This document shows positions 1-64,000 of a stretch of DNA of 64,000 bases, one piece after another. The DNA is taken from the NCBI GenBank assembly GCA_022414725.1, contig CM039462.1, forward strand, positions 60,950,595 through 61,014,594. Direction: 5' to 3'. This stretch comes from Microglena sp. YARC. Taxonomy: Eukaryota > Chlorophyta > Chlorophyceae > Chlamydomonadales > Chlamydomonadaceae. How positions within the stretch are numbered: position 1 is the stretch's first letter; every line of letters starts with the position of its first letter. Below the pieces are notes generated by a model that saw only the letters and a program-made list of their open reading frames with translations, searched no databases and was not told the origin of the DNA. Made by a program: the position numbers and the translations under genes.

Positions 1-196
1 TTTAGAGGACAATGATGGGACATCCACAACAGTAATCCTCTTGTACCACACTACACCATACTGCACCCCTCCACCCCATCACAGCAGCACACCACACTGC
101 ACCATGACGCACCTTACCGCATCGCCTCCACCACCACCACACAATCACTACCACACCACACACACACTCCACGCCAAACTACCATAAAAGTCTCAC

Positions 197-405
197 CAAC
201 TGCGTGACGGATGGGTATTTTTATCAGCTCCACATACAGGTGCCCATTCCATGGTGCAAGCGCAGCCAGCTGCAAGGTCAGGTGGATGGGTATGTGTGGG
301 TGGGTGGGTGGGTAAGTGGGTGGGTGGGTGAACGGGCGGGTTGGTGGGTGGGTGCAAGCGCAGCCAGCTGCAAGGTCAGGTGGGTGGGTGGGCGGGTGGG
401 CGTGT

Positions 406-450
<45 letters not shown>

Positions 451-1976
451 AGGTGTGAGTGCATGTGGTGGTGGTGGGGGGAAGAGTGTGTGGGGTAGTG
501 GGTGGTGGTAGCTGGGCAGAGGGTCAGGAGGCGAGGGAGCGAGGGGTGAGGGGGTGTTGGGGGTAGGGAGGGAAGGGGGTGAGGTGGCAAGGGTTAGGGG
601 CATGGGAGCAAGGGGGAGGGAGATAGGGGTAAGGGGGGTAAGGAGAGAAGGAGGTGAAGGGGCAAGGCGTGGAGGAGGGGAAGGATTGCAGGGTGGAGGG
701 GGGCACAAGGGAAGGAGGGGAGGCAGGGGGGGAGGGGGAGAGGGGGGGGGGGCACTTACCAACCAGCTTGCAGTTCCCTTCAAACAAGCTGTCAGCACTA
801 ACTCCATTGCATTCCGCGTAGCATCTGCTTCCATAATTCGTGCCGTCTAAGGCTTTCTCGCTGGACTCAGCACTGCATGTAGGCTTCCACGTCGTGGGGC
901 ACTCCGCGCACTCTGCAGGCATGGGTCACAGTCAGTCGACAGGAAAGCAGTTCAGGTGTGGTCACACATGGACCTCGGTCAGGCGTCAGGAAAGCAGCTC
1001 AGGTGTGGTCACACATGGACCTCAGTCAGTTGCCAGGAAAGCAGTTCAGGTGTGGTCGCACATGGACCTCAGTCAGTTGCCAGGAAAGCAGTTCAGGTGT
1101 GGTCGCACATGGGCCACGGCCAGTCGTCAAGAAGCAGATCAGGTGTGGTTGCACATGGGCCACGGTCAGTTGCCAGGAAAGCAGTCCAGGTGTGGTCACA
1201 CATGGGCCACTGTCAGTAGTCAGGAAAGCAGTTCAGGTGTGGTTGCACATGGGCCACTGTCTGTAGTCAGGAAAACAGTTCAGGTGTGGTTGCACATGGG
1301 CCACGGTCAGTTGCCAGGAAAGCAGTTCAGGTGTGGTCAAAGCCAGGCGAAAAAAATGAGTCCAAGGCCGGAGGGTGGGTGGGTGGGTGGGTGGGTGGGT
1401 TTGCAAGGGGGTTGGGGTGCGTGCGTGAGTGTATGCGCGTGGGGGTGGGGGTGGGGGTGGGGGGTAGAGGGGGGTCATTCTTCCGCCCCCACTGGTTTAA
1501 CTCCCTGGTTTCCGTGAGTATTGCACGGGAGCGGGGGGAAGGGTTGCATTATGCAGACGATTAGACGATTCTTCTGCTTCTTCTCCTTTCGCCCAAATAA
1601 TGTTAGGGGGGAAAAACGTGAAGTACTGGAATCGCAGCGCGGCTTGGTCTTACCTTCTCTACAGGGGGCTGGATAGGCGATCAAGGCCAAGGCACAGTCG
1701 GCCAGGCATGGGTTGTTGTAGGTGGTGCCATCGATAGCACAGACCTGTCGGAACTCTCGAGTGCACCTACATGAAGGTTGTGCTACAGGGGTGGGGGGCC
1801 GGGGGGTGGGAAATGGGAGGTGGAGGGGAGCATAAAGAAGGAATGGAAGGTGGAGCGAAACAAAAGTTCGAGGCTGCGAGTAGTACACATTGGCTTCAAT
1901 GGGAATAGTAAGAGGCGAATTTCTCACCTGATGCTAATGCTAATAGCGACGTGAAAGCTATTAGTAGAAGGGGCAT
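197..1976 (-). CDS. Secreted Kazal-type protease inhibitor, 5' part (4 exons, runs off window)
   Basis: Read on the minus strand, exon 1 (1976-1928) starts with ATG and encodes a signal peptide (MPLLLIAFTSLLALAS). It is followed by Kazal exons at 1782-1654, 912-760 and 269-197. All have AG/GT borders and the first three junctions are phase 1, the usual pattern of shuffled extracellular modules. Domain 1 contains CRCTREFRQVCAIDGTTY then NNPC and a last Cys; domain 2 contains CAECPTTWKPTC, DGTNYGSRC and FEGNC; the third exon has only a Kazal start (CACTMEWAPVCGADKN). Kazal domains are known to block serine proteases by a canonical loop around the second Cys. The signal peptide implies secretion, to the wall or medium. 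The next exon expected to finish domain 3 was not found before position 1. Introns hold minisatellites and a copied acceptor (345-385). Target protease unknown. Confidence 0.82.
296..480. repeat. GGGT repeats, poly-G run and copied Kazal-exon acceptor inside intron
   Basis: This intron stretch has (GGGT)n tracts, a GT run and about 30 consecutive G (421-449). At 345-385 there is a second copy of the region that forms the 3' splice site and first bases of Kazal exon 3 (minus-strand CCTTGCAG then CTGGCTGCGCTTGCA). The copy passes into (ACCC)n instead of the exon body, so it is a decoy acceptor. Confidence 0.7.
935..1345. repeat. 47-bp minisatellite in Kazal intron
   Basis: About nine units of roughly 47 bp, each with CAGGAAAGCAGTTCAGGTGT followed by GGTCNCACATGG. 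They lie between Kazal exons 1 and 2 and begin about 20 bp upstream of the exon-2 acceptor (minus strand). Open frames across it are products of the repeat. Confidence 0.85.
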
Positions 1977-2558
1977 AGTTCGTTTTTATCAAATCGCAGC
2001 GGCTTGTCCTCTATCTTTCAGGAAGAGGCGGGTGGGGGGGTAAAATGCCTTAGTGACGCGCAAGGGCAGTCCAGTGCGCCGGTGGCAGTGTGACCTCGAC
2101 ATGTGTCAGCGGGATGAGCTGTATTAGAAATGTTGAGTGATGCAACACCCGCCCTGAACCTGGGCTGCTTCTCTGGCGCTTCCTAGTTTCAACAGCAACC
2201 TTTTTACAACGGAGTTTCAACCGAATCCGGCTTAGGCCCGACCCAATCTCAAACCGAATACGAACCGAATTCCAACGGAATCGGCTGGTCGGGAAGTTGA
2301 TCCACGTGCGTAGGCAAGCACGTCAGCTGGTGGGTGAAACGGCAGCTGCCGGGTAGCATCGTAGCGCCCTAGCTTCCACTAGGGTAGCATCATAGCGCCC
2401 TGGCTTCTATAGCTATCAGAAAACGCAGCAGTCTTCCTGTCCACATCGCGCGTGCAAGTCTTTGCGACCAGCCTGCAACATCCCACGAGCTTTGAGCAAA
2501 TGTGGAAGTAAGTACGGATGTACAATCTGCGGGATTGAGAACCAGGGGCTTTAAATAA
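1977..2558. other. Presumed 5' flank of the Kazal gene
   Basis: There is no convincing coding exon here. It lies upstream of the Kazal ATG (minus strand), so it should hold that promoter, but no TATA box or other definite motif was recognised. A short direct repeat with GGTAGCATCNTAGCGCCCT occurs at 2350-2402. Confidence 0.3.
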
Positions 2559-4548
2559 CTTAGGGTGGATTCCCATTGGACTGGATGGGTAAAGTCGGTT
2601 GTAGTACTGGATGGGTCGGTATTTGTCGGTTGGGCCCTTTGGATGGGTCGTTGAGCTCTTTGGATGGTTCGTGCATCCGTACACGGCCACCCATCCAAAA
2701 CGCACTCCCATTGCAAGCAATCCGCACAATCCTTAAATCCGCACAATCCTTAAATTCCGTTTCAACATGTTTTGGACGGCCTCTGTCCCTCACAAACGCA
2801 TACCCCCCGAACCCTATACTCAATGCAACCCACCCATCCTCGATGGATCTTGCCATTTTTGCCACTCCCATGACACATCGGCCCACCTTCTTGCCTCATG
2901 CTCCCACCCGAAGTTCGCTGCCCTCTACATTGCCCGACACAACGCCGCTGTCCTTCAACTCTATGACGCCATATGTGCTGGCTCCCTCGGCCGCTCCACA
3001 TTCTATGTTGACGCATCTTCGAGAAACGCCCTCCCACTCGGTGTCTCCAACACCCGCCTACCCCCTTGGATCCTCCCACACCTCCCACCCACTTGTGCAT
3101 GCCTCCACCCTTGCTCCTGTACCCCTGTCGCCAAATTGCGCCCCGATATCCTCTTCCTTTCCGGTCTCTCCCCTTTTGACGCCCCCTCCCACGACGCCAC
3201 ACTCACCCCGTCAGAACTTTCCACCCTCCAAGCCGCCCACACTGTCTATCTCTGTGAACTCACATACACTTGGGACGCCCGCTATCATACCACCCTTGCC
3301 ATTAAACACGCTCAGCATTCCACCCTCCGTTCGGCTCTTCTCGCTGCTGGTTGGCGGGTCATCTCCCCGGACCCCATCATCCTCGGCTCCTTCGGTACCC
3401 TCTTCGCCTCCCTTATTCCCATTTTTTCTTCTCTCGGTATCCATCCTACTGACACCACCCGCCTCCTCCACTCCCTCCACCTGCACGCCGTCCGATGCGC
3501 ACATACCATTGTGTGTACCCGCCGGCGCATGGAATCTGCTACACACTCGTCCCACACTCCTTCTTCCGCCACCGGCTATCGTGGGGGGTACCGCCCCCCC
3601 TAGCCACCCCCCCGGTTTGATGGTTTTGTCCGAGGACCCCCTTTGGACAGCTTCCTTAATCACGCCGAATTGGCGTACTGCTTTACTTTTCTTTTCAAGC
3701 GACTGGATGGGTGCAGCAATACACGCATGTACCACCGGGAACCTTCGCAGGTACTTTCAATCAATAGTCGCAAGAAAAGACGGATCGATCGTTGACAGTT
3801 CAATTTCTTGCGCTGATCCATCCTAGATCCATCTATTCCTCTTCTCAAGACCGCACTCCGCGACCTGAAGTCATATCTCGCGGCGTCCATTTCTTTCTTT
3901 CAATCTTTCCACGCGATGAGCATGTCAGCCATGGAGCTATTCCGATCTGCTGCTGCCTCGCCTGCTCCCTTGCCTGCTGCCTTGCCTCCTGCCTTGCCTG
4001 CTGCCTTGCCTACTCCTTCGGAGCTTAGGGGGTTGTCGTGCTGCTGCTGTTGCACAAACTGATGTTGAGTCTGACTGTACAATCCTGACTTGGGTGTGCT
4101 CGTATGGGCATGGGAAACAGCTGAGGGAGCTGGAGAAGTTTGCGTCGAATGGAGAAGAAATTGTTAGAATGTCCCAGATTCTGTCTTGCTCGAAGATGAT
4201 CTGTGATCCAAAAGTTCGGAAACTTCTGGCTAATGAAACTAGCAGGTCGGTTGAAGAAAGCAATACGCGTCAGTTGCGCGACCGTCGCCGGATCAATGCC
4301 GGACTGTGCCGGAAGGAGCCGGATATTTTGCGACCCATCCAGAGCCATCCAACCCACACCTCGGTCGAGGGCCTGGATGGATTTTGGCTTTTGGATGGGT
4401 CGTCTGGATGGGTATTTCGTCAGTACATCCGTACAAATACGAACCATCCAAAACCCCTATGGGAAGGTAAACATTGGATGGGTCGTCGGTTATCCGTACT
4501 TAACGACCCATCCAGACCCATCCTGCCCCAATGGGAATCCACCCTTAG
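2559..4548. mobile_element. 2.0-kb element bounded by short inverted repeats with GGATGGGT subterminal motifs
   Basis: The left end (2559-2579) reads CTTAGGGTGGATTCCCATTG and the right end (4528-4548) is its inverse with one difference. Inside both ends are scattered copies of GGATGGGT, in opposite orientation at the two ends (2581-2700 and 4330-4530). This is the form of a non-autonomous inverted-repeat transposon. No target-site duplication could be assigned, and no transposase is inside; the only coding relic is a LINE fragment. Confidence 0.5.
2767..3603 (+). pseudogene. C-terminal fragment of an algal LINE (zinc knuckle plus restriction-like endonuclease-like region)
   Basis: The 278-codon frame has a Cys-His motif (CHFCHSHDTSAHLLASC) followed by a conserved-looking block with ALYIARHNAAVL, then KLRPDILFLSGL, a beta-rich stretch with VYLCELTYTWDARY, and GSFGTLF. 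This order (CCHC-like knuckle, RHN helix, RPD, then E/D and K residues) is what is seen after the reverse transcriptase of plant and algal non-LTR retrotransposons with a restriction-like endonuclease. The reverse transcriptase itself is absent, so it is a 5'-truncated copy. The start at 2767 is only the first ATG in frame; the true polyprotein would have begun upstream. It ends at a TAG. It lies within the inverted-repeat element 2559-4548, implying capture or nested insertion. Confidence 0.68.
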
Positions 4549-5046
4549 GGTTCGTTTCTTACTACCGGTAGGCCACACTACCACAGCCCACCAATTCGTG
4601 TGCATACGAGTGTGGTGTAGCAGTGTTTATAGTTAGATCGGGAGGGTGAAATACGAAAAATGTCTGGTACCCCCCCAAAACAGTTGGAAGAGTAAAAAAG
4701 GGGGGGGGGGGGGGGGGGGGGGGGGGTACCCCACCCCACCAAATTTAGATAACACCTAGCCTATGTTGTGGCAAATCATCTCCTTAAGTACCCTGCATTT
4801 TCAAAACCCCAGGGAATGTTGTGGATTGTTTTTAAACAAGATTACAATTTAATCCAATATGCACCCTAGATAACTCAATATTTTAGCTTCCTTATTCCGG
4901 TAGTTCCTTGCTTTACTTTAACATCGTTTATAAGTTATAACTGACTTGCCTAATATTGACCTAAAACTTACATGAGCTTGCTACATGAAACCCACCAAAA
5001 GGTCTAAATGTAGCGCCCACCTGCGCCCACCATGATCATGTCAGCT
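4549..5046. other. Non-coding, with a 27-bp poly-G run
   Basis: No gene is seen. There is a run of about 27 G at 4700-4726 flanked by AAAAA and GGTACCCC; a similar AG-rich tract, poly-G and GGTACCCCCC occur at 5880-5960. The remainder is AT-rich. Confidence 0.5.
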
Positions 5047-5707
5047 TCAAGGTGCACTAGCATGCTTTAGTTTGGACTGAATAGCCAGCCAGGGGAGCTG
5101 CCTAGAAGCTGCTGCCTGTGGCCTAAAATATACCAAGAAACCCTTTGTAGTAGCACTCCAAGGCACCTCGGTTACACGATGGGCCTCGGTAGGACGGTTG
5201 AGCGGGTAGGGGTAATTCTCACAGAATGGCTGAGGCCATTCCACAGGCCTCCAACCTTGGAAAATAGTTTGTTGGGTCTCAGCACTTGCAGTTGCATCAT
5301 CTCCATCAAGTGGCTGTGGCTGTGCTGGTTTGACTCCAAAGAAGTTACTGATTTTCTGCTGTCCAGAAAGGGGTTTCGGGGCTTTGTACACAAAGCAAGA
5401 TGCTCTGTGCGTCTCAAAATCATCAGCATCTGTCCAGACCTTCCCACACTAACATGGAGGGATTTTCGCCTGAGTACCCTGGATGGATGGATGTACCCTT
5501 GCAGAACTTCTTGTGCTGCTCGAACTGTTGGGACCCCGCGAAATCAGTAGCCGACCGAGCACAAAGAGGACATGTGCATCCGTCATCGTCGTCAGACAGC
5601 AGGCGGCTAACGCTCAGGTCGACATGCTGCCTCTTGAATGGACTTTCGTCGTGAATAGACTCCTCGATGGTCCCATTCGACTTTGCAGTGCTAATTGATA
5701 CATCCAT
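5047..5707 (-). CDS. UBZ-like zinc finger plus PIP-box protein, N-terminal exons
   Basis: Minus-strand exon 1 runs from ATG at 5707 to 5497 and encodes MDVSIS..., an acidic DDDD patch and a finger CPLC-x15-H-x3-C (residues about 54-76), like UBZ4 ubiquitin-binding fingers. A 67-bp intron with GT-AG ends and matching phase 1 leads to exon 2 (5429 leftwards), which encodes DADDFETHRASC and then QQKISNFF, a canonical PCNA-interacting box (Q-x2-I-x2-F-F). UBZ plus PIP is the recruitment pair of translesion and crosslink-repair proteins such as SNM1A-type nucleases, so a nuclear DNA-damage role is inferred. The frame stays open to a stop at 5047, but the last 30 codons are a dispersed repeat; a donor-like GGTTTCTT at about 5148 may be the real end of the exon. 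No catalytic domain was found. Confidence 0.55.
5078..5140 (+). repeat. Dispersed repeat, core AGCTGCCTAGAAGCTGCTGC (copy 1)
   Basis: It contains GAATAGCCAGCCAGGGGAGC and then the core AGCTGCCTAGAAGCTGCTGC. Related copies lie at 18085-18130 and 42670-42716, with weaker ones in the arms of the large inverted repeat (about 15970-16020 and 22150-22200). It overlaps the 3' end of the UBZ/PIP frame. Confidence 0.6.
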
Positions 5708-6021
5708 GCCAAACCCAGACCAGGATAAGCAGCAGATCACCGGTACAGCAACGTTTCGAACTTGAACTCGAAATCGAAATCGAGCTTGAATTACATAGCA
5801 GGTGTCTGGAAAGTATGGAATTATAACGCTTGCATTGAGACGAAGTCGTTGCACTTCTCCAGAGATGAAACGGAGCAGTCAGAAAAAAGTTAGGAAAAAG
5901 TTGGCTAGGGGCCAGGGGGGGGGGGGGGGGGGGGGAGGAGGGGGGGTACCCCCCGAGAAGGTGCCCAGAATATCGCCGGACCCGGGGGTATCGATAGATC
6001 ACGTGATCCCCTAATAGAAAT
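5708..6021. other. Upstream flank of UBZ/PIP gene, with poly-G
   Basis: No exon is evident. It contains a run of about 18 G at 5918-5935 plus GA-rich sequence, and would hold the minus-strand promoter of the UBZ/PIP gene. No promoter motif could be assigned. Confidence 0.35.
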
Positions 6022-6700
6022 AGTAGGGGGCCCTGGCGGGTCCCCTGGAGGTCGGCCCCGGGGGTGGGGTAATGTTCGTCAAGCAGCAGTGGCAGCCTCC
6101 TTGGTGATGGATGCACAAGCAGTTGCTTACTTGTCCGTACAATTTAATATTGGGGGGGTCAAGAATCAATGTAGCATGGCATGGCATTATTAACTTGGTG
6201 GCCTGTAAGGCTAATGAACTTATTAGCTCACTGACTTCCCGAAGTTCCATGGAGGCAGGTGCAGCAACTCCCGAGGCTACAGTTGCCACTTCGGCAACCT
6301 GCATGAACTAGTGCGAAAGAGCAGATTTCCTTGTCAAGCACAAAGCGCTGATGCAATGAGCTACGAGAGTCACGAAGAAGCGAATTCTTCAAGGGGAAAT
6401 CGTAGACATGCTCCAGGTCCCTAGACTGAGTTCACAGGACAGGAGGGAAACGACAAAATGAAAACGCCGCGTCCACAGTCCGCAACCCTGAGATACGTAC
6501 GCGAAAAAGTGCCCTCAGAGGTAATCCGCCCCCGACGGGAATCGAACACGAGTCGGTAAGGTTTCAGGCCAGTCAAATTTACCGGCAACTTTGACCGGCT
6601 TTCTTGGGAAAATTGAAGATGTGACGATGTGAAAAACAGCACGATTTCGTTTAAGTATCGCATAGGTCTTTCTCCCTTAGGGGGCCGACCAACCACTGCC
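6022..6700 (-). mobile_element. GGTCGGCCC-ended repeat element, copy 1
   Basis: One end has GGCGGGTCCCCTGGAGGTCG followed by GCCCCGGGG (6036-6064). The other has CATAGGTCTTTCTCCCTTAG then GGGGGCCGACCAAC (6660-6695). The same pair of ends recurs at 7085-8285 and 40204-40537, so this is a dispersed family with short inverted termini GGTCGGCCC / GGGCCGACC. In minus orientation a good tRNA-type B box (GTTCGATTCCC, 6535-6545) is present inside this copy. No coding capacity is seen. Confidence 0.55.
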
Positions 6701-7084
6701 CGATACCCCAACATGGGCCGTGCCGGACTTTCTATGGCTCCTGGCATCCTCCTGGTTAGATACTAAAAACAATACTACACATGTTCACACCGTCCGCAAA
6801 GGGTGAGCAGCTTGAAGGATGGTAGACAATATAATCAAACACATCATATATCTACCGGTACTTGGTACTTCAAATATTGTCCATGCACAAAGCATCGAAA
6901 CCCGTCCTTGCTACAGTTGCCTAGGTCGGTCATCCAACAGGTGGGCGAGGGATACCGGAATCCTAGGAAGTAGGAACTACAACCAAGCTCCATGATAGCC
7001 TTCTTCATCATGCCCATTAGCATACTGAGTTGCCCGAGGTCTCATATGAGGGAAGAGTACGGAGTTGGTTGGTCAATCCGCAAG
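6701..7084. other. No recognisable feature
   Basis: Neither a gene nor a repeat was recognised in this unique-looking interval. Confidence 0.4.
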
Positions 7085-8285
7085 GTGCCCCAGAGGGTCC
7101 CCTGGTGATCGGCCCAGGGGCTTGTGTGTCGGTAGGTGGGTGACAGAATGACACCGATGGGTGGAGAGAGGCACATATATATGTTGAGAGGCACATATAT
7201 ATATATATAAGGCAATGTTGCACACGGGGAATGAACCATGTCCTGTTATTGTCTGACTTATACGTCAGCTGCTGAGTTGGCAAAGTGTGCACCGGTACCT
7301 GTCCCTTCCCGGTCCCTTGCGCCTGCCGCCAGGCTATAGGCTAGCTATGACCTGTACGCGTCTGCAGTACCTCGCAGTACGCATCTTATCTTTCTATATG
7401 ATTGCATCGATTGCTCTTAACTCTTATGATCTTATCTTCTCCCATTGAGTATATACTGTGTAAACACTTCGACTGAAATGTCCAGCCTCCAGTCAACTAT
7501 GAGATTAGGTTACGGGCTTAGGAATGCGGCTGTGTCCACGGGGACACGCCACTGTCAGTGAGACTGACCTAGCTGTCGCGTAACTCTGACAGTGGGTGTG
7601 CTCAATCATAGTGTGCTGCATGGGCAAATGTGTGTGCATGAAGTCTTCGTAAAAAAAATCGAAATTGTTGTTTACATGTTAAGGTAGAAAGATAGAAAAA
7701 ATATAGGGTGCAATATTGTGCAAGTAGTAGGCAACTAGTTGTTATCGGACTTGGACAACCTCACAACCTGCAATTACACGAATTATATTGCACTTCATTA
7801 CTTTACTTATTGCATAATGCATTATGCTTGACTTTGTAACATGTGTGCACATGGCATTATTATTGACTGGTGCTAGTGAGCTGTACACATGAAACACATG
7901 CTGCTCCTTTTCACGTCGTCATGAAGTGAAAAACAACGTCCCCATGACGTGAAACAACGTCTTGACGTGAAAAACAACGTCCACATGACAGTTCGAGTGA
8001 CGAGAATCCGCTTATATGACAGGTCACGTTCTTGGCGTCTTCCAACTTCCTATACAATGCGCTTCAATTCTTGGCACAGGCCGGCACAGGCTATCCTCAG
8101 GTCAATTTCACATATAACAACTCACGTCCGTCCGGCGATCAATCACTACGACAGCTGGTACAAGGATCGCACAAAATGAATTTCGGCAATTTCACGAAAG
8201 CCACGAAAATCGTCAGATCGCAAAAATCGGCCAGATCACATTTGTCGATCCATAGGTCTTCGCCTTCGGGGGCCCCAACGGGTAG
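7085..8285 (-). mobile_element. GGTCGGCCC-ended repeat element, copy 2 (longer, diverged)
   Basis: The left end has CAGAGGGTCCCCTGGTGATC then GGCCCAGGGG. The right end has CATAGGTCTTCGCCTTCGGG then GGCCCCAACGGG. Both match the family ends seen at 6022-6700 and 40204-40537. The 1.2-kb interior includes a TATATA tract (7191-7210) and small direct repeats CNTGACGTGAAAAACAACGT (7918-7982). It may be a composite of two copies; no gene inside. Confidence 0.4.
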
Positions 8286-8347
8286 AAAGCAGTACGCCAG
8301 GTCGGCGTGGGCCCACGCGCGCGTGCGCGTGGGTAGGGAGAAATGCT

Positions 8348-8610
8348 TGTCGATTACTTGAATGCTCTTCCTCTCATTCCTGACGTACAGTCGTACGCAC
8401 GTGCGTGTGTCTACCCCTGTAGCTAAATATGGGGTAGTAGGGTTTGGCTTGGCCTGTCAGCTAGCAAAGACATAGGTAGGTAGGGACCCCGCAGGCTGTT
8501 CAGCCTTATAATCGGTTCCTAACCCTGTCGCTGCCCCGTCTGATCATAAATGGTCTAGGTCCTTAACCCTTACATAAGTTAATCAACCTAGACCAACGCC
8601 GCATAACCCC
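8348..8610 (+). repeat. Left 263-bp direct repeat of tyrosine-recombinase element
   Basis: The sequence from TGTCGATTACTTGAATGCTC to the region CCAACGCCGC is repeated almost exactly at 11390-11653, in direct orientation, 3.04 kb away. Only about two base differences were noted by eye. The repeats flank the tyrosine recombinase frame like the terminal repeats of YR-type elements. Confidence 0.85.
8551..8595. promoter_or_regulatory. Lox-like inverted repeat, candidate recombinase site (left)
   Basis: Arms TGGTCTAGGT and ACCTAGACCA face each other, with inner TTAAC / GTTAA, around a spacer CCTTACATAA. Tyrosine recombinases are known to bind such imperfect inverted repeats and to exchange strands in the spacer. 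The identical arrangement is in the other direct repeat, where the spacer reads CCTTATATAA. Function is inferred. Confidence 0.55.
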
Positions 8611-9557
8611 CCTTTGCGCGATCGGTGTGTTGCAGTTCTCGACTTATCGCTTCCTCGTGGCGACTCACATCCCAGAACTACAACTCCTCCTCGCAACCAG
8701 GGGGATCAGGTATGCCGCACTCCAAACTGTGTTCAGTTCGTAGACACACTTCGCACTTATAACAAGTGTAGCTAATGTACTCATTTGATGTTCCAGCCAG
8801 TTATTTGGCCAGGTCCTTCCCGAGGTCATATTTTTTTTTTTTTTTTTTAAGATGTTGTGATCATACACCATGAGTAGCACAACTAAATTCAAGTGGAAAC
8901 TCTGTCAAATATTTACAATTGATTGGAATGATCTATGTTGCAACAAAGATCTGCCTCTTCAACTAGTAAAAATGCTTTGAATAGGCTGCCTGAAACAATA
9001 TAGCACACTAATACACTTTATTCCCTCCTGCAGCAAGCTGCCACACCTTCATTAGCTGCACAATGTAACATTGCACTCCTCAAATCTAGCTCACTTATCA
9101 ATAATTGTTGTATCCGATTATCGCAACATCTTATGTCACAATCCCATGTTGCACAACTCAGGTATAGCAGCGTTTCCATTCCATGCTGCCATCCATATAA
9201 CAACAATAATGTATGTTGTAACTCATTACTCATAGAACAACTAATTCAATAAGTTGTTCACCATACCCTGCTGTATACTGCATAGTATGGCTCTTTAGTC
9301 TGGACGTGTTGCTCTTAATCAGTAATGCCATGTATCCTTCCACCACATTGTTTATGTATTGTAAGCTTACTTTGGGACCATAAGAGCAACATGATGCTGC
9401 AGCCACATCCACAGACTTTTAGCAGTATAGATTAAGACCATAGACAACATCATATGTAGATCATGAATTGTTGGGTTGATCAACCCAACTGTCAGGTCCC
9501 ATGTAGCCTCATACAATCCATCACACCTGAGTTTTGGTCTTCCCCTTTCCTTTACAG
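8611..9557. other. Interior of recombinase element, upstream of the YR exon
   Basis: No clear coding exon was recognised. It has a poly-T tract (8830-8849). Just before 9558 there is a strong pyrimidine tract ending TTTACAG, a typical 3' splice site, so an upstream exon carrying the start codon may be in this stretch. Confidence 0.4.
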
Positions 9558-10829
9558 GCTCCCTTCCTTGGTAAAGCCCAAGAGCAGCTTCCTCCCTCCC
9601 TTCCATTTGCCAACTGCTTCGCCGACCATGTGTTAGCTCAGCTTGCTCCAACCCAGCCTGCCCCATGCCCACGTCCTCTCTCTCTTGGTGCTGCTCAAGA
9701 ACTCTACACCCGATCCCTTGGGGGAGCTTCTCAGGTCATGGGTAGAGCTAACATGTTAGAAACGGTCTTACGCCGCAATGCTCTTGGTAGGGAACTCCAG
9801 GCTTTCCTTGCTACCAACCCCCCTCCTCTACCCAACCTCCTAGCTACCGCTCGTCCTCAAGAGGTGCTAGTCTTCATGCAGAGCCAGTTCATTCTTGGGC
9901 ATGCTGGTAGCCTTCTTCCTGGTATGACAGACCCCGTGGCTTCTCCTAGTGGTGTATCTGGTGCTTTGAGCCACTTCGCTACTCTCTTTGAGGAATTGGG
10001 CCGTCGTGGCCCATATGATGAAACCACTGGCTCTGGCAACCCTTGTGATAGCCATGAAGTCAAGCGGTATAAGCAGGGTTATACCCGGGTTCTCCAAGAG
10101 GCTGGCTATCAAGAATCTTCTGCTGTACCCCTTACTAAGCCCAAGGCCGACCTACTGCTGGCCTATCTAGATCAGCAGATAGAACTCTCTGCCTCCCCTT
10201 TTCAGAAACTGAGTTTGGCCCGTGATGCCCTCCTTTGCTTGTTTGCCTGGGACAGTGCCATGCGGGGGAAAGAAGGTGGTAAACTATGCCTTGCCGACTT
10301 CCACTACATGGACAAAACTCCCATCTTCCCATCCACTGGCTATGTCTCTGGCTTGCCCCTGCCAACCAAGGTTATGATCTTGCCTACCCATGGTACCAAG
10401 ACCAACAAGAGATCCCGTATCCACCAAGAGCCCATCCCTTTATCTGTGGGTCCCCAGCCTCTCCTGTGCTTTCTCACACGGCTCTGGTCCTACATGGAGG
10501 AATGCCATGCCGCTGGATTCACCCCTTCTCACTTCCTCTTCCGTCCAGAGGCCCCCAACCACTCCTCATTTAAAGAGGCACCGTACAGCACCTCGAGCTT
10601 TATCCACAGGATCCACAAGCACCTTGGAGATAGTGGGCTCGACAACAGAGAAACCAGCCACAGCTTTAGGCGTGGTACCTTGCAGGCTACCTCCCAGGCC
10701 GCTATTGACTCCTCCCTGGCTATCTCTGCAGGTCGTGCAGCTGCTGCTCAGCATGGCCGCATCAAGACCCCACACATTGTGGACCTCTACTTGAGCCCTC
10801 ATCGACACTGGGCCCGTTTCAAACCTTAG
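9558..10829 (+). CDS. Tyrosine recombinase (phage-integrase-like), main exon
   Basis: An open frame of about 424 codons runs from the splice acceptor at 9558 to TAG at 10829. The N-terminal half is helical and may be the core-binding (SAM-like) domain. The catalytic half has the YR set in order: Arg in AMRGKEGGK (about 10262), Lys-rich THGTKTNKRSR, H-x-x-R in SHSFRRGT (about 10660) and the nucleophile Tyr in VDLYLSPH (10788). HSFRRG is typical of Crypton and DIRS-like eukaryotic recombinases. No reverse transcriptase was found, which favours a Crypton-like DNA element, although long direct repeats are more typical of DIRS/Ngaro elements. There is no in-frame ATG near the exon start, so the 5' end is probably spliced from upstream. 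The catalytic residues appear intact, so it may be active. Confidence 0.78.
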   Translation, partial: APFLGKAQEQLPPSLPFANCFADHVLAQLAPTQPAPCPRPLSLGAAQELYTRSLGGASQVMGRANMLETVLRRNALGRELQAFLATNPPPLPNLLATARPQEVLVFMQSQFILGHAGSLLPGMTDPVASPSGVSGALSHFATLFEELGRRGPYDETTGSGNPCDSHEVKRYKQGYTRVLQEAGYQESSAVPLTKPKADLLLAYLDQQIELSASPFQKLSLARDALLCLFAWDSAMRGKEGGKLCLADFHYMDKTPIFPSTGYVSGLPLPTKVMILPTHGTKTNKRSRIHQEPIPLSVGPQPLLCFLTRLWSYMEECHAAGFTPSHFLFRPEAPNHSSFKEAPYSTSSFIHRIHKHLGDSGLDNRETSHSFRRGTLQATSQAAIDSSLAISAGRAAAAQHGRIKTPHIVDLYLSPHRHWARFKP

Positions 10830-11389
10830 GTTTGATCTTGTATTGGAAATGATGACCCTCCTTTCATTACGGTGATTTAAATCATTTTATTGCCCTCTTA
10901 GTTACCCAGGATATAGATCTGTCTCTAATCACTTGTATGAGCAAGCACTAGATAGCGCAGTTAAATTCAAGGAAAGTAAGGTTGCTCGCGACAGTGGCTA
11001 TGCTGCGTTGTTCGGACTATATTTATATCAGTGTCTAGATTATGTTGAAGGGACATGGGTTTGTTTTGTTCAGTCCTGTTACAGTCCTTGCCTATGAAAT
11101 ATACAAATCCAATCATGTATGGAATTTGCTCATTGTCATTGTCCATGTTTCGTTCTTGTCTCATTTGTCCTTCATTCCATGCCCTATGCCCTCCTCATGT
11201 AGGGTGGGTGGGTGGCTCTTAAAAATCAATTAGCTTTAGCGCCCTAGTTGAGCTGCTGTCTCATAAAAAACTGGACAGATCTCCTGCGGAACTTGAAACC
11301 TATCTCCCTACAGAATTTGAAACTCAAGCGTACCGCCTGACTGTATTCTTGCAGGATTGTACTACAAGACCTTTCAGGCATTCAGGTAA
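10830..11389. other. 3' part of recombinase element, non-coding
   Basis: This lies between the recombinase stop codon and the right direct repeat. No gene, AT-rich. Confidence 0.4.
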
Positions 11390-11653
11390 TGTCGATTACT
11401 TGAATGCTCTTCCTCTCATTCCTGACGTACAGTCGTACGCACGTGCGTGTGTCTACCCCTGTAGCTAAATATGGGGTAGTAGGGTTTGGCTTGGCCTGTC
11501 AGCTAGCAAAGACATAGGTAGGTAGGGACCCCGCAGGCTGTTCAGCCTTATAATCGGTTCCTAACCCTGTCGCTGCCCCGTCTGATCATAAATGGTCTAG
11601 GTCCTTAACCCTTATATAAGTTAATCAACCTAGACCAACGCCGCCTAACCCCC
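11390..11653 (+). repeat. Right direct repeat of tyrosine-recombinase element
   Basis: Second copy of 8348-8610 in the same orientation, including the GTCAGCTAGCAAAGACATAG block and the lox-like site at its 3' part. The sequence beyond the repeat ends differs (CATAACCCCCC after the left copy, CTAACCCCCACC after the right), which defines the boundaries. Confidence 0.85.
11593..11637. promoter_or_regulatory. Lox-like inverted repeat, candidate recombinase site (right)
   Basis: Same TGGTCTAGGT...ACCTAGACCA arms as at 8551-8595, with one spacer difference (TATATAA instead of TACATAA). Confidence 0.55.
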
Positions 11654-12019
11654 ACCACCCTGGCCTCCTAGGCCACACCCCAACAGCCTTGATGGAGCCT
11701 TGCAAGAGACCAAGTTGCCTGGACGCAAGGCCCAGCAAACTCAAACCCATTCCTCTAATACAGCTTGCACTGCGTACCTCGGGCACCTGTCCCTCCTCTA
11801 GTTTGCAGGTACCATACCCCCAGGGTGAAACAAGGTTGGCTTGTGTGGCAGCACCATCCTCTTAGTAGAGGTAAGTCTGCTATCCACCAGCTGTGCCAAC
11901 ACTGCTGCCCATGGCTTTGTCCAAACCGGCAGTACCATGATGCAGTCCACTTGCTAAGTCATCACCACCCTCAGGATTTGATCTACCTTGCCAAAGGGAC
12001 CATTGATAAAACCACTCCG

Positions 12020-13345
12020 TCAGTACATGCTGTCCACACTTCTGGCTGCCACAGCAGCAGCTACCGCTCCAGCCAAGTGCCTGATGGAGTGCTCAGCCAC
12101 CCTCTGCTGCCCGGCTAGCAATAGCTCTCCTTCCTGCATTTTTGTGAGCTCACTGTCCCAAGCCTCGGCTGCGTCTGTCAAGCTGCTCGCGTTCAACATC
12201 ATCTTCTTCACCCCTGGGATTTTCAGGTTGATGGCTGGGACTAGATGCTTCATGCCATCTAGAATGAACTCCCCCTTCAGGAAGTTAAGTAGATCCTCGG
12301 CTGTTCTGGCTATCCAGATAGACAACTGTTTCTTAGCTGACCTTCCTTCTGTGTGCTTCAAAATCTCCACAACATAGAACTCTGCCATTTTTTTGAGCTG
12401 CAACATGTTGTTTTCCCATGAAAGCGAAGGCTGCCTCGACCCGCCTGAGCAGGTTTGAACAATGGTCTGAGCTGTCAGTTTGGCCACTTGGACCATCTGG
12501 TCCACACATCTCGTGAACCCCTCCTTCAGGGTCTTGTTGTCTCCTTCACCATCGGGCTTGTCCCCCAATAACCCACTTGCCTTACGCTCCCAGCAGCCGC
12601 TACCCCAGTCCTCCTCTAGCTCACGTCTGCCCCTTTGAGGCCGCTCCATACCCACCGGCTCAGAGGGCTTGCCACATACTTCTTGCCCCGCATGTAAGGC
12701 CTGGACCACCTCGCCCCATGTGAATAGCAAGCATCTTTCCCCCTTGCTCAGGGACTCCTAGGTCTCCCAGATCAACTTTCCTGTAGCTGTGACTCTGCCT
12801 AAAATGACCCTGCTGCAAGTGTTTACTCTGCCTTCACCCTTGGCCAATGTAATGATCTCGGTGTAACCACAAAGGCTCTGCTTGTATCCATCTATGCTGA
12901 CCACCTTGATCTTGTCACCGTCCAGCTGCATCCTTGCCGGGATCACTATTACTCTCGCCCGATCTACATCCTGCCCATGAGGGTCGTACCAACGCTCTTG
13001 CTTGGTGACATCCTAATGGGCGGTACCCCCATACCTCATCAGCCACTCTTCCTTGTCCCTTGGGACACCACCTCCTCCCGCGATTCCCCAAGCTTCTCTC
13101 GGGAGCTTCTTTGATGCGGCTTCCATCTGCAGAGGTGCGACAAATCTGCCATCAGCCTTTTTTTTTTTTTTTTTTTTTCCAACCACTTCATGATCGAAAG
13201 CCATCACCCCTAACCCTAAATGGATCACTTGCATGTGTCCAAAACAAATATCAGCAAAACTCTGTACGTTCATGTCTCTCTCACATGTCTCCCTTATTTG
13301 ATGGGCCATCCGTATAGTTACTAGAATAGAGATTAGCCCTTTCAT
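12020..13345 (-). pseudogene. Unrecognised long frame with two in-frame TAG codons
   Basis: Read on the minus strand, one frame is open from about 13345 to the stop at 12020 apart from TAG codons at about 13013 and 12757. The parts between look protein-like: a basic start with many His/Met, a beta-rich middle (GDKIKVVSIDGYKQSLCGYT), and a helical C-terminal part with KKMAEFYVVEILKHTEG and AEAWDSELTKMQEGE. A poly-T run (13159-13180) makes a Lys stretch and is a likely frame-slip site. The family was not recognised. It sits 370 bp beyond the recombinase element, in opposite orientation, so it may belong to a larger transposon. The stops could be decay (each is one transition from CAG) or recoding; decay is simpler. 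Confidence 0.4.
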
Positions 13346-13794
13346 TCCCTCTGCACTTTTGGAGTAACTGCTACCTCGGTGGGCAGAGCTTCTTCACGGC
13401 CTTCATGTACATGATCGATTCCCAGCAAGCAACTGGCAGGCAGATAAACACGTGTGTAACACAGTAGTTCCCTCCTGGATTCACCCTCAATGGAACAATT
13501 ACAGGATCCATCTATAAACTCATCACTGGGATACGTTTCAAGTAAAAGTAATTACAGGCCCTGTAGGACTCAGCCCTACTCACTCGTCGCTATACATGTT
13601 TCTTTAGGGGGAATCAATTACAAGAACTCAACCCTCTCACTTCATCACTGTAATATTTTCTCATGGCTCCCTCATAGACTCATCCTAGTTGAGGGGAATG
13701 TTTCAAATTCTAACATGCTCTCTTACTCACTGGTTTCGTTCTTTAATCCACCTTCAGTGGACATATTTTATCATGGATTCACATCAGAGGCTCA
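13346..13794. other. No recognisable feature
   Basis: No gene was seen; a loose AACTCATCACTGG / TTCATCACTG similarity foreshadows the tandem repeat that follows. Confidence 0.35.
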
Positions 13795-14350
13795 CAAAAA
13801 CACCAGGGTTCCTTCTCTCTTCACTGTGTGATCTCGCAATGGATGCACCATCAGTGGATAACAAAAACACCAGGGTTCCTTCCCTCTTCACTGTGTGATC
13901 TCGCAATGGATGCACCATCAGTGGATAACAAAAACACTAGGGTTCTTTCCCTCTTCACTGTGTGATCTCGCAATGGATGCACCATCAGTGGATCAAATAA
14001 CACCAGGGTTCCTTCCCTCTTCACTGTGTGATCTCGCAATGGATGCACCATCAGTGGATAACAAAAACACCAGGGTTCCTTCCCTCTTCACTGTGTGATC
14101 TCGCAATGGATGCACCATCAGTGGATCAAATAACACCAGGGTTCCTTCCCTCTTCACTGTGTGATCTCGCAATGGATGCACCATCAGTGGATAACAAAAA
14201 CACCAGGGTTCCTTCCCTCTTCACTGTGTGATCTCGCAATGGATGCACCATCAGTGGATCAAATAACACCAGGGTTCCTTCCCTCTTCACTGTGTGATCT
14301 CGCAATGGATGCACCATCAGTGGATCAAATAACACCAGGGTTCCTTTCCT
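13795..14350. repeat. 66-69-bp tandem repeat (about 8 units)
   Basis: Units contain CACCAGGGTTCCTTCCCTCT, TCACTGTGTGATCTCGCAAT and GGATGCACCATCAGTGGAT. Two spacer variants alternate: ATAACAAAAA and CAAATAA. Open frames on both strands are by-products. Confidence 0.9.
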
Positions 14351-14968
14351 GTCCACTGGGACCTCACATGGATCACAAAGTACACCAACTGATCACCAAA
14401 TTTGTACCAACCTCGGATTCTTCTTCCACCCTTGTAAGCTCTCTTGCGTCCCCTCCTTCTTTGTTGAGCTGATTCTGTGGGGGGTGGTTGGTCAAAACTC
14501 TCTGAGTAGACAAGGTTAACTGTCACGGCAATATCGTTTTGAGCGTCTGTTATCCAGACATGATTACTTTCCAGACAATTTGTTGAATTAGCACGAGATC
14601 GAAATTTAATTCCGCTACCTCGACTCTTTCAATCCTCAAGGAAAAGGCTTCTACTAGGACCAACTATCTCAGCTCATACCTCGAGAAAGTCTAGTCAATT
14701 TTCATTGGCAGTCGTGATGCAATACCAAGAAAAGGACAAGGTGAAGGTCAAGGACCGGTTTTTTAAACAAATTCAGTATTTGTGAAGGCCATCATAAACG
14801 CCTTCCACAAATCACGGATTATGAAGAAGAAGCGCATGTAAAAGATCAGTCCCTTCCCAATCTCTTGATCAGTCATCCTAGAAAAATTCCTATCTCTTGG
14901 GAAGGCATATTTCTTCACCCAGGACTAGAATTGGACCCTTGAGCTACGATGGATCAGACAGAACATGT
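14351..14968. other. No recognisable feature
   Basis: Unique-looking sequence between the tandem repeat and the first large inverted-repeat arm; no gene supported. Confidence 0.35.
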
Positions 14969-16326
14969 GTATGTGGGCATGCATGAGGTGGGGCACACGT
15001 GTAGGCATGCATGAAAGATGGGGCATGCGTGCGGGCATGTAAGGGGGCAAGCGTGTGGGCATGCAAGTGCGCATGCATTACCATAGTGTGTGGGCATGTG
15101 TGGCAACTGGGGCGGGCATACATGAGGTTGTAGTGCTTTACTGCGAGTATCCACCCTGATTTTTCTAACTCCTTGCTACTACTCGTTGCAGGTCCTCTAT
15201 TCCAAGATTGTTGAGGTGCTAAGAAGGGACAGAAATTTGGAGCCCAGGCGCTATGTGTATCGTGATGTCAAGCGTAGCCATCACCAAGAGCACAAGCAAG
15301 GACGCAGTTTCCATGATGATCACCTACATGATCTGCAGCCTAGCTGTTAGGGAGAGCGCAGTCGTGGACGCAGCCGGTATGTGGAACCCAGCCAGTCGCC
15401 AGAACCTGCTCGGGAACGCAAGCATGACTCTGAGAGTTAAGGGGTACCGGCCTAGCAGGGTGCCAACATGTGACACCAGAAACCTCCCACAGCCCACGAA
15501 GACGTCAGCTTGGAGACAGCTTTTCCCGTGACGCTGAACACAGGCGAGGTGGAATCAGTGACGGCATGCCCTGGAGATGAGAACACTCCCCTTGCCGTGA
15601 TTCTAGATGTGACTGATGATATTTATGGGAATTAGTAAGGACATTTGTGCCCAGTAGTCATATCAAACTTGGATGAGGGTATGCATTTTGCTTTCACAAA
15701 TTTGTGAACGGAACCTGAACGGAAGAAAAAAAATGTTTTGGCACTTAACTAGGGTGCGATAAAAACTATTTATGGTGGTCTGCAAACCCCTTTGGATGTT
15801 TTACACTGAAGTTCTCTAGAGGCCATGTTTTGAGTCTAGTATATTTCACACTGATGGCATGATGTATGTGAATGAGGACCGCGGGAAAAAGGAAGAGTGC
15901 AATGCAGTATGTTAGGGTGTCTCGGCACCAATATTTTTATTTCTGGCTCCTCATAGCAGCTTCCTCCTTCGGTTGAATAACCAGCCAGAGGTGGTACCCG
16001 TACCTAGAAGTTGCTATGAGGAGTCAGTATCTGCCTAGTAGCTGCTGCTCTCTAGAAGCTGTTGCAGTCTAGCTACTGCCTAGACCTGCCTGCACCTGTT
16101 GCTCTCTTTAGCTGATGCTACTTTCTTCTAGACCTGCTGCCTACACCTGCTGCTGCCTAGAGTTGCTAATGCTTCCTAAACCTACCTACACCTGGTCCTG
16201 CCCAGAGTTGATGCTGCCTACACCTGTTGCTGCTTCCTAAAAGCTCATAGCAGCTGTGGCCGTCTATTCAACCAAATAGGGACGTATAATTTAAGAAGCT
16301 GCGTATTTCGTCACATACGCAGATAT
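14969..16326 (+). repeat. Left arm (1.36 kb) of large inverted repeat 1
   Basis: This arm is the reverse complement of 21842-23203 with only scattered substitutions, seen along its whole length (for example the GCATGC-rich start, the exon-like block at 15192-15440, and the end TCACATACGCAGATAT). It is separated from its partner by a 5.5-kb spacer. Confidence 0.88.
15192..15440 (+). pseudogene. Possible RS-rich exon in inverted-repeat arm
   Basis: After a good acceptor (ACTCGTTGCAG) the frame encodes VLYSKIVEVLRRDRNLEPRR, then a His/Arg-rich part, a TAG (15348), and a continuation with GERSRGRSRYVEPSQSPEPA before TAA. The charged, Ser/Arg-rich composition recalls C-termini of splicing-related proteins, but no family can be assigned. 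The in-frame TAG is present in both arms, so the exon is probably dead or read differently. A mirror copy lies at 22732-22980 on the minus strand. Confidence 0.3.
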
Positions 16327-16650
16327 TGGAAAGTCCGGTTTGTCACAGTCTCACTATGTAACGAGAACCCTCTTTCTCTTACTGTGTTTCTATCCTGTCT
16401 CGGCATTGATTTTTTGAGTGAGTATTACCCCCCCCCCCCCCCCATCTCTCTCTCTCTCTCTGATTGGAGACAGGCTGTGCTGCTGTCCTGTCTCGGCAAT
16501 GTAACGACTCTTAAGAATCGGCGTCTTTTGTCACATACTCAGATATTGGAGAGTCCGGTTCGTCGCAGTCGCGCTATGTAACGAGAACTCTCTTTAGCTA
16601 ACTGTGTTGCTGTCCTGTCTCGACATTGATTTGTTACTTTTATGTAACAA

Positions 16651-16726
<76 letters not shown>

Positions 16727-17252
16727 ACCTCTCTCTACCTATCTCTCTCTCTCTCTACCTATCTCTCTCTCTCTACCTATCTCTCTCTATCTGATGGTAA
16801 GCAGGCTGTGCTGTTGTCCTGTCTCGGCAATGTAACGTCTCTCTAAGAAGCTGCGTCTTCTGTCACATACGCAGATATGAGAGGGTCCGGCTCGTCACAG
16901 TCTCCATGTAACGAAACGAATATAACCAAACCTCTTTCTCTATCTATCTGTGTTCAACACAGTGTGTTGCTGTCCTGTCTCGGCATTGATTTGTTATATT
17001 TATGTAACGAAACCTCCATCTGCTTCTCTCTATCTGATGGTAGGCAGGCTGTGCTCCTGTCCTGTCTTGGCCATGATTTGCCGAGTCTAGGTAACGAACG
17101 CTCTTTCTCTATGTGTTCTTCTGTCCCGTCTAGTCATAGATTTGCTGAGTTTGTATAACGAACCCTCTCTCTCTTTCTCTCTCTCTATCTGATGGTAAGC
17201 AGTCTGTGCTGTTGTCCTGTCCCTGGAATGATTTGCAGAGTCTATGTAACGA

Positions 17253-17294
<42 letters not shown>

Positions 17295-17560
17295 TGTCCT
17301 GTCCTATCTCGGCATTGACCTTCTGAGTAAATGTAACGAACCCTCTCCTTGTCTCTACCTACCTGATGTAAGGCAGGCTGTGCTTCTATCCTGCCTCGCC
17401 AACGATTTGCCGAATCTATATAACGAACCCTCTTTATATATGCATGCGCTGCTGTCGTGTCTTGGTCATGATTTGCCGAGTCTATGTAACGAACGCTCTT
17501 TCTCTAACTATGCTGCTATCCCGTCTCGGCCTTGATCTGCTGATTTTATGTGACGAACCA
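16290..17560. repeat. Irregular tandem array with CT microsatellites
   Basis: Repeated blocks contain TCACATACNCAGATAT, GTCCGGNTCGTC, TATGTAACGA and GTGCTGNTGTCCTGTCTCGG, separated by (CT)n tracts (the longest at 16653-16715). The first block overlaps the inner end of inverted-repeat arm 1. Confidence 0.8.
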
Positions 17561-18465
17561 TGATCAAAAACATGTGTGCCTCAAAAACTCTCATGCTTCC
17601 TATTAAAACAAATGATGAGTGCAATTCAGAACTACAAAGTGTCATCATCACTGTTTTTATGTATTGCTCCGTCTTCCTTCAAATACACAGATATAAGAGG
17701 CGAGCACGCAAATCTGGTAGGCCGGTTTCATGTTACATCGATTTACATTTACAAAAAGAAAAAGCACCCACAAAGCAAAATCGAATCGATGTGAAAATTC
17801 GTATTCTTCTTCTTGCAACTGCCCTGCAGCAGCAGCATTCGAAAAATACATCCACCTAAGTATTCACATGGGTAGCATATGAGGGGTTGTACATTGCAGC
17901 TAATTAAAACTAACTATTGATGATCTAGAAGCCATGTCCAGAGTGTCTTTGGGGGGCTATGCGTAGCAGTTTCCAGCCAGCTCCATTCGCTAGCAGGTCA
18001 GCCGAGAACCAATGAGTACAGATGCATTGGAATGCCAGTCATGCCAGCTTTCATATGCACTAGCTACCTTCAGGTTTGGCCAACACATGGGTGAAAGGAG
18101 CTGCCTAGAAGCTGCTACGTGCAGCCCCCCAAAGAAACACAGCCAAGTCCCCCACAAATGATGATGTTTGCATTGTACTGGTTCCCCTTCCTATTCAAAA
18201 TTTGACCAGATATAACTTGAATTAGTCAAGGGGACACTTTACCCAACATCAAACTATGTCGCTATCTGCTCTGTAGCTCCATATCTTGTGCATGGCCTTC
18301 CTCATCCGACTCGTAGTGCTGTAAGACCGTGAGATCAGAAACCAAAACTGATTTCCCGTGCACTGTGGGAAGCCTCCACAGACGTTGGAGCTAAGGGAGC
18401 CTACGGTGGTAGTAAAGAGGCCCATCACACGGGGGTTCCCCGGCACAGTGTTTGCTTGGCCGAGC

Positions 18466-18497
<32 letters not shown>

Positions 18498-18639
18498 CCC
18501 CCCTACCCCAACGCCCAGAAAGCTCACGTGTTGAAACTATTCATACAATACATTACATTTGCTCCCATTCAAAAAATAAATAAAATCTTGGCCACTTCTG
18601 GCATGAGGGTTATGGCAAAAGTCCCCCCCCACCCCCCCA
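17561..18639. other. No gene seen; dispersed-repeat copy and poly-C
   Basis: It contains a copy of the TAGAAGCTGCT dispersed repeat (18085-18130) and a poly-C run (18469-18496). No exon could be supported. Confidence 0.4.
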
Positions 18640-20130
18640 CCCACCTACAAACACCCAGTCCTACATGCAACCAAATCGATGAAGTCAGAAGTGGATGGGA
18701 GTGGGTGGTATGGATTCCCTACACATTCAGAACCACAGCGCAGCTTCTCTCATCCAATTCTGACATTTTTCATTTTGGGGAAAGGCTAGGCTCTATGCCA
18801 TGAAGGTCGGGGCGGAAGCCCGACTAGTCCTACATGCAACCAAATCGATGAAGTCAGAAGTGGATGGGAGTGGGTGGTATGGATTCCTTACACATTCAGA
18901 ACCACAGTGCAGCTTCTTTCATCCAATTCTGTCAATTTTCATTTTGGGGAAAGGCTAGGCTCTATGCCATGAAGGTGGGGGCGGAAGCCCGACTAGTCCT
19001 ACATGCAACCAAATCGATGAAGTCAGAAGTGGATGGGAGTGGGTGGTATGGATTCCTTACACATTCAGAACCACAGTGCAGCTTCTTTCATCCAATTCTG
19101 TCAATTTTCATTTTGGGGAAAGGCTAGGCTCTATGCCATGAAGGTAGGGGCGGAAGCCCGACTAGTCCTACATGCAACCAAATTGATGAAGTCAGAAGTG
19201 GATGGGAGTGGGTGGTATGGATTCCCTACACATTCAGAACCACAGTGCAGCTTCTTTCATCCAATTCTGTCAATTTTCATTTTGGGGAAAGGCTAGGCTC
19301 TATGCCATGAAGGTGGGGGCGGAAGCCCGACTAGTCCTACATGCAACCAAATTGATGAAGTCAGAAGTGGATGGGAGTGGGTGGTATGGATTCCTTACAC
19401 ATTCAGAACCACAGTGCAGCTTCTTTCATCCAATTCTGTCAATTTTCATTTTGGGGAAAGGCTAGGCTCTATGCCATGAAGGTAGGGGCGGAAGCCCGAC
19501 TAGTCCTACATGCAACCAAATCGATGAAGTCAGAAGTGGATGGGAGTGGGTGGTATGGATTCCTTACACATTCAGAACCACAGTGCAGCTTCTTTCATCC
19601 AATTCTGTCAATTTTCATTTTGGGGAAAGGCTAGGCTCTATGCCATGAAGGTAGGGGCGGAAGCCCGATTAGTCCTACATGCAACCAAATTGATGAAGTC
19701 AGAAGTGGATGGGAGTGGGTGGTATGGATTCCCTACACATTCAGAACCACAGTGCAGCTTCTTTCATCCAATTCTGTCAATTTTCATTTTGGGGAAAGGC
19801 TAGGCTCTATGCCATGAAGGTGGGGGCGGAAGCCCGACCAGTCCTACATGCAACCAAATTGATTAAGTCAGAAGTGGATGGGAGTGGGTGGTATGGATTC
19901 CCTACACATTCAGAACCACAGTGCACCTTCTCTCATCCAATTCTGACAATTTCCATTTTGGGGAAAGGCTAGGCTCTATGCCATGAAGGTAGGGGCGGAA
20001 GCCCGACCAGTCCTACATGCAACCAAATTGATGAAGTCAGAAGTGGATGGGAGTGGGTGGTATGGATTCCCTACACATTCAGAACCACAGTGCAGCTTCT
20101 CTCATCCAATTCTGACAATTTTCATTTTGG
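18640..20130. repeat. 169-bp satellite, about 9 highly similar units
   Basis: Each unit contains TGGATGGGAGTGGGTGGTAT, CCACAGTGCAGCTTCTTTCA and GGAAAGGCTAGGCTCTATGC. Period is 169 bp, giving a ladder of identical 87-codon frames at 18864, 19033, 19202, 19371 and so on. Edge units are more diverged than central ones, as expected for unequal exchange. The unit is nucleosome-sized. It runs directly into a LINE RNase H relic, so the unit may have come from a retrotransposon. Confidence 0.92.
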
Positions 20131-20157
20131 GGCCCTCCGACTCATCCTTCAGGCCCC

Positions 20158-20367
20158 TTGGAGTGCCCCCCCCTTTCACCTCCCTATCCCCCACCCCAAT
20201 CCCCCAACACATTACCCGTGCAACTACCAAAACACCCCCATGTAGGTCAGCAGCTGTACACTGATGGCAGCCAGATCCCCCAGCCCGAGGGCCCGGCCCT
20301 CCTCGGGCCTGCTGTATACTCTCCATTGTCTGGCCAAAGCTTTACAATCAACCCAGCCCCATTTGTC
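20158..20367 (+). pseudogene. LINE RNase H fragment
   Basis: The frame encodes VGQQLYTDGSQIPQPEG, GPAVYSPLSGQSFTINPAP: the YTDGS motif (first catalytic Asp of RNase H) followed by G-x-A-V-Y and a TINPA segment, as in RNase H domains of algal non-LTR elements. The coding stops making sense where the 18-bp ATGCATGCCCCATCT repeat begins (about 20366), so the rest of the domain is lost. Confidence 0.6.
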
Positions 20368-21160
20368 ATGCATGCCCCATCTGCCATGCATGCCCCATCT
20401 GTAATGCATGCCCCATCTGCCATGCGTTGCATGCCACATCCACCATGCATGCCCCATCTGTCAGGCATGCCCCATCTGCCATGCATGCCCCATCTGTCAT
20501 GCATGCCCCATCTGCCATGCATGCCCCATCTGTCATGCGTGCCCCATCTGCCATGCATGCCCCATCTACCATGCATGCCCCATTTACCATGCATGCCCCA
20601 TCTGCCATGCATGCCCCATCTGTAATGCATGCCCCATCTGCCATGCATGCCCCATCTACCATGCATGCCCCATCTACCATGCATGCCCTATCTACCATGC
20701 ATGCCCCATCTACCATGCATGCCTCATCTACCATGCATGCCCCATCTACCATGCATGCCCCATCTACCATGCATGCCCCATCTGTCATGCGTGCCCCATC
20801 TGCCATGCGTTGCATGCCTCATCTACCATGCATGCCCCATCTGTCATGCATGCCCCATCTACCATGCATGCCCCATCTACCATGCATGCCCCATTTACCA
20901 TTCTTGCCCCATCTACCATGCATGCCCCATCTACCATGCATGCCCCATATACCATGCATGCCCCATCTACCATGCATGCCCCATCTACCATGCATGCCCC
21001 ATCTACCATGCATGCCCCATCTACCATGCATGCCCCATCTACCATGCATGCCCCATCTACCATGCATGCCCCATCTACCATGCATGCCCCATCTACCATG
21101 CATACCCCATCTGTCATGCAAGACCCATCTGCCATGCATGCCCCATCTGTCATGCCATGT
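20366..21160. repeat. 18-bp minisatellite (CATGCATGCCCCATCTAC), about 43 units
   Basis: Perfect to near-perfect 18-bp units, with variants CTGCC, CTGTC and CTACC. Because 18 is a multiple of 3, all six frames can stay open (MHAPS..., MPHLPC..., ADGACMV...). These are not genes. Confidence 0.95.
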
Positions 21161-21162
21161 CA

Positions 21163-21171
21163 TGTCATGGG

Positions 21172-21234
<63 letters not shown>

Positions 21235-21791
21235 AAAACAGCACTGTGCATGCCCTCCTCGACCATCATATCCACCGACAAGAATAAGACAGCCTTACCT
21301 TATAGGCTAGCTTCCTCCATAATCGCATAATCAAGTTTCCCAGACGAAACTTTGCTGGACGAATAGAGTGTACTTACTAATACTACTTACTACTATTATC
21401 GCAACACGTCAGGTGACGTCTGCTGCCAGCACACCGCGACGTTGATGAAGCTGAAGAGGCTGGTTGTAGCGGGATTCCTCTCGCGCGTGCACTCGACCGG
21501 TCTGAAACTCAGATTCCTTCCTGCTTTTATCTTTTCTGCAACCTGAAGTCACGCCCGACTCAGCGACTGCTTTGCATAACGCCGCAATGGATGATGATGG
21601 TGAAACCCCCCATTCATGGCCAAGTACATTGCTGATGTGAAGGATGCAGGTACCAATGGTCGGATCCACTTCAAGGCGAAAACAAGTGGAGTAGCAGAGG
21701 CGATTATGGAGGAAGCTAGCATATAAGGTAAGGCTGTCTTATTCTTGTCGGCGGATATGTTGGTCAAGGAGGGCATGCACAGTGCTGTTTT

Positions 21792-21824
<33 letters not shown>

Positions 21825-21838
21825 CCCATGACATGACA
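21163..21838. repeat. Smaller nested inverted repeat with (CA)n/(TG)n ends
   Basis: The left arm (21163-21325: CATGGGGCACACACA...(CA)n, AAACAGCACTGTGCATGCCC, ACAAGAATAAGACAGCCTTA) is mirrored by 21703-21838, which ends (TG)n then CCCCATGACATGACATGG. The loop (21330-21700) carries the block also found inverted at 24325-24545. Confidence 0.8.
21330..21545 (+). repeat. Duplicated block, inverted copy at 24325-24545
   Basis: It contains GACGAAACTTTGCTGGACGA and GGTTGTAGCGGGATTCCTCT, both present inverted near 24400-24535. A conserved frame reads CCQHTATLMKLKRLVVAGFL then SRVHSTGLKLRFLP; the other copy differs mostly by conservative changes. This suggests a former coding exon, perhaps of a transposon; family unknown. 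Confidence 0.6.
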
Positions 21839-21841
21839 TGG

Positions 21842-23203
21842 ATATCTGCGTATGTGACGAAATACGCAGCTTCTTAAACTACACGTCCCCATTTGGTAGA
21901 ATAGACGGCCACAGCTGCTATGAGCTTGTAGGAAGCAGCAACAGGTGTAGGCAGCATCAACTCTGGGCAGGACCAGGTGTAGGTAGGTTTAGGAAGCATT
22001 AGCAACTCTAGGCAGCAGCAGGTGTAGGCAGCAGGTCTAGAAGAAAGTATCATCAGCTAAAGAGAGCAACAGGTGCAGGCAGGTCTAGGCAGTAGCTAGA
22101 CTGCAACAGCTTCTAGAGAGCAGCAGCTACTAGGCAGATACTGACTCCTCATAGCAACTTCTAGGTACGGGTACCACCTCTGGCTGGTTATTCAGCCGAA
22201 GGAGGAAGCTGCTATGAGGAGCCAGAAATAAAAATATTGGTGCCGAGACACCCTAACATACTGCATTGCACTCTTCCTTTTTCCTGCGGTCTTCATTCAC
22301 ATACATCATGCCATCAGTGTGAAATATACTAGACTCAAAATATGGCCCCTAGAGAACTGAAGTGTAAAACATCCAAAGGGGTTTGCAGACCACCATAAAT
22401 AGTTTTTACCGCACCCTAGTTAAGTGCCAAAACATTTTTTTTTTTTCTTCCGTTCAGGTTCTGTTCACAAATTTGTGAAAGCAAAATGCATACCCTCATC
22501 CAAGTTTGATATGACTACTGGGCACAAATGTCCTTACTAATTCCCATAAATATCATCAGTCACATCTAGAATCACGGCAAGGGGAGTGTTCTCATCTCCA
22601 GGGCATGCCGTCACTGATTCCAGCTCGCCTGTGTTCAGCGTCACGGGAAAAGCTGTCTCCAAGCTGACGTCTTCGTGGGCTGTGGGAGGTTTCTGGTGTC
22701 ACATGTTGGCACCCTGCTAGGCCGGTACCCCTTAACTCTCAGAGTCATGCTTGCGTTCCCGAGCAGGTTCTGGCGACTGGCTGGGTTCCACATACCGGCT
22801 GCGTCCACGACTGCGCTCTCCCTAACAGCTAGGCTGCAGATCATGTAGGTGATTATCATGGAAACTGCGTCCTTGCTTGTGCTCTTGGTGATGGCTGCGC
22901 TTGACATCACGATACACATAGCGCCTGGGCTCCAAATTTCTGTCCCTTCTTAGCACTTCAACAATCTTGGAATAGAGGACCTGCAACGAGTAGTAGCAAG
23001 GAGTTAGAAAAAGCAGGGTGGATACTCGCAGTAAAGCACTACAACCTCATGTATGCCCGCCCCAGTTGCCACACATGCCCACACACTATGGTAATGCATG
23101 CGCACTTGCATGCCCACACGCTTGCCCCCTTACATGCCCGCACGCATGCCCCATCTTTCATGCATGCCTACACGTGTGCCCCACCTCATGCATGCCCACA
23201 TAC
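21842..23203 (-). repeat. Right arm (1.36 kb) of large inverted repeat 1
   Basis: Reverse complement of 14969-16326. The arms differ by a few substitutions, for example one in the RS-like exon. Similarity stops at 23203 (CCCACATAC then TCGTG instead of ACATG). Confidence 0.88.
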
Positions 23204-23960
23204 TCGTGCACTCCCCCCTTGCATTCCCCAACACTTGCCCTATTGCATGCCCAAACGCATGCCCCATCTATCATACCTGTCCTACACACATAACAGGCAT
23301 GCACACGCATGCCCCCTGGCATGCCCCATCTTGCCCACACATAACATACATACATGCATGTCCCTTGCATGACCAAACATATGCCCCATCTGTCATTCTT
23401 GCATACAAACAACATACATGCGCTGGGGCATGCATGCACACACAACTGCCATACTCATACTCAAACCAATTTTCATATTCATACTGCCCACTTGCAAGTG
23501 CCCTGGCATGCCAACATGCATTCTGCATCTGTCATACATGCCAACACTTAAGCAGCCACGGTCGCTGTCAACCGCCGTGGTAACTTTGTCTAGGTAAAGT
23601 AGCAGCCCGTTCCGTACCGATGTAAGACAGGGCTCCCTTAATACCACGACTTACCAGGCTTTATCATTGATATTTCCATGTATACCATGAAACTCATGCC
23701 CCAACACATGCATGACCATCCAAAATGCTATGCATGCCCAAACGCAACTTGCATGCATGCCCATAAACACCTGACAAACACACGCATGCCCTCTACATGC
23801 CCCGGCATGCGCAAACACATGCCCGATAGTTAAGCATGCCCCATGCATGCGCATACTCATGCCCCCATGCATGCCCACTCCTTGCATGCCCACACTCAAG
23901 CTCCATGCATGCCCACACGCATGCATCAACTAGTGCATGCCCACACCAACTGGTGTGTCA
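23204..23960. repeat. GCATGCCC-rich irregular repeat with retroposon fragment
   Basis: Loose repeats of CATGCCC/ACATGC continue beyond the inverted-repeat arm. At 23575-23690 they are interrupted by a minus-strand copy of a dispersed family (GTGGTATTAAGGGAGCCCTG), also at 33640-33720 and 48235-48345. Confidence 0.7.
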
Positions 23961-24324
23961 CGAGATAGGTCGACATCCGACGAGGGAGTTGGGAGATCAG
24001 CTCCTACTGGGGTTTCTGCTGCTCGAGCAGGTCCCCCATCAGATCCTACACCAGATCCTTCATCATCACGTTTACGGGAGGAACTAGCTTCCCTCGCCTG
24101 GCCTGTCGGTACTGCATTGACGAGCCCGTCAGCATGAGCGGCGCCCAGAGCAGCGGCGTCATCACAGCAGAGAAATTAACCAATCGGGCAGTCTCGAAAA
24201 GAAAACACCAACAGTGCTAAGTGTGGAGCGGATAAAAGAAACGAAAAGGAAAGAACGCCAAGTCGACCACTGGTTCATCTTATACCAAGCATACGGCATT
24301 TACTTGGTAAGACGGAGGAGGAGG
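23961..24324. other. No recognisable feature
   Basis: Unique-looking sequence, no supported exon. Confidence 0.3.
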
Positions 24325-24545
24325 GGAAGACAGAAAGAAATTGCCAGGAGGAAGGAATCTGAGGTACAGACCGGTCGAGTGTAAGCGCGAGAGGAATCCC
24401 GCTACAACCAGCTTCTTCAGCTTCATCAACGTTGCGGTGTGCTGGCAGCACACTGCAATCTTATTATGCCATGTCACTTACACCTAATAAGATATTGGTA
24501 CACTCTATTCGTCCGGCAAAGTTTCGTCCGGGAAACTTGTTAGGA
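24325..24545 (-). repeat. Inverted copy of block 21330-21545
   Basis: On the minus strand it encodes CCQHTATLMKLKKLVVAGFL, matching the other copy with a Lys/Arg change. The flanking GTACACTCTATTCGTCCGGC is also shared. Confidence 0.6.
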
Positions 24546-25590
24546 CCAGAGAGTCTCTGGTTAGGACGGAAATGCTGCGACTGGGAAGCTGTGAGAGTGG
24601 TGACTGATGATTTTACGAAGTTGACTAATGCCCCCCTTCTCTTGCACACGTTAGCCACGTTGACAACAGGCCTGGACCCGAAGGGCGCTGGCAGCCGGCC
24701 GGCAGACGGAAGACGGCGCACCTGGCCCGCGCCCCGTGTGATCATCACCCAGAGAAGTACGTCGACGTAAGGCTGGATTTGATCGCGCCCAATCAGAATG
24801 AGCTAAAAATAGCAGTCACCAATTGCCAGCCCAGGTTACCATAGCGCCATCGTGCGTTCGAAGTCTACCTTGGATCCACATCTCCACCAGGTTTGTCAAG
24901 TCACCGGGGCTGGGGCCTAGGTTTGTCGGGGTTAGCTTGTACAACATCCCATGTGATGTTGGGGTTTCTGCTGATCCAGTTAAAACCCTGCGCTTAGAAG
25001 TTGAGCACCCAGCTCTATGTTCAGTTGCCCTCGAGGAGCCAAGGTTTGGGTTCCCAGTTTCTCTAATGAGGCCACCAACCTCCCGATTTTGCAAGTTATT
25101 TGATTCCTCGGGAATTGTGCTTCTACTGGGCTGTAAAAAAGCGACAGCTGACATCAGCGAATCGCCAGCAGAATCGTGGCTTCAGGATGGGTGCCGAATG
25201 GTTGGAACTCAGACAACACTGCCTTACATAATTACAGACCAAAGAAGTCGATTTGGCTGGCAGACTCACACATCCCCGAATCTTGTGTTATAGAGGTGCT
25301 CCAACAATTGCATGGGACCTGGCCTGCGCGTAGGTCGTATGTCGTAGGCCTAGCGGGCCTAGCGTAATAACGGGTGTGTGAGGACGCAATCAACCCGTGT
25401 AGTCACCCGTGCAATCCCAACCTGCATGCAACCCGCGCCATCCCTGCGCATGCCTGATGCTCCACAGATGGCTGGGGCAATTTCGTTCGGGGTACCATAT
25501 TTCCACTCCCATCATATCAACGGGGTCAGGGCACTGCCTAAAACCCTTGCTAGCGATAGCGATTTCTATCGTTTGTCCCGAGGCCCGCAA
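24546..25590. other. Unassigned, no convincing gene
   Basis: Open frames exist on both strands (for example 24823-25293 plus and 24816-25154 minus), but they overlap each other, lack recognisable motifs and show no clear splice structure. I cannot assign a gene. Confidence 0.3.
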
Positions 25591-25595
25591 GAGGT

Positions 25596-25650
25596 GGTGG
25601 AGGTGGTGGTGGTGGTGGTGTGTGTGTGTGTGGTGGTGGTGGTGGTGGTG
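25596..25650. repeat. (GGT)n/(GT)n microsatellite
   Basis: GGTGGT and GTGTGT tracts. Confidence 0.9.
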
Positions 25651-25965
25651 GGGATTGGGAAAAGAGCGCTGGATGCTTCGCTCGGGTTTCCGATGTGGCC
25701 GGGGCTAATATTCCGTCTCTATGAGGGTTACCTCGTTGGCGAGGGTGACCAGGGGCGCTATATTTGCCAGTGACATTACACCACCAGGGGCTGCCAGACA
25801 TAAGCACAGCATCTTACGTCTCTCCCTACGCTGGCTCCTGAAACCTCGCCGCGCTCGATTCTTCGTTTTTCTTACCCCCACCTTGCGTAGCACAATTCAT
25901 CTCCCCGCCTGCCCCACCCCACCCCCCAAACACTCACTAACTCTCACTCTCTCTTTCTCACACGC

Positions 25966-25966
25966 A

Positions 25967-26038
<72 letters not shown>
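25966..26038. repeat. (CA)n microsatellite
   Basis: About 35 CA dinucleotides. Confidence 0.95.
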
Positions 26039-26042
<4 letters not shown>

Positions 26043-26049
26043 CACAACC

Positions 26050-26990
26050 ACCACCGCCCCATCCACCCTCACACATTCACCCCAATCAGCTAGCCAGACA
26101 TCCATACTCGCACACTCATGCTCATTCGCAGGCACACTGGCCAATACCAAGCAGGCACCGGCCAAGACCAAGTAGGCTTTCACTGGGTGTACTCACCCAC
26201 CCCAACCCATTCACCCCAACCCGCCCAACCAGCCAGCCAGACAGCCAGACAGCCAGACAGACAGACATACTCACCCATCCCAACCTATCCACCCCAACCC
26301 GCCCAACCAACCAGCTGGCCAAACATCCATACTTGCACACTCATGGGCAGGCACACCAGCCAACCCAAGTAGGCTTTCACTGGGTTTACTCACCCACCCC
26401 AAACACATTCACCCCAGCACATCCACCCCAGCCTGCCCCAACCCAGCCAAGCTAGCCAGACATCCAATACTCACCCATCCCAACCCACCCACCCAACCCG
26501 CCCAAACCAACCAGCTAGCCAAACATCCATACTCGCACACTCATGGGCAGGCACACCAGCCAACCCAAGTAGGCTTTCACTGGGTTTACTCACCCACCCC
26601 AACACATTCACCCCAGCACATCCACCCCAGCCTGCCCAACCAACCAGCTAGCCAGACATCCAAACACACCCATCCCAACCCATCCACCCCAACCCGCCCA
26701 CCCAACCAGCTATCCAGACATCCACACTCACACACTGACGTGCAGGAACACTAGCCAATACCAAGCAGGCACCTGCAGAGACCAAGTAGGCATTCACTGG
26801 GTGTACTCACCCACCCCAGCCTGCCCAACCAGCAAGACATACATCCATACTTATCCACCCAAACCCATCCACCCCAACCTGCCCAACCAGCTATCCAGGC
26901 ATCCATACCCACACACTCATGCACATGTGCAGGCACACCAGCCAATCCAAGCAGGCACCTGCAGAGACCAAGTAGGCTTACACCCATGCT
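26050..26990. repeat. CCAACC-rich minisatellite upstream of the M11 gene
   Basis: Irregular units contain CACTGGGTNTACTCACCCAC, CATCCACCCCAACC and AACCAGCTAGCCA. It ends just before the first exon of the metalloprotease gene, so it may be in the 5' flank or 5' UTR. Confidence 0.85.
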
Positions 26991-27013
26991 GGTGCTTTAG
27001 GTTTTGATCAAGG

Positions 27014-30000
27014 ATGCGATCAACTAGCTGTGGCTCATTGGCCTTGGCCCTAACATTACACTTAGCTATCAGCCTGTCTTTCCCCAGCTTGGGCCAGGCG
27101 CAGCCAATTATCGGCGGCGGTAAGTTGATGTGTGTTCATATATTCTGGTGCACTTGGACTTCACTGCATATGAAAGTTACAGAGTTTTATTTATGATGGG
27201 TTCAAATAGCTGGGGCTCACTGGCCTTGGCCCTAACATTACACTTAGCTATCAGCCTGTCTTTCCCCAGCTTGGGCCGAGCGCAGCCAATTTTCGGCGGC
27301 GGTAAGATTTTTTCTTCTTCTTTTGTTTAATCGATCATTTTTTTCATTTTCCATTTTTTCTACTGTCCTTGCTTGTCCTTAACATTGCATTTAGTTATCA
27401 GCCTGTATTTTCCCAGCTGGGTCTGGGCGCAGCCAATTATCGGTTGCTGTAAGTCGCTTTGTTTGGTATATTACAATCGTAGGATTACATTTTCACTGTG
27501 GCATGAACTCAGGACCCCCATCGATAAAACGATTGGCTGGGGTTCAGTTCATCAGCACTTTTTCGTTCGAGCCCGTCCTGTTACGACTGGGCAAGTCCCT
27601 TAAGCCTATTCGGCCCACCCCTGGACTGTAACAACATACAACATATTCCTGTGCATGCGGATTTGGCTGGATGTGATAGCGGCTGTGTGTGGACGGATGC
27701 CAAACACACACACCACACGACACACACAACCGCCTAGCATGTTACATTCCAGCAACATACCTCCCACACAAACACCACAAACACGCACACACACATCCCA
27801 CATCACTCACCAACTCACTCACTCACTCACTCACTCACTCACTCACTCACTCACTCACTCACTCACTCACTCACTCACTCACTCACTCACTCACTCACTC
27901 ACTCACTCACTCACTCACTCACTCACTCACTCACTCACTCACTCACTCACTCACTCACTCACTCACTCACTCACTCACTCACTTCACTCACTCACTCACT
28001 CACTCACTCACTCACTCACTCACTCACTCACTCACTCACTCACTCACTCACTCACTCACTCACTCACTCACTCACTCACTCACTCACTCACTCACTCACT
28101 CACTCACTCACTCACTCACTCACTCACTCACTCACTCACTCACTCACTCACTCACTCACTCACTCACTCACTCACTCACTCACTCACTCACTCACTCACA
28201 CTCACTCACTCACTCACTCACTCACTCACTCACTCACTCACTCACTCACTCACTCACTCACTCACTCACTCAACTCACTCACTCACTCACTCACTCACTC
28301 ACTCACTCACTCACTCACTCACTCACTCACTCACTCACTCACTCACTCACTCACTCACTCACTCACTCACTCACTCACTCACTCACTCACTCACTCACTC
28401 ACTCACTCCACGTCACTCACTCACTCACTCACCTCACTCACTCACTCACTCACTCACTCACTCACTCACTCACTCACTCACTCACTCACTCACTCACTCA
28501 CCCACTCACCACCACTCACTCACTCCACCCACCCCACCCACCCACCCACCACCCACCCACCACACCCACCACCACCCACCCACCCACCCACCCCCCCACC
28601 CACCCACCCACCACCACCCACCCACCCACCCCACCCACCCACCACCACCCACCCACACCCACCCACCCACCCACCACCCACCCACCCACCCACCCACCCA
28701 CCACCCACCCACCCACCCACCCACCCACCCACTCCCACCCACCCACCCACCACCCACCCACCCCACCCACCACACCCACCCACCCACCCACCCACCCACC
28801 CACCCACCCACCCACCCACCCACCCACCCACCCAACCACCCGTCCACCCGTCCACCCACCCACCTGTCCACCCGTCCACCCACCCGTCCACCCACCCGTC
28901 CACCCACCCACCCACCCACCCACCCACCCCACACATTACCACCGCCACCGCCACTGCCCACCCACCTACCCACCCATGCACCCACCCACCCACCCACCCA
29001 CCCCACACATTACCACCGCCACGCGCCACTGCCCACCCACTACCCACCCATGCACCCACCCACCCACCCCATCCACCGCAGGCTTTATTGGAGATGAAAA
29101 TGCCCTTAAAGAGCGTATTGTCATCACCGGAAGGCTGATAGCTACTTCTGGGCATGATGGAAATATCTACGAAATGATATTGAGTACGTTAGTAATCCTA
29201 GCTTGTGTGTGTGTGTGTGTGTCAGTGTGGGGTTTGTGGGATTATGTGGGTGTGTGGGGTTGGGGTTGGGGGTTGGGGTGGGGTGTATTTGGTGATACTG
29301 ATATTGAGTTTTTTAGTAAGCTTGTGTGAGTCTGTGTGGGGTGTGTGGGTGTATGTGGGTGTGGGACTGTGCGTGTATGTGGGTGCAGGTGTATGTAGGG
29401 GTCAGCTATGTTATATAATATGATTGAATACATACAAATATATAACATTATATAATATTATATAGTATTATATAATAATAGTCGGATGAGCCGTCTCAAC
29501 AGAAATTCGAATTTATTTGAAAAACTAATATTATTGTGACACGTAATAATATAATAATATCAGTTAATATTAGTTTTTCAAACACTCATATTAGTTACCG
29601 TTCCCTAGGTGTATGTGGTGTGTGGGGTTGGGGGTGGTGGGTGTGGGTGGGTGGGTGTGGGGTTGGGGTTGGGGGTGGTGGGTGTGGGTGGGTGGGTGGG
29701 TGGGTGGGTGTGATGGTGTTGGTGTGGTGGGGGGGGGGGGGCTTTCATTGACAGTAGCACTGTTCTCATCCTTTTTCTGATTTCCTCCTACAGATGATGT
29801 CATTCAAACAACTGTCATGCTCCCCTCAAGGCCCTACATTGTTGGCAGTAGTGACCGAGCTTCTATTGGAAGCACCATCACTATGACCTGCCAAGACCTT
29901 GGCCAAGGCTCTGTTACCAGGGTGCGTCCACAAAACATAATGTATTGTAATTAAACATCAATTAACTGCATTAAAAAATCATTGAATATCATCAAACATC

Positions 30001-33000
30001 ATTGAACATGATTAAACATCAGTTAACATAATTTAAGTTGTCTTAAGATGATCATAATCTGTTATCATTTCAGCCTCTCAGCATTTTTCATTTCAGCATT
30101 TCTGCAATTTAAGCATTTTCAGCATCTTTAGCAACACCACAAATTTGTGCAAAGACTTCAGTAGTTATTGGTAATGCTCTAAATACAACTTAATTATACA
30201 ACTGAATCATGTTTCTAATTGCACCTACCTGACAGCTCAAGATCTGTGTTGGCATGCCTCTAAACACACTGAGCTCATAAACCTGAATCATGTCCCAACT
30301 TGCACCTTCGTAACAGATCAAGATCTGTGTTGGCATGCCTCTCAACACACTGAACTCATAAACCTGAATCATGTCCCAACTGGCACCTTCGTAACAGATC
30401 AAGATCTGTGTTGGCATGCCTCTCAACACACTGAACTCATAAACCTGAATCATGTCCGAACTGGCACCTTCCTAACAGATCAAGATCTGTGTTGGCATGC
30501 CTCTAAACACACTGAACTCATAAACCTGAATCATGTCCATACTGGCACCTTCCTAACAGATCAAAATCTGTGTTGGCATGCCTCTAAACACACTGAACTC
30601 ATAAACCTGAATTATGTCCCAATGACACCTACCAAAGAGATCAAGATCTGTGTTGGCATGCCTCGAAACACTTACCTCTATGTTTAGAAGGACCTAGTAA
30701 GTCCCGCAATCAGGGGGGGGCTGCTGGTGAGCCTTTTACAGAGTCATGCTTTTGTCAAGCTGTACCCTGCCTCGTGCTCAATTGTCATCTGTTATGTTTG
30801 CAGTTGTGTTTGCAAGTTGTGTTTGCTTGTTTGCTTGTTTGCTCCTTTTTCCTTAACTCCTTCGCTTAGTTTCTTGCTTTTGCCCCGAATCGTGTTCCAA
30901 ATGGCACCTACCGTAAAGATCAAGATCTGTGTTGGCATGCCTCTAAACACACTGAACTCATAGACCTGATTCATGTCCCAACTTGCACCTACCTAACAGA
31001 TCAAGATCTGCATTGGCATGGGAGACGCCGTGACCCTGGGACAAGCCAAGACATTGCCTGAGTTGCTTGGGGGCACTGGAGAGAGCACTGTGAATGTAAT
31101 GATCACGTAAGTGTGGAGTAGGTGTCAGTTTAATGTGATGATCATGTAAGTGTGAATGAGATGATCACAGAAGTGAGAATAAGTAAGTGTGAATGAGATT
31201 GCATGTAAGCGTGAATGTGTAAGTGTGAATGTGATGATCACGTTAGTGTGGGGTGGGTGTCAGTGTAAGCTTATTGAGGGTTGGTGGAAGGTCGACAGGG
31301 CTAGGTCTACGGGTGGAAGAGGTGTAGGGTGGGTGCCAGGATGACAGCAAGTGCAGCAGATGACTAGGACAGGTATTATCAATGGCAGCACCTTAGGAAC
31401 CACTCATCCTTGTTAGGTTCATGTTGCACTGCCCAACATGTATTGTTCTGCCTATTGTTAATGCATGTTACAGTTACAGTCCAGGGGGTAGCCGATTAGG
31501 CTCGAGGGACTTGCCCAACCTCAAATAATCAAGACGGGTCTGTTATATAAGGAGGGGATGGATTAATGTGAAGTGTGTACATATGTTACAGTCCAGGGGG
31601 TATCCGATTAGGCTACAAGAAATTGTCCAACCTCAAACAATCAAGACAATTATGTTCTATACAGAGGGGATGGGTTAACAAGCACTGGGAGATCTGACTC
31701 CCATCAAATTGCAAGGGCGCTGATGCTGGTCTTGATGCTGATGCTGATGCTGGTACTGGTGCTGGTGCTGGTGCTGGCACTAATGCTGGTGCTGATGCTG
31801 ATGCTGATGCTGACGCTGATGCTGGTGATGATACTGATGCTGATGCTGATGCTGGTGATGATACTGATGCTGATGCTGATGCTGCTGCTGGTACTGATGC
31901 TGGTGCTGATACTGATGCTGATGCTGATGCCGGTGCTGATGCGGATGCTGATGCTGGTGCTGATGCTGATGCTGATGGTGGTGATGATGCTGGTGATGGT
32001 GTTGGTGCTGGTGTTGATGCTGATGCTGATGCCGATGGTGGTGCTGATGCTGGTGCTGATGCTGATGCTGGTGTTGATGCTGGTGCTGGTGCTGCTGATG
32101 ATGCTGATGCTGAAGCTGGTGCTGATGCTGGCACTGATGCTGGTGCTGAAGCTGATGCTGATGGTGGAAATATCCTGAACCAGGGTATCAATGATTTATA
32201 TGGCTGCCTGTGGATATGGCTCCCTAAACTCTACACCCTAAACTCGACACCCTACACCCTAACCCCCGAATGTGGTAGGGACGGGTGAGGATGGGTGGTC
32301 AGGACTGGTGTGGGCTCAATGCACCTAAGGAAATGCTATTTGAAGCTCGCAATGGCCTCCCTCTCACCCTTTTGTCCTCTATTATACAGTGCACTGCATC
32401 AAACTGCAGCTGAGCACACTTCATAACTCATCACAACTGCCTCCCTCTCACCCTTTTCCCTCCGTACTCCAGGACGCTTGTGGTGGTTGTAAAAAGAACA
32501 TGCAGCGGCATGTTGCAGCCCATCTCTCTTGTGCTGAAAGGAACTACATTACTCAGACTGCCGCTCATCACACTTCATAACTCATCACAATTGCCTCCCT
32601 CTCACCCCTTTCCCTTCATACTCCAGGACGCTCGTCGTGGTCGTGAAAACAACATGCAACGGCATGTCGCAGCCCATCTCTCTTGCCGCTGCTAGGAGCT
32701 ACATCACAAAGACTGCGACCCAGATAAAAATTTGTTCTTATGACAAGATGCAGTTCGACATGGCCAAAATGGATGTAAGTGTGTATGTAAAATAAATGAT
32801 AAGCATACTGAATGTTGTCAATGGATTTTTATATGTTTACAAATCCACACAAATAGGATTTTGGAAAGTATTGTTGAATAGCAAAAATAAAAGTTGAGTT
32901 GCTAAAGATCTGTTATGGTGACAAGATGCAGTTCATCATGGACAAGATGGATGTAAGTGTGTATGTAAAATAAATAAAAAAGCATACTGAATGTTGTCAA

Positions 33001-36000
33001 TGGATTTTTAATTTACAAATCTATAGAATTAGGATTTGGGAAAACATTGTTGAATAGCAAAAATAAAAGTTGAGTTGCTAAAGATCTAATATGATGACAA
33101 GATGCAGTTCATCATGGACAGGATGGATGTAAGTTTGCATACAATCGGGATACAATAAATAAATACAACGTCTTCTTCAACTGAAGGTCGCCAGAGGCTT
33201 TTTAATACATTTACAAATCTACGAAAATAAAATCCTAAAATGAGATAATCTTATAGTGAAGGTCATGAATGGCTTTTTAATACATTTACGAATCCACAGA
33301 ATTACGGTTTAGGAAAACACGTTAGAATAGCACAAATTCAAGTTGAGTTGCTAAAGATCTGTTATGATGACAAGATGCAGGTCATCATGGACAAAATGGA
33401 TGTAAGTTTGCATAAATTAAATAAAGAAATAAAACATCTTCTTCAACTGAAGGTCGCCAAAGGATTTTTATACATTTACGAATCCACAAAATTATGATTT
33501 ATGAAAACAAGGTAGAATAGCAAAAAACAAGTTGAGTTGATGAAGATATGCTCTTATGACGAGATGCATTACAACATGGACAAAATGGATGTTAGGCTCT
33601 AATTGCAGGTTGTTGTCGAATGCGATGGTAGCTTGTCCAGTCGAGGTGGTAGACCGTTCTCTGCCCGCGTACAACGAGTTCCCTTAATACCACGCCCCAC
33701 CAGGCGTTATCATTACTTTTTTAGGCTTTCTCAAACTTTTTGAAAGGATTTTCACCCCAATTTGAGAAACCGGTGGGACCTGAGGTTGTTCACACATTGG
33801 TGTGTCCCCCGCCCCCCCCCCCCCCCCCCCCCCGTGTCCCCCGCCCCCCCCCCGCAGTTGTGTCCCCCGCCCCCCACCCCTCGTGTCCCCCGTCCCCCCC
33901 CGTCCCCCCCCCGTGTCCCCCGCCCCCCACCCCTCGGTCCCCCGTCCCCCCCCCCCCCCCCCCCCCCCCCCGTGTCCCGCCCCCGCCCCCCCAGTTGTGT
34001 CCCCCGCCCCCACCCCTCGTGTCCCCCGTCCCCGCCCCCCCGTGTCAGTTGTGTCCCCCCACACCCGGGCACGCACCCCCAGCCCTACCCCAACCCCCAC
34101 TGCTCCACCCCTACTCCTAACCCACACCCCTCCCCACACCCCACACCCCAGACCTGCCCCCACCCGCACCCCAGGAAGTGCGACACCGTACCCTTGTATT
34201 GTATTTCTGGTATTATGTGATCATGTACAGATGTGTACCTGACATGCACCTGATATGCAAATTGATTAATTAAAGATATTGTATTCAGGGTAATTCAAAG
34301 TGCGCGCTTTTGAGCGCTGACTTTTTGACCCCCTCTGCGCTTTTAGCGCAGTTTTTTGCAACCCCTTGTGGGCGCTGCAAACAATTTTTACGCTTTTTGC
34401 ACTATAAAGCGCAGTTGTTTTGCTCTCAAGTGCGCTAAAGCGCTGGCCAATTTGAATTTGAATTTGAATTTGGCCACTTGAAGTACCCTGATTGTATTAT
34501 GGAAATTCTGTAGTTCTGTAGTTCTGCAGTTCTGTAGTTCTGTAGTTCTTTAGTTCTGTAGTTCACGCTGATAATCTAAGCATTGTGAATTGCTGCATTT
34601 GTATCAGGGGGTGGGTGGGTCAGAATGAGGTGTGGGCTGAGCTGGGATGGGGGAGGAGTGGGAGGAGGGGCACTGATTGTATTATGGAAAGGTGTATTTT
34701 TTCATGGACAAATGGATGTAAGTGTGGATGTGTTATAGACTCACTCCAACCAACTCTAACTGACCAACTCAACTCAACTAACCCTAACTAAGTCAGGTTA
34801 TGGAGGTTACCACGGACTTGCTGACTCGGCATGATGCAAATGGCATCCTTACCAATGTGTCATAGATTCACTCCAACTAACTTTGCCTAACTAAATCAGG
34901 TTATGGAGGTTACCATGAACCGCTGCGATTTGCTAACAAAGTGTGATGCCAGTGGCATCTCCGATGAAGCCTGGGACCTGGTGGTAGCTGCCAAGGGCAC
35001 AGGAGTAACCCAACGGCAGTTCAGCCATTGGCAGATCATAGTCCCGCAGGGCTCTGGCTGTGACAGAAGTTGGGCTGCCTTGGCTCAAATCGGTGAGTTT
35101 CAATACACTGCATTGTTGTAGAGTTTGCGGCCTGGGATCTGGTGGTAGCTGACCGGGGCTCAGGTGTAACCCGAGGGCAGTTAGGCTGTTGGCAGATTAT
35201 AGTCCCACAGGGCTCCTGCTGTGACAGGAGCTGGGCAGCCTTGGTTCTGGATGGTGAGTTTCAATACACTGCATTGTCGTAGAGTTTGCGGCCTGGGATC
35301 TGGTGGTAGCTGACAGGGGAGGGGCATGGGATCTGGTGGTAGCTGACAGGGAAGGCACACAGCTGTAACCCGAGGGCAGTTCAGCCTTTGGCATATTATT
35401 GTCCAGCAAGACTCCAGCTGTGAGAGGAGTTGACTGCCTTGGTTCAGGTTGTAGAGTTTCAGTACATTACATTGTCCTAATCACACTCAAGTACAAGTAA
35501 GTATTTTGTTGTTGCTGTTGTTGTTACAGTCCAGAGGTAGGCCAAGTAGGCTATATGGACTTGCCCAACCTTGAAAGGAGGGGTTCAAACAAAAAGTACT
35601 GATGAACTGAGTCCCAAACAATAATTTTACCAACAGGGGCCCTGAGTTCATGCTACAGTGATCATTAATTCTACGATTATGATATGTAATATCTCTTGCG
35701 AAAAAACATCAGCCAATCACAAGAACAGCCAACCACCACCTGGCACACCCCTTACCAACGCCCGCGAGTACCAACCACCGCCCCATCTTGTGTCCTTTCC
35801 ACCACAGGGACCTCCTTCGACCCATCCCTCGGAAAACCAACCAACACCTGGCACACCACTGGGAGCTTTGGTATCAGCCAGATTTGAACCACCACATCTT
35901 GTCCCTTCCCACCACAGGGACCTCCTTCAACCGATCTCTTGGAAAAACCAACCACCACCTGCTACACTCCTTACCGATCCCTGGTCATGTAAACCGACTC

Positions 36001-39000
36001 CCCATCTTGTTCCTTCCCACCACATGAACCTCTTTGGACCCATCCCTCGGAAAACCAACCACCACCTGCTTCACTCCTTACCGATCCCTGGGTATGCCAA
36101 CCACCACCCCATCATATTCTTTCCCATCCGCAGGAACCTCCTTCGACGAATCCCTCGGAAAACCAACCACCACCTGTTAGCTTTGGTATCATTAGGATTT
36201 CACCCCCCCCCCCCCATCACGTTCCTTCCCACCACAGGAACCTCCTTCGACCCATTCCTGGGAAAACCAACCTCCACCTGGCACACCCCTGGTAGCTTTG
36301 GTATCGGAAGGATTTCAACCACCACATCTTGTCCCTTCCCACCACAGGAACCTCCTTTGACCGATCTCTTGGAAAGCCAACCACCACTTGCTATACTACT
36401 GGAAACTTTAGAATTAGTCGGATTTCAACCATGCCATCTTGTCCCTTCCCACCACAGGAACCTCCTTCGACCGATCTCTTAGAAAGCCAACCACCACTTG
36501 GTATACTGCTGGAGACTTTGGAATCCGTCGGGTTTCAACAGTCATGCAAGAGATCCTCCACAACTTCGGCATCTACCATGGATCTGTGGATGCTGTGAAG
36601 GATGACTTGTGTCAGTGCCATGTGACTGACTCTTGCGGGAGGGACGACTGTCACAAGGAGTATGGTGATTACTCAACTTGTATGGTGAGTTGCTTTTTTG
36701 ATTTTTACAAAAAGGATTATCGCCTCAAACATTATTATCTCTCAAGGGGGGGGCAACTTCAAACCAAAATGACCCCATCATCAAACCTTGTAGATCTCAT
36801 TGAGAGGATGAAGAATCCGGTCTTACTTCTTAATTTGGCCCAGTTATCTCTTCCTTTTTTTGTGTGAAAGGTATTTCACCCCAGGAGGTGGGTCTCCTGG
36901 CACAAACCAGTGACACCGAGGATTCAGTTCGAATGGCATTGCCACTCGTACAAGAGAGTAGGGGTACTGTCATGCATGACTGACACTTGCTGGAGGTACG
37001 ACTGCCATGAGGAGTATGGCGATTATTCTACCACCACACCACCACCACCACCACCACCCCACCACCACCACCCCAAATCCAGTCCCTCCACCCAACTCCA
37101 CCCCAACTCCAATCCCCTCCAACCACCACCCCCACCTCCAACAGGGCTACAGAGATGCTTGCCTTCAGCTGTGGAGAATTACCGTCTGGAATATAGTGAT
37201 TATTCGACCACCACCACTCCCACCCCAACTCCAATCCCCTCCACCCACCCCCACCTCAACTCCAATCCCTCCACCCACCCCCACCTCAACTCCAATCCCC
37301 TCCACCCACCCACCTCAACTCCAACCCCTCCACCAACTCCACCCCACCCCAACTCCCACCCCCACCTCTAACAGGGCTATGGAGATTCTTGCCCTTCTGC
37401 TGTGGAGAATTACGTCTGGAATATGGCTATTATTCTACCACCACCACCACCACCACCACACCACCACACCACCACCCCAACTCCAATCCCCTCCACCCAC
37501 CCCCCACCCCAACTCCCACCCCCACCTCTAACAGGGCTACGGAGATGCTTGCCCTTCTGCTGTGGAGAATTACCGTCTGGAGTGGGCTAAGGCTATTGAC
37601 ACCCTGACAGGGAGCAATCTCCCAGAAGGGATAATCAAGAACTTACAGGTTTATGCTACCTATATCGGCCCTAGGACCCTTGTGCGGGTGAAGCCTGACT
37701 GGATCGTCAACCGAGGCATGAATCTGTACTTCAGCATGAGGATGAACGTAAGTGTGACATGAACCTGTACTTTTGTATGAGGATGCATGTAAGTGTGACA
37801 TGGAGCTGTACGTCCGTGTGACTGGATCGTCAACCGTGACTTGAATTTGTACTTCAGCATGAGGATGCATGTAGGTGTGACGTGGACCTGTACTTCAGTA
37901 TGGCTGGACTGATAAGTGTGACATGAACTTGTACTTCAGCATGAGGATGCACGTAAGTGTGACATGAACCTGTACTTCTGTATGACTGGATCGTCAACCG
38001 CAGCATGAATCTGTACTTCAATTTGAGGATGAACGGAAGTGTGACATGGACGTGTACTTCTGTATGAAGGATCGTCAACCGTGACATGAACCTGAACTTC
38101 AGAATGATGATGAATGTCTTGGCAGCAGCAGCAGCAGCAGCAGCAGGCATAGCAGCCTTGTCAGCCTTGGCCTTGGCAGCCTCAGCCTTGGCAGCCTTGG
38201 CAGTCTCAGGCTTGGCAGCCTTGGCAGTCTCAGGCTTGGCAGCCTTGGCAGTCTCAGGCTTGGCAGCCTTGGCAGCCTCAGCCTTGGCAGCCTTGGCAGT
38301 CTCAGGCTTGGCAGCCTTGGCAGCCTTGGCAGTCTCAGGCTTGGCAGCCAAGTTGGTTCCTTGCCAGCTAAGGGGCTTGCCCATCCTGCTATTTGGTCTC
38401 CTCAGTATTCTGTGTGACTGATCTCCTAAATATTTTGCTGTATGCTTTCTTCAATATTCTACAGTATGGTATATTCAATTTGCGTTGTATGGTCTCCTCA
38501 ATATTCTGTTGTATGGTCTATTCAATTCCAATACATGTCCACTGTTCTGTGGTCCCTTAAGCCACCACGTGATCAAACAATTAAAAACGAATAAAGAAAG
38601 AAAGAAAGAAAGAAAGAAGAAAAAAAACGAACACAGAAATAAATGTAATGCCTTTTGTCATGGCGTGAGGATAGGAGACCAGCCTGTTCGCTTCTCTAAG
38701 GCCTGCCTTAAATATAATGGTCGTTGCAGATTTGGGGCCTGCCTTAATATAACGGTCACTACAGAATTGGGGCCTGCCTTAAATATAACGGTCACTAAAG
38801 ATTTGGGGCCTGCCGGCATTGTAAATGTGCATGGTGTGTGTGTGTGTGGTGGTGGTGGTGTGTGTGGGGGGGGGGGATGGAAAGGATGTGCATAACTGGT
38901 AAGAGAATATAATAGCTGGGTGCCGCAGGGGTGAAGAAAAAGCTGCCAAAAGCCCACCAAATGTGCTTTGCAAGGGTGCTTACCCTTTTCTGCAAACTTG

Positions 39001-42000
39001 CGGCACCCCCCTTGCCCATAATGTACCCTTTCAAGCCAACTAAAAGAGTGCCGAAGATCGGCATGAAGCTAGGAGAGTCTGCCACAATCGATTGCGCACC
39101 GGGAAGCCCCCCGCCCCTTTTGGTACCCTTGCAGCAGCCCCCCCTTGGCCATAATGTACCCTTTCAAGCAAAATAAAAGGGTGTCAAAAATCGGCATGAA
39201 GCTAAGAGAGTCTGCCACAATCGATTGCGCACCGGGAAACCCTCCCCTTGCCCATAATGTACCCTTCCAAGCGAAATAAAAGAGTGACCAAGATTTCCCA
39301 AAATGGCAGTGTGTACTCCTGACCATCATCAATGCTCAGCGTATGTTTGCGGTACAATTGACCATGATCAATGCTCACTGTAATTTTGTGCGGTACAACT
39401 GACCATGATCAATGCTCACTGTATGTTTGTGCGATACAACTGACCATGATCAATGCTCGCTGTATGTGTGTGCGGTACAACTGACCATGATCAATGCTCG
39501 CTGTATGTTTGTGCGGTACAACTGACCATGATCAATGCTCGCTGTATGTTTGTGCGGTACAACTGACCATGATCAATGCTCACTGTATGTTTGTGCAGTA
39601 CCTCTGGCCATGATCAATGCTCACTGTATGGGTGTGCAGTACAACTGATCATCACCAATGCCCACTGTGTGTTTGCACAGAAAGGAGGGGATGTGGACCT
39701 GCAAAGTCAATTTGTCGGCAAGGTTTCTGTCCATTCCATCAGCAGCAGCGTAGATGAGCGAGCAAGCAATGAAAATGGAGATATGTGAGTTTTCTGCTTT
39801 ATGATCTGATAATTTGTATACTGTCCATTACATTAGCAGTCACGTTGATGCGCAAGCAAGCAAGGAAAACAGAGATATGTGAGTTTTCTGCATTTGTGAT
39901 TTGGTCAATTTATACTGTCCATTACATTAGCAGCTGCATAGATGAGCCAGTGATTATTCTTTCAAATCTGAAAGTGGGTTTCTTCTAGCTTTATGGTTTC
40001 AGGGCTCCTCCAGGGACAGCGTTTTAGTGCTTTCTGTAGCTTTTTATAGCTTTCTGTAGCTTTTTAGTGCAATTGAGGGCAAAAATTAAACAATTTTTTT
40101 TTCTTTTTTAGGGCGATATTTTTGCTAAAACGGGGTCAAAACTAGCGATCGCTATATATAGCGGAAATAATAATCCCTGAGATGAGCAAGCAAGCAATGA
40201 AAATAGGAGGGTTCCTTGGCGGGTCCCCTGGAGGTCGGCCCTGGGGTTTGTACGTCAGACTGGGTCAGTCGGACTGTTAGGTTGTGGTAACGGGGGCGGT
40301 GTGCTATTGTACGAGCAGAGTACAAGGGTACCTGAAGAGAAGCAGGGAAGTTTGGTATGGTAGGTAATGTCGTTATACATTGCAAACTTTTGACTGGCAA
40401 TTTCCGGTGGTTTCGCCAAACCTACCATGCTCCTACCTACGTATTGTGGTTTTGACTGGTGGTTTCGACGAATTCCGGCGATTTCAATAACCGTATTGTG
40501 GTGTTGATGCATAGGTCTGGCTGCCTTTGGGCCGACCAACGGGGATATGAGAGTTTTCTACTCTATGATTCGATCAGTTTTATACTGCCCATTCCATCAG
40601 CAGTCATGTAGATGAGCGAGCAAGCAATGAAAACGGGGATATGTGAGTTTCTGCTTAATGATTCGATCAATTTTATACTGTCCATTCCATAACCAGTCGT
40701 GTAGATGAGTGAGCAAGCAATGATAACGGAGATATGTGAGCTTTATGCTCTATAATTTGATCAGTTTTATACTGTCTGTTCCAATAGCAGTCACGTAGAT
40801 GAGATTAAAATCTAATCATTTTATACTGTCTGTTCCTAGTTCTGGTATCATTTTATACTGTCTGTTCCTAGTTCCGGTATCATTTTATACTGTCTGTTCC
40901 TAGTTCCGGTATCATTTTATACTGTCTGTTCCTAGTTCCGGTATCATTTTATACTGTCTGTTCCTAGTTCCGGTATCATTTTATACTGTCTGTTCCTAGT
41001 TCCGGTATCATTTTATACTGTCTGTTCCTAGTTCCGGTATCATTCTGGTGCTGTTGCAGTGTCAAGTTCACATGAATGTATCATACTCCGATTTGTAACA
41101 AGACATATTTCATATTTACGTTAACAGTCTTTTATCTATATTTACATTTAGATTTATATATCTATACTAGTTGGGTAGCCTGTGTGGCCGTTGGCCCCCC
41201 TACCCGCCCCCCCCCCGCCTGCCCCCCCTCGAGCTCCCTCTCTCCTGCCCCCTCCCCCCTCCCTCCATCCATGCCCCATCCCTTTGTCCTCCTTCCTACC
41301 CCTCCTCTTTTCTGTCTCCTCTCCATTATATACCCTCTCAACCCACCATCCCTCCCCATCTGCACTACCATAAACACACCAAGGTACTTCAAATGGCCAA
41401 ATTGGCCAGCGCTTTAGCGCACTTGAAAACAAAAAAACTGCGCTTTGTAGTGCAAAAAGCGCAAAAATTGCTTGCAGCGCCCACAAGGGGTTGCAAAAAA
41501 CTGCGCTTAAAGCGCAGAGGGGGTCAAAAAGTCAGCGCTCAAAAGCGCAAAAGCGTGCGCTTTGAATTAACCTGAAACACACATTCTCCCCTGCCTGTTC
41601 CCCCGAACGTTCGCGATACCCCCACCCCCCTGAGAAAACCGGACCTGTGCATTGAATTTGAAATTGCTGCGGAATCATGCAAATTTCGAAATTGAAATCA
41701 ATGCGGTGTCATGTAAATTTGAAATTGAAATTGCTGCGATAGCATGACAAATTAAAATTGAAATTGCCGTGGCATCATGAAAATTTGAAATTCAAATTGC
41801 CGTGGCATCATGACAAATTGAAATTCAAATTGCCGTGGCATCATGAAAAATTGAAATTGAAATTGCCGTGGCATCATGAAAAATTGAAATTGAAATTGCC
41901 GTGGCATCATGAAAATTTGAAATTGAAATTGCCGTGGCATCATGAAAAATTGAAATTAAAATTGCCGTGGCATCATGAAAAATTGAAATTGAAATTGCCG

Positions 42001-42407
42001 TGGCATCATGAAAAATTGAAATTAAAATTGCCGTGGCATCATGAAAATTTGAAATTGAAATTTCCGTGGCATCATGAAAAATTGAAATTGAAATTGCTGC
42101 GGTATCATGAAGGGCTTAAGGAGCAAAAGTGTGTTGATATGTGAGATGAGCAATGCAAGTGCGAGTGGCCATGACGATCTGAAGAAAGTCGAGTAACGTG
42201 CAACAACTGCCTGCAAACCATGATAAATGGGATGCGATGGCATGGCAACAGTGCGCATGCGTGAGATGAATGGTGGCAACACTCGTAGGAAAAAAGGCAG
42301 TACAGATCATTAGAACTTTCCATACTGCCAATTGTACCAGCAAATTGTCGACACCTGGGCCTCCGCCGCATTGAAGCGTTGGCCCGGAATCCTACATTTA
42401 TAAAGAT

Positions 42408-42503
<96 letters not shown>

Positions 42504-45500
42504 GTAGATAGATAGATATTAGTACCTGTCTAAAACAATGACCTCACATGGCAAACGATGACCTCACACGAAACAATGACCTCGCTTTCTTTGCTGCAGC
42601 CATTTGCTCTGATTGGTTTATCTTGTGTTCCAGGTTCCCCAGAGAGCAAGGGCGGTGCACATATTTGGCTGAATAGTCAGGCAGGGGAGCTTCCTAGAAG
42701 CTGCTGCTTGTAGCTGAAACGAAAAACACCGCTCTATCCGTGTTTTTGACTCCGCTAATTTCTTTTTCTTTGCTGCAGCCATTTGCTCCGAGTGGTCGGC
42801 CCCAACTCCGTCTATGACTTCTCCAAGATGAAGCTGCGGCTGATTGTGGGCGCCCTTAACACCAACGACGACTCCATCATAATGGGCTTCTGTAGATACG
42901 CCAGCGATCCCAGCAAGGAGTGCAAGGAGGGTACCACCACTGCTCCTAACACACCGACGGCACCGAAGCCGCCAAAATCCCCTCCCCCCTCTCCCCGTTC
43001 CCCAGCCCCCAATCCTCCCTCCCCCGCAGACCTCCTCCCGTTGGATCTGTCTCTACAGATGGAAGGTGCGGTGCCAGTCACGGCACCATTTGCAGCAATA
43101 AATCTGGCAACAAGATCTGCTGCTCAGAGTATGGCTACTGTGGGTACGGAAACCCCTCGGACCCCCTATACTGTGGGGTGGGCTGCCAAGCAATGTATGG
43201 CTACTGCTTGAGCAACGATGCCCGCCCTCCCCCCGTCCGAAGCCCCCCACCGCCCACTTTTCAGGGGTGCACACCCATGCAGTCCTTCAAAGCTTATGAG
43301 GGAAATGACGTTGTGGGCAACACCATCTGGTGTGCAAAGGACCAGACCATTGAATCTCTCGATGACTCTTGCTCTGATGTAGGTCATTTTGCCCATGTAC
43401 CACCACCTCACTGCCCCAGCCATCCACCCACATAGACACACCTCACACTCCATTTAACTCACCACCTGCACCCACACAGACACACCTCACACTTCATTTG
43501 ACTCACCACCTGCGCCCACATAGACACACCTCACACTCCATTTAACTCACCACCTGCAACCACACCCACAACCGGCACCTGTCCAAGTGTTTCCCCAACA
43601 TGCAAGCCCATTACTTCCTTTTCTTGCAGCCTCTTACCCTGAATCCTTGAGCTAATCCTGCCTCATCCCCGTCCCCCGTCCCCCTCCCCTATCCGACTAC
43701 CTCCATCTACACGCAAGCCTATTACTTCCTTTTCCGGCAGCCTGTTCCCCGGAACCCTTGAGCTAATCCTGCTTCCCCCCCCCCCATCCCCCGTCCCCCC
43801 CCACTTGTCCCCCATGTCCCCCGTCTCTTGTCCCCCGTCCCCCACACCTGCTTAACTGCTTCCCATCCACGCAAGCCCATTAGTTCCTTTTCCGGCAGCC
43901 TGTTACCCTGAACCCTTGAGCTAATCCTGCTTCCCCCCACCCCCCATCCCCCGTCCCCCCCCCCACTTGTCCCCCGTCCCCCGTCTCTTGTCCCCCGTCC
44001 CCCACACCTGCTTAACTGCTTCCCCATCCACGCAAGCCCATTAGTTCCTTTTCCGGCAGCCTGTTACCCTGAACCCTTGAGCTAATCCTGCTTCCCCCCA
44101 CCCCCATCCCCCGTCCCCCCCCACTTGTCCCCATGTCCCCCGTCTCTTGTCCCCCGTCCCCCACACCTGCTTAACTGCTTCCCCATCCACGCAAGCCCAT
44201 TAGTTCCTTTTCCGGCAGCCTGTTACCCTGAACCCTTGAGCTAATCCTGCTTCCCCCCACCCCCCATCCCCCGTCCCCCTCCACTTGTCCCCCCCCGTCC
44301 CCCGTCTCTTGTCCCCCATCCCCCACACCTGCTTAACTGCTTCCCCATCCACGCAAGCCCATTAGTTCCTTTTCCGGCGGCCTGTTACCCTGAACCCTTG
44401 AGCTAATCCTGCTTCCCCCACCCCCCATCCCCCGTCCCCCCCACTTGTCCCCCGTCCCCGTCTCTTGTCCCCGTCCCCCACACCTGCCTAACTGCTTCCC
44501 CATCCACGCAAGCCCATTAGTTCCTTTTACGGCAGCCTGTTACCCTGAACCCGCGAGCTAATGCCCCCCCCCCCCCCCACACACCATCCCCCCCCGTCCC
44601 ATCCCCATCCCGTCCCCCGCCCCCATCCCTCATCCCGTCCCCGCACTTGTCCAACTGCTTCCCCCAGCACGCAAGCCCATTAGTTCCTTTTCCGGAAGCC
44701 TGTTACCCTGAACCCTTGAGCTAATCCTACCCCCCCACCCCCACCCCACCCACCCCGTCCCGTCCCCATCCCCGTCCCCCGCCCCCATCCCCCATCCCCC
44801 GTCCCCACACCTGTCCAACTGCTTCCCCCAGCACGCAAGCCCATTAGTTCTTTTCCGGCAGCCTGTTACCCTGAACCCTTGAGCTAATCCTACCCCACAC
44901 ACCCCCACCCTACCCCGTCCCCGTCCCCATCCCCGTCCCCCGCCCCATCCCCATCCCCCGTCCCCGCACCTGTCCAACTGCTTCCCCCAGCACGCAAGCC
45001 CATTAGTTCCTTTTCCGGCAGCCTGTTACCCTGAACCTTGAGCTAATCCTACCCCCCCACCCCCACCCCCCCGTCCCCATTCCCATCCCGTCCCCCGCCC
45101 CATCCCATCCCCATCCCCCGCACCTGTCCAACTGCTTCCCCCTACACGCAAGCCCATTCATTCCTCTTCTGGCAGCCTGTTACCCTCAACCCTTGAGCTA
45201 ATCCTGCTTCCCCCCCTGTCCCCTCCCCGACCCCCCCCCCCCCCCTCCTCCTCCCCTGTCCCTTGTCCCCCGTCCCCCGCACCTGTCCAACTGCTTCCCC
45301 TACACGCAAGCCCATTCATTCCTCGTCTGGCAGCCTGGTACCTGAACCCTTGAGCTAATCCTGCTTCCCCCTGTCCCCTCCCGGACCCCCCCCTCCCCCC
45401 TCCCCATCCCCGTCCCTTGTCCCCCATCCCCCCAAACTGGTTCCCCGTACACGCAAGCCCATTCATTCCTTTCCTGGTAGCCTGTTGCCCTGGAACCAAA

Positions 45501-46366
45501 GCTCATCCTGCCCACCCACACACCCACACATATACACACACACCACAATGCAGCTGTCCAACTGCGTTGCCTACACCTAAGTCCATTGATTCCTTCCCTG
45601 GTAGCCTGTTACCCAGGACCCTACAGATAATCCTGTATTCACACACACACACCACCGCAGCTGTCCAACTGCTTTGCCTACACCCAAATCCATGCATTCC
45701 TTTTTGTTAGCCTGGTAGCCTGGACCCCACAGATAATCCTGCCTTCTCCTCCCCCCGCAGCTGACCAATTGCTTTGCCTATACTCTGAACAAGAATTGAC
45801 ACCCACACCCACACCAACACCCACTCACACACAATCACACACTCACACACACTCCAAACACCGCAGCTGACCTACTGCTTTGCCTATACTCTGAACAAGA
45901 ATGGATCCCCCCCTCCCTCCCCCCCCCCCCCCCACACACACACACCCCACACACCGCAGCTGTCCAGCTGCTTTGCCTATACTCTGAACAAGAATGGACC
46001 CCCCCCTCCCCCCCCCCACACACACACCACACACACACCGCAGCTGTCCAACTGCTTTGCCTATACTCTTAACAAGAATGGACCCCTCCCCCTCCCCCCC
46101 ACACACACACTCACACACACACCCCACACACCGCAGCTGTCCAAACTGCTTTGCCTATACTCTTAACAATAATGGACCCCTCCCCTCCCCCCCCCACACA
46201 CACACACACTCACACACACACCACACACCGCAGCTGTTCAACTGCTTTGCCTATACTCTGAACAGAATGGACCCCCCCCCCCCCCCCCCCAACACACACA
46301 CACGCACTCCACACATCGCAGCTGTCCAACTGCTTTGCCTATACTCTGAAACAAGAATGGACCCCC

Positions 46367-46423
<57 letters not shown>

Positions 46424-47516
46424 CGCAGCTGTCCAACTGCTTTGGCCTATACTCTTAACAAGAATGGACCCTCTCCCTCCCCCCCCACACACACACACTC
46501 ACACACACACCCCACACACCGCAGCTGTCCAACTGCTTTGCCTATACTCTTAACAATAATGGACCCCTCCCCTCCCCCCCCCCCCCCCCACACACACACA
46601 CTCACACACACACACCGCATCTGTTCAACTGCTTTGCCTATACTCTGAACAAGAATGGACCCCCCCCCAACACACACACACGCACCACACATCGCAGTGT
46701 CCAACTGCTTTGCCTATACTCTGAACAAGAATGGACCCCCCCCCCCCCCCCCCAACACACACACACCACACATCGCAGCTGTCCAACTGCTTTGCCTATA
46801 CTCTGAACAAGAATGGAGAGGGTTGCTTGAAGTCCAGGAGCTCACCGAGGACGACAAATTCAGACATTTTGTGCTTATACGCATTTCAGCCTGCCCCCGC
46901 CCCACCACCGCCTGTGGGTGCCAAGAGCTGCCCCTTTGCCGACCGCTTTGAAGTGTCTTACAACATTGACAACAACGCCGAGGGACAGTGCCGCACGCTC
47001 CAAACCGTTGAGCAGATGGTGAAGTGGTGTGACTCACTAATCTGGTGCTGGGCCTTCAGTCTTAACATCCTCGGCACGGGCTGTGTCAAGAAAGCAGCGT
47101 ATAACACATTCGCAAACAAAGACGTGCAGTGCTTCTACCGCTACACAGGTGAATCCTCTCTCATCCCCCCCCCGCCTGCGGCAGACGCCGTCACTTGCCC
47201 CGAGGTGGATCGTTTCACGCCCTTGGGGCAGCTCGAGAATAACTATAACATCAAGTGTCGGGAAAATTATGACGTCATCGCCTCTAGGGACTGGTGTGAC
47301 ATGCTCCCGGACTGCTATGCCTTCGCGACCTACACTGGAGGCAAGGGATGTGTGAAGTCCTCCAGTTACAACACATTCCCCTTTGCTGCGAGCGAGTGTT
47401 TCTACAGGTACACCGGCGAACTGGTGGACGGTGGTGACTCCTATCCTCCAAGTTACGAAAAACCTCCAAGTTACGAATATCCTCCAAGTTACGATTATCC
47501 TCCTTACTACTACTAA
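27014..47516 (+). CDS. Gametolysin-like M11 metalloprotease with chitin-binding and PAN-like domains (12 exons)
   Basis: Exons: 27014-27119, 29082-29183, 29794-29921, 31000-31106, 32627-32774, 34900-35092, 36458-36684, 37535-37747, 39681-39784, 42779-42930, 43059-43378, 46779-47516. All introns are GT-AG, every phase agrees, and the total is 2538 bp (845 aa plus stop). Order: signal peptide (1-29, AQ cleavage), propeptide/early M11 region, catalytic motif [11 protein letters not shown] at residues 292-302, the M11 segment [27 protein letters not shown] and the CRY...C end. Then a hevein-like domain (about 494-540; CCSEYGYCG), a Pro linker, three PAN/Apple-like Cys repeats (about 556-632, 651-725, 738-815; GxGCVK...YNTF...CFYRYTGE) and a SYPPSYE-type tail. 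M11 enzymes lyse algal walls using a metal held by (H/Q)ExxHxxGxxH; Gln first is as in Volvox VMPs. Secreted, probably wall-bound through chitin/glycan binding. An alternative exon-10 donor at 42997 would keep a Pro-rich linker (867 aa). Confidence 0.88.
27193..27301 (+). CDS. Second copy of the signal-peptide exon (alternative first exon)
   Basis: It starts ATGATGGGTTCAAATAGC and encodes the same leader ([20 protein letters not shown]) ending PIFGGG at an identical phase-1 donor GGTAAGA. It could replace exon 1 of the M11 gene. A third, decayed copy (27366-27450; [13 protein letters not shown], donor TGTAAGTC) lacks an ATG. Confidence 0.65.
27465..27636 (-). mobile_element. tRNA-like SINE, full-length copy A
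   Basis: In minus orientation it begins TTGTTACAGTCCAGGGGTGG, has an A-box-like GGGCCGAATAGGC, a B-box-like GGGCTCGAACG about 45 bp on, then CTGATGAACTGA, CCTGAGTTCATGC and ends near CGATTGTAATATACC. It aligns over its whole length with 35521-35690. It lies in intron 1 of the M11 gene. Confidence 0.6.
27815..28520. repeat. (CACT)n microsatellite, about 0.7 kb
   Basis: Roughly 170 tetranucleotides with only a few interruptions, in intron 1. Period 4 keeps frames open as THSL repeats; not coding. Confidence 0.97.
28521..29070. repeat. (CCCA)n degenerate repeat to exon 2 acceptor
   Basis: CCCA/CCACC repeats; the last part is duplicated (28926-28960 and 29007-29035, ACACATTACCACCGCCAC) and leads directly to the exon 2 acceptor CCACCGCAG. 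Confidence 0.95.
29190..29793. repeat. Intron 2 of M11 gene: GT/GGGT-rich tracts
   Basis: GTGTGGGT-type repeats flank a TATA-rich centre (29400-29540). A partial copy of the exon 2 donor end (GATATTGAGTTTTTTAGTAA) recurs at 29297-29318. Confidence 0.75.
30190..30999. repeat. 81-bp array carrying exon 4 acceptor and exon start
   Basis: Seven copies of AACAGATCAAGATCTGTGTT then GGCATGCCTCTAAACACACT precede the true exon 4, which starts CAG-ATCAAGATCTGCATTGGC. Starts are near 30235, 30317, 30398, 30479, 30560, 30641 and 30916, so most units are 81 bp. Most keep the AG acceptor and encode IKICVGMP then a stop. Confidence 0.88.
31462..31690 (+). repeat. Two SINE-head fragments in tandem (about 120 bp)
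   Basis: GTTACAGTCCAGGGGGTA, GGACTTGCCCAACCTCAA and GAGGGGATGG occur twice, matching the first half of the SINE at 35521. Confidence 0.65.
31715..32166. repeat. (GATGCTGGTGCT)n hexamer-type microsatellite
   Basis: Long GATGCT/GGTGCT tract in intron 4. It encodes Leu/Met or Ala/Ser runs in different frames; not coding. Confidence 0.95.
32390..32626. repeat. Partial copy of exon 5 with its acceptor
   Basis: CTCCAG followed by GACGCTTGTGGTGGTTGTAA (from 32472) copies the start of exon 5 (CTCCAG-GACGCTCGTCGTGG, 32627) for about 90 bp, without a donor. The unit is about 155 bp. Confidence 0.82.
32890..33595. repeat. Array of exon 5 end plus donor
   Basis: Four copies of the exon 5 3' end (ATCTGTTATGGTGACAAGAT, GACAAAATGGAT then GTAAGT) at about 32907, 33086, 33355 and 33541; the first three keep a GTAAGT donor, the last reads GTTAGG. 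They encode [16 protein letters not shown] further fragment (CATGGACAAATGGATGTAAG) is at 34700. Confidence 0.85.
33600..33725 (-). mobile_element. GTGGTATTAAGGGA retroposon fragment, copy 2
   Basis: In minus orientation: AAGTAATGATAACGCCTGGT, GGGGCGTGGTATTAAGGGAA, then GAGAACGGTCTACCACC. It matches copies at 23575-23690 (-) and 48235-48345 (+). Confidence 0.55.
33805..34075. repeat. GTGTCCCCCGCCCC minisatellite
   Basis: C-rich array with GTGTCCCCCG spaced by C runs, in intron 5. High potential for G-quadruplex on the minus strand. Confidence 0.92.
34286..34490 (+). mobile_element. hAT-type MITE, copy 1 (205 bp, 8-bp TSD)
   Basis: Ends are CAGGGTAATTCAAAG and (inverted) CAGGGTACTTCAAG. The flanks are an exact 8-bp direct repeat ATTGTATT (34278-34285 and 34491-34498). 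CAGGG termini with 8-bp target duplications are diagnostic of hAT-superfamily insertions. No coding capacity. The interior has GCGCTTTT/AAAGCGC repeats. Confidence 0.88.
34500..34566. repeat. GTAGTTCT 9-bp minisatellite
   Basis: About seven units of TCTGTAGTTC. Confidence 0.9.
34796..34899. repeat. Copy of exon 6 acceptor and start
   Basis: GTCAG followed by GTTATGGAGGTTACCACGGA (34798) repeats the exon 6 start (TCAG-GTTATGGAGGTTACCATGA, 34900), including GATGCNANTGGCATC. Confidence 0.8.
35110..35455. repeat. Copies of exon 6 end
   Basis: Two or three partial copies of the last 100 bp of exon 6 (GCCTGGGATCTGGTGGTAGC, GGCAGATTATAGTCCCACAG, GTGACAGGAGCTGGGCAGCC); the first keeps GGTGAGTTTCAATACACTGC as at the true donor. 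Confidence 0.82.
35521..35690 (+). mobile_element. tRNA-like SINE, full-length copy B
   Basis: Starts TTGTTACAGTCCAGAGGTAG, A-box-like GTAGGCCAAGTAGGC, B-box-like GGGGTTCAAAC (35579), then CTGATGAACTGAGTCCCAAA, CCTGAGTTCATGCTACAGTG and CTACGATTATGATATG. It matches 27465-27636 (inverted). Head fragments are scattered at 31462, 31583, 47606, 47843, 49853, 51440, 52090, 52848, 52998 and 62852. Confidence 0.62.
35720..36457. repeat. Array of exon 7 acceptor plus exon start (about 110 bp units)
   Basis: Seven units each carry TTCCCACCACAGGAACCTCC, then TTCGACCNATCNCTNGGAAA and CCAACCACCACCTG; the last is the true exon 7 at 36458. Most keep the acceptor AG and a frame like [17 protein letters not shown]. 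One unit has CACATGAACC (acceptor lost). Confidence 0.9.
36925..37530. repeat. Chimaeric copies of exon 7 end and exon 8 start with (CCA)n
   Basis: At 36975-37033 the end of exon 7 is copied (TGACACTTGCTGG, GAGTATGGCGATTATTCTAC). At 37142-37210 and 37371-37440 the start of exon 8 (ACAG-GGCTAC/TGGAGAT, GCTGTGGAGAATTACCGTCT) is fused directly to the end of exon 7 (GAATATAGTGATTATTC). (CCA)n tracts separate them. Confidence 0.85.
37755..38110. repeat. Array of exon 8 end plus donor
   Basis: Repeated ACTGGATCGTCAACCG, ATGAATCTGTACTTCAGCAT and GAGGATGCACGTAAGTGTGA in about five units, copying the last 70 bp of exon 8 and its GTAAGT donor. Confidence 0.88.
38118..38352. repeat. TTGGCAGCC/TTGGCAGTCTCAGGC minisatellite
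   Basis: (CAG)n followed by 9/24-bp units, Ala-rich in translation; within intron 8, not coding. Confidence 0.93.
38690..39300. repeat. Two short tandem arrays in intron 8
   Basis: About 40-bp units with GCCTGCCTTAAATATAANGG (38700-38815), and about 110-bp units with ATCGGCATGAAGCTAAGAGA, GTCTGCCACAATCGATTGCG and CATAATGTACCCTTTCAAGC (38990-39290). Confidence 0.82.
39305..39680. repeat. 41-bp array ending at exon 9 acceptor
   Basis: Nine units of CAACTGACCATGATCAATGC then TCACTGTATGTTTGTGCGGT; the last unit reads TCATCACCAATGCCCACTGT and GTTTGCACAG, which is the exon 9 acceptor. Confidence 0.9.
39785..40800. repeat. Array of exon 9 end plus donor
   Basis: Six or so copies of TAGATGAGCGAGCAAGCAAT, GAAAANGGAGATATGTGAGT and TTATACTGTCCATTNCATNA follow the true donor at 39785. 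One copy is split by an insertion (40204-40537). Confidence 0.88.
40204..40537 (-). mobile_element. GGTCGGCCC-ended repeat element, copy 3 (about 334 bp)
   Basis: Its ends TAGGAGGGTTCCTTGGCGGG and CTTTGGGCCGACC split an exon 9 donor repeat: the sister unit at 40621-40640 reads GCAATGAAAACGGGGATATG without interruption. That comparison fixes the ends to within a few bases. Copies 1 and 2 are at 6022-6700 and 7085-8285. Non-coding. Confidence 0.72.
40801..41050. repeat. 32-bp tandem repeat, 7-8 units
   Basis: Units: ATCATTTTATACTGTCTGTT then CCTAGTTCCGGT, nearly perfect. Confidence 0.95.
41140..41205 (-). mobile_element. Retroposon end: CTAGTnnGGTAGCCTGTGTGGCC (copy 1)
   Basis: TATATATCTATACTAGT is followed by TGGGTAGCCTGTGTGGCCG. 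Copies at 53832 and 61118 have (TATG)n before the same junction, so in minus orientation this is a retroposon with a microsatellite tail. Confidence 0.5.
41380..41574 (-). mobile_element. hAT-type MITE, copy 2 (195 bp, 8-bp TSD)
   Basis: Inverted relative to 34286-34490; ends CAAGGTACTTCAAA and (inverted) CAGGTTAATTCAAAG. It is flanked by an exact AAACACAC direct repeat (41372-41379 and 41575-41582). Confidence 0.87.
41640..42118. repeat. 33-bp repeat (CCGTGGCATCATGAAAAATTG...), about 14 units
   Basis: Units of CCGTGGCATCATGAAAAATT then GAAATTGAAATTG. Period 33 keeps a [11 protein letters not shown] frame open; not a gene. Confidence 0.93.
42120..42370 (+). repeat. Dispersed repeat with NNGTGCGCATGCGTGA block
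   Basis: GTGCGCATGCGTGAGATGAA, TGGTGGCAACACTCGTAGG and upstream sequence resemble 61805-61960, which is also near a tetranucleotide tract. Confidence 0.5.
42405..42518. repeat. (GATA)n microsatellite
   Basis: About 28 tetranucleotides. Confidence 0.97.
42584..42778. repeat. Duplicated exon 10 acceptor around a dispersed repeat
   Basis: TTTCTTTGCTGCAGCCATTT occurs at about 42587 and again at the true exon 10 acceptor (42778). Between them is a copy of the GGGGAGCTNCCTAGAAGCTG dispersed repeat (42670-42716). Confidence 0.75.
43384..43565. repeat. About 60-bp repeat ACACACCTCACACTNCATTT
   Basis: Three units with AACTCACCACCTGCNCCCAC in intron 11. Confidence 0.85.
43570..45540. repeat. About 155-160-bp array, 13 units, in intron 11
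   Basis: Units contain CACACCTGCTTAACTGCTTC, ACGCAAGCCCATTAGTTCCT, GGCAGCCTGTTACCCTGAAC and a variable C-rich tract. The part CCTGTCCAACTGCTTCCCC resembles the exon 12 start (CTGTCCAACTGCTTTGCC), so this array seems to be an older derivative of the same splice-site region. Confidence 0.9.
45541..46778. repeat. Array of exon 12 acceptor plus exon start, 12-14 copies
   Basis: Each unit (80-110 bp) has CACCGCAGCTGTCCAACTGC, TTTGCCTATACTCTGAACAA, GAATGGACC, a C run and a (CA)n run. Starts near 45660, 45760, 45864, 45958, 46041, 46134, 46228, 46318, 46426, 46519, 46618 and 46695; the last, at 46779, is the real exon. Most keep CAG and the frame [13 protein letters not shown]. Confidence 0.93.
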
Positions 47517-48224
47517 ACACGTCCATGCATGGAGTCGTGGATATATACTCAATAGAGTTTTAGGAATTAAGTATCCCAGTGGTGAGTATGATAAACAGTA
47601 GCTTGTTACAGTCCGGGGGTAGCCTATATGGCTACCCCTGAACTGTAACAAACACATGCATATATATACATATATATATATATATTCCCTGTGGGGGGCT
47701 GCGCCCAAGAGTCCATGCAAGTTGCTCAACCCAATGCACTTGCTGTCTGAGTCTCTGTGGGGGGCTGCGCTCAAGATCCAATGCAAGTTTCTCAACCCAA
47801 TGCACTCGCTGTCTGAGGAGCACTCCACTGCCATGTGTGTATGTTACAGTCTAGGGGTTGGCCAAATAGGCTAAAGGTCCATGGCCGATGCGTCGAAGAG
47901 GTACAAGCAAACAGTACCGCTTGAAGTGGACACCGTGGGCTTAAATAGGCAACCCTCAATATGATGGCAAGCCTCAGTCTGCTGAAGTAGAAAGTTTCAT
48001 TCATGGTGCGTTGACAACTGGCAGCAAGTGTACTGCCTGGCACTGTTGATAGTCCGGCGTCCATTGACGACTGGCAGCAAGTGTACTGCCTGGCACATTG
48101 ATAGCCTGGCGTGCCTACCTGGCGCTGTTGCTAGCCTGGCGTGCCTGCCTGGCGCTGTTGATAGCCTATATACATCCCTACAATAATATAAGCCTGAAAT
48201 ATAAGCTTGGAAGAAGGCTGGCTG
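47517..48224. other. 3' flank of M11 gene: SINE heads, TA tract, short repeats
   Basis: It holds SINE-head pieces at 47606-47650 (folding back on itself: GGGGGTAGCC...GGCTACCCC) and 47843-47880, a (TA)n tract (47658-47685), and two copies of TGTGGGGGGCTGCGCNCAAG / ATGCAAGTTNCTCAACCC (47690-47820), related to the array at 52310. No clear polyadenylation signal was identified. CTGGCAGCAAGTGTACTGCC repeats at 48015-48160. Confidence 0.6.
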
Positions 48225-48234
48225 TGTTGTTTGT

Positions 48235-48345
48235 AAGCTTGTTAGGAAAAGTAATGATGACGCCTGGTAGGACGTGGTATTAAGGGAGCCCTGTCTTACG
48301 CCAGTAGGGAACGAGCTGCTACTTTACCTGGACTAAGCTAACATG
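48235..48345 (+). mobile_element. GTGGTATTAAGGGA retroposon fragment, copy 3
   Basis: AATGATGACGCCTGGTAGGA, CGTGGTATTAAGGGAGCCCT and GAGCTGCTACTTTACCTGGA; about 85% like the inverted copy at 23575-23690. Confidence 0.6.
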
Positions 48346-48558
48346 GCAGTTAATATCGACCACACATACTAAAGCGCACTTGTAGGGATTAGTACCCCGC
48401 CCCTTCATCATTTCAACAAGCTTTACTATTCTGCCATTTGTCAGGATTGGATTGGATTTTTCAATGTTTCCAGCCGCCTGGAAGGAGGCTGGTTCTTTTG
48501 ATAAAATGAATAACAAATGAAAAAAATGAAAAGAAAAAAGTGATTTGTTCGAGTTTAC

Positions 48559-48887
48559 AATTTCTGGTAGTTACTTTTTTTACTGCCGAAGACGGCGAGC
48601 AGCCAAATTGCTGGCTGAAGCTATGTAACCAAGTCCAAGTTCAAGTTCTTTTGAGACACTCATACACTGCCACAACTTTCCCTTGTTACCTTGGATCGTA
48701 TCGGATTGGTACATATTTTCAGCCGAGTTGAACTTGAATTTTAAACGTTACATGGCTACAGGTCTACAGGTTTGTCATACCCTGCAATATGTTGACTTGA
48801 ACTTGGACTTGGTTACATAGCTTCAGCCAGCAATTGGGCTGCTCACCGTCATCGGAAGGAAAAAAACAAATTATTACCAGGAAAATG
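48559..48887. mobile_element. Foldback element, about 95-bp inverted arms
   Basis: GCTGGCTGAAGCTATGTAAC and CAAGTCCAAGTTCAAGTTC (48610-48655) are mirrored at 48800-48840; similarity extends outwards through GAAGACGGCGAGC / GCTCACCGTCATC to the TTCTGGTA / TACCAGGAA ends. The loop is about 140 bp. Non-coding MITE-like structure. Confidence 0.72.
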
Positions 48888-49119
48888 TAAACGCGAACAC
48901 TTGCGCAAACACATCATTTTTCATCCCCCCCCCTCCTGCAATATGTTAACACGACTGTCCCTCCCTCTCCTCTTCATGGATCCCTTGGCAACCCAAGTTC
49001 ATAGTCGCTCCACATTTGTGTGGCTGCCCGATGTAGACAGATGTGGCGATCCGCAAGCACATTCAGATCAGCATCATATCCTCCACCAACGTACCTACAG
49101 TAGGAATGCAGTCATTAGA

Positions 49120-49785
49120 GGGTAGATCAGCAACAAGTCAAGCCAGGTCAAGCCAAGCTACGACAAGCCAAGTCTGGTCAAGCCAATGCAGTCATGAGAG
49201 GGTAGATCAGCAACAAGTCAAGCCAGGACAAGCCAAGCCAAGTCAAGTCTGGTCAAGCCAATGCAGTCATGAGAGGGGAAATCAGCAACAAGCCAAGCCA
49301 CGACAAGCCAAGCCAGGACAAACCAAGTCTGGCCAAGCCAATGCAGTCATGATAGGGTAGATCAGCAACAAGCCAAGCCAGAACAAGCCAAGCCAGGCCA
49401 AGCCAAGCCAGGCCAAGCCAAGTCTGGTCAAGCCAATGCAGTCATGAAAGGGGAAATCAGCAAAATCCAAGCCACGACAAGCCAAGCCAGGCCAAGCCAA
49501 GTCTGGTCAAGCCAATGCAGTCATGAGAGGGGAAATCAGCAAAAAGCCAAGCCACGACAAGCCAAGCCAGGACAAGCCAAGTCTGGTCAAGCCAATGCAG
49601 TCATGATAGGGTAGATCAGCAACAAGCCAAGCCAGGCCAAGCCAAGCCAAGCCAAGCCAAGTCTGGTCAAGCCAATGCAGTCATGAGAGGGTAGATCAGC
49701 AACAAGTCAAGCCAGGAGAAGCCAAGCCAGGACAAGCCAAGTCTGGTCAAGCCAATGCAGTCATGAGAGGGGAAATCAGATAATA
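49120..49785. repeat. 60-66-bp minisatellite (AAGCCAATGCAGTCATGAGA)
   Basis: Units: AAGTCTGGTCAAGCCAATGC, AGTCATGAGAGGGTAGATCA, GCAACAAGCCAAGCCAGGAC. About 10 units. Confidence 0.93.
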
Positions 49786-49964
49786 TTTTGTGTTGATCAG
49801 TTAACATTTACTTCTCTTCTAGTGTGCTACCATGTTGTATGTACCGTATCTTATGGTCCAGGGTTAGCCAAACAGGCGCAAGGACTTGCCCAACCTCAGA
49901 CATCATATTATAAAATATTGTGCTCTTCACCTGTCTGAAGCACCCTATTGCATTGCTTATCTGG

Positions 49965-50150
49965 CCACTAACTAACTAACCAACTAACCAACCAACCAAC
50001 AACCAACCAACTAATTTACTAACTACCGAACTAAATAACTAAATAACTAGCGCACCATATTGCAAAGCTTACCCGGCCACTCACTCACTTACTAACTAAC
50101 AAGCTAACTAACTAAAGAACTAACTAACTAACTAACTAATTAAAGCCCCA
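49965..50150. repeat. (TAAC)n tracts with HDAC-donor-like fragments
   Basis: AACTAACTAACC tracts next to short pieces GCTTACCCGGCCAC (50068) and GCTTATCTGGCCAC (49955) that match the exon-end/donor sequence of the HDAC-like exon, minus strand. Confidence 0.75.
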
Positions 50151-50900
50151 TACTGTAGGCTTGTTCAAAAGTCTTTGGATTTTTCAAAACAATAAATCAG
50201 GCTAGTACCATTCTTGAACCCCACGTGTACTATCCAGTATGAGTGCTTGTGTGATGAATTGTTTTATGCATGCCCCATCATATTGTAAGAAGCCTTGACA
50301 AGGAAGATGTAAAGCAGTTGGTGATTTTTTTCCATTGGGCTGGTCCATGGGTGTTTGGGGCATGCCACAAGTCCCTTATAGTACAAAATGCACCCCCTCC
50401 CCAAATTCCCTCTTGCATGCATGGATGTAAATAGAAGTCCAGGCTACATAACATTGTGTGGTACTCAGATGTCGGTGTGTGCTGTGGGCACACATGCTCA
50501 CTTGGATGACCCTAGTCCCTATTCCCTAGCACCCTACATGCGCACTTGGTACCTTGCATGGAACCCTATACCCAAGAGACAATTCAGATTTGAAAGGGTG
50601 TCTCGAGTGCATGCAATATGAGTCTAGTACACAAACCATGTGGGAAAGACTTGAATCCCACCGAGTTACAACATGCTCGCGGGGACTCGAAAGCAGCGAA
50701 ATGCAAAAACGGCCGAAGCCGCGTGGTATAGATCACAGATAAAAACTCGCTCGCCGGACCTGGCTCGGGTATCAGAGAAAGATGAAGTGGAGTGCAGTAA
50801 GTTGGCGACCTGAATTCCTCTAATAGCGAAGTGTGGAAGGCGAAAGGTACGGAAAAGCTTGATAGGTATATTAATTTTCGGCAGCATTGGGACTTTTGAG
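50151..50900. other. No recognisable feature
   Basis: No exon, repeat or RNA gene could be supported here. Confidence 0.3.
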
Positions 50901-50927
50901 CAAGCCTTCTGCATAGCTTACCCGGCC

Positions 50928-50960
<33 letters not shown>

Positions 50961-50994
50961 TTAACCAACTAAAGCCCCCTATTGCATAGCTTAC

Positions 50995-51088
50995 CCGGCC
51001 ACTGGGATACACTCTGCAAGACAGGAATCTAGCACCACCAGCTCTCTTCGCAATAGGCCATCATCACTGATCCAGAGAGACCCAAGCG
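50995..51088 (-). pseudogene. Second, diverged copy of the HDAC-like exon
   Basis: The minus strand encodes LGSLWISDDGLLRRELVVLD then SCLAECIPVAG and the same phase-2 donor GGGTAAG. It lacks a clear acceptor and has substitutions (G to C before IPVAG). It is either a decayed duplicate or an alternative exon of the gene whose better copy is at 51196-51292. Confidence 0.5.
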
Positions 51089-51195
51089 CCAATGATTTGT
51101 TTCATGAAATAACAAAATATGCGGTTATGTTATTGGACAGCCCTCTTCATCAGAGAAAAGCCTCATAATACATACATACATAATGCATATCTTAC

Positions 51196-51292
51196 CCGGC
51201 CACTGGGATACCCTCTGCAAGGCAGGTATCTAGCACCATCAGCTCCCTTCGCATAAGGCCGTCATCACTGATATTGAGGCGCCCAAGCTGGT
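51196..51292 (-). CDS. Exon of a histone-deacetylase-family protein (partial gene)
   Basis: On the minus strand, after acceptor TGCTAG (51293) the exon encodes DQLGRLNISDDGLMRRELMV, LDTCLAEGIPVAG and ends at a phase-2 donor GG-GTAAGAT. In HDAC-like deacetylases of bacteria and algae (including class IV), the run D-x-LGRL-x-(L/I)-(S/T)-D-x-GL-x-RR-(D/E)-x-(M/L)-VLD-x-C follows the metal-binding Asp region and leads to IPVA-x-x-GGGY. The match is good, but only this exon was found; exons with the catalytic His/Asp and the GGGY end were not recognised in the flanks. Fragments of the exon end plus donor recur at 50986, 50917, 50068 and 49955. Confidence 0.6.
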
Positions 51293-51299
51293 CTAGCAC

Positions 51300-51515
51300 A
51301 TGCTGCATGCATGGAAGATGTGGCAAACTATGAGTGGGAATGTTGTTGCATTCCAGGGTGGCCATTATGGCAATTCAATGGCATCAAGTCAATTCAATAG
51401 CACAAATGGAAGATGTGGCAATATATGAGTATGCATGTTGTTACAGTCCAGGGTAGCCACTACAGCAATTCAATGGCATCAAGTCAATTCAATAGCACAA
51501 ATGGAGGATGTGGCA
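51300..51515. repeat. Short tandem repeat AATTCAATGGCATCAAGTCA
   Basis: A block of about 100 bp (GTCAATTCAATAGCACAAAT, GGAAGATGTGGCAA) occurs two to three times, with a SINE-head piece (51440). Confidence 0.7.
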
Positions 51516-51527
51516 ATAATAATGATT

Positions 51528-51552
51528 ATAATAATAATAAATAATGATAACA

Positions 51553-51594
<42 letters not shown>

Positions 51595-51717
51595 TATTAT
51601 TATTATAATAATAATACAAGAAACACTAATAGAAATAATAATTATAATGATAATAATGAAGAAACCATCTGATAATGATAATGATGATACTAATACTAAT
51701 ATACAACTGAATGCTAT

Positions 51718-51779
<62 letters not shown>

Positions 51780-52085
51780 ATGTAAATATAATATACATCA
51801 ATAATTACTAATACTACTATATGTACAATTATATCCTTATATACTATAATATAATATCATATATTATACAATATACTTATATAATATACTTATATAATAT
51901 ACAATATAACATACAAATATAATATAATATAATAATATAACAATACAACATATAATGTAATATATAATGGAATATATACTATACTAATATAATATTATAT
52001 ACTAAATATATAAGGATATAAATATAAAAAATACAAATAATACAGAATAATACTATATATAACTAATACTAATATTAATATAATA
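51528..52085. repeat. AT-rich microsatellites: (AAT)n, (TAC)n, TATA tracts
   Basis: (ATA)n at 51555-51600, (TAC)n at 51718-51778, then 300 bp of ATATAATATAC sequence. No gene. Confidence 0.92.
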
Positions 52086-52309
52086 TGTTGTTACAGTACA
52101 GGGTTGGTCAAATGCAACAGAAACAAAATACTATAAGCAGTACATGACAAGGCTAAGTGCTTTTTTGTTTTTTTATTCTACACTATAAGCAGGCCATGCC
52201 AAGGCTAAGTGCTTTTTATTTTTAGCTCCTCATCATAATCTAGAATATATATGGATAATAAAAGGTTTGGCAAGTCCTTAACTCCCTACAGTCTTACTGG
52301 CCACCCCAT
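52086..52309. repeat. Repeat AAGGCTAAGTGCTTTTT and SINE-head fragment
   Basis: CTATAAGCAG(T/G)(A/C)CATGNCAAGG then CTAAGTGCTTTTT occurs twice (52130-52225). Confidence 0.6.
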
Positions 52310-52805
52310 AACTGTGGCAGACATCTGTGGGGGGCTGCGCCTAAGAGTCCTTGTGGGGGGCTATGCCCATGAGTCCATGCAAGTTGCTCAATCCTGCCTT
52401 TTACTCCCTTCAGCCCTACTGGCCACCCCAAGACTGTGGCAGGCATCTGTGGGGGGCTGCACCCAAGAGTCCTTGTGGGGGGCTATGCCCATGAGTCCAT
52501 GCAAGTTGCTCAATCCTGCCTTTTACTCCCTTCAGCCCTACTGGCCACCCCAAGACTGTGGCAGGCATCTGTGGGGGGCTGCACCCAAGAGTCCTTGTGG
52601 GGGGCTATGCCCATGAGTCCATGCAATTTGCTCAATCCTGCCCTTTACTCCCTTCAGCCTTACTGGCCACCCCATGACTGTGGCAGGCATCTGTGGGGGG
52701 CTGCACCCAAGAGTCCTTGTGGGGGGCTATGCCCATGAGTCCATGCAATTTGCTCAATCCTGCCCTTTACTCCCTTCAGCCCTACTGGCTACCCGATGAC
52801 TGTGG
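52310..52805. repeat. 119-bp tandem repeat, 4 units
   Basis: Units: TGTGGCAGGCATCTGTGGGG, GGGCTATGCCCATGAGTCCA, TTTACTCCCTTCAGCCCTAC. Related to 47690-47820. Confidence 0.93.
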
Positions 52806-52910
52806 CAGACATGTATGTACAGATTGAGGGACCTTCCCAAAATATTCCAGTCCAGGGTAGCCAAACAGATTGACCGCGACTATTTAACTGAAGGCCAGTT
52901 GGCTTGGGAA

Positions 52911-53605
52911 TGGGGGGGGGGGGGGGGAAGGGGGGTGGGGGGGGGGGGTATCTGTTGTGGTTTTGGGGTGGTTTGTAGCCCTGGTGCATAGGGTGACACA
53001 GTCCAGGTGTAGCCAAAAAGGCTAGAGGGACCTTCCCAACTCCGGGCAGGAGGACCGTAACAATTATGGACAGGAGGACTGTAAAAAGTGCAGCAGGAGG
53101 AGTGTAAAAAGTACGGCAGGAGGACCGTAAAAAGTGCGGCAGGAGGAGTGCAAAAAGTACGGCAGGAGGACCGTAAAAAGTACTGGCAGGAGGACTGTAA
53201 AAAGTACAAGCAGGAGGACAGTAAAAAGTATGGGCAGGAGGATTGTAAAAAGTACGGACAGGAGGATCGTAAAAAGTACGAACAGGAGCACAGTAAAAAG
53301 TATGGGCAGGAGGAGTGTAAAAAGTACAAACAGGAGGACAGTAAAAAGTATGGGCAGGAGGATCGTAAAAAGTACGAACAGGAGCACAGTAAAAGGTATG
53401 GGCAGGAGGACTGTCAAAAGTACGGACAGGAGGACCGAAAAAAGTACGGGCAGGAGGACCGTAAAAAATACGGGCAAGAGGACCGTAAAAAGTACGGACA
53501 AGAGGACCGTAAAAAGTACGAACAGGAGGACAGTAAAAAGTATGGGCAGGAGGATCGTAAAAAGTACAGGCAAGAGGGCCGTAGAAAGAATAGGCAGAAG
53601 GACCA
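52911..53605. repeat. Poly-G tract and 30-bp minisatellite (GTAAAAAGTACGGGCAGGAGGA)
   Basis: G-rich tract at 52911-52950, SINE-head piece at 52998-53045, then about 18 units of 30 bp. Period 30 keeps several frames open; not coding. Confidence 0.92.
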
Positions 53606-53703
53606 TAAAAAACACCACATGTGTGCAGAAACGAGCACCTACACACAGGTCATGCCATGGTAGAGGGTGTTTCATTTTCAGCCCCTCCTTATTATTCTAG
53701 AAT

Positions 53704-53779
53704 GATGTATGTATGTATGTATGTATGTATGTATGTATGTATGTATGTATGTATGTATGTATGTATGTATGTATGTGTG

Positions 53780-53815
<36 letters not shown>

Positions 53816-54010
53816 TGTATGTATGTATGTATGTACTAGTACGGTAGCCCGTGTGGCCGGTGGCCACACAGACACACATCACCCCTACCCCAATCATAAT
53901 AGGGTGCCCGTGGGGCTGGGTTACAGAATGGGCTACACATATGTCCTCACCTCCACCCCTCTCATAATCACAGTCATCGAGTTTCCCCCACATCAAATGC
54001 TGACGCATCT
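53704..54010 (-). mobile_element. Retroposon with (TATG)n tail, copy 2
   Basis: (TATG)n at 53705-53832, then TACTAGTACGGTAGCCCGTG and TGGCCGGTGGCC. Farther in, GGCTGGGTTACAGAATGGGC resembles the corresponding part of the copy at 61118. In minus orientation the microsatellite is the 3' tail. Confidence 0.55.
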
Positions 54011-54286
54011 GCCCCCCCCCCCCCCCCCCCTCCCCCCCCCCCCCAGCACCAACTACCCACACACTAATCCCTCCCCATGCATCCCTCCCCCACACACACA
54101 TCCCCCACTCTGCCCAAACCTCGACCAATCTCAAATTTGCCTCACCCCTTTACCCGCCAACACACACGCACTCCCCTGCTTCTCCGTTCCCATTAATCTG
54201 ATCTTCTCTCGGCCACTTCCCCCAGCAGATGGGTTTAACAGATTCGATTATGATGTTTCCAGCTGAGTTCGAAATCGCGCAGACGT

Positions 54287-54606
54287 TTGGACGTTTCGTC
54301 AGACGACGCGGACATGCGAAGACTTTTGGAAATTGCAAACGAACGTCTGCGCAGTTTCAGACTCAGCTTGAAAGATCGGAATTGCGCGAGAGCAAAGGGG
54401 CTTACGTGTAGCTTCCTCTTCGCGCATAGATACCTGGTTGGGCGTGCAAGCTGTTTCCCGAAAGGGCCTTCGCTCGGTCAACTATGTCACGCACTCGCTA
54501 CAGCTCAGCGCGAAAATAACCTTATCGTTGTAGGGTGTGAGTGGTGTGGGGTGGGACTGACTAAGGAGCTCGGTGCTCAACTTCGTACCGCAGGGTTTTT
54601 CGATGG
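54287..54606 (+). CDS. Possible exon running into palindrome (hypothetical)
   Basis: A frame encodes DVSSDDADMRRLLEIANERL, a Cys/Phe-rich middle and LTKELGAQLRTAGFF, ending at a good donor (GATG-GTAAGTAA, 54607). An acceptor-like GCGCAG lies at about 54280. The last 50 bases are the outer end of the 5.6-kb palindrome, so the same exon end occurs inverted at 60135-60184. No family recognised. Confidence 0.3.
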
Positions 54607-54857
54607 TAAGTAATTTATCTCTTTACAGTCCTGGCACCGTCCGATATATTGAAATCCGTATAATTCTAGTATTTTACTTCGGGGTATTTACCAATACTTC
54701 GCTATACTTCACTGTACTGCGTTAACTATCGTGGAAAGTACAATTACTCTTTCACTCTATTTCTACGGTACTTCAATCGGTATACTTTCAATTAGTAATT
54801 GAACCTCCATCGTAGTCGACTGGATGGTCGAAGTTGTTCACCGAGCTCCTTAGTCAG
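54557..54857. mobile_element. 301-bp unit with inverted ends CTGACTAAGGAGCTCGGTG (left arm)
   Basis: The left end CTGACTAAGGAGCTCGGTGC then TCAACTTCG and the inverted right end at 54830-54857 (GAAGTTGTTCACCGAGCTCC, TTAGTCAG) form imperfect terminal repeats of about 28 bp. The outer end coincides with the palindrome end. No coding capacity of its own; the mirror copy is 59884-60184. Confidence 0.6.
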
Positions 54858-55142
54858 TAAGAGATGCGGACATTCGGGGAGATACCAATATGATACGAGA
54901 GAGTAACGTGTGGTAGGATTAGTAGGGAAATCAGGATTATTACAAGGGGAATACTAGGAGGATACTAGGAGGATACCAGGCGAGTTCTATGGGATATACT
55001 GCGACACAGGGGAGTTTACATGGGGATACACTTGTATCGGTGTGCAAGTTCCTATAAAAAGAATAAGTGACATATAGGGCAATAACAGGGGTATGACGGC
55101 AAACACACGACAAGGCTATGAAACATGGGGTGTGCACTTTGA

Positions 55143-55751
55143 TCAACACGATACTTCGAAGTCAAGGAAGTGACATTTATGGAACTTGTATACATGCCGT
55201 GAGATGTTAGAGGGGTCGATGGATTCCTTACAATAGGGACACGGGGAGGCAGATGATGAATGGTTCTTCGTATGCCGAATCAACTCCCATTGGTAGATGA
55301 AAGATGCAGGACATGTCTCACACACATAAGCACGGTTCGCCTGATGAAACGATATGTGCTCCTTCAACTCTGTACTAGTGGCGAAACTCTTAGGACAATA
55401 ACGACATTGATGAGGAGTAGTTGAAACCCTGTGGCTAATCATGTGAATCGGCACGTCATCCGTAGTAGTGAAACATTTCTTACACTCTTTGCATTCTAAC
55501 TCATGGCTCATAACGTGTTTCTTCAAGTCAGAAGCAGTCTGGAAAATCTCAGCACACACACTGCAAATGTGGCATTTGTGGGTATTCAACGAGGACTTCT
55601 GTGTGAATCCCTTATTACAAGACGTACACACAAATGGCCGTTCACCAGAATGTATCATGATGTGGCGCTTCAAGCTGTACTCTGTCTTGTAAACTTTCTG
55701 ACATTCATTACACACAAATCAAGAGAGTTTATCCATTGACTTAGTTGACAT
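55143..55751 (-). pseudogene. C2H2 zinc-finger protein, left-arm copy with nonsense codon
   Basis: Mirror of the intact gene at 58990-59625. Codon 11 region reads CTC TCT TGA instead of CTC TTT GGA, giving a stop after MSTKSMDKLS; the stop codon at the 3' end is also earlier (EVSC then stop). The finger array itself is intact, so initiation at the next Met (MCNECQKV) could still make a 190-aa protein. Other changes: CTSCNKGFTQK versus CASCNKGFTQE, DDVPIHM versus DDLRIHM. Probably non-functional or N-terminally shortened. Confidence 0.75.
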
Positions 55752-55762
55752 TGTTCAGGCCT

Positions 55763-55866
55763 TTAGCTGATTTTCAATTGGATACAACGAACCTTTAACT
55801 GATTTCAATTGGGTGTAACGGAGCTTTAACTGATTTGATATGAGAGATAGTGAGGCTTACCTGATT
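55763..55866 (-). promoter_or_regulatory. AATCAGTTAAAG repeats upstream of the zinc-finger copy (left arm)
   Basis: Four near-copies of ATCAGTTAAAG/ATCAGGTAAG on the minus strand; mirror of 58876-58985. Confidence 0.45.
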
Positions 55867-55889
55867 TCATTTTTATATCATTAATCTCA

Positions 55890-56160
55890 CTCACAGGAAC
55901 TGGATGAGATTTGAATGACTTGGGGATACCTCAGGGAGTATAGGGATATATAAGGGGGGAGTGCATGTGAGTACCGGGGAGTACCAGGGGAGTGCAGGGA
56001 GAGTATGGGGGGGAGTACCAGGGGAGTGCAAGGAAAGTATCGGGGGAGTACCAGGGGAGTACCAGGGGGAGTACGAGGGGAAGTGGGATGAAGACACAGG
56101 GTAAGGGAGAGTACCGGGGGAAGTGGGATGAAGACACAGGGTAACAATGTTACACAATCC
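55890..56160. repeat. GGGGAGTACCAG minisatellite (left arm)
   Basis: Irregular 10-20-bp units (GGGGGAGTACCAGGGGAGTG); mirror of 58615-58850. Confidence 0.88.
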
Positions 56161-56239
56161 AACTCTCGCGCCAGACTATAAAAGCAGAAGCTGTCATTAT
56201 CAACTCAGGGGGTTGATCTACACTACAGGCTATTCGCTA

Positions 56240-56645
56240 TAACATACACACCTTTGCACACACGTGACTCAATGCTATAGCTTCCAGACAGCTCCCAACA
56301 ATGAAATCACACTAGACACACTCATCACATTACTTAAACCCTAAACCCTTCCTACTGGCGCATCCTATGCAAACGAATGTGGCTCAAATGCTGTAGCTTC
56401 CAGACAGCTCCCAACAATGAATCACACTAGACACACTCGTCACATTACTTAGCAGAAGCCTACTAGCGCATCCTATGCAAACGAATGTGGCTCAATGCTT
56501 GCAGCTTCCAGGCAGCTACCAACAATGAATCACACTCATCACATTACTTAGCAAGCCTACTAGCGCATCCTATGCAAACGAATGTGGGTCAATGCTTGCA
56601 GCTTCCAGGCAGGTACCAACAATGAATCACACTCCAAGTGACTGA
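56240..56645. repeat. About 110-bp tandem repeats (left arm)
   Basis: Four units with GCAGCTTCCAGGCAGCTACC, AACAATGAATCACACTC, CATCACATTACTTAGC and GCATCCTATGCAAACGAATG; mirror at 58245-58540. Confidence 0.88.
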
Positions 56646-56701
56646 CAGTCACTACATTATACTGCTTACGGAGGGGATGCCATATATGGGGCCTCGGGTT
56701 T

Positions 56702-57374
56702 CTAGGTCTTCAGTGGGCGCCCACGCTTTTTTTGGACAATGGGGTCAGACCCCCCTTGTGGAGCGCTTGATCCCCCTACTGCAGCTGTCAAAGCTGGAGT
56801 CACGGTCTTCGGTGGGCGCCCACGCTTCTTCACGACAAGGGGGGTGGTGGTGGGCGAGGCGCTTGGTTCTCCTTCTACAGCTGCCAAAGCTGGGGGGCAG
56901 AGTTTGGGTGGGCGGCCAAGCTTCTTCTTCACGACAAGGGGGGCGGTGGTGGGCGAGGCGCTTGGTTCTCCTTCTACAGCTGCCAAAGCTGGGGGGCAGA
57001 GTTTGGGTGGGCGGCCAAGCTTCTTCTTCACGACAAGGGGGGCGGTGGTGGGCGAGGCGCTTGGTTCTCCTTCTACAGCTGCCAAAGCTGGGTGGCAGAG
57101 TTTGGGTGGGCGGCCAAGCTTCTTCTTCACGACAAGGGGTGCGGTCGTGACTAGCCCATTCAGCGAGCCATATTTCTGATTGTGTCGTTTCCTCTTTCCA
57201 CCAGGCTTGACAACAACAGGCTCGTCAGCACCGGGTTTCTTTGTGCCAGGCTTGTCAGCGACAAGCTCGTCAACGGGCTTCTCTGTGCCAGGCTTGTCAG
57301 CGACATGCTCGTTAGCACCGGGATTCTCTGTGCCAGGCTTGTCAGCGACAGGCTCGTCAACGGGTTTCTGTGCC
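56702..57374 (-). pseudogene. AT-hook repeat protein, left-arm copy (5' end cut at palindrome centre)
   Basis: From the centre leftwards the minus strand encodes repeats of KPGTEKPVDEPVADKPG, then GGKRKRHNQKYGSLNG, and three VVKKKLGRPPKLC units spaced by PALAAVEGEPSASPTT, then VVKKRGRPPKT and VQKKRGRPLKT before the stop. K-x-GRP-x-K is the AT-hook core that binds the minor groove of AT-rich DNA, so five AT-hooks are present and a chromatin role is likely for the original gene. The frame remains open to 57598 across the centre, but that part is antisense of the other arm. No genuine start codon is visible; the gene was truncated when the palindrome formed. Confidence 0.72.
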
Positions 57375-58177
57375 AGGCAGAGAAACCTATTGACGAGCCT
57401 GTCGCTGACAAGCTTGGCACAAAGAATCCAGGTGCTGACGAGCCTGTCGCTGACAAGCCTGGCACAGAGAAGCCCGTTGACGAGCCAGTCGCTGACAAGC
57501 CTGGCACAGAGAAACCCGGTGCTGACGAGCCTGTCGCTGACAAGCCAGGCGCTGACAAGCCTGGCGCTGTCAAGCCTGGTGGAAAGAGGAAACGACACAA
57601 TCAGAAATATGGCTCGCTGAATGGGCTAGTCACGACCGCCCCCCTTGTCGTGAAGAAGAAGCTTGGCCGCCCACCCAAACTCTGCCCCCCAGCTTTGGCA
57701 GCTGTAGAAGGAGAACCAAGCGCCTCGCCCACCACCGCCCCCCTTGTCGTGAAGAAGAAGCTTGGCCGCCCACCCAAACTCTGCCCCCAGCTTTGGCAGC
57801 TGTAGAAGGAGAACCAAGCGCCTCGCCCACCACCGCCCCCCTTGTCGTGAAGAAGAAGCTTGGCCGCCCACCCAAACTCTGCCCCCCAGCTTTGGCAGCT
57901 GTTAGAAGGAGAACCAAGCGCCTCGCCCACCACCGCCCCCCTTGTTGTGAAGAAGAAGCTTGGCCGTCCACCCAAACTCTGCCCCCCAGCTTTGGCAGCT
58001 GTAGAAGGAGAACCAAGCGCCTCGCCCACCACCACCCCCCTTGTCGTGAAGAAGCGTGGGCGCCCACCGAAGACCGTGACTCCAGCTTTGGCAGCTGCAG
58101 TAGGGGGATCAAGCGCTCCACAAGGGGGGTCTGACCCCATTGTCCAGAAAAAGCGTGGGCGCCCACTGAAGACCTAG
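57374..58177 (+). pseudogene. AT-hook repeat protein, right-arm copy with two frameshifts
   Basis: Same protein as the left-arm copy: KPIDEPVADKLG-type acidic repeats, GGKRKRHNQKYG, and now four KKKLGRPPKLC units plus KKRGRPPKT and KKRGRPLKT. A C-run one base short (CTCTGCCCCCAGC, about 57787) shifts the frame, and an extra T (GCTGTTAGAAGG, about 57903) restores it, so one repeat is read out of frame with a stop. It also begins at the palindrome centre without a true start. The arms thus differ in AT-hook number (5 versus 6). Confidence 0.72.
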
Positions 58178-58244
58178 AAACCCGAGGCCCCATATATGGC
58201 ATCCCCTCCGTAAGCAGTATAATGTAGTGACTGTCAGTCACTTG

Positions 58245-58560
58245 GAGTGTGATTCATTGTTGGTACCTGCCTGGAAGCTGCAAGCATTGACCATCATTCG
58301 TTTGCATAGGATGCGCTAGTAGGCTTGCTAAGTAATGTGATGAGTGTGATTCATTGTTGGTAGCTGCCTGGAAGCTGCAAGCATTGAGCCACATTCGTTT
58401 GCATAGGATGCGCTAGTAGGAAGGGTTTAGGGTTTAAGTAATGTGATGAGTGTGTCTAGTGTGATTTCATTGTTGGGAGCTGTCTGGAAGCTATAGCATT
58501 GAGTCACGTGTGTGCAAAGGTGTGTATGTTATAGCGAATAGCCTGTAGTGTAGATCAACC
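58245..58560. repeat. About 110-bp tandem repeats (right arm)
   Basis: Mirror of 56240-56645, with one fewer unit (about three rather than four). Confidence 0.85.
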
Positions 58561-58614
58561 CCCTGAGTTGATAATGACAGCTTCTGCTTTTATAGTCTGG
58601 CGCGAGAGTTGGAT

Positions 58615-58850
58615 TGTGTAACATTGTTACCCTGTGTCTTCATCCCACTTCCCCCGGTACTCTCCCTTGCACTCCCTGGTACTCCCCTGGTACTCCCCCG
58701 ATACTTTCCCTGCACTCCCCTGGTACTCCCCCCCATACTCTCCATGCACTCCCCTGGTACTCCCCGGTACTCCCCTACACTCCCCCCTTATATATCCCTA
58801 TACTCCCTAAGGTATCCCCAAGTCATTCAAATCTCATCCAGTTCCTATGA
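58615..58850. repeat. CCCCTGGTACTCC minisatellite (right arm)
   Basis: Mirror of 55890-56160, slightly shorter. Confidence 0.88.
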
Positions 58851-58875
58851 GTGAGATTAATGATATAAAAATGAA

Positions 58876-58985
58876 ATCAGTTAAGCCTCACTATCTCTCA
58901 TATCAAATCAGTTAAAGCTCCGTTACACCCAATTGAAATCAGTTAAAGGTTCGTTGTATCCAATTGAAAATCAGTTAAAGGCCTG
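58876..58985 (+). promoter_or_regulatory. Four AATCAGTTAAAG repeats upstream of the zinc-finger gene
   Basis: AATCAGTTAAG/AATCAGTTAAAG occurs four times at intervals of about 30 bp, the last ending 8 bp before the ATG at 58990. Some units also share CAATTGAAA. Such a regular array next to a start codon could be a binding site cluster for the encoded zinc-finger protein or another factor; inferred. Confidence 0.45.
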
Positions 58986-58989
58986 AACA

Positions 58990-59625
58990 ATGTCAACTAA
59001 GTCAATGGATAAACTCTTTGGATTTGTGTGTAATGAATGTCAGAAAGTTTACAAGACAGAGTACAGCTTGAAGCGCCACATCATGATACATTCTGGTGAA
59101 CGGCCATTTGTGTGTGCGTCTTGTAATAAGGGATTCACACAGGAGTCCTCGTTGAATACCCACAGATGCCACATTTGCAGTGTGTGTGCTGAGATTTTCC
59201 AGACTGCTTCTGACTTGAAGAAACACGTTATGAGCCATGAGTTAGAATGCAAAGAGTGTAAGAAATGTTTCACTACTACGGATGACCTGCGGATTCACAT
59301 GATTAGCCACAGAGTTTCAACTACTCCTCATCAATGTCGTTATTGTCCTAAGAGTTTCGCCACTAGTACAGAGTTGAAGGAGCACATATCGTTTCATCAG
59401 GCGAACCGTGCTTATGTGTGTGAGATATGTCCTGCATCTTTCATCTACCAATGGGAGTTGATTCGGCATACGAAGAACCATTCATCATCTGCCTCCCCGT
59501 GTCCCTATTGTAAGGAACCCATCGACCCCTCTAACATCTCACGGCATGTATACAAGTTCCATAAATGTCACTTCCTTGACTTCGAAGTATCGTGTCGATC
59601 AAAGTGCACACCCCATGTTTCATAG
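58990..59625 (+). CDS. C2H2 zinc-finger protein, intact right-arm copy (211 aa)
   Basis: The intronless frame from ATG (MSTKSMDKLFGFVCNECQKV) to TAG holds about seven zinc fingers: FVCNECQ...HIMIH (14-34), FVCASCN...HRCHIC (42-64, irregular), CSVCAEIF...HVMSH (64-85), CKECKKCF...HMISH (89-109), CRYCPKSF...HISFH (117-137), CEICPASF...HTKNH (145-165) and CPYCKEPI...HVYKFH (171-192). TGEKP-like linkers are largely absent except HSGERPF. C2H2 arrays bind DNA or RNA; the nucleus is the expected location. It faces away from the AT-hook gene and lies in the right arm of the palindrome. The left-arm copy has a nonsense codon, so this one is the probable functional copy. No specific orthologue recognised. 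Confidence 0.85.
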   Translation: MSTKSMDKLFGFVCNECQKVYKTEYSLKRHIMIHSGERPFVCASCNKGFTQESSLNTHRCHICSVCAEIFQTASDLKKHVMSHELECKECKKCFTTTDDLRIHMISHRVSTTPHQCRYCPKSFATSTELKEHISFHQANRAYVCEICPASFIYQWELIRHTKNHSSSASPCPYCKEPIDPSNISRHVYKFHKCHFLDFEVSCRSKCTPHVS

Positions 59626-59883
59626 CCTTGTCGTGTGTTTGCCGTCATACCCCTGTTATTGCCCTATATGTCACTTATTCTTTTTATAGGAACTTGCACA
59701 CCGATACAAGTGTATCCCCATGTAAACTCCCCTGTGTCGCAGTATATCCCATAGAACTTGCCTGGTTTCCTCCTAGTATCCTCCTAGTATTCCCCTTGTA
59801 ATAATCCTGATTTCCCTACTAATCCTACCACACGTTACTCTCTCGTATCATATTGGTATCTCCCCGAATGTCCGCATTTCTTA

Positions 59884-60184
59884 CTGACTAAGGAGCTCGG
59901 TGAACAATTTCGACCATCCAGTCGACTACGATGGAGGTTCAATTACTAATTGAAAGTATACCGATTGAAGTACCGTAGAAATAGAGTGAAAGAGTAATTG
60001 TACTTTCCACGATAGTTAGCGCAGTACAGTGAAGTATAGCGAAGTATTGGTAAATACCCCGAAGTAAAATACTAGAATTATACGAATTTCAATTAAACGG
60101 ACGGTGCCAGGACTGTAAAGAGATAAATTACTTACCATCGAAAAACCCTGCGGTACGAAGTTGAGCACCGAGCTCCTTAGTCAG
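59884..60184. mobile_element. 301-bp unit with inverted ends CTGACTAAGGAGCTCGGTG (right arm)
   Basis: Mirror of 54557-54857; both ends carry CTGACTAAGGAGCTCGGTG in inverted orientation. Confidence 0.6.
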
Positions 60185-60185
60185 T

Positions 60186-60714
60186 GGTGGGGGGGGAAGA
60201 TCTTGAAGAGGTATTGCACGCGGTGCAAGGAGCACGCAGCAAGAAGGAAGTCGGACGTCGGAGGAACGTCACAGGGTTGCAGGGACTTAGATCGTGCAGA
60301 GATACCATGAGCCGCGCCAGTGTCTAAGCTCGCAGCAAGATGAATGTATCAATAGAGCCTGCAGAAAGGCTGGAGAATGGAAGACAACTACCTCCAATCA
60401 CGAATCAGGCGATGTGATAGCGACTCAGGCTATGTGATAGCATAATGCGATGACGAATGTAATGCTGAGATGAAGAAAGAAGTGTGCATGCGTGAGCCAA
60501 GTGAAAGTCAAGGGCCAGCCGAATCATGAGCCGAAGTGAAAGTTCTAGAGCATGAGCCGCAGGTCGCTCCGTGAAGCAATACACTGAAAACTATTATTCC
60601 GAGCGCCGTGCAAAGCGATCTGAGGGTCAGCAAATGACCTCCGAGGAGAGGATCTCCTCACTCATTTCATTGCAATTCATTGCAGTCACAGTATGGGAGG
60701 CAGTTGTGGACATG
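60186..60714. other. No recognisable gene
   Basis: GA-rich sequence beyond the palindrome; GTGTGCATGCGTGAGCCAAG (60482) weakly recalls the dispersed repeat at 42240 and 61890. Confidence 0.3.
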
Positions 60715-60905
60715 AAATGAGCGCGCGCATAGCTCAGCGCATCTGCTGTTTCGGCAATTGAAATCGCTGGGCGAAGACTTGGGTGTACGGAAAGTCGGTT
60801 GCAAGTCGGTTACACTTCGCACGCCCATGGCACGTGGGTACGCGATGATGACACCACCACGCCCACGACCACGACCGCGACCACGACCATGATTTCTTTA
60901 TATAT
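60715..60905 (+). mobile_element. Possible tRNA-derived retroposon head before (TATG)n
   Basis: GCGCGCATAGCTCAGCGCAT resembles a tRNA A box region (TAGCTCAGCGC); the sequence continues to TTTATATATATAGATG and the (TATG)n tract. No intact tRNA fold could be drawn and the B box is poor. Confidence 0.25.
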
Positions 60906-60907
60906 AT

Positions 60908-61118
60908 AGATGTATGTATGTATGTATGTATGTATGTATGTATTCATGTATGTATGTATGTATGTATGTATGTATGTATGTATGTATGTATGCATGTATG
61001 TATGTATGTATGTACGTATGTATGTGTGTATGCATGTATGTATGTATGTATGTATGTATGTATGTATGCATGCATGTATGTATGTATGTATGTATGTATG
61101 TATGTATGTATGTATGTA
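60908..61118. repeat. (TATG)n microsatellite
   Basis: About 52 tetranucleotides with few interruptions; the YIHT and MYVC frames are not genes. Confidence 0.97.
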
Positions 61119-61560
61119 CTAGTACATTGCCCGAGTGGCCGAGGCCACCCGCCACACCACCCACCCAGGTCCTGGGTCCTGTTCTGGCTTGGGTTACATA
61201 ACGTGCATCGCCCTTGAACGTACACCCTCCGCCCCCCCCCCCTTACTCACATGCACACAGTCAAGATATGTCCCCCTTTGCAAAATATCTAACACATGCC
61301 CACTTCCTTTCCTTACTAAAAATATACCCCCCCCACCCCCCAGCCCCCAGGACCTGGGTAACATATCGGGTTACGTCCTTGTATGTACCCCCCCTACCCA
61401 AATGTATCACACACAAACCATTCCAACTCAACCCAAGCCAGACCCACAGCCTCCACACATTTCTGAAACCCTCCTTGCCCCTCACCCCACCCCATGTACA
61501 CACTTTCTCTTTCTTTCCCCTCCCCTCGCCCCAAGCATCCCCACCCATGGTGGGTCAACC
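61118..61560 (-). mobile_element. Retroposon with (TATG)n tail, copy 3
   Basis: TACTAGTACATTGCCCGAGT then GGCCGAGGCCACC follows the microsatellite as at 53832. Two internal GGGTTAC blocks (61190 and 61365) and C-rich stretches follow. No frame with recognisable motifs. Confidence 0.5.
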
Positions 61561-61617
61561 TGCAGCTGTTGCTTTGACCAGGAAGTTCCAGCCAGTCTTC
61601 TATCGCAACATGCTAAG

Positions 61618-62460
61618 CTACCGATGTATCAATGCTTGAAACAATGAAAAGATATTGGATGAGGGGTGCAAGGGCCATATCGCGATTATATGGTAGAAAT
61701 CTTCGAATTCCGTCCGATCAACACCTGCTGAATCAAAAATCGCAGCGCCGTGCTTAACGATCATCGATACAATGAAAAGAGATTGCATAGATAGGATTGC
61801 ATATATAGGAGCGGTCCAAGTGTGAGAAATGGGAAGGAAATGGCTGCTCGCATCCACTGGCTGCCAACCGTGACACAATTGATGCACAGGCATGGTGAAA
61901 GTGCGCATGCGTGAAGTGAATGGTGGCAACGCTCGCAGGCGGAAGAGCGCTGAGGATCGAATGGGCGCCTGACGAGAACTCAGAACGTATATTGACGCTG
62001 AGGATCGAATGGGCGCCCAATGAGAACTCAGAATGTATTTTGAGAATTCGAATGCCCCTGGCTCTTCATGCGAGAGTCTGGGTGAGGAACAGGGGAGGGA
62101 GGTATGGAAGCCTAGGCACAAAGATCGCTGGTGAGAAAGAATTGCGCATGATTGGGGAAAGAGATTTGAAGTTCCGGGGTTGCGAGAAAGTTGCGAGTAT
62201 CCATTTCCATTCCCAGCACGTCCAGGCTGACCTACAGCATTTGCCAAACGCCGTCTCTGATTTGCATCGCTCCTATGCTCTTCGGCATGTAGAGCTCGCC
62301 TTTCGCTGTGAAGAGCTCGCTGGCTGGCTGTTTTTGTCGCCCGTCTGCCTACATCTTGTTGATTGTGCGCATTCATGGCATCGAGGAGCAGAAGATTACA
62401 GACAATTAGTCTGAGCGCCATTCTTGGTTTTGACGCTCAGATCGGGTGGGTGGGTGACTC
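61618..62460. repeat. Dispersed repeat region (GTGCGCATGCGTGAAGTGAA)
   Basis: 61805-61960 resembles 42130-42300 (AGTGCGCATGCGTGAAGTGA, ATGGTGGCAACGCTCGCAGG). A 48-bp stretch is duplicated (GCTGAGGATCGAATGGGCGC at 61950 and 61998). A 267-codon minus-strand frame spans it but consists of this repeat material; I do not regard it as a gene. Confidence 0.5.
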
Positions 62461-62574
62461 GCTATGAGTATCTCGGTAATTAAGCCAAAGCCAGCTAGCG
62501 TCGGCATGAAAAGTTCGCATGAAAAGTTCGCGAACTTTTCTCAGAAATCCGTGTATGTCTTTATATATATATAG

Positions 62575-62784
62575 ATGTATGTATGTATGTATGTATGTAT
62601 GTATGTATGTATGTATGTATGTATGCATGAATGTATGTATGTATGTATGTATGTATGTATGTATGTATGTATGTATGTATGTATGTATGTATGTATGTTT
62701 GTATGTATGTATGTTTGTATGTATGTATGTATGTATGTATGTATGTATGTATGTATGTATGTATGTATGTATGTATGTATGTAT
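62575..62784. repeat. (TATG)n microsatellite preceded by TATATATATAGATG
   Basis: About 52 tetranucleotides. The junction CTTTATATATATATAGATGT is the same as at 60895, so both may be seeded by one retroposon family. Confidence 0.97.
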
Positions 62785-63589
62785 CACTCTCGAGGGCGAT
62801 CACTCTCCGCCATTTTGTAGCGTCGCAGGCATCGCTGCATATATAGAACTTATTAGTCCAGGGGTAGCAAAACGGATTGAAAGGAGTTCCCCAACCTTAC
62901 AAACAGGAATGATAGGAATATGTCTGATATCGGCAAGAAGTTAAGAATTAATTCACATTTGTTTTTTACCAAGGGTTTCAAATATATTTGTTCCAGGCCA
63001 GAAGCTTTAAATTACTAAGTTGCCCAATAGTCAATACATACATTTATCAAAATAAATATATACATTTATAAATAAAGGTCCAAATATTAGTCTCCAGATG
63101 TGTTTTGTACCAGGCCACAAGCTTAGAACTACTCATGTCTAGTGTTTTTTATTTCAGATTTCTGTAGTCCAGGTTGAGTAGCTACTTGGGCTACTCGACC
63201 CTGATTTCAGGATAGTTGCGTAGCCATCGCATGGCGGAGCCCGAAGCGCGGAGCCTGGTGGGGTCGGGGGGCAGCGCGTCCTGATATCGGGGGGGTCGGG
63301 GGGTGTAGCATTCTACGGAATGGCGACGGATTGGCGACGCGTCGTCAAAAAATAAAACACTGCTCATGCCCCAAATAATCGTGCAATACATTTCGCACCA
63401 CATCAACGCCCGCATCATATAGGACCAGATCAGGCCGGAAGCTAAGAATAACTTCAGGCAAGATTTTACCAAGGGTCTCCAAGTACCTGCGTGAAATTGA
63501 AATTGAAGTTGTTACATCTGTGTAATGCAGTCACTCACAGGACGTGACATGAATGGTACCTTTGTGATGAATTTTCAAATGGGATAATA
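62785..63589. other. SINE-head fragment; otherwise no gene
   Basis: A SINE-head fragment lies at 62852-62905 (AGTCCAGGGGTAGCAAAACG, CCCCAACCTTACAA). AGAAGTTAAGAATTAATTCA / CAGGCCNNAAGCTTNNAA motifs recur around 62940-63130. No coding exon supported. Confidence 0.4.
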
Positions 63590-64000
63590 AGCTCAGTGGT
63601 GGTGGCGTGGTGGTTTGATGGTGGTGGTGTGGTGTGGTGGTGGGGCTGTGGTGGTTGTGTGATGGTTGGATGGTGGTGTGGTTCTGGTTCTGCAGTGGTG
63701 GGGCTGCGGTGGTTTGATGGTTGCAAGGAATATTTAGGTACGATATTTAGCCTAGTGGTGGTGACGTGGTGGTTTGATGGTGGTGGTGTGGGAAATGGTT
63801 GGCACAGAAAAGTGTGAGGGACGGTTGAAAAGAAATAGTGTATGGGACAGTTGGAATGAAATAGTGTGGGGAATGGTTGGAATGAAACAGTGTGGGGGCA
63901 GTTGGAATGAAAAAGTGTGGGGAACAGTTGGAATGACATAGAGTATGGAACAGTTGACATGAAATAATGTATGGGACAGTTGGGATGAAATAGTGTGGGG
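63590..64000. repeat. GTGGTG-rich tract and about 31-bp minisatellite (ACAGTTGGAATGAAATAGTG)
   Basis: GGTGGTGTGGTGG blocks (two related copies 63590 and 63755), then seven units of GGGACAGTTGGAATGAAATA. Runs off the window. Confidence 0.9.

Follow-up and report, generated by a model that had tools for sequence, protein, structure and literature searches.

Tandem repeats that run across exon–intron boundaries have been described in lancelets as "mirages", in the Adh3, TnC, globin and PGBD5 genes, where they reportedly do not disturb splicing (PMC3087553, PMC3902484). In the parts of the literature that our search covered, with subscription journals thinly represented, the term appears for lancelets only, and multi-copy border arrays from organisms other than animals were not encountered. 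The gene described here encodes a peptidase of the M11 family and lies within a 64-kb stretch of genomic DNA, analysed over its whole length (the window). Its arrays share with mirages a repeat unit that spans the exon–intron boundary, as seen at 14 of the 22 splice borders and in 13 of the 17 arrays with longer units, and AG or GT survives in many of the copies (48 were scored, with 89 of 96 site bases retained).

The M11 gene and the copies of its splice borders

The assignment to the family comes from a profile match to PF05548 (Peptidase M11, gametolysin) at 116.3 bits, against a curated cut-off of 21. Reading frame and GT/AG sites define 12 exons on the + strand between positions 27014 and 47515, from E0 (27014-27119) to E11 (46779-47515), and the 2537 nt obtained by joining them form an open frame with no internal stop, the joined sequence breaking off one base short of the complete stop codon. 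When compared with the gene by tblastn, the EukProt model P0001 matches E0, E2 to E9 and E11 at 95-100%, lacks E1 and E10 and treats as coding sequence two copies of exons, at 35118-35255 and 36237-36302, the first of which would need an intron of ~25 nt. E1 was placed by frame and, by eye, by its likeness to the paralogue P0002; E10 was placed by frame and by a chitin-binding match below threshold (18.5 bits, cut-off 27.8). The paralogues P0002 and P0003 were used as protein sequences only, and no relatives of the gene were found in the viral and prokaryote contigs. Judged from the DNA, the splice sites attached to the exons are probably the ones used. Within the last exon, an 18-bp tandem repeat (47442-47503) runs in frame and encodes repeated PPSYE-like units. 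Upstream of the gene, an array of ~200-bp units (26008-26983) ends ~30 bp before the E0 start codon, and introns 4 and 8 hold the two halves of an inverted pair (34304-34454 and 41398-41548; 151 nt, 95% complementary) that is probably an interspersed element.

To detect border copies, each of the 22 splice borders was represented by a 60-nt probe with the border in its middle. The probe was aligned with the 2.5 kb flanking the border on both sides and with 20 distant stretches, and a local match covering at least 6 nt on both sides of the border was counted as a crossing copy. Such copies were found locally at 14 borders (a, acceptor; d, donor), namely E0d, E1d, E3a, E3d, E4a, E4d, E5a, E5d, E6a, E7a, E7d, E8d, E9a and E11a, with scores of 33-110 against 20-33 for the best distant control of the same 14 probes; the weakest of them, E1d, scored 33 against 21 in the distant control. 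These scores bear out the claim of an earlier note on this DNA that borders are tandemly copied across the gene together with part of the exon, and the differing unit lengths on which it had remarked were recovered as well (81, 110 and 154 bp). The same search gave no crossing copy within 2.5 kb of the other eight borders (E1a, E2a, E2d, E6d, E8a, E9d, E10a and E10d), three of which have partial matches: an intron-side simple repeat at E1a, the exon side only at E6d and the intron side only at E8a. In total, 48 border-crossing copies were counted; their identity to the functional site is 79-100%, the differences are scattered, and unit lengths vary. Acceptor arrays lie upstream of the functional acceptor and donor arrays downstream of the functional donor, and units in the border arrays measure ~75-180 bp. 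In the probe test, point sampling, array count, random placement and retention analysis, the E0 donor was set one base early (27118, not 27119), with two E0 copies off by one.

The arrays, all on the + strand, can be followed through the gene. The signal-peptide exon E0 (27014-27119) has copies at 27196-27306 and 27372-27472, with units of ~182 and 147 bp, E1 (29082-29183) has a single weak donor copy (29299-29359), and E2 (29794-29921) has no border copy. Seven copies with 21 nt of exon, in units of 81 bp, make up the acceptor array of E3 (31000-31106; array and exon 30177-31106), and a copy of the E3 donor (31089-31268) was found by both the probe test and self-comparison. E4 (32627-32774) is flanked on both sides: its acceptor array (with the exon, 32399-32774) has a unit of 154 bp that includes ~90 nt of exon and is joined at the shared 5-mer ACTGC, and its donor array (32723-33600) has a unit of ~176 bp and a further copy at 34682-34731. 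For E5 (34900-35092), self-comparison identified an acceptor copy (34772-34812; with the exon, 34728-35092), and the donor array (34969-35479) repeats a 161-bp unit with up to 124 nt of exon. The acceptor array of E6 (36458-36684; array and exon 35723-36684) has a unit of ~110 bp and six border-crossing copies. The array of intron 6, followed by E7 (37535-37747; together 36968-37747), has a unit that combines an E6 tail ending before the donor, a complete intron of 96-166 nt and an E7 head, and the E7 donor array (37696-38117) has units of 41/82 bp. Ahead of E8 (39681-39784), an array of 41-bp units (38997-39676; with the exon, 38997-39784) ends 4 bp before the acceptor (39680) and includes no exon; the E8 donor array (39727-40803) has a unit of ~94 bp. 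The probe test detected one acceptor copy of 32 nt (42586-42617) for E9 (42779-42930; together 42586-42930). Intron 9 (42931-43058) is array-free and uninflated at 128 bp, and E10 (43059-43378) has no border copy. The last array precedes E11 (46779-47515; array and exon 43561-47515), with units of ~159 and then ~96 bp and 12 border-crossing copies.

The earlier note had reported the same structure at two further loci. In the Kazal gene, the copy at 351-389 (acceptor plus 17 nt of exon) is real, but only one of the five borders examined has a crossing copy; at the locus called HDAC-like, a crude motif scan found no HDAC motif. The Kazal gene also contains an array of 47-bp units (920-1339) that ends 7 bases from a different acceptor, at 912/913, and includes no exon. 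Taken as a whole, the observation of border copies is partly confirmed.

Array counts and null models

Arrays were detected by self-comparison of the whole window. Before counting, matches shorter than 28 nt, with a score below 33, with an offset below 15 or above 3000 or with low 3-mer entropy were dropped, a filter that discards simple repeats, which sit mostly in introns; arrays from Tandem Repeats Finder with a period of at least 12 were added back if they did not overlap others, and one exon-internal array was set aside. Self-comparison yielded 35 arrays, 17 inside the gene and 18 outside. Border overlap tracks unit length: none of the 11 gene arrays with units below 60 bp (Tandem Repeats Finder; mostly simple sequence) contains a border, compared with 13 of the 17 at or above that length (P = 7e-5). 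With four longer-unit and all 11 short-unit arrays of the gene free of borders, and 18 more arrays outside it, the statement that all arrays are tied to exon borders does not hold.

Point sampling, which compares borders, intron positions and positions outside the gene by the share crossed by a local copy, gave 593/866 for intron positions (345/567 without low-complexity positions, i.e. 61-68%) and 579/1912 outside the gene (404/1650 without low-complexity positions). Borders, at 14/22, are therefore no richer in local copies than other intron positions, with the caveat that border arrays account for a large part of the intron sequence sampled. Outside the gene, arrays occur at 0.34-0.44 per kb (14 arrays in 40.7 kb after exclusions), two of the 18 arrays being excluded for offsets above 250 and five arrays in a palindrome being counted as three. 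At this rate, 0.8-1.1 border arrays are expected against the 13 observed (12-16 fold), which implies either that the gene was a hot spot when it was compact or that junctions were favoured. The palindrome (54556-60185) is near-perfect and 5.6 kb long, with arm pieces 91-99% complementary, a centre near 57375 and nested tandem repeats; each arm has a C2H2 zinc-finger-like ORF (55143-55718 on the - strand and 58987-59625 on the + strand; family assigned by eye), and the structure is a fold-back element or an assembly artefact. A second long inverted-repeat pair (14964-16326 and 21842-23208; 98-99% complementary) encloses tandem arrays.

Whether 13 of 17 exceeds chance depends on the null and on the ancestral intron length that is assumed. 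Random placement of 17 spans in today's gene gave a mean of 6.8 with a border (P = 0.001), and when only splice-tolerated placements were allowed the mean fell to 2.9, with 13 reached in none of 3000 draws. The earlier note was thus right that random minisatellites in introns of today's length would hit borders less often, and the excess needs explaining. As the sole null, however, placement in today's introns was judged unfair, since the introns owe part of their present length to the arrays, and short-ancestor models were added. Placement in short ancestors gave expectations, out of 17, of 12.2 for introns of 200 bp (P of at least 13 = 0.45), 10.4 for 250 bp (P = 0.14), 9.2 for 300 bp (P = 0.047) and 7.5 for 400 bp (P = 0.003). 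With the intron remainder outside matched stretches and repeats taken as the ancestral length, 6.3 or 7.2 of 17 are expected (P of at least 13 = 0.0003 and 0.002), and a cruder remainder null, in which whole spans including gaps are removed and the remaining introns are too short, gave 9.4 or 6.5 of 17 (P = 0.036 and 0.0004).

A forward simulation in which each event forms its own array reached at most 6.7 of 17, even from introns of 60-120 bp (P = 0.002). The merging simulation combined unbiased duplication with a splicing filter and merged overlapping arrays, as is done in detection. It returned border fractions of 0.65-0.93 from introns of 60-300 bp, against 13/17 = 0.76 observed, 0.43-0.50 from introns of 200-500 bp and 0.21-0.24 from introns of 500-1000 bp; random duplication is therefore enough for the border fraction with short ancestral introns but not with long ones. 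The short-intron runs produced 6.4-13.7 longer-unit arrays against 17 observed and 3.3-7.0 short-unit arrays, 1.0-1.9 of them at a border, against 11 and 0 observed, and 14 borders were readily reached only with few copies added per event.

Ancestral intron length and the origin of the arrays

The sequence gives partial support for short ancestral introns. Intron 6 says so most directly: copies of the E6 tail and the E7 head alternate three times, enclosing 113, 166 and 96 nt, with the E7 head continuing directly into the E6 tail at a shared GGAGT, and it follows from the alternation that the duplicated unit held a whole short intron together with parts of both exons. Introns other than intron 6 may likewise have had short ancestors. 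Once matched stretches and tandem arrays are taken away, nine of the 11 introns retain 46-435 bp and the other two 668 and 1523 bp; these lengths include later insertions and decayed arrays and serve as upper bounds only provided that no sequence has disappeared. In GC content and repeat load the DNA would fit a large green-algal genome such as that of Cymbomonas tetramitiformis (51.4% GC, 68.3% interspersed repeats; PMC10675990), for whose conserved genes a mean intron of 297 bp is reported (PMC5741210), a figure that would apply here only on the guess that this alga is the source.

The reading that we prefer, holding it with about even confidence, is that tandem duplication without bias took place in once-short introns and that copies of the borders were tolerated by splicing, giving arrays of the mirage type. 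In the order of events that we infer, ordinary tandem duplication by slippage or repair, with units of ~75-180 bp, would have acted in and around introns that were then ~60-300 bp long, and a unit near or above the intron length would almost always include a splice border. Such border copies would be tolerated, and copies spanning the splice site could have survived because use of the donor or acceptor that is attached to the exon would still yield the old mRNA, the other copies becoming intron. The arrays would then have grown and decayed unconstrained, helping to lengthen the introns to an average of ~1.6 kb. The anatomy of the arrays, the open spliced frame, the whole short introns in the units of intron 6 and the lack of extra decoy retention are directly seen. 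Unbiased duplication is supported by the border fraction simulated from introns of 60-300 bp, the units of intron 6 and the array-free 128-bp intron 9, by the rise of border overlap with unit length, by the 18 arrays outside the gene and the in-frame 18-bp array inside an exon, and by decoy retention like that of the flanks, even private changes and the 5-mers shared, by eye, at two joins (ACTGC at E4 and GGAGT at E6/E7). Against it count that it requires a hot spot at this gene, that the remainder-length nulls and the simulation with each event as its own array stay below 13, the 668 and 1523 bp remaining in two of the 11 introns, the join of the E8 donor array, at which no shared bases were seen by eye, the array numbers of the merging simulation, which are off, and an excess of third-position differences among copies.

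It is possible, though we lean against it, that tandem duplication is locally more frequent at exon–intron borders because of the borders themselves or of spliced transcription at them; R-loops, replication trouble at the change of composition or repair near the border are among the conceivable causes. This would agree with 13 border arrays where ~1 is expected, while border-free arrays in the introns of the gene are no denser than arrays outside (0.22 against 0.34-0.44 per kb), with the excess of 13/17 over placement both in today's introns and in array-free intron remainders, and with the higher density of tandem repeats reported near intron–exon junctions in Chlamydomonas and Volvox (PMC3887541). 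The copied parts, however, end 9-124 nt within the exon and away from the splice site (the E0 copies comprise the whole exon) and extend ~5 to >60 nt into the intron; as the splice site lies inside the unit, breaks at that site are not indicated, and the spliceosome-linked breaks suggested in the earlier note are weakened. Moreover, arrays below 60 bp include no border (0/11), the unit of intron 6 held a whole short intron and needs no preference, and short ancestral introns would account for the border fraction. A higher duplication rate linked to junctions, as proposed earlier, or to this gene keeps in its favour the 13 border arrays against the ~1 predicted from the outside rate, but the observed border fraction is also reached from introns of 60-300 bp, a shortness that the sequence supports in part, when duplication is random and a splicing filter applies. 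We consider doubtful the wider proposition that tandem duplication in this genome favours exon–intron junctions, with introns growing outward from the splice sites as in lancelets, and that a junction-linked mutational process is present in distant eukaryotes and acts as a general motor of intron lengthening.

Selection could also have retained decoy sites, for instance for splicing regulation or for holding the spliceosome, and the 48 crossing copies, most of them with AG or GT, would be in line with this; we nevertheless rate it as very improbable, given that the site bases are kept like their flanks (89/96, 92.7%, against 511/568, 90.0%, and 420/464, 90.5%), that no gradient of identity with distance from the functional border was found in the six arrays with at least four crossing copies (P 0.54-1.0) and that 15 of 40 exon-derived copies contain a frame-shifting gap. 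The suggestion of such selection is weakened accordingly, and of the statement that copies keep AG or GT and the reading frame, the first part stands and the second fails for those 15. Budding of copies one by one from the functional border was rejected, the distance gradient that it predicts being absent from the six arrays. Alternative or tandem coding exons, with some of the copies serving as exons, are unlikely too: P0001 includes 35118-35255 and 36237-36302 as coding, and divergence among copies is highest at the third codon position (0.148 against 0.094 and 0.078; pairs not independent), an excess that would allow past coding use of some copies, but the paralogue P0002, compared by eye, lacks such extra segments, the first extra exon of P0001 implies the ~25-nt intron, and copy-private changes fall alike on the three codon positions (33/24/35, P = 0.36). 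At first, second and third codon positions, exon-derived copies depart from the exon by 9.8, 8.8 and 16.4%. We read these patterns as copying from an exon that underwent silent changes of its own, with unconstrained decay of the copies thereafter. Least credible is an assembly or read error. Arrays are hard to assemble, and the window also contains the near-perfect 5.6-kb palindrome, but the differences in the crossing copies (79-100% identical to the functional site) are scattered and unit lengths vary, and the separate gene model P0001 shows matching exons and includes two copies at 98-100%, though it may derive from the same assembly. Overall, the interpretation given in the earlier note is partly supported.

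Comparison with known systems

This one gene shows how copies of a gene's own borders can lengthen its introns, and it provides a countable test of intron growth, in which random duplication with a splicing filter is set against a process aimed at junctions. Gene finders may mistake border copies for exons, as EukProt P0001 does here.

As in the present gene, tandem repeats in Chlamydomonas and Volvox are densest in introns and toward the intron ends; the study concerned treats repeat density and motifs, and units containing a border were not met in the parts of it that were covered (PMC3887541). The RdRp case of potato (PMC4974935) likewise involves tandem duplication of a stretch with splice signals, but whereas a single duplication there copied intron–exon structure, existing introns were lengthened here. 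Variable internal tandem repeats of human segmental duplications also cover exon–intron boundaries (PMC2812944); their repeat number is reported to alter the exon or to make novel introns, whereas the exons of the M11 gene look unchanged. The closest likeness is to the lancelet mirages, in which tandem units (reported as 10-72, 60, 108 and 150-160 bp) span the splice site and part of the exon at donors and acceptors, with many copies retaining AG or GT and those of lancelet BflGb6 being 81-100% alike. In lancelets, RT-PCR suggests undisturbed splicing, while the arrays of the M11 gene are known from DNA, with a spliced frame that is open through 12 exons. Copy number that is unstable between haplotypes is a further mark of mirages; the M11 arrays were read from a single assembly. 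Among the animal genes in the accounts covered, mirages affect one or two borders each, compared with 14 of the 22 borders of one M11 peptidase gene; the structure is already known from lancelets, and it is unusual here for its density in one gene.
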